NCBI RefSeq assembly: GCF_964204865.1
Contig: NC_135253.1
Coordinates: 21,302,001 to 21,366,000, forward strand
Direction: 5' to 3'
DNA length: 64,000 nucleotides
Source: Styela clava
Lineage: Eukaryota > Chordata > Ascidiacea > Stolidobranchia > Styelidae
Below the pieces are notes generated by a model. It was not told the origin of the DNA. It did no database searches and saw only the letters and a list, made by a program, of their open reading frames with translations. Positions 1 through 64,000 of this stretch are shown here, in pieces. How positions within the stretch are numbered: position 1 is the first letter of the stretch; each line of letters begins with the position of its first letter. Made by a program: the position numbers and the translations under genes.

Positions 1-3000
1 AACTGAAAATTCCATTTCTCGATCCATTCCTTGATAGGCGCTTGACTAGCTTGAAATGTAGTACCTCCGTCGGAAAATACAAAAGCAGGATGAATTCCCC
101 TTATAGATACAAATCGTCTCCATGCCCGAAGGAACGAATTAGTATCCAGAGCCAGACACAGTTCCAGATGAATACAACGAGTGGTTGCACATGTAATAAT
201 TAAAACAGACGCGTTGATAACTACATTTCGAGATTGCTTTACTTTCAAGTATCCGAAAAAATCCATTGCTACAGAATTGAATGGTGCCATCTGTGGTTGC
301 ATTCGAAATGAAGGAAGTTCTCCCATGCGTTGCTGTAGCAACTTTCTACGACGAATCCTGCAAAATATACACATTGATGCTATTGATTTTAAGAGTATTC
401 TTCCACCAATAAGAACAATACCGTCATTCTTCATATTTGCCAATATAACTCGATACCCTTGATGTAAGAACTTTTTATGACAGAACACTCCAAGAAGACG
501 ATCGAGGGAATGTTTGCCCGGAAGCACGACTGGATGCTTCATTTCCATATATAAATCAGTTCTATTCAGTCTTCCACCAATACGAAGAATTCCGTGAGAA
601 TCGAATAACAAGTCTAATTTCCATAGAGTTTTGACAGCCTTCCCAAATTCATCAATCATAGATTTTTGACAAATTCTGAATATACACAATTTTGCTTTCT
701 CTATGTATTGTACGACATCGGCAGGTTTAAATTCCAAATTGACAAATGATTTTTGCTGAAATGCACCCTTCATCCAAGCTGTCGCTCTTAGCAAGTCTTG
801 CCATGAAGAAAAATTATCCGCTAAATCATTATCATTTTGATAAGGCAAATCTGCTTTAACGACGTTGAATTGTCTTTTTCCGCGATATGCTTTTGACTTA
901 GTTGGTGGTTTTTCTTCCAATATTTCTTGACGTAATTCATCTAATTTTAAGTCATCATCATTCGGCCAATATTCCATTGGTTGCCTTAGAAATTCAGGTC
1001 CTTCATGCCAAATTGTAAGCTTCTCGCAGGAAATAGGTTTTGTTAAACAATCTGCAGCATTAAGAAGACTTGGAATGAATTTGACTTCTTTTGTTAGATT
1101 CTTATGTGTATCTTGAAATTCTTGTACTCTTGAAGCAACGAATGGTTTGAATTTTCCAGATTGGGAGTTCAACCAATAAATAACAACTTTGCTGTCTATC
1201 CAGAAATATTTGAATGCAATATTGTACGGTAGTGCTCTACTTATTTCATGCACCAATCTGCTCATGCCTATTGCTCCCATTAGCTCCTTTTTTGGAGTAC
1301 TTTTGTGTTTGAGTGGCGCCACAAATCCCTTTGCTGCAACGAATGTTAGCTTAACTCCACCTGTTGTAGGCCACCGTAAGAACACACAAGTGCCATAGGC
1401 TAAATCTCCACCGTCTGAAAATGCGTGCAGTTGAGGAGGTCCAGTTGTGTTTTCAGGTTTCAGACATCTTGGAGTTGAAACTTGAGCTGACTTGGACATT
1501 TCTTGAACATTGTTATACCAGCATTTGACCACATCATCTGGCAAAGTTTGGTCCCAGCTAAATCCATCTGCCCAGATCTTTTGAAGATCTATTCTATACT
1601 GCATTGTGACTGGAAGTAAATAACCCAGAGGGTCCCACAATTTCATTACACATGCTAATGCTTTTCTTTTAGAAAATCCTGTTTGCATGAAAGAAATGTC
1701 TTTGAATTTTGAACTGAAACTGTCATCAGTTTTATTCCAGGAATGACCAAGTACATCAACAACTTTTTCACCAGGATTTTGATCTACTTCAGGATGGTTT
1801 GAGTTCCAAATCTTTATAGAGAATTTTCCACGAATAAGTATTTGATCAACATCATTGATAACCTTGTTTGCAAGAATGTGATTCGAAACAGAATGACTGA
1901 CGTCATCAATGTATGTATCTTTGTCCAATACAACAGCTCCAAAAGGATGATCTTTTCGAAATTTATCGGCTAAAAATTTAATTGTAAAGCATGCCAAGTC
2001 AGGACTAGATTTATCTTCGAACATAACCCGAAGCCATTGAAAGATTGTTGGTTGCAACGATGAATCACCATAGCGCCAAAGGAAACGATGAAATTTCTGA
2101 TCGACTTCTGCCATTTGAATTTGATTAAACATTTTCGATATATCACCAGCAATAGCCACACTATCAGCTCGCCATGCCATGAAACATCTGAACAAAGAAT
2201 TCGCAAAGCTGGGACCTTTCTCTAAACCATCATTGAGACATGTGCCCTTAAAAGGACACGCAGAATCAAATACTATTCTTAATTTTGTTGAGGTTTTATC
2301 CGGACGCTCTACGATACGATGATTGAGGTACCATGCATTTTCAACTTTAGCCGTTTTCGTTTCAACCGGTGTTAGTCGTCGTACTACGCCTCGCTGAAGC
2401 AGATTTTTAATCTCCATATTATACTCTTCCGTTTTTCCTTTTCTATACAATTCTTGTTCCCGTTTTTTCATTTGTTCATACGCCTTCTCATAATTGTTGT
2501 GCAATTTTTCTGGGAAACCAGGTTTCCATGGCATTTTGACACAAACTCGGCCATCAGCACCAATATTGGTTGTCGCTTTTACATGTTTGATAAATGCTGA
2601 TTCTGCAATTTCTGAGTTAGAACAAACACACAAAGTTGTGGGTTGCACTCCAAGAACTTCACCATGGAAAAACTTGCGCAACTCTTCATTTTCTAATGAT
2701 GAAAAACTATTAATATTTGCTACATGATTGAAAGATCGTTGCGGTGCTTGAATAATGCCTCCATATAGATAGCATCCAAGAGATGTGAAAGCTGCTGAAG
2801 GATGATTATCGGGATCAATTGGCGAACGTAATGAATGCATTGTTTGAATTAAAGGTGCATAATCTCTACCAACAAGAACATCGACTGTTTTTTGCCCAAC
2901 TGGTATTTTATCCTGAATTCCTCTTAGATATTCAAACTGTTTAAAAATAGATGGCGGAATTGGTGTAACATCGTGACAAGGTTTTCTCACAGCCGTAACT

Positions 3001-4658
3001 CTGATATCAAATATCTGGTCTCGTGAAAGAGGTCTAATTTTCAAATTATAATCTTCAGAAGGTTCTTCATGAATGGCTCCTCCTGCGACACCAAACCGAA
3101 TTGTTCCATGTCCTACTGCCTTTTGTTTCAATGATTTTACAAAATTACGTCTTACCAAAGAATGGTTACTGCCACCATCAAGAAAGAAATTTGCCTGGAT
3201 CCATGTTTTGTCACTCGCCTGCACTTCTGCAACAAGTAATGGAGAATAATCCAAATTAAAAGCGCTCAATTGTCTTGAATGCATCTGAGATTGGTTGAAT
3301 ACTGCTGCATTAGAGTGAATATGTTGACTTTCCAAATTCGAGTCGTTCATACCAGAATTTCTCATTGTATTGTAATTTCCTTGTACTTTTCCGGGACATA
3401 ATGACCAATGATGCTGTCTTTGGTTACAATTTACACAGCTATTGGCTGTTGTTCTCGCACAATTTCTTGCAAAGTGAGTTCCTAGACATATAAAACATCT
3501 TCGATCATCTGCTATAAAGTTTTTTCTTTCAGGAATTGATAGGTTTTGATATTTGTTGCAGTCTATAAGGCGGTGCTGAATTCCACATCCAAAAATACAA
3601 GTGACTGTCCTTTGACGTGGCTGAACTGAACCCATGTTATCATTCTCGTCTGTAGCATGATTAACCGTATTGAAATTAGATCTTGGCGACTGGTTTTGTC
3701 TCGGTCGAAACCTCATATTCTCGGTTTGACTGATAAAGTTACCAGATATTTCCAATGCTGTAGCTTCAGATCTCAGAAAATTCGTTATAGATTCCAAGTT
3801 ATGATTACCTTTGCTGGAACTATTATATCGCAGTGCAGTGTCTGCATCTAGACACTCTAATGCTCTATTGACAGAAATAACCGAGTTTGCATCCTGTTTT
3901 AACCCAAGATCTTCCATACGTCGGCAGAAGAGAGAAATTTCGTGAGCTAGTCGCCTAAGGTTCGCTGGATTACGAGAGGTCTTATATAAAGGTTTTATTT
4001 GCTCGTATTGCTTGATTACTTCACGTTGAACTACTGATTTAGGAATACGCTCTTCCAGGCGTTCCCATGCACTTGAAATTGATTTACAGTCACATATCAT
4101 TGTTTGATAATCGTTTGGCATTGCACCATTGCGTATAAGCCATGAAATTTGCACTAAATCATCCGTAATTCTAGCATGGTGCATTATATGTGTAAAACGT
4201 TCTTTCCAGGTATAAAAGTCTACTTTTTGTCCGTTCCAGCATGGCGGATCCATACCACATAACTTAATCATAGGAGGATCATTATTATAATTGTTTTGAG
4301 CGGTTACAAGAGATGATATCACCGGCTTTATATCTAGTTTGTCTTCATATTTCTCAAAATCGATTGCAATCTTGTTTTCCACACGTAAAATTTCTTCACT
4401 AAATTTAGATATAACGGGTTTTTCCTCACTTTGTGTAGTACTGTCTTCTTCAATTAGAGCCAATTCCATAGTATCAATTAGACAGACCAAAAATGCTATT
4501 TTATCGTTAGCATCATGAAACAGTATTTTGACCTTTTCAAAATCTCTTCTTTCCAGAGAGTGCTCAAATCGTGTTAAAATTCTTTCCAAATTTACTTTGA
4601 GTACCGGAAACTTACTCTTGAGTTGTTTGAAATTCTGACCTTGAAAATATTCTGCCAT
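1..4658 (-). mobile_element. BEL/Pao LTR retrotransposon polyprotein, 3' part beyond the window
   Basis: One reading frame runs from an ATG at 4656-4658 to the left edge (at least 1,552 codons). Four widely spaced motifs (start, protease, RT and integrase) fall in the same frame, so it looks undamaged. Order on the minus strand: a Gag-like region of DUF1759 type (about 4250-3950); cysteine clusters ending in a CX2CX4HX4C knuckle (about 3600-3400); a protease with DGGS at about 3170-3179; a reverse transcriptase with YIDD at 1902-1913; an RNase H with SDGG, KELMG and IDSKV; an integrase zinc finger (HX4H and CX2C, about 470-350); and the integrase core with its first two Asp (AMDFFG; SDGG at about 63-71). 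The third catalytic residue lies outside. BEL/Pao elements copy themselves through reverse transcription and integrase. I could not identify LTRs or a primer-binding site. An in-frame extension upstream to about 4762 exists but has no ATG. Confidence 0.93.
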
Positions 4659-7536
4659 TGTTAGTTGGCATTCTTGCTTTGATGTATTGCTGAATCCTCG
4701 AAAGGTTGAAGAAGAACTGCTTGATTCAGACTCCAGTTTGTAGGTGTAGGTGCAGTATCATTAAATGTCACTAATTTGGATTTCTGCCCATTGACAAATC
4801 ACCCTTGCCTACTATGTCTCTTTAACTAATATCCCGAAATGAAACGAATAGATTTCTCCCAAAGTGATTTAATCCAGATATCAGTAAGACAAAGTGACCT
4901 GACAAACAATAAAGATGAATATTAAAATGAGTACAGGCAACCAGGCACAATACAAAGCAAGAATATACCAATTCACTTACATTTAAATGAGGCTTTGTCA
5001 GAACAGATTATCCCAATGTAAGAAACTTAAGAAATAGAATATTCATACCCAATGACTATAGCACCATTAACAAGCTTATGAGAACAGATCTAAAGACAGA
5101 CTAAAGCTCTAGACAGTTAACCATAACAAGAAGTAATCAAGTAATCAGCCAATAATCACGATGCAGTGAACCATACGTAAACACACCAAAAGTAAGTAGT
5201 ATCAAGATAAATCAGTCAAATGTTCAAACCATTGACGATTATACCGGAAAGATTCTTTTTGACTCATTGGCCTGGCATACGACAAATTGTGATATCAATT
5301 AATCATCACTTAATTAAAATGATATATAAAAACACAATATTCCGATTTAAATTAACAAAGTAAAAAAACATGTAATATGTAATATTACGTACTGTATACA
5401 TTCATCAGATATCTAAAAATTTAAAAAAAGAAATATATAATAATGTATTATAATTACCTAAACCATATCAACTAGGATGGCGCAAGCAAGGTCGCAAACA
5501 AAAGTTTGGTATTCAAAACGGTGATGATTTATTGTAGAACAGTGGCTATTAAACTGGGGGGCGCGAGATGCTCACCAGATGGAATCGGAAATTTACATGT
5601 TACGGCTCCTGAAACGGTCTCCGCGTTCGTTCAAAATACCGACTTTTTCGTGTTATAATGAATTTTTCTGTCTCGTAATAACTACAATAATTCAAAATGT
5701 CTCTCTATTTTAATTCATTTGTGTTCAAGGTAACTCGCGGTTGCGGCGACTCACGACAAAATAAACTCATTACTTATCTAAAATACCACGCCAATCCGCG
5801 GACATAATTAAGTATAATCAACTGCCCGGTTATATTTAGTTTTTATATATATTGCACTCATGGGAATTCGTTGTCGTCATTAGAAAGATCTGGTATAATA
5901 TCTCAGAAAGTATATTTAATATAGTACAATTAAAATACATGTAAAGTATATTAGTAGATAAAAAATACATATTCATCGAAACGAAATCCCTGCGGTACGG
6001 CTTCTGAGTCAGTCCTCGAGGTTACGCCAGTCGTTGAAAGAGTCGACTTTTTCAACGGTAATGTAATGGTTTTTCTGTTGAATAAAATATTCAATCCATG
6101 ACCGATATACTTATTTAAAATGGTTGCTTTATTCATTCAATTCTAATAAATTGAATCTGCGATTGCGTCGATAAAATAAAAGCGCCAGTACTCCAAAATA
6201 ACACGGTAATCCGCAATCATAGAAATGTCGATTACATTTTGTTTTGATTTGTATTCTTGCCAATTTCACCAATATGAGCTGTCCCTGCAACTCTTACTTC
6301 GCTCTATCGCAATGCCGCCACTCGATTAATTTCAAGATATCACCGTTATAGATATTCCTAAGTCTGCGATCCCACGAAGTAAAATTTATATCAAGTCTGT
6401 AGTTTTAGAACACTACTGGTGTGCCGCACGCACAAGGAATTAATGAGATTTTCAATGTCTAAGAAAGTGTTTTTAATCTGTCGCGGTCCACCCCAAAACA
6501 AAACTCATGGCGTTTTTCGTTTTTTTTTTTCTTTTTATAATGCCACTTTTACAATAAAGAAATTTTTAGTTACGGATTCACTTCTTTCTTCTATCTTTAG
6601 CATCTCGTCGCTGATGATTATAATAAAAACTAACCCGTTTTCCTCATAGGTGACATGGTTCCATTCGAGAACAAAAAAAGTAATTATAATCGTCTTCGCT
6701 TCACAAGAATATGTCGAGGGAAATTTTGGATTTAGAAAGAATAGACACTGAATTCAAGATTTTTAGGGCTCAAATACCACGCCACGCTGACGTAAACAAT
6801 GGAGATTTAAACAAAATGCAATCGCAAACGCCTTAGCGACAACAATTAATTGAAATTTTACGTGTCTTATGTAAACGCTTAAGCAGAAAATATTTAAAGC
6901 ATTGGTTTATTGCTTGTTTAGTTTTACTTAATAATTAGTTTGACTTTGCCAAGTATTGCAAACTGAGCGGAAAAACAAGAATGTATGATGGCCAATCACT
7001 ATTTGGCTTTATACATACGACAGTGACGCTATGAGACCAACACTCTGTTATAGCGCCATCTTGATATATAACAACTTGTCCATCACAAAAGCATTTTTTC
7101 GAAGCAAAAAGAGGGGGGGGCGCGAAGTTTGTAAAATTTTTCGAAGGGAGGCGCGGCTTAAAAAGTTTAGGAACCACTGTTTTAGAATGTAGTGAAAATA
7201 GAAAAATACTCGTATGCTTGATTGACAATAATGCGATCGAATAGTTAAGTGTAAAGTTATGTGGAAGATAATGGTGTCGCTGCACGATAACCAGTAATGA
7301 TGTCTCGCGCCTCCCTTTACCCTGAGGTAGCAAATTACTTCATTTTTATTGTTTATTCATAAAATGTATTTCGGTAGGGTCAAAATAAACTGGTGATTAC
7401 TGAAAAATTCACCCCAAAATAGCTACGCTACATATTATTTTCACGTGCAAATTTTTGTTGAATTCAAGCGTTCGCCAAGCTTCTGAAACATTTTACGGAT
7501 AAAATTATTTTTCGTGCGGATAAGAATATTTTTATA
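4659..7536. other. No gene seen; probable BEL/Pao leader or LTR plus hAT-like remnants
   Basis: The first several hundred bases next to the retrotransposon ATG should hold its untranslated leader and 5' LTR, but I found no convincing TG...CA pair with matching ends. Near 5545 and 7140-7190 there are remnants of hAT-type elements; the minus-strand reading at 7190 begins CAGTGGTTCCTAAACTTT. Reading frames here (for example 6935-7333 minus) overlap these remnants and look accidental. Confidence 0.4.
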
Positions 7537-7782
7537 ATGCTAATGGCAATAGAAATGTATCAAATTAATTTGTTTCATTTATCCGAAAGGATTTGGCGCC
7601 TACAAAACTTGACTCCGATCACTTCATTCGAGCACCTACGCCCACTAGTGATAATAAACGCTGAACCAACGAGAAACGTCAAGAAATTTTCACTGCGTGT
7701 GTTTGTGATTGGAGGTCTTGCGAGTTGGCTGTGGTACGGTATTTCTGTATTTGGACTATTTGCTGATTTTGTCATTGAGTAA
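7537..7782 (+). CDS. Candidate small membrane protein ORF just upstream of U2af1
   Basis: An 81-codon frame ends 48 bases before the U2af1 start codon. Its C-terminal half contains a hydrophobic, Trp-rich stretch (VFVIGGLASWLWYGISVFGL) that could be one membrane segment, preceded by basic residues. I do not recognise a family. The tight spacing to U2af1 would fit an operon-like arrangement with trans-splicing, as known in tunicates, but no strong acceptor with a polypyrimidine tract is visible between the two, and upstream exons may be missing from this model. It may equally be 5' flank that is open by chance. Confidence 0.25.
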   Translation: MLMAIEMYQINLFHLSERIWRLQNLTPITSFEHLRPLVIINAEPTRNVKKFSLRVFVIGGLASWLWYGISVFGLFADFVIE

Positions 7783-7830
7783 TATTTCGACGCAAGAGGT
7801 TCGTCAATATATCAGTATCCCATCGCAAAC

Positions 7831-10800
7831 ATGGCGGAGTATCTGGCCTCGATTTTTGGGACAGAAAAAGACAAGTGAGTTACTTATTTTCAATTTATGT
7901 TTCTGTATTCAGGAACTCTAAAACATTCAATAGCGTACCGGTACCGGTACTGATTGGATATTTGATTTCCTCTTGTGGTCTACAATAGAAATTGCAGTTG
8001 AAATACGATTTACATATTTATCTCGGGTGAGATGAAAGACCGCTTAATCATATGTCGAACCAAGTGCAGAAGTGCCTCTTGTCCGGTTACATGCCAGACT
8101 GGATTCCATGGCAGGTGCACGCCCGAGGGCGCTAGCGCTCCGCAAAAATGCACGCGAGCGAAATCAATTTTGCACGCCGAAAATTTGCAATTGCTCACCA
8201 ATGTAAATCGGTTTAAATGGTTTTAAAATCAATAATCCAGTAATATAAAGATGCCAAAATATTATAACTCCACAATTGTCGACAAATACCAGCCTGCAAG
8301 ATTTGGTCTGATCGAAATATTGCGAAGCAAAAAGACCATGGACCTTTCCCCAACCTTTGACCCGCGAAAAATTCTTCTCATTGTTACGTCCTTTTTTGCA
8401 TCTTGCTGATTGGCCAATGTCACGAAGTAAACAAGGAAGTCGATGCTCGGGGAAAGGTCCATATCGTGTTGAATGATAGGAAATAGGAATCCCGTGAGAA
8501 TAGTTATGGACGAAAAGATCGCCTCCGCACCAATGGCCAAGTACGGCTCTGATTCAGCGTATTTTTCATACAATAATTTTACACGAATGTACTGAACAGT
8601 ACCGGTATCTAAAGTTGCTCAAACACTCCCAAAATTAGTGACAAAGTATGAAAATAATGTTTGGGGTCAAAGGTCAAACGTCCATTTTGCTCTAATTTGA
8701 CGTATTTTTTATCCATTAATTCTACGTAAAAACACTACCAAAATTAATGACAAAGTATGTCCATTTTGCTCTGGTTCAACGTAATTTTTATCCAATAATT
8801 TTACGCGGATGTACTGAACAGTACCGGTATCCAAAGTCGCACAAACACTCTCAAAATTAGCGACAAACTGTAGAAATAATGTTTGGGGTCAAAGGTCAAA
8901 CGTCCATTTTTTTTCTCTGATTCAACGTATTTTTTATCCGATACCGGTAATTTTACGCGGATTTATTGAGAGGTATCTGATGTCAAAGTCAGTTGCACGC
9001 GAGTGCAGTTGTTTTGCACGTCGTGAGCTATAATTGCACGCCAGGAATTCTTATTTGCACGCGGGAATTTCTGATTGCACGCCCGATTTCTCGTTCAAAA
9101 AGGCCATGAAATCCAGACTGGCCGGTATTTAAACGAAATTCGAAATGCATCGTTTAACAAAATACAAAAGCAATGCTTGATGCTGTAATGTCGCGCTTAG
9201 GTATGGCGAGGCTCAAGTTGTGTAGCTGAGTGCCAACTTTTCTAAAAAGATGTGAAATATTCGCCACCATAGCACACATAAAAATATATATATTTGAAAG
9301 CCTTTCAGAGATTTGAATTATCCTCAAGACTGAATATCGAAATGTAACGGTATTAGTTGCAATATTAAGAAAAACCCCATTATCCTCAAGGAATTTTAGT
9401 CAATTGATTCATTAGTTGACTACCATACTTGTCCAATTGCAAACTTATTTGTCAATGCTATGACAATATTTTCCACAGTGGTTTAGCGAAAAATGCATTA
9501 CATCGTGATTGTGAAATAAAAATAATAACTGATGCCTTCAAAGTCAAGAAGCATGGACTTGATGGTGGAGGAAGCCGTAACCGACCAGCAGTTACGTTAC
9601 CTGAACATCCCTGGCGGCGAGGAGTCCAGCAATCCTTTTGCACATAATTATACTCGCATGAAATTCGAACCTGCGAACCCGCAGTGTAATTAAAGGTGCA
9701 GTGGTGATCGTATTCCTAACTCTTAGCACGATGTGCCACACCACTGTAATTAAATTTGAATAATGGAATCCCTTTTGTATTCTGATTAATCTAACTTAGT
9801 CCAGATTCAAAATTCTGGCTTGAGCGCAATTCTGTATGCCTTTTGTATGAATCGCAACATATAGCGCATGCTTATAGCTGTTTTGAAATTTGTAATTGTT
9901 TGTAAAAAATAAACTCGACCTCTTCAAACGCAAAAGAAATTTTAAACTTGATTTTGTAATTTTTTCATTGCTGATTCTGTTTTTTTTTTCTATTTTCAGG
10001 GTAAATTGTTCTTTCTACTTCAAGATTGGAGCTTGTCGTCATGGAGATCGTTGTTCAAGACTTCACAACAAACCCACTTTCAGCCAGGTATTTAATTTTT
10101 ATGAATGATATTTATCCTCATCTAATTTTATAGGTTTCAGTAAATGATATCATGAATCTTACTTTGACTAGGAATGAACCGTTTATATATATATATATAT
10201 ATATATATAGGGTGATTTCCAGATTCATTTTTTATATTCATTTAATTCATTTCCAATGGCTTCATTTTAACAATGTCTAACTGCTTAGTAATTATTGTTA
10301 TTTTCAATTTTACAGACGATCATGTTGCAAGGATTATATCAGAATCCACAGATTACAAACTGCTCTGTTCCCAATGGTGAGTTGATATTTGCCAATTTCA
10401 TATCGTATATTTATCAATTTTCTCTGGACATAATGCGCACCCATAATGCGCATATTCATTTTAGCACTATTAAGCCTGATGTCAGAGCGTGTTTTCAGAT
10501 GCTGCACTTCAAAAAAGAGTCATGGTCACTAATTTGGGTGACATATGTGTGAGGGAGAGAAACGGCAAGACGGTGACAGCAGTTAACGATATACAACTGT
10601 TCTTTAACTTTTTTTTTCGGCTTTCGGAGTTATTGAATTCGTTAAAATTCTTGCTACTTTTACTAACCCTAAATTTCTTTGGATTGGGCTTCTACCGAAA
10701 CAAGCATGATCTGATCCTAATAGAGATTAATATATGTGAGAATTATTAGCCATTTAGGCATAAAATAGGGATTATTATTTTTTCAATATTTTCTATGTCA

Positions 10801-13800
10801 TTGCATAATGCACCCCCTCATTCTGAACTTAAATTTTTGCTCTGAAAGTATGTACCATATGTGGAGAAATATGGTAATTATAATGACCATTTTTGTAGTT
10901 CAGCCATGTCAAGCCATCAGCCATCCCACAAATATGTTTACATATAGATAATATGCTATTCCATTTTATCCACTTAGTCGAATCGTTTTATTCATTTTGC
11001 CAGCACTAGTCACACTAGAAGATTATTTTTATATTTATTTCAACGACTGCTAAATCAACTTCTGATTTTTTTCAGTGTTCCCTCCAACTGGTGAAGTGAG
11101 TGATGTTGAAATGCAGGAACACTACGATGAATTCTTTGAAGAAGTTTTCACTGAACTAGAAGAGAAATATGGAGATATTGAAGAGATGAATGTCTGTGAT
11201 AACCTGGGAGATCATTTAGTTGGAAATGTCTATGTAAAGGTATGTTTGGTTGTGTGGATAAAAAATATTTTCGAATGTTTTAAGGCTTCCTAAGAGCTTT
11301 CTAAATAAAATTTCAAATATTTTAAAATGTGTCAAGTAGCCCAAATAGAGATAGTCAATATAAAGAATTAACTCTCCCCAATAAATTCTGAAAACTGCAT
11401 TGAAGTGTTTTATGATGCAGTATTTCACAAAATACAACATTCTCTTTTTTCCATTGTTATGATTTTCAGAGGTGTCTTATAGTAAATATCTTGGATTCCT
11501 AGGGAAATCTACGGATTGTAAATAAAATTGGCACAAGTATGAGATTGGTGGAAAATGGTTTATAACTGAATTTGATATTAATTGTGCTTGACCCATAACG
11601 TATTGGACAGGTAAGTGAAAATAGGTTTTAGATTCAGATCTTGATTCTCAGTCATTTGAAACAGACTGATGTTCAGAACCAATCCAAAGTACATTCCTAA
11701 TGTTTTATACTTGCGGTTTTAATGAAGTCTTGCGTTTCTCATCTTCACCCTAATTAGCGATGCTATATATGATTTGCCTCTCATTCATCCCAAAAGTGTT
11801 GTCGCACCTGCAAATATCTTTATTTATTTGACATCACAGTTCCATAAAGAAGAAGATGCAGAGAAAGCAGTGAACGATCTCAATAACCGATGGTTTAACG
11901 GACAACCGATACATTCTGAACTCAGTCCTGTCACTGACTTCAGAGAAGCTTGTTGCAGACAGTATGAAATGGGGTAAGGGAAATCATAGTTGTACAATTT
12001 GCTTTTCAAACAATCTTTGTAATTACATGAAAGAGTCGAAAGTTAGTTAGCACCATAAGGAAGACTATTACAGTTGATTATTTGGTACTCTCGTAATTCC
12101 AGGTATAAATACTACGGGAGTCACTTGGCTAGTCCTAAAACTTATAATAGAACAAAAATAAGGGATAATGGAATAAATTTTTGGCCTAACCTGGTACACA
12201 TACTATGTTCCGGTGTCTGCCCTCTTGGTTCACATACTACGGGAGCGTCGAATATTTCACTTTGTTGCCGAAACCTCAAAAACAATTCATAGGCTTTTTT
12301 TATTTTTTATTTATAACAAAATTCTTAACTCTTTTGTTCCGTATGACATATATATTCGTACTACCATCCTTGGTCATAATAGTTATTTTCGGACTATTTT
12401 ACGTTCATGTTCATGTTTTGTGAAGTATTCCGCACTAACTAAATCATTTTGAGCATCCAACTATGATCCGTGCTTGATCTGTCAACATTTTGTTTTTTTG
12501 TAAATTTTTTATTTTACTACTAAGTGAATTTTATTTGTGTAGGTATTTCAAAGCTTAGAGATACACGAAAGTATTTGTCATTACTTCAAAAATAAGTCAT
12601 TTGAACGAGCGGGAAACAATTTCACGCACATAATAAACAAACAAAGATTCCAGACAACTATCGTGGACATGCTCTCACATATCATTGATTATTTCGCGTT
12701 TCGCTTGCGAAGCTGAGTCTGGTTTTTCTGCAAAGGTGACGTAACTCTCTTTCAGAAGAGCGCTTGGAATTTCGTTTCTTTGTAACACGTTTTTCAGAGA
12801 AGCGATGAGAGTGTGAAACGTTCTCTCAAAATTTTTTGAAATTTCTCTCTTCTTACACGCGTAGGGTCGAACGGTTTTGCCTACGTCATTTGGGCGCGTT
12901 TTAGTAGGAAGACGCGAAAATAAGATTTTTAAAGAGATATTGGGGGTGTTCCTTGTACGTTTGGTTAACTCGTCATTACATGTTATAAAATGGTACATAA
13001 AGTCGATTGTATACAGCGGAAAAAAAGGGTTAAGACTAATATAAAAAAAATAGCAGTTTGCGAAATGTCACAACCACGGTGCATGTTGAACAAAATTGTA
13101 GACCAATTACTAACATTAGTTCACAGTATTAAATTCGGTGGGAGATGCTTTGTAGAAATGACCAAGTTTAACATCTGCTTCTGATTTTATGGAATAGATG
13201 AAAGTTGGCACCCTGGAGGCTATAGTTGGATATTTTTCCTGTGGGAAAACTTTAGTGAAAACTCATTTATGCTGCTTTATATGCCTTATTAACTTAACAT
13301 TTACTAGGACTTGAATACAAAGAACAATAATTTTGCCACAACACAGTGCAGATCGGAGCAAAAAAAGCATAGTTCTATTTAGCTATGGGGTTTGAAAAGT
13401 GATTTTTTCTTTCTTCCCCGATTCTGCCTCTATTTTCTATCTCAAGTAATTTTTCAATCCTGTTCTCTGGGTTGTTAACATATGAAATGGGGAGAATTTC
13501 TGCTTTCCCAGATTAGGCATCAGAAAAGTTTAAAACGAGAATATCGGTTGGAAACCGAAGACTTATCGATCGATAGTTAGGGGATCCCCCAAAACAGAAA
13601 CTGCAGTTTCGATTCATCCGCTCTTGTAACTTGCGCACTGCGCATCTTAAGATCGATAAGTAATAAATTTGCAATTTGTAGAGGAATCCGAACCCAAGAA
13701 CTAATGTTTTCTGCTACTTTGTCGTAACTAAAAATTCTTGAAGCTCCAGAAGTATGTGAACCAAGATGGCACACAACCTGAACAGAGTATGTGTACCAGG

Positions 13801-14981
13801 TTAGGGTTCAGGTTGTGCGCCATCTTGGTGCTCATAATTCATGAGTGCCAAGTTCTTTGCTACAGGCCTACAGCCTCACATAATCGTGATTTATTTTACT
13901 TCAGTGAATGCACCAGAGGAGGATTCTGTAACTTCATGCATTTGAAACCAATTTCACGAGATTTGAGAAGAAAGTTGTACGGAAGAAAAAAGGAAAAGAA
14001 ACGAAGGTTTGTGTATTTTGCTGCAATCAGAATTTCCACTCTGTAAAGCAAGGGTCTTAAATTCGCGGCCTGCAACCCAATTGCTTGCAGGACGATAGTT
14101 TGTGGCCCTTAGTATGGAAGTTTAAAGTTAGTGTGGCCCGCAAGTTACTTAGCTTAGTTGGCATGAGTAATGATCAATACATTTAATATGAGTCCTCGGA
14201 TTTTTGACGTCATAATCACTAAAGACTAGATTTATGTTGATAAACTGTAACCATGTTTTCCATGTGGTGAGACATCACTGTCTATTAACTAAACACGAAA
14301 TGCCTCATTGAACAAAATTGAAGTAAGAAAAGATTGGAAATTTTGAACTAATCTTTTTATTGTGGAAAAATTGGGTAGATTGAGTTTGAGACCCTTGCTT
14401 TAGAGGTTTTACGTATTGAAGAGAATTATCCTTTTAATATACATTATATTCATAGGAATTAAATAAGATAAGACAGCTTAATCATATGGCGAACCACAGC
14501 CTCTCGTCCGATTACCAGTCCATCTCAGGTATGAGATTAGTCAGTCAGTTATTTGTTTTTGAAAGCATGGACTTGTTATTATGTTAAGTAGTTTGCGGTG
14601 TCCTATGTGATGTGACACACTGACCTTTAAGGCAATTGTCCAAAGGATCTATTCTCTCGATTGCTACTTCATTGTAGCTATGTTCGAACAATTATTAGTA
14701 ATAGATATTCAATTGGACATGGCTACCTGAAATTATTCGTTACTTTAGTTTTCCCGACCGATCAAGAGTAGACTCATGTTTTAGAAATGTGGAAAGAAAT
14801 ACAGACACTAACGCAATTGAAAATTTTTTAATATACTTTAATTGTTGTTGTCTGATGAACTCAAACACTCATGCTTATGACCCATCTTTTTGATCACCAT
14901 TAATATCATCGTTATTCCAGATCTCGATCCCGTTCTCCTCCTACGAGAAGACGAAGGTCTCGAAGCAGAGAAAGGTTTTAA
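7831..14981 (+). CDS. U2af1: Splicing factor U2AF 35 kDa subunit (217 aa, seven exons)
   Basis: Small subunit of U2AF, which recognises the AG of the 3' splice site with the large subunit in the nucleus. Exons: 7831-7874, 10000-10087, 10316-10376, 11076-11239, 11840-11973, 13905-14006, 14921-14981. All junctions are GT-AG and the total is 654 bases. Domains: first CCCH zinc finger C18, C27, C33, H37 (CX8CX5CX3H, with Ser34 conserved); a U2AF-homology RRM at about 65-148 with the RWF motif at 136-138; second CCCH finger C158, C166, C172, H176 (CX7CX5CX3H), split between exons 5 and 6; and a short RS tail ([19 protein letters not shown]). The segment from exon 3 into exon 4 (about 47-70) is divergent and slightly longer than in vertebrates, while the tail lacks a Gly run, giving 217 residues against about 240. 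Donors of the last two introns differ in strength (GTAAGG and GTTTGT). Confidence 0.97.
8030..8090 (-). repeat. SINE tail fragment
   Basis: The sequence GCTTAATCATATG with the following GTCCGGTTAC matches the 3' half of the tRNA-derived SINE described at 51660 in reverse orientation. It abuts the terminal repeat of the element at 8091. Confidence 0.5.
8091..9124. mobile_element. 1-kb non-autonomous DNA element in U2af1 intron 1
   Basis: The left end reads CCAGACTGGATTCCATGG and the right end, in reverse complement, CCAGTCTGGATTTCATGG (16 of 18 identical). Just inside both ends lie several GCACGC-containing repeats (8119-8181 and 8990-9085). The body holds the tandem repeat at 8571-8945 and a short inverted pair, ATGGACCTTTCCCC at about 8338 and GGGGAAAGGTCCAT at about 8448. 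No transposase frame is present. Confidence 0.6.
8571..8945. repeat. Three-unit tandem repeat with DR1-like motif
   Basis: Units begin near 8571, 8719 and 8796. Units 1 and 3 (about 145 bases) share blocks such as ACTGAACAGTACCGGTATC and TTTGGGGTCAAAGGTCAAAC, whereas unit 2 has lost its centre. The shared GGGTCAAAGGTCA is a direct repeat of nuclear-receptor half-sites spaced by one base. Confidence 0.75.
9535..9745 (-). mobile_element. tRNA-derived SINE copy
   Basis: The reverse complement of the 51660 SINE is recognisable: a B-box region GTTCGCAGGTTCGAATT and the block that reads GCATGGACTTGATGGTGGAG on the plus strand. It lies in U2af1 intron 1. Confidence 0.75.
10184..10209. repeat. (TA)n microsatellite
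   Basis: An uninterrupted alternating TA run in U2af1 intron 2. Confidence 0.9.
12080..12255. mobile_element. CAAGATGGC-type MITE, diverged copy in U2af1 intron 5
   Basis: It contains the family blocks CACTTGGCTAGTCCT, AACCTGGTACACATACTA and GTTCCGGTGTCTGCC found in the copies at 42078 and 47982. The terminal part reads TTCACATACTACGGGAG. Confidence 0.7.
13742..13848. mobile_element. CAAGATGGC-type MITE, short copy in U2af1 intron 5
   Basis: The left end is CTCCAGAAGTATGTGAACC followed by AAGATGGCACACAACCTG. The right half is its inverted copy, CAGGTTGTGCGCCATCTTGG. The copy is about 105 bases and almost all terminal repeat, like the one at 21866. Confidence 0.8.
14044..14402. mobile_element. 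hAT-like MITE in U2af1 intron 6
   Basis: Its termini are perfect 13-base inverted repeats (TAAAGCAAGGGTC and GACCCTTGCTTTA). Inside the left end is a diverged version of the GCGGCC-rich block common in hAT elements. The same internal sequence recurs at 42355-44040. No coding capacity. Confidence 0.75.
14465..14575 (-). mobile_element. SINE 3' fragment
   Basis: Reverse-orientation blocks AGACAGCTTAATCATATG, then GTCCGATTACCAGTCCATC and GAAAGCATGGACTT, match the SINE family in the same order as at 55310 and 57592. Confidence 0.7.
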
Positions 14982-16395
14982 GCAGAGCACAGAGGGTTGA
15001 AGAAATTTGGATGTTTTTCTGCTCAGAAATGATATAAAACTTTTGCACCAGCCTAGACTTTGTAGCCCAGTTTTAAATAAGAGCCGGTTTGTTCTAATGC
15101 ACAGTGCAAAGATACTGTATAAACGAAATTTAAAAAGATTGGTACCCCAGAAGAAATTATATACAGTTGAATTTACTGTTTTTCAGTGAATTTGACTTTT
15201 TTTTCGCTGAAATTAAGATTATGTGTCATATATCATGATGAGACTCGATGCAGAATATATACCAAAAAAAAGTTCGAAAATGTGACTCTGTCATTAGAAA
15301 TGCTACTTACGAACCAATATTTAAGGCAGTTGTTTGTTTTTTAAGGACTGCCTTGTATTTTTCACAATGTTTTTATTGCGCTGGACATTTCAGCGAGTAT
15401 GGGAGCAAGTTTTAGAATCTACGCGTAATTGAGCGTCTTTCTTGGCACACCCCAATCCCTAACTCCCTTGAATTAACTATTAATTCAAGGAAGTTTGTAG
15501 AGGGTCAATTTTCGTTAAAATATTCATTAATAGTTTTGCTACTCGGGGCTAGGATTTTAAACTTGCATTCCTGCTTGCAGAAATTTTGCGTTTTGTGCAA
15601 AATTTGTAAATAAATTTGATGATACCATATTTTTTGTGTACAATTTGTATTGCAGTGTTCGATCGCACAATGTTTCTCGCACTACGGAAAGAAGTATGTT
15701 TCTTGCATCTGAATGGATATTTAGAGGATTTTTAGCTATAAACTGTTCACTTTGTTTAGCAGGAGTGTGTAAACTGCGGCCCACAAGGAAAAATTGTGCG
15801 ACCCGCGGAGAAGTGACAATTTTGAATGGTGTTCCCGTGAAACGAGTTTTTAGTTTAGTTAATCTGGTACGTGCGAAACTAAACGATTTTTTGTAAATTC
15901 AACTACTAGAAAGAAAGGCTATCTTAAATGAAGGTGCGGCCCGCGGCTTCACCCAGTATCTCTTAATTAGCCCGCATGTGATAAGGTTGCACACCCCTGC
16001 TATATAGTATGTGGTGTTGTACAGTTGCAAGGTGTCTCAGCTATGTATTTGGAGGACTACGCAAATGTAACCTCATCCCTTAAGTTGTTGCTTGAGATAA
16101 TGGTGAACCCTTAAAGTACCCTGTGCGTACGCATTTGCAACTAAAAGTTCTAACAAAAAAAACGATGGTTCCTCTTAGGCGTATATTTTATCCTCTGTTG
16201 GTCCTTTATGCTGGCCAAAATTAACTTTAGTCATTTACTAAACTTATTCGGCAAATTAAACATTTATTTCTACACCTATTTTCATTTATTGATGAACAAT
16301 AAACACACAACTATACGAAAACATTAACAGACACTTCATATCTCTGAAAAGATCCCATTAATATTTGTGATGTCACAAAAATTTAATCACTAGAA
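14982..16395. other. Intergenic between U2af1 and opsin 1
   Basis: It holds the U2af1 3' flank (an AATAAA at 15609-15614 is a weak poly(A) candidate), a hAT-like MITE at 15758-16001 and the opsin 1 3' flank. No gene is seen. Confidence 0.6.
15758..16001. mobile_element. hAT-like MITE
   Basis: The left end is AGCAGGAGTGTGTAAACTGC. The right end in reverse complement is AGCAGGGGTGTGCAACCTTA. Both are followed by GCGGCCC-type blocks typical of hAT termini. Confidence 0.7.
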
Positions 16396-19300
16396 TCAAG
16401 TTGATTTCTCCTTGATTGTGACATCATTGTTGAATGTCATCTTCTTGCCAAACAACATTTGCTGACAGGCGATCCGCAACTTCGGGTCTCCAGCGATGTA
16501 AATGTACGGGTTGCTAGCGATGGATATTTTGGCACAAAGCTGAATAAATATAGATATAATGAATTATTAGTCAGATAAACAGGATGGAATATAATCTGTG
16601 GTGGAATTCAATTTTTTTGTCAGCCGGTTCCATCACAAAAGTCATATTTTTAACTTGGTTCTGTTACAGAAAGTCATTGAGAGTTGCAAGTAATGCTAAC
16701 CGGTTCGCCGATCTCATAAAATTCCGTGAAACGATTCTATAGAACCGGCTGAATCCCACTACTGGATATAATAATAATTACGTCTCGACAGTTTGCGCGT
16801 TGTGTTGAGCATCACTAATTACCCTGTTCAGCAGATTTGCAGGTTTGTGTTTTTTTTTTCAAGAAAAGTTGCACAAAGCAAGGTGGTCACGCGCGCTCGC
16901 TGAGTATTGAGGCGATTGAAACTAAAGAATTATAGTGTAAAATTTTGCGTTACTAACGAGGGAAGGTAATGAGACTGACAGCTTTCGTATTATCACGTAG
17001 CAGTACTGCCATTCCTGCTCAATATTTACACACGAGGCATTGGCAATGAGTTTAAGCTTCTGAACTCTAACTGTCGATGGCGCTTCCGGCTTTTCAATTT
17101 TAGGGGGAGTGTTTCCAAATTTAAGGGTGATACTTGGTAGATAATCCACTATTAGAGATAAGACAATTTGTAACTTATAAAAAATTTGGCATGTATTTGA
17201 TTGACTATCTGTAATGGCATATACGTTATTTTCTGTATATGGAAATACATTAATATTAAATTAGGAATTAAAATGGTGGTGTTCACCCATTAGAAGGGGG
17301 TGTAAGAAAACAACTGGGATTCCCATACTAGTTAGGTCAAAACAGGTTTGCAAGATTTTAATAAATATTCTCAACAGCTTACTTACATTCGAAATAATTG
17401 CCAGTGGGACTTGTGGTACGTTAGTAAGTCCAGCAACAAGAAATAGAACGCTGCATACGGCATAAGGAGTCCAGGTGCAGAGCATTTGCGTTGGAACAAC
17501 TCTTAGAAGCTAAAAAATAAAATAGGTTGGTTAGTTTTGAAAGCAAAAATCCTATCCGGGTCTTAATGGGGCCATATTCAATATGGGTGTGTTTTCGAGA
17601 TTCCTCCAATTGGCCTTTCGGATGTAGCCGGCTGTTGTCGGAGTCGAAAGTTTCTATATAGGCTATACAGTAGTTAGAAATTTTGTTATAGCGGAGCATG
17701 TTTTGCAATGTGCCCGCCAAATCAAGATTGCTTGTGGCAGGGTTATTAAACATGAGAACTTACAAATCCATCTCCAGTTTCCTTCTGCAGCATGTTGTAA
17801 TATTTGACCAACTTGAACATCGGGTAAATGAACCATACTACAGTCAACAGAGCGATGTAAGTGACAATTCCTCTGCAAAAATGTGAACAAATGGTTTTTT
17901 AACGAAGTCAGAAATAAAAAACAACGTATTTTCACGACGTGGATTTGAACTTTGCATTAACCACTTTTTACTGGCATTTCTGTCGCAAGGATAAACATGT
18001 GCAGGGTGCCCATAAAGTCACTTTACAGTTTCAATTTTGTTATGAAGTCAGTTATCAATATATCTTAAACCAGGTTTGTTGTTTTTTAATCAGTATTTAA
18101 GTATTTTACCTCATTCAATACATCTGTGAGGACCAAGCCATATCATGGCATTGATAAATTCCCTTTGCAATTAAAAAATTTACGACTTTACGAACACCCT
18201 ATATATTTTTTATAGCGCCAGTGCTCGCTTGCAACAGTCTCTCTTCAATTTTATTCATTGATCGGCATCTTGCTTTGGTTTTAAACTTTAATAGGCGCTA
18301 TTTCGGTATGCGATCTCAGCGGCTGTGTGATATTAGAATTAACCTAAACCAGCGATGTCAAGGTTATAAATTGAATTCTATGAGAATGTCTTAATGAAAT
18401 TAAACGCATACCATAGTAGCACCGCAATTGATGGCACTTTGGTATGCGAATGATAAAACTTACCAAAGTGATTTTACGGCGCTGACGCTTCGCATACCAA
18501 AGTGATGCGCACCTTTGTGGTACTCCCGCAGTATGTGTACCAGGTTAGGGTTAGGCCATAATTTCATTCCGATTTTCCTTACTTCAGTTCTATTACAAGT
18601 TCGGTGACTGTCTGCGTTAGCCAAGTGAATATACCCCCTGCACATAGGCCTCCGTTCCTTTAAACAACTTGATGTGAAGTAGGCGAACAAAATTAGATTT
18701 CCCCATATTGGTACACATACTTCTGGAGCGCCCCTTTTCATGGCATAAACTTCCATCAAAATTGTAAATATAAATACAGTACTTCATTTGACAACTGTCA
18801 ATGGAAGCTTCAAAATTGATTAAATCATATCTTCTCACCTTTTAGCTTCATGGAAGTCTAACAGACAACCGACTTGCAGTGGGCTTTCGAAACCATATGA
18901 GCCCATTCCGAGTATAGGCAGGAACCCAGCAGCAAGTCCAGTTATCCATATCGCAGCCAGATATATCCCATAATTAACTCCGCCTGAAATTGGGGATAAA
19001 ATTTGCATTTAGAAGATCGATAAATGAAGGTATAATAAATACCAATGCAGTGATATTTATTGTCGGAGAAAAACTCAAGTCTATGACTGAAATTATCTAA
19101 ACAAAGGTAATCGGTTTTGACTAATCAATTTTTTTTCAAATTGAGAAAAAACGTAAATAAAGCGTATATTAATGTTGTACTATGTCATTCAAGAGTCCCA
19201 GCTGCGCAACTATTTCCAGTTCAGATATTCATAGCCATGTTTATTCCTGCTACAAGATCATTGCATTGCGCATACAGATCCAATATTGCAAAGGCATGGA

Positions 19301-21660
19301 GGAATTTAGTTTGTTGCAATAACTCAAAATAGGCCCTGTTATTGTCAAAACAAATGTTGTCAAAACATGATAAAATCCCACAAAGACTCAAATTGTTTTT
19401 GGTTCAACACAAAATGGAAGTCTTAGCGTCACTGTAACTCATATTTATTCATTTCACTGTTGTGCGTGAAATCCACCATGACACGACATGTGATAGAATC
19501 GATTCGAAAAAGCGATTGGTGATTTGACGTTATTTTTTTCAATGAATTGGCATCGTTATTTACTCAGCAAAGAACTATATATATTGACTTTTAATGTGAC
19601 TAACAGTTGGGGTTACGTGAAACTAACTAACTTTCCTTGCTCTATGCCTTTGCGCAGATGGATTCGTATGCGTATAACGCAAGGATGCTATAGCAAGAGT
19701 GAAAATGACTATTCTATTTAATTCAAGAGTCTAAACGAGGTCACGTTACAGAAATACATTTGTGTTAGTGTGAAGCAAGACTCTTGAATTAAATAAAATT
19801 GAGTTTTAGGATCACCATCTTGTCGTTTAAGCGAGAGAAAAAAATGAGAAACTTACAATATTCTTTCTTGCATTCTCTGTAGTAAGTATCGATCGATATC
19901 AGAGTTACATTAGCGATGCTGACAAGCGCTGGTCCCATTGCGAAGAAAGCAGTTACCTACAAAATAAATATAATTTTATTCTTGCTTGAATATGAATCAA
20001 ATATAATTTAATGTTACTCAAAACACGACTTTGTGATTGTTTTTGCAACGGATTTTTTATGGCCTAGATCAGGGGTCGGCAATCTTTTGTCGCTCACGGG
20101 CCAAAATTGAGGGTTGCAAATCTCGGCGGGCCGAACATATTTTTTAAGAAAGGTAAAAACCGAACATTGGTCGATGAATCACAGTTTTACACAGATCATA
20201 AGTTGAAGTTTTAGACTTCAAATAGCGAGCGAACACTGCGACGACTGGTGGACTCAAGTCGCCTCCTTGGCAAAAAAAATATAAATGACATCGAACGTGA
20301 CATTCGTTGTTGCATTACGCTTGATAGCTTTTCGACGTCACGTGACACACTGCATCAAGTCAAAATTAGGACACTTTCTAAATAGTCATCACTAATATTA
20401 GTTCTCTGTTTGTTCTTTGTAATGTTAAATTAGGTGAAAATTCACAGCCGCCGTTTCGACGCTAAATTACGGTAAAGCAAAGCGGGCCGTAGGTTACCGA
20501 ACCATGCCCTAAGACTAGATAAAGTATTTCGATTATAATTGCTATAGCCAATCCATGATCGTTTTATACGAGCACAAATGATAGTTTTCGTAGCTTCAGA
20601 TAATTTTTTGCATTGTACATCATTGCTGTTGTTTTTACTAGTCCAACAAGCCGTCTGCGTTTTCTTTTTTTTTGAAAGCCTTGAAAATGGCCCGGTTTTA
20701 TATACATTGGAAATCAAATTGCTGAATCTAAGAAATTTGGACAATCTCGATACTATTTTGAATAAAAATATACCTTGCAATTCTCTTATCAGTAACTTCC
20801 TGACTTATATTGAAAGTCCGTGATATTGCTTTGAGCACGCTTGCATAAAATTTAACCTTTACTCTGATTTTTAATTCCATTTAGCACGCAGACATCAATA
20901 AATATATAGCGCGGAGTTTTTCAAACCTTTTGGACCCGGAACACCTACGATTTTTATCTTTCTTCACGGGACACCAAGAAATTAGAAGATAAAATTGATA
21001 AAAAAAAAAATTTGTGTAATGCATTTATTTGTGAATAATATTGCACAGCCGGCTTATCGCGACACAGTTAGCGTATAACGAATTACTTACCTGACAACCT
21101 AGATCGCCAAACGGCCATGACTGGTGAAAAGTGGCTGCAACCGTCCAAGCCATATGTCCGAAGATCATGAGCAAGTCTGACACACAAAGAGACATGAGGA
21201 ATATAGTTCGCTTCTGAAGTTCTCGATTTCCCCAGATTGCACGAAGATAAACTACATATCCAATCACAGATACCATACCTGTGTGATTATTAAATATGTT
21301 TCAATAGGAATATTTTTTTTTCTTCATATTCTAATAAAATAAAAGGGGGTGTACAATATAGCAGTGTTCACAAGCGGAAGTAACGGAATCCACTACTCCG
21401 GACCAGTGACCCCCCACTTAAGGCGGATGAACACTCCCCGAAAATGTGAGTCATGAAACCAAATTAATTCGTAACTTGAATATAATTGTATTTGAAAATT
21501 CACAAAGCATATAAAAAATGCATAGCATATTCATATAAGTTACACATAGTTACGGTAATACCACAATGAAAAACTACACACAATACTCACCCAACGTGGC
21601 CATAGCCAATCCGAAGGCAGCACGCCCATATGGTCCGAGTGTGCTGATAGAAGCAATCAT
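16396..21660 (-). CDS. Opsin 1, RGR/retinochrome-type, 292 aa, seven exons
   Basis: Exons in coding order: 21591-21660, 21091-21278, 19857-19956, 18839-18983, 17764-17872, 17387-17509, 16396-16539; all GT-AG, frame closed by TGA. An in-frame TGA lies upstream of the ATG. Seven-transmembrane receptor of a light-sensing or photoisomerase membrane protein. Visible marks: Cys85 and Cys159 for the extracellular disulfide, CTWTP in TM6 (215-219), the retinal Schiff-base lysine Lys249 in AKISIA, and NPYIY (255-259). The counterion position of visual opsins (third residue after Cys85) is Thr88, and the DRY motif reads D109-T-Y, so the G-protein-contact Arg is missing. With a length of 292 and seven exons it fits the RGR group, whose members mainly convert all-trans to 11-cis retinal. 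Minus-strand AATAAA signals lie at 16263-16268 and 16285-16290. Opsin 2 is its divergent paralogue. Confidence 0.93.
18004..18200. mobile_element. Mariner-like MITE in an opsin 1 intron
   Basis: The left end is GGGTGCCCATAAAGTC. The right end, GACTTTACGAACACCC, is its diverged inverted copy and is followed by TA-rich DNA. A related copy lies in intron 2 of opsin 2. Confidence 0.65.
18517..18732. mobile_element. CAAGATGGC-type MITE copy in an opsin 1 intron
   Basis: Blocks GTACCAGGTTAGGGTTAGG and AAACAACTTGATGTGAAGTA and the terminal ATTGGTACACATACTTCTGG match the copy at 46408-46597 throughout. Confidence 0.75.
19715..19795. repeat. Perfect 18-base inverted repeat
   Basis: TATTTAATTCAAGAGTCT at 19715-19732 is repeated as its exact reverse complement at 19778-19795. 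Flanking sequence (GGTTACGTGAAACTAACTA) recurs in diverged form near 32548, and the loop recurs near 22042, so it belongs to a dispersed repeat. Confidence 0.8.
20070..20515. mobile_element. hAT-like MITE (CAGGGGTCGGCAA type)
   Basis: The left end CAGGGGTCGGCAATCTTTTG with a following ACGGGCC block and a GGGCCGTAGG block near 20485 are the shape of hAT termini. Its left end recurs at 28558. The exact right end is uncertain. Confidence 0.5.
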
Positions 21661-21865
21661 TATTAAAGTTATAACTATCTGTTTTCAGTGAAAACCTATC
21701 AAATTAATAAAACGATTAGTGTATACCTTCGCGACCTTAAGATTGATTTGGGATTTTAAGTTTTTGATTGCATTCGTGATAAGAGTTCTTTACTCATATT
21801 ACTCAGCAAAAATTTCCGATTATACCAATCTGAGCCTAAACACCAACACGAATACATTTCTGATA

Positions 21866-21977
21866 CTTCCAGAAGTATGTGCACCAAGATGGCGCACAAC
21901 CTGAACATAGTATGTGTGTACCAGTTAGGATTCAGGTTGTTCGACATCTTGGTGCACATACTTCTGAAGCACCCATT
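21866..21977. mobile_element. CAAGATGGC-type MITE, short near-palindromic copy
   Basis: TCCAGAAGTATGTGCACCAA on the left is mirrored by TTGGTGCACATACTTCTGAA on the right, with GATGGCGCACAACCTGAAC near the centre. The spacer is very small. It sits about 200 bases upstream of the opsin 1 start codon. Confidence 0.85.
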
Positions 21978-23209
21978 TCTGTAACATAGCTAGTTGAAAA
22001 TGTCCTGCATATTTAGAGCAATCGGACTTTATTCAGACAAAACGTTACAGAAATAAATTTATGTTAATGCATACTACGTATCGAAGAGTCCTGGACAACT
22101 GCGAAACATGCAAAATGTAGCATTGAAACGCAATCTTCGTCGTATTATATAGTTTGCAAATACACTTTTAACAAATCTCATTTAAATCACTCGTATATCA
22201 CTGTAATTCGATTTAAAACGCAGTCGAAATGCGTATTGTAATAAACCTAATAACTAGATAAACACGAACAAAAACACAATTCATATTTATATATCGTGTC
22301 TAGAGTTTATTATTTGGGTTCATTTCGATGATAATTTCAATCAAAATAACAAAAGATTTATGTTAGAGTACTGAAAATTTTTAAAAGCCTGAGACGAAGA
22401 CGAATAAGGTTATTGATTTTTCATCCAGACCCATCCGTTATTCGGAGGAGATTATGTTCCTCAAGTTCTCGTACTTGTCTGAAAATAAGACGAATACGCG
22501 TTTGCATCGATTTTTTAATAACATAGTCTGGACGCTAATTAGCTATAATCCTATGAGACAGCAATCCGAAAGAGCGAGGAAAATTGATTTGTGGACTCGG
22601 AATATACAACTAATAAATTTTGTAGGGCAGATATCGGCTTACATACGTTTCGACATGCGGACGTTCGGTCCACGCACGATTCGGTCCATGCCTGCTCGAG
22701 TGGGAATATACTGCAATGTCCTACAGACGTTTAAGCCCACGGCAGTTTTTGGCCAGACTTTCGGACCACGGAATAGACTTTTTGGCCCGTGGACGTCTCG
22801 GCCCATGCAGTCTTATTACAATTAACGAAAGATGGGGTGAACAACACGATTCTCGATTTTTACGGCAAAAAAAATCCATGGTTTAATCATGTTCCCCAAG
22901 CAATATTGTGATAATATTTCGATACTTCCTAATGGATCCTCGTCTTCTATTCTAGCATAGCTCATCGTCGATAAATATATCTAAGCACATACATTAGATA
23001 CATTACATGTTAATTTTAATAGCCGTCTATTTCATCTTATCTCAAAATAGCCTATTCTTTACGACGATTTCAGAAAGTCTAATTTGTATATAGATATTGT
23101 AAAAACTTTAATTTTTTCCCTTCTAATAATTGTTTAAAATGATATCTACCACTCTTCCGTATAAATTGAGGGAAATATAACTTTTTTGGTGATTTTAGAT
23201 TGTATGTTT

Positions 23210-24348
23210 TGGCGGAAATAATATTGTAATAGTATTATAATATAATAAAAACTAACATTAGCACTCAATAATGCAGCAATCACTCGGTATATTTCTATGG
23301 TCATTCACATACAAAACCTTCATAACTCAGAGGCAAATAAACTTGAATTCTCCATATGCAGCTGAAATCTTGAGGCATCCTAATTATATAAAATTCCCTA
23401 TGGAGGTAGAAGTAGCCCACAAAGGTTGTTTGCGAACGCTTTATTAGCTTCAAACTTATCGAGTGGTCGCCTTGCTTCCTAACGCGTAGTTTTCTTCTGT
23501 CGTAAATAAACCCTCTTGGTACTAAATGCTTTCCGCAAAGTTGTCGCAGTTTTTATATGAGACGAAGTCGCTTATTATGAAGGAGGTAATGCATTGAGCA
23601 TGAATTTTAAAATAGTTTGCTCAGGTGTAAACGCATTAAAAACTTTCAAACTTCGGTGAAAATGGGAGTCACATCGATTTTGGAGTGGCGCCATTACATG
23701 CATTAGGGAAACTAAAACTGTTTTTTTTTTCATTTGCAGTGGATTTAGATTATGCCAACTATATTTCCCTCACTGTGTTTCTTGCGTATATATAAAGCAA
23801 GAATGCCGTCGTAAGAAGAGTTTGAAAGAATATAAATTTTGATTCAGAAATCTTCCCTCGGGTTAACACAAATGAATTGGCGGAAATAATATTATAATAG
23901 TATTATAATATAAAAACTAATATTACCTCTCAATAATGCAGCAATCGCTCGGTATATTTCTACAGCCATTCATATACAAAACCTTTATAACCCAGAGGCA
24001 AATAAACTTGAATTCTCCCTATAGTATAGCTGAAATCTCGAAGCATCCTATAAAATCCCCTACAGGGTTGAGGTAGACCACCGGGCTTGTTTGCAGTCGC
24101 TTGATTAGCCTCAAACTTATCAAGTGGTCTGCTTCGTGTGCGCATTTTTCTTGTTCGTAAGTAAACCAACTTATTACTAAATGTTTTTCAAAAAGTTGTC
24201 AAAGTTGACGAAGTCGCTTATTACGGGGAAGTTGAATTTTAAAAGAGTTTTTTCAAGTGTAAATACAACAAAAGCTTTCAAACTTCGGTGAAAAATTGGA
24301 GTCGCATCGATTTTGGAGAGGCGCCATTACATGCATTTGGGAAACTGG
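23210..24348 (+). repeat. Tandem duplication, two ~0.5-kb copies
   Basis: Copy 1 (23210-23716) and copy 2 (23879-24348) start with TGGCGGAAATAATATT and end with GGCGCCATTACATGCATT, with collinear similarity in between; the period is about 669 bases. Small indels and substitutions separate the copies. Neither has a long open frame. Confidence 0.85.
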
Positions 24349-24777
24349 AATACAATTAAAAAATTGCAGTAAAATAACTCAAATATATGTATAATATATA
24401 ATAGTTGGTGTCACATTGTAAATTAACCCCTGTCTAAGCATATTGGAGCATGCTCTCGTGTCGCTTTATATCAGTGCCTGGTCTGAGACAAATATAACTT
24501 TTCCGCGAGTCAAAATACCATGTAAATTTACCATTTTGAAAATTTTTTAAAGTGTCATTTGAGGTTCAATGATCATTTTAAAGTTTTTTCGCCGAGTTCA
24601 AATCACCAAAACATCCCGATAAAATATTGATTAACTGCGTCCGCAGTCAACTTATTCGTAAACATTAATTCACCATCAAGAAACGATTGGTGCATGATGA
24701 TTGTAAATTACCGGACCAGCGGGACGGATTAGATCGCAAAGGTGCGTTACAACATTGCTTTAAACAAGGCTCTAAAA

Positions 24778-25061
24778 CAGCGGATTTCAATCATTTTGGT
24801 AGGGCGGAACCCCTAATGTAACATTCCAGGGGCTCGATTTACCACAGTACTTTAGTTTAATTGTCTTCTGATGTCTGAATTGTAAAAACTAATGTACATA
24901 AAAGCAAACCAAATACTGGAAAAACAAATGATTAGTAGTAAGTTAATAGTAGTAAATAATAGTGGCAAACCTAGTTTGAATATACTCAAAAAATGTACAT
25001 ATTATCATATAAACTCTCATATTTGAATATATACCTCGGGAAATCCGGGTTAAAACCACTG
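24778..25061. mobile_element. hAT-like MITE
   Basis: The ends CAGCGGATTTCAATCATTTT and, in reverse complement, CAGTGGTTTTAACCCGGATT are a diverged terminal pair of CAGTGGTT type. No coding capacity. Confidence 0.5.
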
Positions 25062-28000
25062 ATCTAAGAAGCAGTCATTGACATGGCTTATATATAATAT
25101 AAAGCTACTTTGCATTGGAAGTAAGAGGAGTGCCGGAATCTTTCCACCGCGGCACACATGAACGGACTAAAACTATTCACTTCAGAATTACGCACTTTTT
25201 ATGCTCTTCGAAATAAAGTATATTTAGTCTATGAAATGAGCCCATTTTAATCTGTACCCGACGGATAAGCTACCTCATTTTTATACTCTTGGTGAGATGG
25301 TGAACATGGAGTTTGCGGTTCGGTGTCTACCGTGGGAGATGTAGGTCCACAGTGAGCCTGGCAAATGAAAAGTTTCGCTAAGGGAACGAAATAAATAAGA
25401 TTCAAATCGGTCAAATTTTCAGAATTATTAATAAGAAAATATTCTTAAGATTTATAAGTACCTACTTAACGAGCGGCCAAACAGCGGCACCAGATATACC
25501 GTTTTCTTCTGTTCGTCTCTCTGAGCAAACTTACCTCCTACCGCTCACATATTCGGATATCTATAATCTTGTCTGGTATTATAACAATTAACAACAGCAA
25601 CAAAATGTCTACGTGGGAGTTGATGTTGGGCTGCATTCATAAAATGCATTTGGCTGTTTTTCACAAAAGAAAAGATGAGAGGTTTAAGAAAAGATGAAAG
25701 ATCATAGGTTGGTTATAATCACAACATTCATAACTATTTTCTTGTCGGACACGAAAAGTACATATGAAGAAATTATTATTGTTGTTATTGTGAAAAATTG
25801 ATCTTGTTTGTTACTATTGAGCATTTGTCAGAAATTGTATATGGAAGAAAATGCTATAAGGGTATTTCTTTACCGTTTTTTTTCGAACCCTACGAGATCT
25901 AATATTTCATCCCAAATTTTGGTGTTCCATTCTAACTCAACCCTTTTATTTGACATATGGGAACACCTAACTTTAGACTTTCGTTTCTATATATTTGTAC
26001 ACCACTCTCTTGTTGGACACGTAGTGAACATAGCGATCGTTTCAATAATATGTTGTTGTTCTTGTTCTTTGACGCGTTTTTAAAAAGTCGCTTTTCTCTT
26101 TGATTACTGGACCAATTGCTTTGAAATTTTCAGTAGTTGAAGATGAAATTTTTTTCTAGAAGGCTATTATATTTATTTATTTCTAAATTGTGTATCAATT
26201 CTATGAAATTTGATATTTCGTCCAAAATTTCTCTGTATTTTTTTTATCCATGGGAACACGGATTTTAATCCGCGTGATGACTGGCTGTATGTTTTGATTT
26301 TGCAAAATTACTGCTACTGAAAATCTAGAATTTTCTTGAGGGTACCGGACCCGGCAAGGACTGATTCGCTCTCGCCTACGTGGGCATATATTTGGGCGTT
26401 GCTCTCTTGTTTTTGTGCTTGGTTTAAATATAAAAAATTAAACATTATCCTATATATATCCTAAAATTAAATATATTATCCTAGTTTTGATTGAAATCAG
26501 ATTTAATTCAGGTTTGATATGGCCTAACAAGCTACTCGAAGGATGAGAATTTCTGAAAAACTTCCGCTTTGAGGTGAGCGAGGGTCACGTTTTGCACTTC
26601 TGTTTCTTGGTAATTAAATCTCTTGGCCTGCATTTCAATTCATATTTAGTTAGTTGAGTGAATGTTGTCACACTGTCAATCACCTCGCTGAAGTCTTCAA
26701 GACTAGCAGGCCCATGTTCTTATTAGCGCGACATGATTGCTGCGCTTAACGTTATAGCAATGTAAGAACCATACTGTACCACCAGCATTTCTAAATTGTC
26801 GTTTACATTGTTTAAATGACTACTGTGGCAAACTTGTCTATCATTCATGGATTATAAGTTGGGAATCGGGTCACGGCACATTACCACAACAGCATTTAAC
26901 TCCGTCATTTATCTCAATCAACTTAGTATCGTGCGCAGAGTATTAGACCGTTTGATTGTTGCGTTGCTGTTTGAAGGTAGAAGCACAAGCGAAGCAACGC
27001 TCAAACAATGGTCGCCATCTTGTGCATATTGTTCTCGGCCATCTAACACGGCGCCTTATGAGAATTTCGCACACAAGTATTAAAACATACCTATTATTTT
27101 CACTGATATTTTAGGTAGAAGGATATCGGAAGTCGCGTATTGAAGGACAATCTCAGCCGAACATATTGATATCATGTTATGTTTGCCAAATTACATTTAT
27201 TTTACAATAAATTGTCTTCGAAGACAAGTATACTGGTGCCGAGTTGGTTCCGAAGTAAGTCCATTCTTTTCGCTATAATTGACCATTTGACAATGGCGTT
27301 CCTTATGATGTCACATATTGAAAGTTGTATTTATTCGGCGAAATTACCGGCCGATTCAACTTCGCTTCAATGGCTGTTTCTTCTTCCAGGTTAACATTTT
27401 TTGTCTGTCAAGCTCCATAATGCCCGACTGCCCATCTCCGAGCTGTGATAGTAGAACAAATGACATTGCACGATTGTTGCGACGGGATTGTTCAGTGTCG
27501 AGTCAGTGTATCACTATTGCAACAGTTTGACTTAACCGGAATACCGGTAGGTGCTCGCCACTAATACAGTCTGATAATACTGTAATAATTAGTTCAGAAG
27601 ATCCAGTGTGCTGCAAAGACACACAAATAGGTTCGAAGTTCACGATGCAAACGAAGAGACTTTATTAAAATGATGTAAAATCCACGCTTAAGGCAGATAA
27701 AATAAGAACGACAAAATACGGTTCCCATCCAGCGACAGCAGAGGCAAGAAGAGGCTGACACTGCGAATCCGCAGCACATTTCACATATGCAGTGGTGGTC
27801 GGAGTCGAGTAACTGAATCTAACTATTGGGCGAATTAGGGCTCAGACTCCACACACCAATGCATATGCAATAACCAGACAAGAAATATGGATAAAATAAT
27901 AAACAATAAAAAAATAGTACAACTCCAGTCTCGCCACACTATAAAGTCTTTAAAAAATGACCAAGATGGTGCTACGTTGTGTTCGTGGCCGAATTTATTA

Positions 28001-30761
28001 ACACAATAGATAGATTTTTTTTACTTCAAATTGCGTTATATATTTAAATAGATTATAGCTTAAAGTTCAAAATATGTCATTCGAATTCATTCTAGCCCCT
28101 ATAACAACTGACTTATTCGATTCGGTACAACAACACAACGGAAATTCTCCATAATACTTCATTGTTCAGTGTTTCCCAAATATGGCACAGGATGGCGTTT
28201 ATGGACTTGCTCAACATTAGGCAAGTTGGTCGTTGGGCAGAGCTGAAGACTTTCCAATAGACTTACACTGACCAATCTAGCAAATCCTTTCAAATACCGC
28301 GTTTTGCCCCTTATTGCTCGTCACTCCTCGTCATACATTGACACAATGCAGAGTGAATTTTGAGGTGTTAAATCAGGGGTGTGCAACATTTTTTATCGGG
28401 GGACCATATAATCAACTCCGGACATGCAACTGGGCCACACAAATAATTTACTAAGAAAAGTGATAGACACATGTATAAATAGTTATGAATGTAAAGTTAA
28501 CAAATTCCGCAAATTTTGTTGTTTTGCACGTCCCTTCGTACATGTTGTCCTGTAGACCAGGGGTCGGCAGTCTTTTGCCGCTCGCGGGCCAAACTTAAAG
28601 GTTGAAAGTCATCGGCAGGCCGCACATGATTTTAGAAAGTTAAAAACCGAACGAATGGCCGATGAATCACATTTTTTCACACAGATCAGAAGTTAAATTT
28701 TAAGCAGAGCGCGACGAAGAATATAATCGTCAAAACAGCTGTTTCTTACTATAGTTTAACTTACTATTATTTTAACGTTTTTTATGACGGAATTTTATTC
28801 CAATGGAAATCCCATGGGATGGGACAGGCATAATTTCGATGGGATGGGAATGGGACAGAAAAATATATCCTATGGACAAGCCTGTCGGAAATATAATGCA
28901 AATGCAATTCTGATAGCAAGTATTCCAATTTCGCCTATAAGTGGTAGTCTTTTCAGTGGATAGATGATACTAATTATAATTTTCCATAAATGATGACATA
29001 ACCAAAGGCTACCTGGATAACACTGATCACAGATTAAAATTTCGACAAAAAGCAGGAGTTCGCACTGTGAATGCACAACAACCCGCAGTTCTCTTGTATA
29101 CTGGCCGAATTAATATGCAAATGCGACACGGATATCGCCGATTATATCTAAAGAGATCAACTCAGTTCAATGATTTTGAATATAATCGATTACTATTCAT
29201 TGATAGAAAATCGGTGTGAGCGGTTTAATCGGATTGGGATCCGGCTCCTCTGTGGGGTTTCATTCATCAGGTTCACCATCGACCGCAACAAATAGATTTC
29301 GATTCAATTAGTGGCGGTCTGAGACAAAGTAGATTTAATCCTATCAAGTACTTTCATTCATATGTGTAATTAGTTACGGATTTATTAATTACGCCATAAT
29401 CAGTTCCAGTTTTACGGCAACAAGTGTTTAATAAACAATGATTTTGAGAATTATCAAAGTATTTCAGAATTGCAGATGTGGTTTCCAGCGCGTTTGAGAG
29501 CTGAGCACATAGTGTGGTGATGGCCCCATCGTATCCATCTTTTAGCTTTACTTTTGATTGCCTCAAAAGAAACTCCAATTCGCTTCTCTTTTTTTGTCAT
29601 TTATTTCTTTCATATAGTGGCTTGATATATTCAAAAACAGAAACAACGATTTGGGCGAAGACCGCGAAGGGCCAAAAACTGTGACGCGTCCCAAACTGCT
29701 CCAGTGCAAAAAAAGCAAACCAAGTGACATGCGCCGAAATATATTGGTATTGTCTACATTGCATGCCTGACAATACTGTGCAATACAATTTGTAATTAGG
29801 GAATGCTATTTTTAATTAAACTCACACGAATAGATATAATTGCAATCAGCACTGCTATAAAAATGAAATAAGTCACTTAGCAGTCGCCAATGCCAATTAG
29901 CGAATTTGGTCTAATTATGCCGATGTCATAGGTTAAAGACTGTTGATGCTCTGAATTGTAAGAATTCTGTCCATCCATTCATCCTTTATGCTGGAGATAC
30001 TGCAAAAAATACGAAGCATGGTCATATTGTCCTACTATGTAAACGTACATAACATGCCCCATGGTTCTGTTCGATTAGTGCAAGTCCATCAGACAAGTGT
30101 TGGCTGTAATATATGAATGATATATCTTAAGCACCTGCCCAGCGGTTTTCAACCAGGTCTTCGCCAGCAGTGGCGTAGCCAGGGGGTGGTTTTGCGGGTC
30201 AACCCCCCAAACCCTTTTTTGTATTGTGAAAAAATTGAAATCATTTTTCTCTGTCATATATAGAATTTTTCCGTAGCCCAAAATGCTTTTTAGACCCCCA
30301 AGATTAATAAAAACACGCGTATTCCAGCGTTGGATCGGATCCGCTAACGGTTCCGATCTAACTTGAAAATAAAAATTTCAGAACCCCCCTCCCCCCCCCC
30401 CCCATCTTTGAAAAATTCTCTTACGTCCCTGTTCGCCAGTATAGTCCAAGGGGTTCCGCTAGTATCCATTCAAGTTCGAGAGTCTATATTATTCTATGTA
30501 TATTTTTTGAATATATTCTGATATACGGGTATATATAAAATAATCATATAATAAATGTATAAGTATAAGTTTATTTCGACTCCATAATCAGCAATGGACG
30601 ATAAAAAATAGATAAAAACAAAAGTAAAAGTAACTGATTATAGAATCGGGAAAGCGAACAAAACCTAGAGTAAGGTTTGAAACGTACAGATTTTAGATGG
30701 AAAGGTATTGATAAAAGAAGTAGTACGTGTTCGCTCACCCAAAAGTAAAAAAAAACTAATT

Positions 30762-30790
30762 AAGGCACGCACGCACACACACACACACAA
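30762..30790. repeat. (CA)n microsatellite
   Basis: A run of CACGCACGCACACACACACA type. Confidence 0.85.
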
Positions 30791-33758
30791 TCATCGAGAC
30801 ATGATACTGTCGGAAGCGAAAAAAGCGAGACTTGAAAGTATGTATCATTAGCGTTCCATAAAAGACAGGGGTGCCGCGTGTAAGGTGTAGCAAATATACA
30901 TATGATTAAGTACGCAGAGGTTTCTCTAACCTCTGGATTGTTTATTGAGATTCCGCACCACCAAAAGGTCGGAAACTACCGTTTCTTACATTACGCATAT
31001 CGGGCATTGCAAACCCGGTTGGCCTGCATTTGATCCCGTTAACGCTTAGCCCTGTCAAAGACATTGAGCGCCTTAATTTGAAATATGGATTATCTGATGA
31101 ACAGTAAAATCACAAGTCAAGTCCAGAATCACGATTTACCCAGCTATTAATGTCAAACCAGGACACTCTGTTAGATCGATCGCAGGACGTGATCAAAGAA
31201 AGCTCAATCGATATCATGCAGGCCGGGGTAATATGAGTTACTGGTATCGATTACTGAATCAGAGATTAAACGCAATCGTGAAACACTGCTATGCTTGGTG
31301 TTGCATGTTAAAGAACTCTTCCCTCCTTTCCCTATGACATCACAAAATACGTAAAACAGATGTGATTATGATGTAATAGAAATGCATTTCCTTAAGTATC
31401 GGTCCAATTTATATTAAACAATCACACGAATTCATCAGCGCTAAGGCGTAAGTGATGCTACCAACGGCAAAGAGTCGACAGTAAATGGTAGAAAAATGGC
31501 ACAGTATTTCAACGAAATGTAACAGTAGAATGAAACAAAAATACATTTTCACTCGTATCCTCAATACAGCTTTTTTATGTTTCGCCGTTTCAGTCAAAGC
31601 TCCCAAGTTTCTACTTTGCGTCCAGCCGCATCATTTGCCCAAGTGAGATAAGTTATTTATGGTTTCGTTGCTAAAATATTCCTTCTGCTAACCATAGTGT
31701 GCTAATTCACATCGACGTCTTATTCATGGTTATTACAATGCATCATGTTGTCGCAATAACGTATATTCACCATTGAACTTGCTGATGTTTTTCCACAGCA
31801 GTAATCGTCAAAGTCTAATAACATAATCAGTATCTAAGCTGCATTTCTAGTTCAATTGCATATTAAAAATAGAGATTTAGCTATTTAATTTCTTTGAAAA
31901 ACGGGTCGTTATTGATCAGCTCGTGTTTATAAGCGGCAAAATAAAGCATTCATCATCAGTTGCGATGTATGCGAGCAAAACGGTGGCGAGTTGAGGCTTT
32001 TCATGTTTGGTAAACAAGAATTTTGTTGGCGATGTGAAACGCTGGGCAGTTTGAAGATCCAGTCTTATTAATTAATAGTGTGAAATATCAATTTCAATAT
32101 TCTGTCGTAACGGTTTATATTCATTAGTTTTGTACTAAATAGTACAGTGGTTTTTACCTTTTTTGCGCTCATTATCATTCTGACAAGATTAACCTTAATC
32201 TTCATGATGGTACCTATTTATTAAAAAACGATCTACTTCGTTATATTTATTTACTGCAACAGCCTTTTTTTGATTGGCAACTAGATGTTAGAGTAGTAGA
32301 TAATGCACAATGAATATCGTATTAGATGCAGATTTGATTTTTATTTCATTCTGGAATTTATTTGCTCTTAAAAGACAAGGCATATCGTTCGAACTTCGGT
32401 CGAAATTTTTGTTAATCACTAAATGAAGAAATCAAGGGCTCAATAATTTGACGAACCTAAACGCTGTTAACCCGATAGTTTTTTTTATTGGGTATGCATA
32501 AGGTCAAAGAGTCAAATATGCAATATCGTATAGGATCTATTAGTCGGGGTTACATGAGGCTAACTATCTTTCTTTGCTTTATGCTTTTTGCGCAAGTATG
32601 CGTTTAATTCAAGAAAACTATAGAATTGAGTTTCACGAATTTTTCGTTTTTGATGTGTAGTGTGTGAAAGTGAGCAGTCTTAAGAATCCGCAAAAACGAT
32701 AAGTGTTTGTACGATGGCGTGAATGGTTTCATAATAAATATGCAATTAATTAATTTAGCATGTTGTCGTACCGGAAAGATTCCGGTACTCCAAAATTTAA
32801 TCAAGGCGTATTTGACTGGTTACCTAATGCTTCGTTGGGGCCCCAGCAATAAGAAGGCAGTATTTTGAGAAAATGGGTAAAATATATGTTTATTTTTAGC
32901 CTCCTGTAACTTTTTATTAAAATACTTTGGTGAAAACCGCTACCAACTTGGATTGAAAAACCAATTTAAAAAGCATTTGTAATATTTCAAACTAATTTTT
33001 GTTTCAAAATTTCAGCATTTGCCCGAATGTCTCGAAACCCTCGTAATTACCTCAATTTACTTATTTTATTATAAAATAAGATTCTAATAAAGTTACAGGT
33101 ACTATCCAATCTGATTCAGTGAGTTCAGGCAGTAACATGATACAATAATAACAGAGCCTAGTTAATATACTAGCCCAAATAAGTTTGCATCTGAATTCAC
33201 CTCAACGCTCGCCTCTATCGGAAAAAAATCCGATTAATCAAAACTTAACCAAAGCGGTTGATGGCTAACATAGGCTTTGTTTGCGACACAGTAATAGACT
33301 CCCTTAAATGAAGTTGCAATTTCAAAATTGCGACGAAATTTTAGATTTTCTAAATTTGCCAAATTATATCGTTACATGCCTGAACTGCAGCCGAGCGTAT
33401 AATTATAATAACAGGGCATGTAAGTCAGCCGAGGAAAAAATGGGCAATAATGCGAAACGCACAGCTCCGTAAAACTCAGATTCTGCTAGGCGATTTTCTG
33501 TCTTGAGTTGCTACAATAACAACGGATAACATTTTCCAAGTATAACTGGAACCTCTGCGATGTATAAGGAAATCCCAATTTGTTGGGTATTATATAAATA
33601 TTACCACTTTTAGATAATAATAAGTATTGACAGACTGTCACAGTAAAATCACCGATATTTATAAGTAAAATATTGTTAAAATTTATTGTTTTTTTGCGAC
33701 AGATCGACTACACGTAAAATTTTCTAATCTATCATTGACCATTAATTAGATCATCGTG

Positions 33759-36700
33759 ATGATGCAGCCGAATCATACAATTGGTCCTTACGGCAAAGCA
33801 GCCTATGGAATGGCAATGGGATCACTCGGTAAGTTGATACACGATTTAATTTTTTGTTAAGCCGGTGACAATCGGCAATCAAGTCGCTCTCTCACCTCAA
33901 AAGCGACTAAGACTAACCACAGAATATTATTATCAATTACGGTATCGGTTGTTACAATTGTCTTGTGTCCACACTTTATGAGAGCATTTCACTACTCAGT
34001 AGATACAAATACGTTTGAAATATTCATCAAAATGGCCTTGTGAGACCCAACTTGTTCCAAGCTCTAAAACTGCAATGGATGGATTCCAATTTGGATGTCA
34101 GCGGAACAATAAGACATCGCAAACGAAATAATCACAATGCCAGAAAGAAAACCAGCACAATTAAAAAAAAGAAACGTTTAATACGACCCGCCGAACATAC
34201 GTGAAAAAGTTCAACACTTCATGTTTCTATTTTTTGCGTCCGCGATGCCGCCAGTTCTGTACGTGTATATTCTTAACAATTCAGTTATATCGATATCCCA
34301 TACGTACCGGTATCGGTCCCTTGCAGGCGCTACCTCCTCCCGGCCCACGAATAGACTTCCGCTCCTAATTTTGACCCACGGTCAATCAACATTGGGAACC
34401 ACTGAATTGGAATAAGACAGCAAAATTTTGATTCAAATAGCGTGTCCGAAATATCTCAGAAAAACTATAATGAATAGAGTTCTATCATCTTCTCCTGTCT
34501 TATTGAAAATGTAAAATCGTAGACCAGTAGTTACAGTACAATTGCCCAATATAATATAATTATATTGTTGCAATATGTTTAAAGACGTCATCAATGTGAT
34601 AACTAAGTAACAACAGAAACAAATTTATTTTACAGGTTTGGCGTCAGTGATCGGCTACGCAATTTTTCTCCGAACAATCTGGGGACGTCGTGAACTTCAG
34701 AAACGCTCGATCTTCTTGATGTCTCTCTGTGTGTCGGACCTTGTTATGATATCCGGTCATATGATCACCACCATCATGGCTACATTTCATAAAACATGGC
34801 CATATGGAGACATGGGATGCCAGGTGAGAACTGAGTAGACGGTTTGTTAAACTTCACCTCCTTCTGTATAGTAATACCCAAGAGTTGTAAGTAAGAACCG
34901 GGTTCTCCAAGTCGGGCTGGGTCAAGCCAGCATTGAATGTTGTGTAAGAATGAAAAATCTGCCATTTAAATACAAGGTGTCCATAAAGTCTTAAAATTGC
35001 AAAGAGACTTTATCGATACCATATATTGTTTTGGTCCTTACAGATGTATTTAATGAAGTAAAATGCGTAAACAATTACTGATTAAAAAACAACAAACCGG
35101 GTTAAGTTATATACATTGAGAATTTTTTTCATAACAAAATTGAAAGGAGACTTTATTGACAGCCGGTATAATAACGATATCAAGCTTTCGTGAAATCACC
35201 ATCAATTTGAGATGTCTAGGAGCCTAATATGGTACGGTTTATCCACAATTTAGCTATTTCTTGCTATCCTGCAATGTATAGGCGAACATAGAACATAGAG
35301 CACGAACATAGAGCGAGAGTCTAGTTTTGAAATAATGCCAGCCATAAACTAGGTCAAACACACGAATCCAAGTCATCAACTTTGTGGTACTGATCACAGA
35401 AAATGCAGTGCTATATAAAAGTATTTCTTATCCTATTCAGATCAACGCTTTTTTTGGAATGGCGCCATCTCTGGTCAGTCTTGCCAACATAGCTTTAATA
35501 GCATATGACGCGTACAATAGAGAATGCAAAAAAGATCAGCGTAAGTACTGACACTTATTTAACAAATTCCGGTATTTATTTGATCTCCGCTGTAGACCCC
35601 TATTCTCAGCCGCTTTGTCTGTGTATTTAGCTGTAGCGTCTGTACCGAAATGAGTGAAATTTCTGAGGTGGGTTATGCTGTCACCCGAGTTATGTGCGTT
35701 TTACCGTATCCGGATTGATGTTCCGTTTTCATGGCAGTATACCCTACCGACAAGACGTGCAGCGCTCAAATTAATTGTCAGTTTCGGTATCCCGGTCACT
35801 GCGGTATCAGCGGAGATCCTGGGCACCTACCGGCTTGTAAATTCGGCTTCTTCGTCATATCACGATGCTTTCATTACTTTTATTGTTAAGTTCTTGATTC
35901 TCTGATAGAAACAGTCAGCAAAAGTATTTCTAAAATTCCGCCTATCTATCAAACTTAACCACCTTATTTCTTAATTAATTCGCCTCCCACACAACCGAAT
36001 TGAGATGTCCATATTAGTTTATTATAATGTCGTTTTTCCTAAAATTTTACGCACGAACAGACTAAATGAAATTCTCACTTCATAATTTCTAGAGATTCAG
36101 AATCGCATATCAAAGCTTAAACACCCACGGAATTAAGTCTGAGGTAGTCACTGAACACAACTTGCATTCAAAAGTGAATGAATAGATTTATTTTTCCAAT
36201 TTTTCACAGTTCGATATTCCTTTATTTACAGATGGCACAAACTACGGTTTCTTTATAACCATGGCCTGGGTGACAGGATTTGTTGCTGGATTTTTGCCCG
36301 TGTTGGGGATGGGAGCATTTGCATTCGAAAGCCCGTTGAAAGTTGGTTGCTTGTTGGACTTCAGTGACCCAAGAAAGTGAGTTTAGAACAGTGATTCTAA
36401 ACCATTTTTTTTCTGCGACCCATTACCTTTCATATGCAAAGGAAAAACTTCCGGAAAATGAGAAAAGATTCTTTGCGTAAAGATAAACACTTCCACCTTG
36501 AGAATTACCAATCAGCAGTAGCAAGAACAGCATCATCATTGATTGCTACTAAAATAGTTTCACTAATTTGTCTATATTTCTAACTACTCATAAAATCGTT
36601 TGTATTTTGCCTTCAAACTCGGTCCTCGACTAGCAGCGACTTTTACGTAAGTCACAAATTCAACAAATAGTTAACGAATTTTGTTTCAGCGGAATTGCGT

Positions 36701-39700
36701 CCTATCTCAGCTTGTTAACGGTATGCTGGTTTCTCTTTCCGATGTACTACATTGTCAAATACTACGGAAAGTTATACAAGGAAACTGGAAACGGTTATGT
36801 GAGTGTTAAATTTTTAAAATAACTGCAGCGGTGCTCGCAAATTGAAGAATATTCAGAATATGTGCTGCAAAGTTATACAATAGGTTCGATAATCCGATAG
36901 ATTCTCAACCAGTGGGCCATGACCCACTGCTGGTCCGCAGAAAGACATTGAGGTGGACCACAGAACTATTAAAAATTACTAGTTGTATTTATGTCACAAT
37001 AGTTAATTTTGATTGTAGCAGCAATCAATGACAATAAAAAGTTAACGGGCCACAAGAATTTTTCGGCAACAAAAATGAGCCACGAAAGAAAAAAAGGTTG
37101 AGAACCACAACGATTGACATGATAAAATGCGAACACGGGCGCAGGGGTGCGCGGTGTATCCAAATCTGCCTCGTTGGTAAATATATCAGTCGAAATCACG
37201 GTTCTATCTCCGCACATAAGCTCAAGATAATAAACCTAAAAAACAGCACATTTCAGTCACATCACGCTAAGCTAGACAAATGCTCGCAACATACGGTTCC
37301 AATAACTGAACAACATTTTTTTTTAAATTTTAGTTGCTTCGCGTCATACCTGTTCAAGTTATGTGTGCCTGGACCCCATATGCCCTCTGCAGTATCTTGA
37401 TGCTCTTAGTCGGACCAGCCAACGTACCTCAAGTTGCTTTTGCCATGGCATCAAACGTAAGTACCTTCTTTATTTTGTGGGTGGATGAACCGCCTATTGG
37501 CTGTATCTCGTATATAATTAGATGAGTCCTGTTAGTTCGATCGTTATTTTATTGTACATCTAAGAATTAGTGTAGAATAATTATTCAACTTAATGTACGT
37601 ATCTACTACCTGTGTTTGACTCGACTCAAGTTACCATTTATCAAAGATTCAAGTCATCTAAATGGAATGAATCGGTATTTTCACAAACTTACCGTCAGTA
37701 TAACTCCAGTCACTGATTTACTCGATTCGAGACGACTCGTGATATGTGACTCAACTTGTATCGCGACTCTGGGTTTAATGACTTCTACCTGTCACTAGTA
37801 CCGTGTTTTCCCGAAAATACGACCTAGCTTAATTTTTAAAATGATTTTAATAAAAGTCTCTTCTCTTTAAATATGACCTTTTTGCGAGTAAGGAATTTTA
37901 TAATTCTCTACTTTGTAATTTTGTGTTTGATAAATGAAAATAAAAGACATCCCCCAAAATAAGGCCTATAGTGTTATTATTCGAAACAAAATTGAAATAA
38001 GACTCTGACTTCTTTTTGGGAAAATACGGTATTTACTTTTGATAATTAGCAAACTGTTACAAGCGACAGACATTGTACTTAACTCTTTGAACCCTGAAAG
38101 CCGCTAAACCGGCTTTCCCGAGAAAGTCTTCTGACGCTGAAAGCCGGTTTAGCGGCTTTCGCATCCCGTAAGAGGTATGCAACTTTGAAACCTCATATCT
38201 CGCGAACCATTTATTATATTTAGACAAGTTTTACATCGTGTGAAAGATAATCTACAGGACTAAGTATAATTTTAAAATTGAGATAAAATATGGTGATCAT
38301 CTTATAAAAAATGGCAAAATTAAAAAGCATAAAAAACTTCTGAAAATGGCTCAAATCTAATTGACAAAACTTAAATTTGTTTTCGATTAAACCTAGTACA
38401 TTATCGACAAAATTTGTAGAATTTGAAGATAGCTTTCCAGTGATACCATTAGATTGAACTTATGTTGCACCATTCAAATTTTAGAAGCATTTTTATTCGT
38501 GATTTTGTTTGTCACAAGATCGAGGCGACGTCAAGGTGACGTAAATAACGACCTAACACATTTACGCCGTTACGCAGCGACGTTAAGCAATTACGTTGGC
38601 ACGTAGCACGTTTACGTTTCATACGAGAAACACTTTTCCTCGCATGCTCGTAACGTCATTTACTTAAGTTCGTACTCGTGAAGCGACTTACGACTTGTAA
38701 ACGATACACGGGGAAATTTACGCATTACATCGGTTCGACTAAAACACACAATACGCAGTGTTATTGCCGTTTTAATTGCATAAAGATATGAAAAATACGA
38801 ATAGCCAAAATAAGAATATTTAGAAACAGAATGATGGAACATATCGATGGATGCATTGTTTAGCGCCATTGCTGAGTTTTATTGTGCCATATTTTCTTCT
38901 TCCGATAGATGAATACTATCCAATATTTCATCTGGACAAAGCTTTCGTTTAAAATCCATTGTAAATATAGCGATATCAGGAATGTAGCGTATATGCAGTA
39001 ATTTCGAAAATCTAATGAGGCTGCAAAATGTAAAACACTGACCAGGTGAGCTACTGGTGCCACCATGTCTTCCGTGTACCCGTTATCAGTTTTTTTTTTA
39101 TTCAATCTTCATGATATCCAACGGTGAATAATTAGCCTTGATGTTTCCGGCGGAACCTCATAAATTCATGAGGATCAAATATTTCGTTTTGGCCATTCAT
39201 TTTCGTCCCATATCCAAATAGTAAACGTATATAAAATGGCCTTTATATTCTAGCAATTTTGCTATGTTCGATCAAAATTCGTCTGAAAGGGTTTTATCTG
39301 CGGCCGAGGATATGATACTAATGCAATGAAGCCACAATCTGCACTCAAGCTGTGAACGACCAGATGTGCAATTGCGCAATATACCTCACGCAAAGAGTTA
39401 CGCACGATACGTCGCATGAACGTTATCACGACAATGTCGTCGTCGCCCTTTGCGTCCTTACGCAAACTTGGCGTCAAATAGTTGATAAATTTTGTTCGCA
39501 AACCATTTGAATCGATAGTACAAATTCTGCAATAAAATGAGTTATGCGTATGTTAAGAAAGTCATACGTATATTCTCCGAAAGGTAATTTTGTATACTTT
39601 ACAAAATTGTACTTATATTGATGATACATTTCTAAGAAATGTATTAAATATTACCAAAATACAAAAAAATAGTAGATGGGGCTACAAATAGGCTTACACA

Positions 39701-40551
39701 TCCCATCAAAACATCTCGTGAAAAATAATGCCAGTTAAAAATAAAAGACTAGATAAGCTTTTATATGATATATTACAGACCATCTGATATCTGATGGTTT
39801 AGAAGTTATTTTGATTTAAAATTAGGAATATTACAATTTTTTAACGCGTCGAATCGATGCGACGCCGTGGGAGGTCAGGGTGAGAGAGTATCGTCGTTCT
39901 GGGGATTCAGAGTTCAAAGAGTTAATGGCCAGTCCTTAGTTGTTTGCTATTCAAATTAAGTTTACCCTGAAACCCATATGTCAATCCTAAAATTGTACTT
40001 TAAATTTAATTCTGTGTTAACAATATTGGGTTTGCTCTTCATTAAATAAAATGTAGACCTTTGCTATTCTAGGAATACCTATTGGTTGGTGACGCATGAA
40101 ATAACAGCATAAAACAACAGCATTGCAACCGGTAATTGCTCGCTGGGATCGCTATTTTCGATTTTAAAATTCGACCTAAATTTCATCTCTGTTCTGACGA
40201 TATTAAGTCTACTCTACTTTTATTATAAAATTTGTCTTCCCTAGCTTTTGTCGACGCATAGAATAGCAGCATCGCTACCGGTATTTACTCACTAGAATGA
40301 CATTGTCCCGAACATTCAGAATCTGATGATTTCCGCTGATTTCGGGTTCTAAATATAATAAAAAAAAATAGATCAGATCTTATATATAGCCTTGCTATTA
40401 TTTTACTTCCATCTTTTTACCACAGCTTTGCGCCAAGATCTCCATTGCAACCAATCCCTACATCTACATCTCAAGCGACCCCAAGTTGAAAGCTGCTTGC
40501 CAAGAAATGCTTATGGGATCTGATAGTGACGAAACAAACAAGGACAAATGA
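33759..40551 (+). CDS. Opsin 2, RGR/retinochrome-type, 286 aa, seven exons
   Basis: Exons: 33759-33828, 34636-34823, 35441-35540, 36232-36376, 36690-36798, 37334-37456, 40426-40551; all GT-AG. Exons 1 to 6 have exactly the lengths and phases of opsin 1 (70, 188, 100, 145, 109, 123). An in-frame TAG precedes the first of two adjacent ATGs. Key residues: the two disulfide Cys, CAWTP in TM6, retinal lysine Lys249 in AKISIA, NPYIY at 255-259, Asn88 at the usual counterion site and D109-A-Y in place of DRY. It is therefore probably a retinal-binding membrane protein of the photoisomerase type with weak or no classical G-protein coupling. The C-terminal tail (SDSDETNKDK) differs from opsin 1 and is acidic with Ser/Thr. 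Poly(A) candidate AATAAA at 40835-40840. Intron 6 is expanded to 2,969 bases by the element at 38079. Confidence 0.93.
34975..35164. mobile_element. Mariner-like MITE in opsin 2 intron 2
   Basis: AGGTGTCCATAAAGTCTTAA on the left and GGAGACTTTATTGACAGCC on the right are imperfect inverted copies. The interior shares AAAAAACAACAAACC with the copy at 18004. Confidence 0.65.
36902..37110. mobile_element. hAT-like remnant in opsin 2 intron 5
   Basis: The ends TTCTCAACCAGTGGGCCATG and GGTTGAGAACCAC form a diverged inverted pair. GTCCGCAGAAAGACATTGAG is typical of non-autonomous hAT copies. Confidence 0.45.
38079..39925. mobile_element. piggyBac-like non-autonomous element in opsin 2 intron 6
   Basis: It is flanked on both sides by TTAA, the piggyBac target. 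Terminal inverted repeats are CTCTTTGAACCCTGAA at the left and, in reverse complement, CTCTTTGAACTCTGAA at the right (15 of 16). Just inside the left end are two 22-base arms, 38096-38117 and 38139-38160, that are exact reverse complements of each other and each nearly palindromic. The interior is rich in ACGT-core motifs (38520-38660 and 39380-39475) and has no transposase frame. Confidence 0.8.
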
Positions 40552-42077
40552 ACTATGACCGAACAAAATCTGACCATTTCGATGTCCTCGTCTTGTTTTC
40601 TTAGTCTTTTCTTGGTCCACGATCCTTTTTTATCGAATTTAGACACAAAATGGAGAACATTCAATGTGAAACACTGACGGAACTTGAACACGGGCGATTT
40701 TTCTTGGTACGGTACATTACAATCATCATGAGCTGAAAAAGATTAAATTGAAAATATAATAATATCATCGTTACACCTATCCGAGTAATCACGACCCCCG
40801 CCGTTCCGGGAAATTAAAGATGTATGAATGCATAAATAAATATACATCAATGTTTATATATTGACTTATAACCATATATATATTGTCTGTCCGTACGTTT
40901 AGTATTTGCAACATTCAATTGTAAACTTCGTTCAGAATGTCTCACCAATTTATAATAAATTTACATTTCGAAATATTTTCGCATGTATGTGTGTAACAAC
41001 AACATTATAACAATATCATAACTAATAACTTTATTCCGCGAGTACGATCTTTTTAATTTTTTGTTCTCAAAATGAAATGATATTTTCCTTCTAAACGTGG
41101 TATAATTTGAAATATATATATTTCACATTTAAGATCTGAATGTTTCATTATATGTCACCTACGGTACATAGCCTGCTGTTTTTTGTGCACGAAATTGCGG
41201 TATGGTTCGTTCTGCATCGGGCCGAATAGTTTTAGTTTTTGATACCATAATCCACTTTGACTTCGGAATCAATGGTATCAAATTGTCTATTGATGGCTAA
41301 TTTGCAGGGGATTGATGAAACGCTACTAGTTTATTGATATGTATCCACCGAAGCCTCGTGGCATTTAAGCAAGGCTTGTACTATCTAGCAGCCCGTTTAA
41401 AAACTATTTGGCTTAATACTCGGTTAAGAATACTTGAGCTGTTCTTTTCTGCACGCATCATATATTTACACCAGTCAGACTCGAAACTCCAGAGTTATTG
41501 CAAAATTAATAGCCTCGAATGTGTTGAACCAAATTTATAGTTGCTCATCCAACATTATACCAAAACTGGATCCACGCTCAACCCTAGACGGTAGCCCGTA
41601 CATTCACAATGCACACACGGAACACAAAAAATAAGGACAGTGCGGATAAGCCGCATCGAATTTGCTTCCCAGCGCCAAATTTAATGGTCGAATAAAGTTG
41701 GACGTCCTAATCAGGCTTAAGGAGCAGTATTTACATGTAATGGTGGATTTATTTTAAAAAAAGTCGGTGTCCTAAACCGCCCTCAAAAGCCAGGATCATT
41801 GAAAGGCCCTAAGCATTTAAGATTTTGGTGCACTATATGTATGCAAAGTTTTAGAAACAAAAATTCCTGTGGAGCCTTCTTTTTACTTGATGTCCTAAGC
41901 ACGAATTTATTTCACCAGCACTGCCAAAACCCCAGCCAGACATAGAACTATGAGGTATCTACTGCACTAAAGGAAACCAGTGAAGTTTGATTTTTCCTTT
42001 TATTCACTTGGCATGCCATGTCTTCATACGGCCATGTTCATTGAAATGTAGCCAAAATGGTGGTAATCATACTACCG

Positions 42078-42316
42078 AATATCGGGTACTCGTATGCGTA
42101 CCAAGATGGCGGACACTGAAACGTAGTGTGTCTACCAGGTTAGAGTTAGGCCATAATTTTAAGAACAAATTCTACAGGAGTCACTTGGCTAGTCCTCAAA
42201 CTCGTATTAGAACTAAAATAGGAAAATTGGAATAAAATTATGGCTTAACCCTAACCAGGTACATATACTACGTTCCGGTGTCTGCCATTTTGGTACGCAT
42301 ACTTTAGGAGCACCGG
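42078..42316. mobile_element. CAAGATGGC-type MITE copy
   Basis: The left half has CGTACCAAGATGGCGGACAC and TGAAACGTAGTGTG; the right half has TTCCGGTGTCTGCCATTTTG and GTACGCATACTTTAGGAGC as its inverted counterpart. Confidence 0.8.
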
Positions 42317-42354
42317 ATATTGTAACAATATCCACCACACCAAGAGACTTAAAT

Positions 42355-44040
42355 CAGGGGTCGCAAACTCGCGGCCCGCGGGCCAATTGCGGCCAGTAGG
42401 ACGATAGTTTGCGGTCCCCTCCTTGGTATGAAAGTTTAATGTTAGTGCGGCCTGTCAGTCACTCAGCTCAGTTAGAATGATTGATGCATTTAATATATGA
42501 TCATGACAAGTGGGGCAAAACAAAATATTTTATAATCTATCCCCTGAAAGGAATATGCGGTACGGTAACCTACTGGTACCGTACCTGTTGGCATGATATT
42601 CGATGGACCTTTGACCCCGAAGAAAATTTTGCAAATTCTTGGTGCTCATTTTAGAGGTGGCTTTGCGAGTTGAAGCCTGTAAACTGGGGTATATGTTTCA
42701 CGTCATCATTTTGATTCAAAACATTCAACAACCTATATTTCAACAGTACCGGTAGAGCAGTTTAGCCTAGTCTACCACAGCTATTTCTAGACTAATTTTT
42801 TATTACGGCAATTAAGCAATCAGAATGATCATTGAGTTCTTTGATTCATCCTTGAATTTCTGAAACACAACCGAAAACTAAAAAATAGCATGCAAAAACG
42901 AGGTAATGTTTACATTTTTGAAGAAAAAGGGAGGTTGCAATATTTCTGTATTTCTCAAAATTCCAAAGCACATTGTTTAATTTGGCACATTTCTATCAAC
43001 ACAATAAAAGAATACAGTAGACATTATCAGTATAAACTCAGCAGTCAATATGACAAATTTAAAGATCAACTTCAAATAGAATATTTTTATGTATTTGTAG
43101 ATGATAATAATTATACAACTACATAGTTACTAAAAATCAATATATATAAATCATAACCCAAGCGGTCATATGTCACGTGGTGCCAATGGTAGAAAATGTG
43201 GCGGGAAATGTATGGTCTGAAAACTCAGTCATTACTTTTATTTACTGATTTATACATGAAATGATGAATATAATATTTTTGCAATACTGAAATTAATCAA
43301 ACATTCTCAACGATCCAGTATGACCGATGATCATGTGACCTCGTTAATTAGAGTTGGTACTGTAAAATCAATTCAGCCCCATATTAGTAAGCTGGTGGCA
43401 CAAAAGAGATGCCAAACGCCAGGACATACGTAATAAAAAAAAACATTGAGTTTATTCGGTAGTATTTTTGTAAATTTTAGGGGTATATATTTAAATTAGG
43501 TCATTTTTAGTTGATGTATTATTCTTTCCTTATCAAATCTATGTTCAAAAATGTTTTGGATAGTTGTGAATACAGTAAATTGCAGTAATAGTGAAATACC
43601 AAGAAATTAATATGTAAATGTCATTTGAAATTTCAAAAAATAACAAAACTTTATTCGGCTATTTAATTGCATCACAGTATATATCACAAACTACACCTAT
43701 CTAAAAATATGCTTTAAGTATACATTATCAAAATATATCAAAAACTGTTTGTGGCCCTTTGCACAATTCCCAAAATGCAATGCGGCCATTGAAAACCCCC
43801 GAGTTTGACGCCCCTGGATTAGCCCATGTTACGGAATAAACAAGGAAGTAGATGCTCGGGGAAAGATCCATCGCGGAATTACTTAAATTTATGTTTTTGA
43901 CATATTTTGCGTATAGAAAAACAGAGAAAAAGATTTAACTTTTTAAGTTTAATGCTTTTATTGTGAAAAACCGGATGCGGCCCCGACTTCAAGGCTTCGT
44001 CTAGGCGGCCCCCAAGTAAATTGAGTTTGAGACCCCTACT
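42355..44040. mobile_element. hAT-like element with nested insertions
   Basis: The left end CAGGGGTCGCAAACTCGCGG and the right end GAGTTTGAGACCCCTAC are diverged inverted repeats, and subterminal sequence matches the small copy at 14044. Nested inside is a second element (about 42602-43872) with ends GATGGACCTTT and AAAGATCCATC, related to 8338-8462. That one contains another hAT end, GAGTTTGACGCCCCTG, at 43802-43817. Confidence 0.6.
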
Positions 44041-44374
44041 TTAAATAGATAGAGCGCTTAGGAATTTATCGACTTCGCCGATCGGGGCCCCATATTCCAA
44101 TAAACAAAATTGTGATTTCCCGCCAGCGACCGCTAAGTTTTACCTCTCTAATATATTCATAGGAAATATTTTGTATACTTTCCAGGATAAAGATCTCGGA
44201 TTCAAACCTTTCTTCTCTAGTGTAATGCGGCACCGGTAAGTTGTGCAAGCAATACTTGAATCGAAAATAAACCAAATTCTGTAACAAATAATATCATTTT
44301 GGAGAAATCGCTGATTCCATAAGACCTGGAGGAAATTTGTAACAATAACAGTTGATACATCCTCCATCTATGGC

Positions 44375-44545
44375 TATGTTCTATGGCTACAGTTTCCTCC
44401 ACCATCGAGTCCATGCATCTGACACTTATAACTGTCTCACTAATACCATACACGACTTGGACTAATAACCGTACGGAAGGCTGTGGTTCGCCTTATAATT
44501 AAGCCGTCTTATCGGCTTTCTTCTCCATCGGGATAAATGTGTATC
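44375..44545 (+). mobile_element. SINE 3' part
   Basis: Plus-orientation blocks TTTCCTCCACCATCGAGTCC, ACACGACTTGGACTAATAAC and GGATAAATGTGTATCCTG correspond to the second half of the SINE at 51660. Confidence 0.75.
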
Positions 44546-46407
44546 CTGGAAATTTGATCAGTTTAATAATTTAATGGGGGAAGGCGATATATTCCCAACA
44601 AAAACTATCACATTAACAACAAAGAACTTAGCTATATGCGAACTTCGTGCCCAAAATGATTCTGATAGTTTTTAACCCTTCAATAAAAAAATGCATAAAA
44701 TTCTATTGCAATCAAATATATTTTCAATTTCGTTATAGAAAATCACTGAGAAACTTGTTGCCAAGAAATAAAAAACGAATTCATAGGGTAGAGCACATTC
44801 AATCATTCATAACCGATAAGGGCCAGAATGTTTAAAAAGTGTTTGCAATTTGTTACTACAATTTTCTATTATCTATAAAGTAAATGGGCCTAGTGCAAAT
44901 GAGACTTGCTCGCATAAACTTATTGAAGTAACTAAATAAAAAATATAAAGTATACATATTAAAAAGAAAAAAAAAATAAATTGTCTTATAACTACTTCAT
45001 CAAGTTATGACTCTTGCATGGTTGGGTCTTGAACTTGTACATACATGAAACAACTGTACTATTTATAGGAATAAAAAATTGATAATACAATGACTAAAAG
45101 CAAATAAACTAAATCGATACACAATATCCAGACAAAATTACTTAAATATATATTCAAAAAATTGTTAATGAAAATGTTACACCGGTATAAAAAGGCTTCA
45201 TTTTCATGATAATTTTTGACTGGATATTTTGCATATTAATAGATGCTTGACCAAGGCCTTGTTCGCTGTGACTGTGTTGAAAGGTAAAAACATGATGAAA
45301 AATCTTAATAGAAAATGCATAAAATTAAAGTGCAAGAAAACATATTTAATTCATATATTCAAAATTATCACAATTTATCAGCAGAAAATTGAAAACACAT
45401 AAACATAATAATGTAAGGAATCCTAGGGTCAACATTATAAAACAAAGAAATTTTGTTGGGGAGTGTTTGTTGTGTGACATTGTCAACACTGCCTCATAGA
45501 GTCAAGTCAATCTCATTTTATCCAACCAGTAAAAAACAATCACATACAATATTAAAAAAAGAGGAAATCGTACAGTTTTACTGCATAAGGAAAGCCATGG
45601 GAAACCAAATCTGGTTATTGAGTAGCGACACCAAAGGTTCTAATATCTAGTTAAAAAGATCGAGTAATTTAATTATAAAAATACTGTTATTGGTGGTGAG
45701 TACTGTATGGTCGAATTATATACCTACAATATCTTATTAGAATTAGATAATTATTATTAGATACGAGGTCCATATATCGCAGACGAACAGGGGATTCCCC
45801 GTTAGATAAAGTAAAATAACCTGACAAGGGCATGAATAAGTTTTCTTGCCCGTTCATAAAATTTTGGCATTGTTACGACCATATCTAAGATGCTTCTATA
45901 AATGACCCTTGTTTACGTACAAGCCAGGGCAGATGCAAAAAAAAAATTGCTTGTAGATCAACAACTGGGAACTTTTTCAGAAAAATAATTTTTTTCATGG
46001 CATCTATGGCACACGGAAATATAAAAAATAGACAAAGTTACATTAAGTCAAACAAACAAACAAAGTAAAAATCATATAAAAAATGCTAATTATTACGTAG
46101 GAATAGAAATAAGAATATTCTTCAGAGCAAAATTATATAAATTGGTTATATATAACATATATATACCATTGAATAATTATTTGATATTGAATGAATATTT
46201 TTCAAATTAGGTTTCTTCAACAGGGGACATTGTGAAAAGGACAAGTTTATTTAACTTGCATTCGCATTAACTAAGTTGCTTTAAATTAAAGCTTTGCTTA
46301 CAGTTATCAATAGTAATATGCACAAACTTATAAAATCATTTTTATATACAAAAGATAAGATCTTCAGGCAATATTTTCCATTTGAAATTGTATGTAGAAC
46401 AAATGGT

Positions 46408-46597
46408 ACATACCGTAGTATGTGTACCAGGTCCGATTTTCCGTAGTTAAGTTCTATTACGAGTTCGGGGACTGTCTGTGTTAGCGAAGTGAATATATAC
46501 CCCCTGTCCATGGGCTTCCATTCCTTTACACAACTTGATGTAAAATAGGCGAACAAAATTAGTTACCTCCATATTGGTGCACATACTTCTGGAGCCC
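46408..46597. mobile_element. CAAGATGGC-type MITE copy
   Basis: It shares AGTTCGGGGACTGTCTGTGT, CACAACTTGATGTAAAATAG and TTGGTGCACATACTTCTGGA with the copy at 18517. Confidence 0.8.
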
Positions 46598-47705
46598 CAA
46601 ACAAACATTTTTTATGATCAGTGATCAGTTATCGGTAATTTAATAATATTTAAAATATGTGTACAATTTATAATTCTAATAAAAAATGAAATCTTCAGCA
46701 CGTAAGGGTAAAAAACAAAAAAGGAAAATGAAGAATAATCAATGTTTAAAAGAAACAGTCAATCTGCTCCATGTAATCCCACCTTAATAGATTCTAAATT
46801 TCTAATACAAGTTTTGTTGTACAAATACAATAAAACTCAAATAAAACGGTATTTCCAGTACAGTGCTACCTTCACAAGCTAAATATGACTATGATAATAT
46901 GCATGAGCATATCAGTATATGTATCTAATAGAGCTTTTCATTTTAGGAGAGGGGGGGGGGGAGATTTTGCTATTAGCGATTGAACTATTTGTAATTTACA
47001 AAAATGTGTTATGTATTTGCAATTTGGCAGAGATCGACACTGATAAATATGCCATATTCTAAATTCTTAAATACATGTACTTCAGTTAGGAATTACAGTG
47101 TAGTTTCACACCTCAAATTATGGGCGAGAGGGATGTTTAAATTTTAGTAGGGGTATTATTTACCCCCTATAGGAGGTTGTAGGGATATCACTGATCTAAT
47201 ATGAAATAAGAAAGTATTTGAGTGAAATGTTGAGCAAGTGCTTAAGTTGATCATAATAACACGTCAGCATTCATAAAAATGGTATAATATGATATAATAT
47301 TACTTTGTGGTAAAACAGGCAATGCTGAGAATAATTCAAAACACAAAACTGGAAAATTATAAAAGCCAGGAAGTGCAAGTTCCTTCATTTTAGAGAATAA
47401 CCATATTATTGAATAGTATGGGAAGGGATACAACAATCTCCTTTCTGGCCAACTGCATATAAAATATTTATAATAACCACTATCAAGACGACCTATCTGG
47501 AACCCGTTTTGAAAATCGCTTTAATCACAACCATTGAATATGGTTTCTTTATGAGTTGAAAATAACTTTCCATTAGTCATCTGAATATTCGTAAATGTTT
47601 CTAAAAAATAGTAAATGCTTCTGATGAACTACAAATCTCTAAGTACAAAAAAAACAAAAGTTGCCCATATTCTCGAAGTGAAATGAGTGTGCTGCGTTAC
47701 AAAAA

Positions 47706-47815
47706 AAGGTACCGCCATAGTGTGTGTACCAGGTTAGAGTTAAGCCATAAGTTTATTCCCATTTACCTTATTCTAGTTCTATTACGAGTTCTATTACAAG
47801 TTGGGTGCTTAGATA
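47706..47815. mobile_element. CAAGATGGC-type MITE, truncated
   Basis: Only the left half remains: GTGTGTACCAGGTTAGAGTT and AAGCCATAAGTTTATTCCC. Confidence 0.65.
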
Positions 47816-47981
47816 AAGAAATATTTGCCTCTTTTCTAATAATACGAACAATTCATTAAAACTAGATACTTGACAATTATTACAGTAGATAAATGAGAAA
47901 CAAGCACAAGAAAGCATAACAAAGACTTATTTAAATATTCTGACATAATGTGCCATGCTTGCATCAAAGTTAAAATATGGA

Positions 47982-48217
47982 TACTCCCGAAGTATTTGAA
48001 CCAAGATGGCAGACACCGGAACGTAGTATGTGTATCAGGTTAGGGTTAGGACATAATTTTATTCCAATTTTCCTTATTTCAATTCTATTTCGTGTTTTGG
48101 ACTAGCCAAGTGACTCGCGTAGTATTTGTACCTGAAGTTATTGCCTAACCCTAAACTGGTACACATACTACGTTCTGATGTCCGCCATCTTGGTGCACAT
48201 ACTTCTGGAGTATCAAA
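47982..48217. mobile_element. CAAGATGGC-type MITE copy 3' of the kinase-KEN cluster
   Basis: The left side has GAACCAAGATGGCAGACACC and GGAACGTAGTATGTGTATC; the right side has GTCCGCCATCTTGGTGCACA and TACTTCTGGAG. Both terminal repeats are well preserved. Confidence 0.85.
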
Positions 48218-48691
48218 ATATGCATTTATTGAAATGCAAACAATGATAAATAGTCATTTAAACTCAAAATATTGAGCTACATAATAGTATTTTCTAATAT
48301 CATTCACGAAAAATTCAAAAATACATTTGTACTCAGATAAACTCAAATAGTCAGGCAATCCAATAGTATTCAAAGAGCCAAAGAAATAAGCAGAACTTTA
48401 TAACATTTAGACTTAATTTCATTTACAAAGTCCCCTTGAAGCATTACTCAAAAATCTACATAAATAAATGGTTAATTTCAGTTATTATGAAAATTGGTAA
48501 GCTTGCTTGAATTCTTGCATTATTTTTCAATCTCTTATACTAAACCTAAGTGTGTGGAGTAAAAAATTGGAAAAAGTGATCACATTAATCAATCACATCA
48601 ATCAATTTCATGTAAGCAAGAAACTCTGTAGGCTAAATTTTTTTAAAGCAAGGTCATAGAGCAATGATCAGATAAAAGCTACAAAAGGCGA

Positions 48692-49776
48692 TCAGACATG
48701 CGGACACTTATGATATTTATCGTAGATATATCCAAGAAAATTTGGAAATTTGTTTGAGAGTGTTACCAACAGGTTATCAGCATTGTCTACACCTAACTCT
48801 ATGTACCAATAACAGACATTTCTTTTTTGCAATTCTGGAATACCAATTTTTTTTTTGTCTCCACAATGGGTGAACACATTTCGATAAAAACACAGCAAAG
48901 ATTTGCAAGACGTTTCATTATAAACTGAACACACTTTCTTGTTCGTATTATAGGCAGTGTAATATAAAATCCCATCCTTTTCTTCTTTGAACATACTCTT
49001 CCAATTCTTTGTTTTTAACACCTTTTTACATGTTTCGGGTGTCCAGGTTGGAATTTCATGGTAAGGTTGGAACCGCTTATAAGCCTCCTGTATAAATTGC
49101 CTTTGTTCACTAAGTTTGAGGAAGAAAAAGTGTTTGCTGACACAAGATGGCAGATTTGTTATTGTATCAAAAAGATGGTGGAACCCTGATTTTTCTCTTT
49201 CGGGTTTATCTCCAATTTGAATAACATGTTCGCAAGTTTTTTTTAGTGCAGTCAAATCCATTATATTTTTTTCAACTGTTTCGGAAGCTTTTAGGGGAGG
49301 AAGTAATTTAACTTTGCCTTTCACGCAATAAATCTTAGAAAGCCGTACGTCAACAAATCCCTTCTTCCCCCATCCCAGATGGCAAAGTGCCTGAATAATC
49401 TGCAGTATAATTTTCTTTCGTTCGCCCAAATCTAGACTATTTGGAATCGATCGCCCATCTGAGTTACTTTTTATGTATTTAGAAAGAAGTTTGAATCCTT
49501 CAAAGTTCTTTATTGCAAGGAATCCTATATTTTCATTATCTGGAAGAGTATTTGCTGCAGTAATATTGAGAACATTTTCATGGACCGGCATGCCAAGTTG
49601 GAGCTTGGTTTGCTCTGGTGCAACCAATTTCACATGAACTTTGTATGGTACCGTTTCATTCATGTATCCTTCGTATAACTTATCGGTAATGTTTCTTGGT
49701 TGCTGAGACTTAGTAATAGCTGTTACTTCTTTGATCAGTGAAGGCTCAACATATACACCCCTATGCAGCAATATGT
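48692..49776 (-). CDS. Terminal exon: degenerate pseudokinase with KEN domain that keeps RNase residues
   Basis: Acceptor TTTATTTAG, phase 1, 361 codons to TGA. The N-lobe survives as LYEGY and VHVK. The HRD loop has become VDVRLSKI and the DFG region LLPP, and the activation segment and much of the C-lobe are shortened, so ATP hydrolysis is not expected. The C-terminal 130 residues align with KEN. The stretch YNETSCKSLLCFYRNVFTH keeps the Tyr, Arg-Asn and His (RN followed by His three residues later) that form the RNase active site in IRE1, and it ends in the family's NKFPNFLGYIYDKY helix. The N-lobe start lines up with the starts of the other two kinase exons, indicating exon duplication. 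A catalytically live KEN on a dead kinase resembles the logic of RNase L. Confidence 0.85.
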
Positions 49777-52700
49777 CTAAATAAAATAGTACTTTAGGAG
49801 CGTTAATTGATTTATGGAATTATAATTTCCAAATTTTCCTTGTTTTATTTGACCTGTTTGCATAGACTGGAATAATATACATTTCAATTTAATAAAAAAA
49901 TGAAGAACAGAAACATTTTTTTCAAGTTTTCAGTACCAACATTCCTAAATCTTGATTTAAAAAAACGTAATAATTTTATATTAAATGTGATGGATAGTTG
50001 CAGAACTGCATGTTTTAAATGCCTGCTGATGACAATGCATAACAAACAAATTATTTCCCCGCCTAAATTACCTGTTAGCTGTTGAAAGTACTTTGAGAAA
50101 TCACATTAATTTTTAAACTTTGTTTTTTATTAATGGTGGAATTCCTCCAAAACCGTTTTTTTTGTGGGGAAATTGTTACATAAAGCAGCATAAAACGTTC
50201 CTTATAACATAGTCTGGTGCTATTTTTTCAGTGTTTTGATAGTCTAGAGATGCAATTTTTGTGCTCTCTGCAAGAAATTTTGAAGAAATGTACCACAACC
50301 TCATGTCTGGTTACCAGTTCATGTTGGGATTGGGAATAGTTCGCCAGTTATTTTTTTCAGATATATGGTCTTATACCCCTCCTCACGAGATTCAAACCCA
50401 CACAAGGTAATCAGAGGTGCAATGACAGGCTTATCTTTAACACTTATCACGATGCACCATATCGCCGAGCCTTACAAGCTTTAGGCTGCAAAAAAATGAA
50501 AAATCAAATACTTCGGACTAGGGGATTTAGGTTTACTGACTCACATTTGACACCTTTTACTTCTATTTCGGGTTCATCTGGGACTCTGGGTCTATCTTCG
50601 TGTGCCCTTCTTCTGACCACAAAATCATCTAAAAAAAATTGCAAAAAGTTTAGGTATTTATAATGATCAGGTTCCATGCAGCAAAGATTGTAAATATAGA
50701 GTCGTAAGTTATATTGTGGTGAACCCACCTCTTCTTCAATTTTCAAAGTACAAATTGCTTGAGTAAAATAGATCTGAATGACCTCATATTTTGACAAGAA
50801 TTGAAACATCTCAGATGACATTATTTGTCTACTCTGGGTTAATTAAGGTTTGTGCATAAGATGCTACTGCTTTTTGGAAGAGTCAGAAACTTTTTGGTTT
50901 GGCATTACCCACCCAAATCATTACCCCTTGAATGATGTGTGGCATGGGATTGAAACAGGAGATGAGTAAAATGCAATATCAGCCACTAGGTAAATTTTTG
51001 GGGGTTTTGTAAACTGATTTTCATCATCAAACCGTTTCCCTGAAAGTGTGTACATTAGTAGCGTCAGGTTTTATGTCAACAGGTATCTATAAATAAATGA
51101 TAACCCTTCATCAGTGATGTATTTACTTTAAAGCTATTACAAACCTGTAATGGCAGGTGCCTTAAAGTCGACCTTCTGCAATAAATGAATATTTTCAGCT
51201 CTTTCATGGATATGTAGATTAATGTCAGGAGACTGATGCTTGGAGAGATTCAGCGCAAAATTTTTTGTTATGCATTTATCAGTATCTTCAAAAATAGTCT
51301 GGACATCAACAGTAACTGGATAGAACAAAACAAAATAAACTCCCATTACTATCAAATCTTAATTAAATTGGTAAATTTTATAATTATTAATATATTTAAT
51401 GATGGCTAGAGCCCATGCTAAACTGGCATAGATATAAAATTCTATCAAAACTCAGGATTTAGTTATGAAAAAGACAACTGAATTTACATAAAGTTATTAA
51501 ATGATAATTTACAAAATAGCTACAAGAGGTTGTGGTAAGTACCTTTACTTTTAGCAGCTACTTTTGCTTTTCTGTTGCGATGATTCGTTCGACTTTCACT
51601 TGTGTCTAAAAAAATGTGCAAAAATTTAGAATTGGTAATCGAATATCTATATTCAAGCGCGGCGGTGTGGCTCAACGAGCTAAGCGTTAGGAATATGCAC
51701 GCCACCGCACCTCTAATTACTCTGCGTGGGTTCGCAGGTTCGAATCCCATGCAGGGATGGTTATGTGCGAGAGGATTGCTGGACTTCTCGCCGTCATTGC
51801 GTGGTTCATGTAACCGCTGGTCGGTTACGGCTTCCTCCACCACCAAGTCCATGCTTCCGAAAACAAACAATATAACTAATCCCATACCCGACTTGGAATG
51901 GTAACCGGACGAGAGGCCGGGTTCGCCTCTCCCCGGGATAAATATGTAAATCCTATCCTATAACATGGTAGTAATGATGGTTTGATGTTTCACTAAACAT
52001 GGTGGGAATGTAAAGTATGTTATAAGCCTCGTGAAGTAAGTGACCAATATAGCCCTAACAGTAATATATAAAATACAAATTGCTTGAAAATTTTATTCTT
52101 GTGGGTTAGTAATGTCAGTCAGTCAGTGAAATGGTTTGGTTCAAAACCGATACTATGTAATGTTTTTTAGAATAGTAGAGTGAAGATGGAATAATAAAAA
52201 TCATGAAAAATATATTCTAAATCTATAAACTATTTCTAAATCTAATTTATTTAGGATTATGCTTGCCACGGCGCCTCTGATCAAGTTCGAATTTTGTGGG
52301 GATATTTATGTGCGAAAGGACTGGACCTGTCACTCTCGCAGAGTGGTTCTCGAAACAGCTGGTTGGTCGATCAATATTGCCTTATGTTTTCTTCTTTCTT
52401 GTGATAAATATGAAAGACTAAGTAATATTCAGATTAAATTACCTTCACTTCCAAGAGTGACTTCAACACTACTGTCCAGTTTAAGGTATAGTGGGTTAAT
52501 ATGAAGTATGGGTGTATCTTTCGCCTGATCGACATCTTTCTGGCAATGGTTATATTCGGTATGTCGCAAATAAAATTTTGCACCAAAATTACCATCTGGA
52601 ATGCTTCTATTTACATAGAGCATACCCGATATTCCAAATTTAACGTATTCTAAATCCTCTATATCGATGACAAAAACGAAAGATTCTCGCCCTCCAACTT

Positions 52701-55700
52701 GAAGAGGAATTTGGATAATGTTTTCATTTGGCTTATTGGGCAGAAATATCTTGGGCAGAATGTCTTGTTTTTTCCATTCTTTACATTTTTGTTTGAGCAG
52801 TACTGTGTGTACTTTGTGTACATCTGTGGCTATGCATAGTGTTTTTAGTTTTATTGCTTTAATTGACATTGTTTCTTTGAATTGCAAAATTGGAGTGACA
52901 GCAAAATAGTTCTCTGGAAGTCCTGGGGCTTTCTCTAATATTCTGTAAGATGCAAAATTGGACTTGCCATCTTCATATTCAATTTGACAACCATCAAAAT
53001 GCAGCTCACCTGAAATTATTAAATTGATGTCATAAATACCAAATTTGACAATCAACATTTGACAATTACAATTTATAGCCGCATTGTACTAATCTATGTT
53101 GGCATTCCATGTGACAGAATTCAGATTAAAGTATATTGACCGCAACCACAATCTATAAAATCGGTAGGCTGCTTGATGAAATGAAAATATAGAGTAACAA
53201 CGTAAACATCAGAGCTGCTTGCTTATAGCTTTGTTAACCTTCAGGAATGTTAAAAACCTCTCTCACCTTTTTTTTCATTTGACCCCATGTTACAATTTGA
53301 TGATCACAGTTCAATAGGATTGAATTGAAGACAGATTTCAAATATTTTTAGGCTATATTTATTTATCTAAATCTGAATGGAAACACACACATTAGAGATC
53401 AATTCATATTTGAAAAATAGGATAAGGCCAATATAAATACAAATGATTCATTAATACACAATTCTTCAGTTCTCAATAATCCTCACAAGATATGTTTCTT
53501 TTTATTCAGTAATTGTTTGAGTTTTTTTTACTTCATTAAATATTGTACATTGGGGACTGTGAGGGCCAAAACAATATATGGTAATGATAAAATAATTGCA
53601 ATTTAAAAAAAAATGTAAGACTTTATGGACGCCTTATATATATTTAGAAATTATGATATATATATATACCGGTATATCATAATTTCTAAATACTCTGATA
53701 ATCTCTAAAAAACAAAATTAGTCATTCTGATTTTACACTTATTGAAGTTAGCAAGTAGCAAAAACAGTAAATAGTTTACTACATCCTATAACTATCACTA
53801 ATTCTACAAACCAATGTCTATAAATAATCTTATGCAAGAGCAAATTACTAAAACAGAACTAGAAATACTTGAGGTCTATTTATTATGCAATTAGTCACAA
53901 TTCTACTATACAACATATTATTCATTTTTTTATCACAAAAATAGCTGAGCTATCCTGTACATTTGAAAAGCAATTGAAGAATTAGAATTATGAAATTACT
54001 TTAAAAAATAACAAAAGAAGTTATGTTGAAGTATTTCTGATAAAAAATCATTTCTATCAAATTCCAATTGTAAATCAGCAATCTACATATGTTTGACTCA
54101 CTGAAACAAGAAAATCGCAGAAAGTGGGAAACTACCAATATTGAAATTCTGAGATTCAACTTTTTTGTCATCAACAGAAATTTCTGCAACAACAGGGCAT
54201 GTCGGCAAATCACTTTGAAAATATTCTAAATTAACTTTTTCTAAATGAGCTGCATGGTCAAGACGACTTTCATCAAATTTAAACTCACCAAATTGCTTAT
54301 TCAAATTTGGATGGCTTTCACAAAAAAGTTGCAATTTCAACGTTTGACCTATTTTGACTGAAAATGCATTAAATTCAACTGCACATCTGAAACCAGGACG
54401 TATTTCTGAATGATACCGACAATCATTTTGAATATGAAAAGCTAGAACCATTTCACAAAAATTGTTATAGTATAATGCAGCAACAACTTTGAAATAAATG
54501 TCTTGCATAGCACTTTTTTTGATAGCAAATATCAACTGTTCAAAATTTTTCAGTGAGCATGAAACACAATTTTTCTCAGGTAATTTATCTGATGTTTCTA
54601 TTTGCTGCCCATCACGAAATTTCAACAACTCAACACCCCCATTTTTCTTGCTGCTATGACATATAGTTTTCATGGTCACATAAACTTTTTCTCTCAATTT
54701 TTGTTCCATAGTGCAGTTTAGTATGGGACCAATAGGGAACACATCCTCGAAGTTGTGTGGAATAAACGATTTTTGTCTATCGAATTGAGCAACACATTCT
54801 GACACTTGAACAAGAGCTTCAGAATGGAAAGAATCGTAGCCAAAATTCATTGTTGCATTCTTCAGTTCAATTATATCTGTTTCATCATATATCACTAAAA
54901 AATATAAACACACTTAACCACGTTAAAATGGAAAAGTTGAATAGTATGTATCATTGAAAAACTAGTATATGTGTAATTTATGCAAAATATTTTTACATGT
55001 CATACATTTTGCGCTATAAAAGCTTTGACTATCAAAACAATTTAAGTATTTCTATTTCGAAAAATAGAGCATCTATGCATTTTTTCCTCAATGTCAAATT
55101 ATCTTGAAATATACTTTGCATAATTTCAAATTACGGTACATGTATATTTACTATATTTTCAATTTTATATGATAGAATTTTATAGATTATTTGGCATCAG
55201 AAATTTTTGATGAACCATTGTTTGTACAATTTAAAATTTAGGTATTACAGATGGCTACAATTTCTCAATTGAAACCCATAAGATATGATTTACACATTCA
55301 TTCAGGGGGAAAGGAAAGCCGATAGGACGGCTTAATCATATCGCAAACCACGGCCATACATCTGGTTACTACTCCATGTCGGGTATAGGATTAGTTAGCC
55401 AGTTATTTGTTTTTGAAAGCATAGGCATGATGGTGGAGAAAGCCGAACAGCGGTTACGTGAACCACCCTAAGGCTGCCAGGAGTTCGCATGAGATTCGAA
55501 CCTTAGCACAATGCCAAGTCTAGAGTTACTGTTGAAGATATGAAGTTATCACAGATTAAGTAAACAACAATAGAATGATATTGAAATCACTACATCAAAT
55601 ATTTACCATAACATTGATGCATTAAGAAAGTGAAATAGCTTACTTTTCTCCACTGATGGAAGATCTATATCAGAAAGTGGATAGATACGAGCAGCTGTGA

Positions 55701-58700
55701 CTGGATTTAGTTTGTCTATATATCAAGGGAAATGAAAAAATAATTGAATACATAACAAATCTTCAAAATACAAGTGCTGAACTTGAAAATTGCTCAGGTA
55801 AATTCATACTGATATGTTCACATCCAAATACTGCTACAAATAAGACTATTTTATGCTGCATAAGGATCTACTATCAAAGTATATAATCGAAAAAACAACA
55901 ACAATAAAGCTTATTTTATTTACCATAAACATGCTATGGAATGGGAATGACTACTTGAATGTGTCAGTTAAATATTAATCCAAATTAATTATTAAGTTGA
56001 ATGAAATGAAAATTAGTGAATTGACCATGTTATTGTCATATTTATTGCATTAATTGGACATAGAATTCTGTTTAAATTGAATGTACTTCAATATGAGACT
56101 AACTAATCAATCTTACTATTTTGTTATAGTTCCAAACTAGGAACTAAAGTTATATTTATATACCATGCAAGCAGGAGAACTACCAATAATATTGTCAAAT
56201 TTGAAAAGTAGTAGGACAATTTTTGAGACAAATTCTCAGCATCATCAAGTTACTGTTATTCCGCTTTGTAAACATACCTTTCATCAACTCAAAAACTATT
56301 CTTATAAGATCAGGAAATTGACGAGAAAAAAATCCCCATATGCCTTCAATGCTGGAAAAAATTCCATCTTCAGACCTGTCTTTAAATATTTTTTGTAAAA
56401 ATTTAATATATCCAAATATTGAATTTTCATACTGCCCTTCACACAATTTTGAAAAAAGATCACTTTCTGCTGAAATTTCCTCTGTGACCTCCTCTATCCA
56501 GTTTTCAAAAACCTCTTTATCGTGATCATCAATTTTTTTTTGCAAGTCATCCTTGAGCTTTAGAGCATTATGGCACAGTTCGATCTTTTTTTCATCTTCC
56601 CAAAAGAAAGGATGCCTTAGAATTTTTTTGGCTGAAGGACGTTTATTTCGATCCATGTCAATCATTTTACTTATCAAATCACTCAATATAGTAAAGTCAG
56701 TGATTGGATCGAGATCGTCCAAATCGAACTTCCCATTACGTATGTTATCAACACGTTTGAAATTACTACCGAAGGGATGCTTCCCTCTTGTTAAAGTATA
56801 GTAAAAGATATTTCCGAGAGAAAATATATCTAATTTACTACTTTCTTTATCTTTTTCTCCTATTTCCGGGGCATCCCACCCTGTATTCTCAAAAACACAT
56901 GAATTATCTGTTGTACTCTTTGTACCTAATGAAATCCTTTTGCTCAAGCCAAATTCTGAAATTTGCATGAAGTCTCTGTTGCCAGAAAGCCAAATTGTGG
57001 ATGGGTTTAAATTTCTGTGCATTATATCTTTCTCATGCAAGTATTTCAATCCATTCGTGATGTGAAGTAAGATTTGTTTTAAAGTTTTCACAGGCATGTT
57101 TTGATGATCCCTAACTACTTCAAACAAAGTGACTGAGCTGCACATTTGCACAGCAATAAATGCCTGAGAAAAGTCAGTTGAATTATTTGACCTGACGTAC
57201 GAAATGATATTCTGGTGGTCATCTACATTACGTAAATTTTCCATTTCAAGTTTTAGATTTTTTTGGCTCTGTTTATCTGGCTCATGTATGTCAAATATTT
57301 TAACAGCAACATCTCTTGGAATAGTGGATTTACATTCGAAGCCCCCAAATATATCGTAGTGTGGATTAAGTTTTCTTGTGTAGTCCACATAAACATCATT
57401 TCCAACATGATAACCTAGATTAAGAATATGAGATAGGTCACTTCAGCGAAGATGAATTTCCAAGTTAATTTTATTACATTGCAGTTCAGGGGGAAACTTG
57501 AATCATCCACACAGTTCGGACTCAAGCTTTTTTAGACTTGGAATGGCTAATAAAGGATATGAGAAGATATGATTTTAACATGGGAGCAGAGATGATTAGA
57601 CAGCTTAATCATATGGGCGTGCCAAGGCGCCTCTTGCAGTTACTAGTATGTGTCACGTATGGGCTTAGTTATCCAGTTATTTTTGTTTGGATGCATGGAC
57701 TTAATAATGTTTGAAACTGTATCCAATCCTCTCGCACAGGATTCGAACCTGCGAACCTACGCAGGTTGATCATATGTGCGATGGCAAGCATATTCCTAAC
57801 GATATAGTCATCTAAATTGGATGACCCAACTTGAACTTGACTAAACACCAGGGAGTTCACTTAAAGAAAATTCTGGGTGAGTATGGAAAAATTCTGGTAA
57901 AGTATAATTCACTATGGTGGATAAATTTTGATTTAAAAATCTAAAAATTGACTCGATTTTGTCAACAGGCTATGATGACTGATTGCATATTTTCATTTGT
58001 CATTTTCAATTCTACACTCGAAACTTATTTTCCCTATGAAAAATATTATACATTCATGGGATGTACAAGCCGCAAAAAAAATATGGAGTCATGACTGCGT
58101 CTCAAAACTGTGTTATCCGTTATCCCACTTGTTCCAACTATCCTACATTCGGGCATGCTTTTTTCAATTGTCGGACAAAGTAGGCCAATTTTGGAAAGTG
58201 TAAAACAAGTACAAGTCAAGGGTGAGAAGAATGAGTGGAAGACTACTACACCAACTGCGAGTAACATGGGGAGCAAGTGCGAGTAGAGTGAAACAACTGG
58301 GAAAAGCGGGATACAACATTCTTGTGACATTTGGGTGTATTTTTGAATACTCAAAAATCTTGAGTAGCTGCTTGTGCATAACCTAGTTAAGAGCAATTGT
58401 GTCAGGTCAATGAAGTCAAATCAAGTTCGTTTATTCAACCAGTAAAAAAATGAATAAAAAAAGATAAATAGACAGTTGTACTGGAGTAGGGAGGTCACAA
58501 GAACCGAGGGAGGTTACCGTAAATGACATGAAGTTATTTCAATATCAGTATAGATTATCAGTACTTACATAAGCTGCACTTCTTTGTGATGTTTTTTAAA
58601 TTTTTATTGTCCTCAGGCCAGATTTCGAATGAGTATTTTTTTAGAGGGTCCTCGGGGTGATACAGGAACTGAGATCCATGAACACTGTACTCAGAATCAA

Positions 58701-58820
58701 CTGGATCTTCTCCAGAATATGCCTGGACTTTATATATGGGCTTGATTCCTGGACTTGTTTTCCAAACGACTTTAATTCCTCCATAATCAGGTTCAATTGA
58801 TTGTATTTGAACATCCATAT
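48692..58820 (-). CDS. Multidomain FN3 / double pseudokinase-KEN protein, about 1,395 aa (model)
   Basis: Proposed exons in coding order: 58569-58820, 56278-57414, 55644-55715, 54136-54894, 52443-53009, 51543-51605, 51145-51315, 50545-50628, 48692-49776 (ends in TGA). Every internal junction is phase 1 and, starting at the in-frame ATG 58816-58818, the parts sum to 4,188 bases with no stop. Order: FN3 (1-84), pseudokinase plus KEN (84-462), linker, two copies of an unrecognised beta-rich module (487-739; 740-928 with 950-1006), basic and acidic linkers, degenerate pseudokinase plus KEN (1035-1395). KEN is the RNase domain of IRE1 and RNase L, and this combination is not their architecture. 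No signal peptide or membrane segment is seen, so a cytosolic role is likely. Weak points: the donor at 54135 (GTAGTT), the first exon, and whether the upstream gene splices into this one. Confidence 0.7.
50280..50478 (-). mobile_element. SINE copy in the kinase-KEN gene
   Basis: Reverse-orientation blocks GTCTGGTTACCAGTTCATG, GAGATTCAAACCCACACAAG and CACTTATCACGATGCACCAT match the SINE family. Confidence 0.7.
50545..50628 (-). CDS. Short linker exon, charged
   Basis: 84 bases, phase 1 at both ends, acceptor TTTTTTTTAG and donor GTGAGT. It encodes DFVVRRRAHEDRPRVPDEPE and then IEVKGVK, a hydrophilic linker joining the second module to the last pseudokinase. No domain is recognised. Confidence 0.6.
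51145..51315 (-). CDS. Exon encoding the C-terminal part of module 2
   Basis: 171 bases, phase 1-1, acceptor TTCTATCCAG, donor GTTTGT (weak). The encoded FALNLSKHQSPDINLHIHER with a following LLQKVDF resembles the last third of module 1 (HLEKVNLEYF). Module 2 would therefore be split over exons that are fused in module 1. Confidence 0.55.
51543..51605 (-). CDS. Tiny basic linker exon
   Basis: 63 bases, phase 1-1, acceptor TTTTTTTAG, donor GTACTT. It encodes TSESRTNHRNRKAKVAAKSK, with eight Arg/Lys in 20 residues, which could act as an RNA-contacting or nuclear-targeting linker. The evidence is splice sites and frame only. Confidence 0.45.
51660..51960 (+). mobile_element. tRNA-derived SINE, most complete copy
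   Basis: The head contains pol III promoter boxes: an A box, TGGCTCAACGAGC, at about 51668-51680 and a perfect B box, GGTTCGAATCC, at 51737-51747. The spacing is larger than in a normal tRNA gene and no cloverleaf closes, so this is not a tRNA. The tail runs through GGTTCATGTAACCGCTGGTC and TCCACCACCAAGTCCATGC and ends near GGATAAATATGTAAATCCT. At least nine related copies lie in the window on both strands, half of them in the kinase-KEN cluster. Confidence 0.85.
52255..52385 (+). mobile_element. SINE fragment
   Basis: TTATGCTTGCCACGGCGCCT, then AAGTTCGAATTTTGTG and TATGTGCGAAAGGACT, follow the central part of the SINE at 51660. Confidence 0.7.
52443..53009 (-). CDS. Exon for beta-rich module 2 (possibly ZU5/UPA-like)
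   Basis: 567 bases, phase 1-1, acceptor AATTTCAG, donor GTAATT. It encodes 188 residues rich in beta-strand patterns. Parallels with module 1 are visible: ENYFAVTPILQF against EDVFPIGPILNC, KAIKLKTLC against KVYVTMKTIC, ESFVFVIDIED against EQLIFAIKKSA, and KFGISGMLYVNRS against FKVVAALYYNNF. The GPIL/TPIL strand and the following Val-rich strands resemble ZU5, and the later LYV/HLYL-like strands resemble UPA, as in UNC5, PIDD and the FIIND of NLRP1. The HFS autocleavage triad is absent. The family call is tentative; the internal duplication is clearer. Confidence 0.6.
53641..53692. repeat. Perfect 20-base inverted repeat with AT spacer
   Basis: TATTTAGAAATTATGATATA at 53641-53660 is mirrored exactly at 53673-53692 around TATATATACCGG. 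Immediately left, GACTTTATGGACGCC resembles the mariner-like MITE end, so this may be the remains of such an element. Confidence 0.85.
54136..54894 (-). CDS. Exon for beta-rich module 1 (possibly ZU5/UPA-like)
   Basis: 759 bases in the phase 1-1 model; acceptor TATTTTTTAG, donor GTAGTT. A stronger-looking GTGAGT lies at 54101 but is phase 2 and would break the frame into the next known exon. Reading on gives FLFQ and a stop at 54098-54100, so a shorter protein ending here is possible. The module (about 250 aa) has the features described for module 2, with NFEDVFPIGPILNCTMEQKL, VYVTMKTIC and VVAALYYNNF as landmarks, and a C-terminal part (KFDESRLDHAAHLEKVNLEY) matched by the separate exon at 51145. 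Confidence 0.65.
55310..55530 (-). mobile_element. SINE copy
   Basis: Reverse-orientation blocks AGGACGGCTTAATCATATCG, GAAAGCATAGGCATGATGG and TTCGCATGAGATTCGAACC match the SINE family. It lies in an intron of the kinase-KEN gene. Confidence 0.75.
55644..55715 (-). CDS. Short linker exon after the first pseudokinase-KEN
   Basis: 72 bases, phase 1-1, acceptor TGATATATAG, donor GTAAGC. It encodes KLNPVTAARIYPLSDIDLPS and then VEK, a proline-containing linker. Splice sites and frame agree with both neighbours. Confidence 0.6.
56278..57414 (-). CDS. Pseudokinase-KEN exon, both activities predicted lost
   Basis: 1,137 bases, phase 1-1, acceptor TTAATCTAG, donor GTATGT. The kinase fold is clear: VAVK lysine, TGWDAPE, DIFSLGNIFYYTLTRGKHPF and RPSAKKILRHPFFW. 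The catalytic loop is HRNLNPST (Asp to Asn, and the metal-binding Asn lost) and DFG is EFG, so it is a pseudokinase. KEN follows directly (FWEDEKKIELCHNAL to FFSRQFPDLIRIVFELMKG). The active-site helix reads FGYIKFLQKIFKDR, where active family members have Arg-Asn and a His, so RNase activity is unlikely. This unit may serve for dimerisation or regulation of the active KEN units encoded on either side. Confidence 0.88.
57592..57810 (-). mobile_element. SINE copy
   Basis: Reverse blocks AGACAGCTTAATCATATGGG, AATCCTCTCGCACAGGATTC and GAACCTGCGAACCTACGC are clear SINE sequence, including the B-box complement. It lies between the FN3 and pseudokinase exons. Confidence 0.8.
58569..58820 (-). CDS. 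FN3 exon, possible first coding exon of the downstream kinase-KEN gene
   Basis: 252 bases, phase 1-1, acceptor TAATCTTAG, donor GTAAGT. It encodes one fibronectin type III domain: the B-strand Trp in IKVVWKTSP, YKVQAYSGE, and the F-strand pattern KKYSFEIWPED. An ATG two bases inside the exon (58816-58818) is in frame and could be the start; a candidate untranslated exon upstream ends at 59464 with GTGAGT. Alternatively the exon is internal and joined to the FN3 exons further upstream. Confidence 0.8.
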
Positions 58821-59097
58821 CTAAGATTAAACAGAATGGTCAGTAACTAGAATAGATCATGCTTGTCTAGTAAATGCTTATTTCTCGTTTCCCCAGTCTA
58901 GCAATAAATTGGTCAATTTTGTTATGCTTAGGCATGTTCTAAAATGCTTGATCCTAGCTCATATGTTGTTTTTTCATTAAATTAAATTAAATCAGAGTTG
59001 GTTGACTGCTCCATATGCTTCATTATATAAATAGACATAAAATAAAATGGACATAAAATATTGTAAAGAAAGAAAAGGCATGAATGACTGAAGGTGT

Positions 59098-59290
59098 TTC
59101 GAGCATAAGGAATATGCTTTCCATTGCACCTCTGATTACACTGTGTCCAATGCAAGCTTGAATCCTGTTGGGCATAATCTTGTGCGAGAGGATTGCTAGA
59201 CTCCTCGCTGTTGTAGGGTGGTTCATTTCTTCGCTGGTCAGTGAAGACTTTCTCTACCATCAAGCCCAATCATAATCCGTGTGATTGAAT
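59098..59290 (+). mobile_element. SINE fragment
   Basis: GAATATGCTTTCCATTGCAC, GCGAGAGGATTGCTAGACTC and GTAGGGTGGTTCATTTCTTC follow the middle of the SINE at 51660. Confidence 0.7.
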
Positions 59291-59651
59291 CGTTTTATCG
59301 ACTTACCTCTCGCTCAGATAGAATGATTCAGATTCAGATATTTATGATGATATAATATTCTTATCCTTGAGAATTTTCAAGTTAAAATTTATTATCAGTC
59401 AAGTCACCAGAGAGTGTTAGAAAAGCATAGAGATCTCTCACAAAATAGTAATAGTGTACTCACCCTAGTTTTTTCTTTATGAAATTGTCAATTTGGCAGC
59501 AAAAATTATTAGTACTATTTTATCATAGATATGAAACTGTAAAATATAAAAAATGATTACAAATATTTTAGGATTCCTAATAAAGTATGCATAAAAAGTT
59601 TTTTTATGACTCTGAATCATACCACATTAAGTATTTCTACTACATTATAGA

Positions 59652-59962
59652 CCAGGGGTGGGCGCGGTTTTTGGATCAGAAACCAAAAATTTTGCCCATC
59701 TAGACTGGCTGGCCATGTAAGTATGACATAAAGAGTTACATTTTATGAACAATGTTTACAGTGTTACAGAAGAAACAGTGGAAAACAATAAACCTCGTGC
59801 CAAAACAAAATTTAACCACAATCTCAACAAATTCCTTGAGTCATTTTCAACTAAATCATCAAAATTTGGTTCCATTTTGGTTGTGGCAGAATCAGACGGG
59901 CCAGATGGAAATACCTAGCGGGCCAGATTAGGCCCGCGGGCCGAATTTTGCCAATCTCTGTT
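59652..59962. mobile_element. hAT-like MITE
   Basis: The left end is CAGGGGTGGGCGCGG. The right part GGCCCGCGGGCCGAATTTTG followed by CCAATCTCTG is the matching terminal structure. No coding capacity. Confidence 0.6.
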
Positions 59963-60177
59963 ATGGACCCATAAGACATTGCATTGTAAGAAAATATCAA
60001 ATATATATAACTATAATATGAAAATATTCGCGTCATTTTAAAATAAGTATTGAAGTACATAAAACAATTTCTGAAAACTAATATCAATTATGATCAGTAT
60101 GGAATAATTTATAATATAAACCTCCAACTCGTATCATGTTGACTAACATTTCACAAAGTTTTCATATTGAAGTTGGC

Positions 60178-61490
60178 TCAGAAATGGTCAAAATGGGCAA
60201 AATAGAAATTGGGAGAGACAGCTGAGCCTGGAAACTTTGGCTCATTGACAACCATTTCATTAAATTCATCATACAAGAAAGTGAAAAGATGAGGAAAATT
60301 TCTTTCAATATACAAATGAAGTTTTGGCAAGTATTCATAAACGTTATATCTGTTGTGATAATAGGAATTACGTATCATGCGTACAAGATCGGTAATCTCA
60401 TTGAAAGGCATGTATTGTGAGGGTGCAAGGTTAGTAATCTCATAGAAAGGCATTTGTCGTAAGGGTGGAAGATCCATAATCCCATAAGAACTCATGTATT
60501 GTAAGGGTGTTAGGAGCAAAATTTCTCTATGCATCGCATCATATACATTTCGTCCACAGCAACTACTATGAACTATTTTCCATTTATAGTTTATTTTCTG
60601 AATAAATTCTGATGTATAATATTGAAAATTATTCAGATAATTTCCTACGTTGACAACAAATGACAACCTCTTAGAAATCGTCCAAAAAAACGGATGGTCA
60701 AGCACCTCCGCTGCATTAGGTCTATTGTTTAGGTTATATTCAAGCATTTTTGAAATGATATCCTGAGCAAGTAAAACTTCAGGTCCTTTTAAATGAGATA
60801 TATCATACTTAGCCCCCTCTACCATGGCCATTTGACATTTACGCATTTCTTTCCCAAAAGGATGTTCCCCTTCCGATAGAACAAAATAAAATATTACCCC
60901 AGCTGAATATATATCACTTTTTGTGGACAATGTTTCACTTTCAGCAGTAAATTGCTCAGGTGCAGCCCAACCCTGTGTCCCTATGTAATGTGATGATTTC
61001 TTGGCTTGGGTTTCATGAGATATTTTCTTAGTCAAACCAAAGTCTGATAATTTAATAGTCTTTCCATCCAAAGAGATTAAAATGTTTTGCGGCTTCAAAT
61101 CTCTGTGTACGGTTCCCATTTTGTGCATGTATTCAATACCAGATGATATTTGGTACAAAACATCTTTATATTCAATATCAAGTTCTTTTATAGTCTTATG
61201 CAAAACTTTTTCATGCAGTGTTTCTACCATACACAGTTCCATAGCAATGTACATCTCTGTAGACATTGCAGAAAAACTAGATCTGATATATTCGACAATG
61301 TTTCTGTGACGAAGTTCCATTGCATGAATAAGTTCTCGATAAGCATGGTTGCGACTTCGTATTCCCAGCACTTTAACTGCAACTTTTTTGCGTGATGAGC
61401 CGAAATCGACAAATCCTACATACACATTGAAACCTCTCCTCAAAGGTTTATTCAGTTGCACATGTATATTCTGGCCAAGGTATGATGTCT
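60178..61490 (-). CDS. Kinase plus KEN RNase exon with intact catalytic residues
   Basis: 1,313 bases, acceptor TCATATCTCAG, phase 1. Kinase marks: VAVK, the alpha-C Glu in RELIHAMELRHRNIVEY, HRDLKPQN (about 61080-61105), SDFGLTKK, GTQGWAAPEQF, DIYSAGVIFYFVLSEGEHPF and RPNAAEVLDHPFFW. KEN starts at FFWTISKRLSFVVNVGNYL. Its active helix reads ITDLVRMIRNSYYH, with Arg-Asn at 60367-60372 and His at 60355-60357, as expected of a working RNase. It ends in FPHLFTFLYDEF and a 24-residue tail. Just before the active helix is an in-frame insertion of three 14-residue repeats. In this family kinase-domain dimerisation activates the RNase, whose substrates here are unknown. Confidence 0.92.
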
Positions 61491-63958
61491 CTGAGATATG
61501 AAAAAATATGTAATAGTAAAATGTTTTTGAGTAATATTTAACAGTTGACAGGTAACATGCTTTGCAATACAACAAACATGGTCTTAATGTGCAGGTTTGA
61601 ATTTCAAATGAGATACATCAACAAGCATCAATCAGCATTGCATGAATGAACTTACAACAGTACGTGTTGAGCGATCATTTGACATTGTTTGGTAGAATGG
61701 TTCTTAAGTTTCTTGTCATCCAATATCTAATTTTGTTTTTACATGTATAGACTGTTATATATGGCTATCACCTTGTTAGTAGTTTCTTTTATTATTACCC
61801 AACCTTATAACAAAGGCTGGTCATATTAAATCCCACATAAGTATCTTCATTAAAGAGGTTAAGTGAATATTTAACTGGTAATAAATTACCTGGTGAGCTT
61901 TCACTGTGTCCTTCATCAATTCCAAGATTGGCTGTTTATTGAAATATTTGAGAAATTTAAGTATATCAACAGATTCTTTGTTTAACAATTATCTAGTTTT
62001 AATATTATACTTAATCTAGTATTGTGATTGATAGGAGAAAATTGTAATAAATTACAGCTATTCCACGAAGTGATAAATTGCTACACCAATAAGTATATGG
62101 TTCCTCAAATTATAATAGCATCATATGTCTCAGTGGTTGTTTGCATAGAGTCTGTTGAAGATAATATAAAACTACAAATTTCCTCCTAACTGTGTGGCTG
62201 GCAACATGCATTTAACAATATAACAGTTGTATAAAGCCAGCATATATGCAAAAACTAAATGAATTATTTGCCTACATTAGAATATTTCCTAGAATTTTAT
62301 TTTGAATTATCTATTTCAATTCAACTTTGATAATCCGCAATAAAATTTTGCCAATTTATGCTCCTAGAATTTCACTAATTTAGAGCAAAAAGTCAAATTC
62401 AAATTTGTTTCGTTCGATTTTCACCTTTATTGAAATATTATGAGGCTTGTTTTAGTTTTTTCACACGAGATGTCAATCAAAAAAATTATAATTTTTCAAA
62501 TGGAAATATTTCAAATTATTCCTAAAATCCACAATTCATTATTAGAGTATTAAATTTTCTTGTCTTTGTTACTCCAAGTATACCAGTACAATATTATTGC
62601 AATACCCTATATATGCTATATATACTGCTTAAGATCCACTATTATCAATTTATTTCAATATTTTTAAATGATGGAGAACATACCAATTAAAGCTCTCAAA
62701 TTGTACTTACGAGTCATGACTTGATTGGTACTGACGACAGCACTATCAATACCAAATTTGTCTCTGGCCCAAACTTGAAATGAATATGTTGAAGCAGGTT
62801 GAAACGTGGCCAGCGTGAATTTGCCATCTTCTCCAATATATGTCCCTGATTCCTGCCCATAATATAGAACTCTAATATGAACCGACAATGAATCATTTTT
62901 CATGTCATCCCAGGTTACATGTATCTTATTCTCCTTGATGAAAGAAACGACATTTTTCACTTTGCAAGGTGCTGTAAAAAAAATAAAACATTGCACTTAA
63001 TATTTGAAAAGTAATATGTCTGCTCAAGCTGGAGTAATCATACTGGCTGGCTCATATCATGAAATATAACAAAGTGTCAATTATGATTGGAATGAAATTT
63101 AAAATATGCATATTCCCACTCACAATTTGAGCATAAAAGTAGCATTCTAAAGATTCATAAACAGATATTGTATTGTACATGGAAAAATACAGTATACCAA
63201 TAACAGACATGCTATTATTAGAAGGTCGAACTATACATTCAGGTGAAACCAAGTATGTCGGTAAGTGTTTACACAGCGATATGCTTCATAGCACAACAAA
63301 AATTTTCTAGACCCGTGAGTACAGTGAACAACGGAAAAATTAAATTTAAAAAAAGGATTGCGTGAGACGTCGCAAAGAGACTGGGAAATTAAACAAAACA
63401 ACTAGCCTAGTTGTACAATGATATCTTCAAAAAAAATAGGTAGTATAGCATAACTATTCATGTTCCAATATTCTTCAATGTAATTCAATTGAGTGTTGCA
63501 TCAAACAAAATAATTCTTTCTATATCTTAGAAATATGATATATCTTAATTTATAGGCAACTTAACAAGGTCCATCAGACTTATAATCTTAATAAGTTGTG
63601 GAAAATATGAAAAGTTTGTCCAAATTTCTTTTGAGGAGAATATGTCACAGGTATTGCATTAAACAATACGGACATTTTTTTATAATTTTTTGTTAGTTTA
63701 GATTGATAATATTACCTGATTTCACATTCTGTGAGAGTGCCTCAAAATCATGAGTTTGAACCTTGAAAAAATATTCCGTGGATGGTTGAAGTGGGGTATA
63801 TCTCGCAGCAGGTGAAGATGTTTGTATCTTATGTATCAGTATACCAGTGCGGAAGACTGATACATTGTAATCCTGATCAAGGTTTTCTTGTGGATTCCAG
63901 CTGAGGAAAAAGTCTCCTTCAATGATTGAAACTTTGACTTCTTGAAAATTATCAGGGT
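60178..63958 (-). CDS. FN3-FN3-kinase-KEN protein, 3' part of a gene running off the right edge
   Basis: Exons in coding order: 63716-63958 (FN3), 62711-62971 (FN3), 61890-61931 (14-residue linker), 60178-61490 (kinase plus KEN, ends in TGA); about 618 residues in the window. All junctions are phase 1. Both FN3 domains show the core Trp (FFLSWNPQ; KIHVTWDD) and the F-strand (TEYFFKVQTHD; STYSFQVWARDK). The kinase-KEN is of IRE1/RNase L type with both activities apparently intact. Neither IRE1 nor RNase L has FN3 domains next to the kinase, so this is a distinct family member. The N-terminus, including any signal peptide, is outside the window. Confidence 0.85.
60385..60510 (-). repeat. Three tandem 42-bp in-frame repeats inside the KEN domain
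   Basis: Units 60469-60510, 60427-60468 and 60385-60426 in coding order encode TPLQYMSSYGIMDL, PPLRQMPFYEITNL and APSQYMPFNEITDL. The last unit merges into the start of the catalytic helix. Confidence 0.95.
61890..61931 (-). CDS. Short linker exon between FN3 and kinase
   Basis: 42 bases, phase 1-1, acceptor CAATAAACAG, donor GTAATT. It encodes PNLGIDEGHSESSP. It is supported only by splice sites and frame; without it the FN3 exon would still join the kinase exon in frame. Confidence 0.5.
62711..62971 (-). CDS. FN3 exon (second in window)
   Basis: 261 bases, phase 1-1, acceptor TTTTTTTTACAG, donor GTAAGT. One FN3 domain per exon: KIHVTWDD, HIRVLYYGQESG and FQPASTYSFQVWARDKFG. Read with the preceding exon it starts APCKVKNV, a typical FN3 A-strand. 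Confidence 0.88.
63716..63958 (-). CDS. FN3 exon (first in window)
   Basis: 243 bases, phase 1-1, acceptor ATATTTTTAG, donor GTAATA. FN3 landmarks: FFLSWNPQENL, YNVSVFRTG and PSTEYFFKVQTHDFEA. The gene continues upstream past the right edge. Confidence 0.85.
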
Positions 63959-64000
63959 CTAAAAATATAAAAACATTGAAAACACTTAAGTGGATAGCAT

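Follow-up and report, generated by a model that had tools for sequence, protein, structure and literature searches.

Adjoining kinase-KEN genes in the tunicate Styela clava appear to encode IRE1 relatives with FN3-like or unnamed modules in place of the IRE1 membrane part

What is encoded by a locus in which kinase-KEN exons, FN3 exons and beta-rich modules are interleaved on one strand? The question arises from a 64,000-nucleotide stretch of the genome of Styela clava (a stolidobranch tunicate, Tunicata), here called the window, whose initial annotation proposed that several KEN units in one polypeptide or locus replace homodimerization. The minus strand does contain a trio of large exons combining a kinase or kinase-like fold with a KEN domain (60178..61490, 56278..57414 and 48692..49776), although the strength of support varies between them, and the three FN3 exons that had been noted are likewise borne out (63716..63958, 62711..62971 and 58569..58818, the last counted from its ATG). 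The sequence nevertheless indicates three adjacent genes, A, B and C, following one another directly on the minus strand, rather than one polypeptide. A protein search with the spliced downstream exons returned LOC120326395 and LOC120326393 of Styela clava at 99% identity. The latter is gene B (P0123, 751 residues) and the former gene C (P0121, 663 residues), and the spliced window exons of both match their database proteins letter for letter with no internal stops, the exon joins lying at AG/GT sites in the window in agreement with the NCBI proteins. The B and C models contain one KEN each and A has its own stop, and we therefore reject a multi-KEN polypeptide as a replacement for homodimerization. 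Searching the window by tblastn with eight Styela proteins (P0001-P0004 and P0121-P0124, E 1e-3) revealed no extra copies.

No database entry or gene model was found for gene A and its introns were consequently placed by hand, giving the order FN3-FN3-kinase-KEN. The 5' part of the gene runs beyond the window edge and the N-terminus of the protein lies outside the sequence read, so A may have a membrane part. Its first FN3 exon (phase 1-1) is supported by splice sites, by a Styela FN3 profile and by a Pfam fn3 match of 4e-4 (21.0 bits against a cut-off of 25), and the second (phase 1-1) by the same profile and an fn3 match of 0.0013 (19.3 bits, cut-off again 25). A small linker exon (61890..61931, phase 1-1) is proposed from AG/GT sites and phase. 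The kinase-KEN exon, which ends in a TGA stop, matches Pkinase at 9e-46, IRE1 chains in the PDB at 5e-47 and a home-made KEN profile at 2.3e-5, with a sub-threshold Pfam Ribonuc_2-5A match of 0.0021 (18.6 bits, under the cut-off of 23.3). The kinase retains HRDLKPQNI and SDFG, and the KEN domain retains RNSYYH. Just before the KEN catalytic stretch, at 60385-60514, this exon contains a 42-base (14-residue) coding repeat in three in-frame tandem copies.

Gene B comprises FN3, a pseudokinase, a KEN domain without the catalytic motif, a linker and a beta-rich end module. The FN3 exon is identical to the corresponding part of P0123, is recognized by the Styela FN3 profile and forms a block of pLDDT 67-85 over residues 1-80 of the structure model. 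The pseudokinase-KEN exon, also as in P0123, matches Pkinase at 2e-37 and the KEN profile at 1.2e-4; Pfam returns neither an fn3 nor a KEN match for B. The kinase motifs read HRNLNPSTI and SEFG, a pattern common to P0123 and a second database version of B, P0124, and the KEN catalytic motif is missing from both versions, this being the only one of the three KENs without it. The pseudokinase-KEN exon had been taken as terminal, which is contradicted by the NCBI model: this splices from 56278 to the linker exon (55644..55715) and then to the end module (54098..54894, with a TGA stop), and the window yields exactly that protein.

Gene C opens with a short leader exon containing the ATG (53267..53288), followed by a beta-rich module (52443..53009) and three linker exons (51543..51605, which is basic, 51145..51315 and 50545..50628), all identical to P0121, with a similar leader present in the second database version, P0122. 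The last exon encodes a degenerate pseudokinase without HRD or DFG and a KEN domain with RNVFTH, and ends in TGA. This assignment comes from profile-profile comparison and Foldseek. In the former, which aligned 299 columns, C scored 43.0 with an E of 9.4e-5 and a probability of 58.8%, where the best of 150 shuffles reached 24.4; when the profile is built from Styela rows only, it reaches C weakly (28.3 against 25.4 for the best of 150 shuffles). Foldseek ranks 1-35 with the C model are all IRE1 or RNase L, the model itself being of low confidence (mean pLDDT 51.6) and its alignment having included IRE1 rows; alignments that misplaced the pseudokinase of C were set aside and not used for prediction. 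The C kinase-KEN exon has no match by Pfam (Pkinase or KEN), PDB phmmer or the KEN profile, which gave -0.8 and 2.3 bits on P0121 and P0122 against 10.4 for the best of 2000 shuffled sequences, and the kinase parts of C and B do not match each other directly.

The kinase assignment in the initial annotation thus holds by Pfam for A and B and finds no Pfam match in C, and its KEN assignment, sub-threshold in Pfam for A and without a Pfam match in B and C, is upheld by the home-made profile for A and B and by profile-profile comparison only for C. Run on 1158 window ORFs, the home-made profile picks A and B and not C. The KEN R-x4-H motif (R-N-x3-H) is kept by A, C and all four other Styela entries, P0001-P0004. 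Domain and motif occur together in A, whereas B has the profile match without the motif, and C the motif with profile-profile support only. For FN3, the Pfam matches fall under the curated cut-off in A and are absent in B, but a profile assembled from eight FN3 segments of Styela matches FN3 chains of PTPRD (1.8e-9, the best), contactin-1 (2.7e-5) and fibronectin (6e-5), confirming FN3. NCBIfam returned bacterial kinase models far under their cut-offs.

An hhalign score of 26.5 (E 0.0032, probability 9.9%), above the 22.5 reached by the best among 300 column shuffles, shows the beta-rich modules of B and C to be related, in keeping with the proposed duplication. Their suggested ZU5/UPA identity is another matter. 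Four segments gave no Pfam match to ZU5 or UPA up to E 10, and the modules had no PDB sequence match up to E 10. The reach of these searches is limited by HMMER filters and poor modelling, so that a remote relation may exist, but we reject ZU5/UPA as a demonstrated identity. Since no named family was found and the structure model of the B module is without confidence, ZU5/UPA stands as a resemblance only.

All 11 of the introns placed (A 3, B 3, C 5) are phase 1. Phase-1 exons are easy to exchange, and cross-gene splicing within the locus is thus possible. This raises the alternative of a single complex transcription unit in which the upstream FN3 exons are joined in turn to the A, B or C end, and the splice acceptor just before the ATG of the B FN3 exon would likewise permit in-frame exon exchange. 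We nonetheless consider such an arrangement quite unlikely, given that B and C are separate in the NCBI models and that C possesses a short leader exon of its own, with a similar one in its other version.

How do these proteins relate to the known kinase-KEN systems? The domain content of B, C and the four other Styela entries supports the proposal of a kinase-KEN and FN3 gene set distinct from both IRE1 and RNase L. IRE1 (ERN1/ERN2) has its kinase directly before the KEN RNase domain, an order shared by A and B, whose best PDB sequence matches are IRE1, and found in degenerate form in C, with B lacking the RNase motif. IRE1 keeps its kinase motifs, whereas B and C do not, and it has a luminal sensor and a membrane span, where B, C and the four other entries begin with FN3 or beta modules. 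Hydropathy analysis found no membrane-like segment in B, C or the four other entries, the start of A lying outside the window: the best 19-residue value is at most 1.32 in B and C (two versions each) and in 4/4 other entries, compared with 2.62 and 2.58 in IRE1 controls. RNase L is soluble and pairs a pseudokinase with a motif-keeping KEN, as motif and profile comparison suggests for C, and Foldseek with the C model turns up RNase L chains among others; A differs from the RNase L pseudokinase in having kept its kinase motifs. Ankyrin repeats, a feature of RNase L, gave no Pfam match at E up to 1 in the window exons (which exclude the start of A), P0001-P0004 or P0121-P0124. With the luminal sensor and membrane span of IRE1 missing from B and C, and the ankyrins of RNase L missing too, the proteins are best classed as a kinase-KEN variant that is a member of neither group.

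A further comparison is with another tunicate, Oikopleura, for which the main text of Anantharaman et al. (2013, PMC3710099) describes an expansion of solo-KEN proteins in which KEN is separate from the kinase. The two cases are alike, on that account, in that a KEN family expands within one tunicate lineage, and differ in that KEN there is without a kinase whereas the Styela units are kinase-linked. The words fibronectin, fn3 and FN-III do not occur in that main text. The novelty of the locus is limited by this published tunicate KEN expansion, as far as that text describes it, and by the fact that three paralogues among P0001-P0004 are already named IRE1-like or ire-1-like in databases.

These four FN3-kinase-KEN entries head the best 120 of 4469 proteins scored in a kinase-KEN search restricted to proteins 0.55-1.75 times as long as the query; they may represent fewer than four genes. 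P0002 and P0004 lie on a 24.3 Mb contig and P0121 and P0123 on one of 25.4 Mb, indicating that family members occur elsewhere in the genome. In a tree of 32 rows with an arbitrary root, built without C, RNase L or tunicate IRE1, A, both versions of B and the four other entries fall on one side of a branch with 98/92 support, beside IRE1. Long branches, flagged by the tree program, weaken the grouping. From the sequences, the best reading is a soluble kinase-KEN effector family, at least in Styela.

Each of the B and C locus names covers two protein versions, differing by 19% in B (P0123/P0124; 597 of 736 aligned positions alike) and by 33% in C (P0121/P0122; 436 of 651). We infer that the pairs reflect two assemblies of the species, a mix-up of paralogues being possible; as alleles, such protein differences would be large within one species. 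By part, the B versions are alike at 90.4% in the kinase, 75.6% in FN3, 78.8% in KEN and 73.2% in the beta module, and the C versions at 72.7% in the beta module, 55.4% in the linker, 66.7% in the pseudokinase and 70.9% in KEN. Open reading frames and motif patterns are kept in both versions of both genes.

These data bear on whether the locus consists of decaying IRE1 duplicates, drifting after loss of the luminal part, in which B and C would be largely functionless. The loss of kinase and KEN motifs in B and of kinase motifs in C would fit such decay, as would the long tree branches and the 33% divergence between the C versions. It is, however, at odds with open frames and splice sites that yield the NCBI proteins of B and C exactly, with a motif pattern that is the same in both versions, with a B kinase part more alike than the FN3, KEN and beta parts around it, and with the retention of FN3 or beta modules by three units with ordered exons. 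Decay therefore seems unlikely. Pseudogenes as the main reading we reject, in view of the open frames, the exact splicing and the motif patterns common to both database versions.

To us, the best explanation, whose chances we judge to be about even, is that the three neighbouring genes come from a family of soluble kinase-KEN proteins particular to this lineage, which would act as RNases activated by dimerization, B being a partner that does not cut. Such a lineage-specific RNA-cutting signalling family is probable. In favour are the KEN support in A, B and C, the R-N-x3-H motif in A, C and the 4/4 other entries, the FN3 domains, the motif losses of B in both versions, the lack of a membrane-like segment in B, C and the 4/4 other entries, the 98/92 branch and the open frames kept in both versions; against it stand the failure of Pfam, PDB phmmer and the KEN profile (below the best shuffle) to detect C and the weakness of a C model built with IRE1 rows. 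Mechanistically, the FN3 or beta modules would bind a cytosolic partner or ligand and so gather the kinase-KEN units, and nucleotide binding, together with autophosphorylation in A, would favour IRE1-like dimers that switch on the KEN RNase. B may serve as a non-cutting partner or brake, and C may cut RNA with its kinase fold as a mere scaffold, as in RNase L. A role in immunity or stress is a guess, as is its execution by cutting viral or own RNA. It is also conceivable that the proteins are signalling scaffolds or kinases in which KEN dimerizes and cuts no RNA, and B, which retains the fold but lacks the RNase motif and whose kinase part is well conserved, would suit such a function; with R-N-x3-H present in A, in both versions of C and in 4/4 other entries, this is highly unlikely.

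A broader version of the RNase-family explanation, which we regard as doubtful, would make these proteins a third kinase-KEN effector class next to IRE1 and RNase L. It would be a soluble tunicate family, fast-evolving and with FN3 or beta modules, in which A is a kinase-RNase, B an RNase-dead partner and C a pseudokinase RNase, forming heteromers in defence. If the system works, a non-vertebrate chordate would have turned the IRE1 kinase-KEN module into soluble RNase effectors in parallel to RNase L. With kinase and RNase functions naturally separated among them, A, B and C would then serve to test how far KEN activation relies on the kinase fold.

Elsewhere in the window, Pfam searches of eight of the larger ORFs at E 0.01 had a Pao element as their sole match. 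Scans of the window for tRNA and Rfam families gave no matches at the thresholds applied. The Pao element corresponds to a long minus-strand ORF at 3-4757 with a retrotransposon peptidase match of 2.6e-36 and a weak reverse transcriptase match. Dispersed repeat pieces, 60-78% alike and in both orientations, lie in introns and between genes at 50292-50357, 51683-51851, 55347-55412, 57621-57686 and 59102-59268. Directly downstream of gene C is an inverted repeat (47975-48219) with 85-base arms that are 85% complementary and 75 bases apart.
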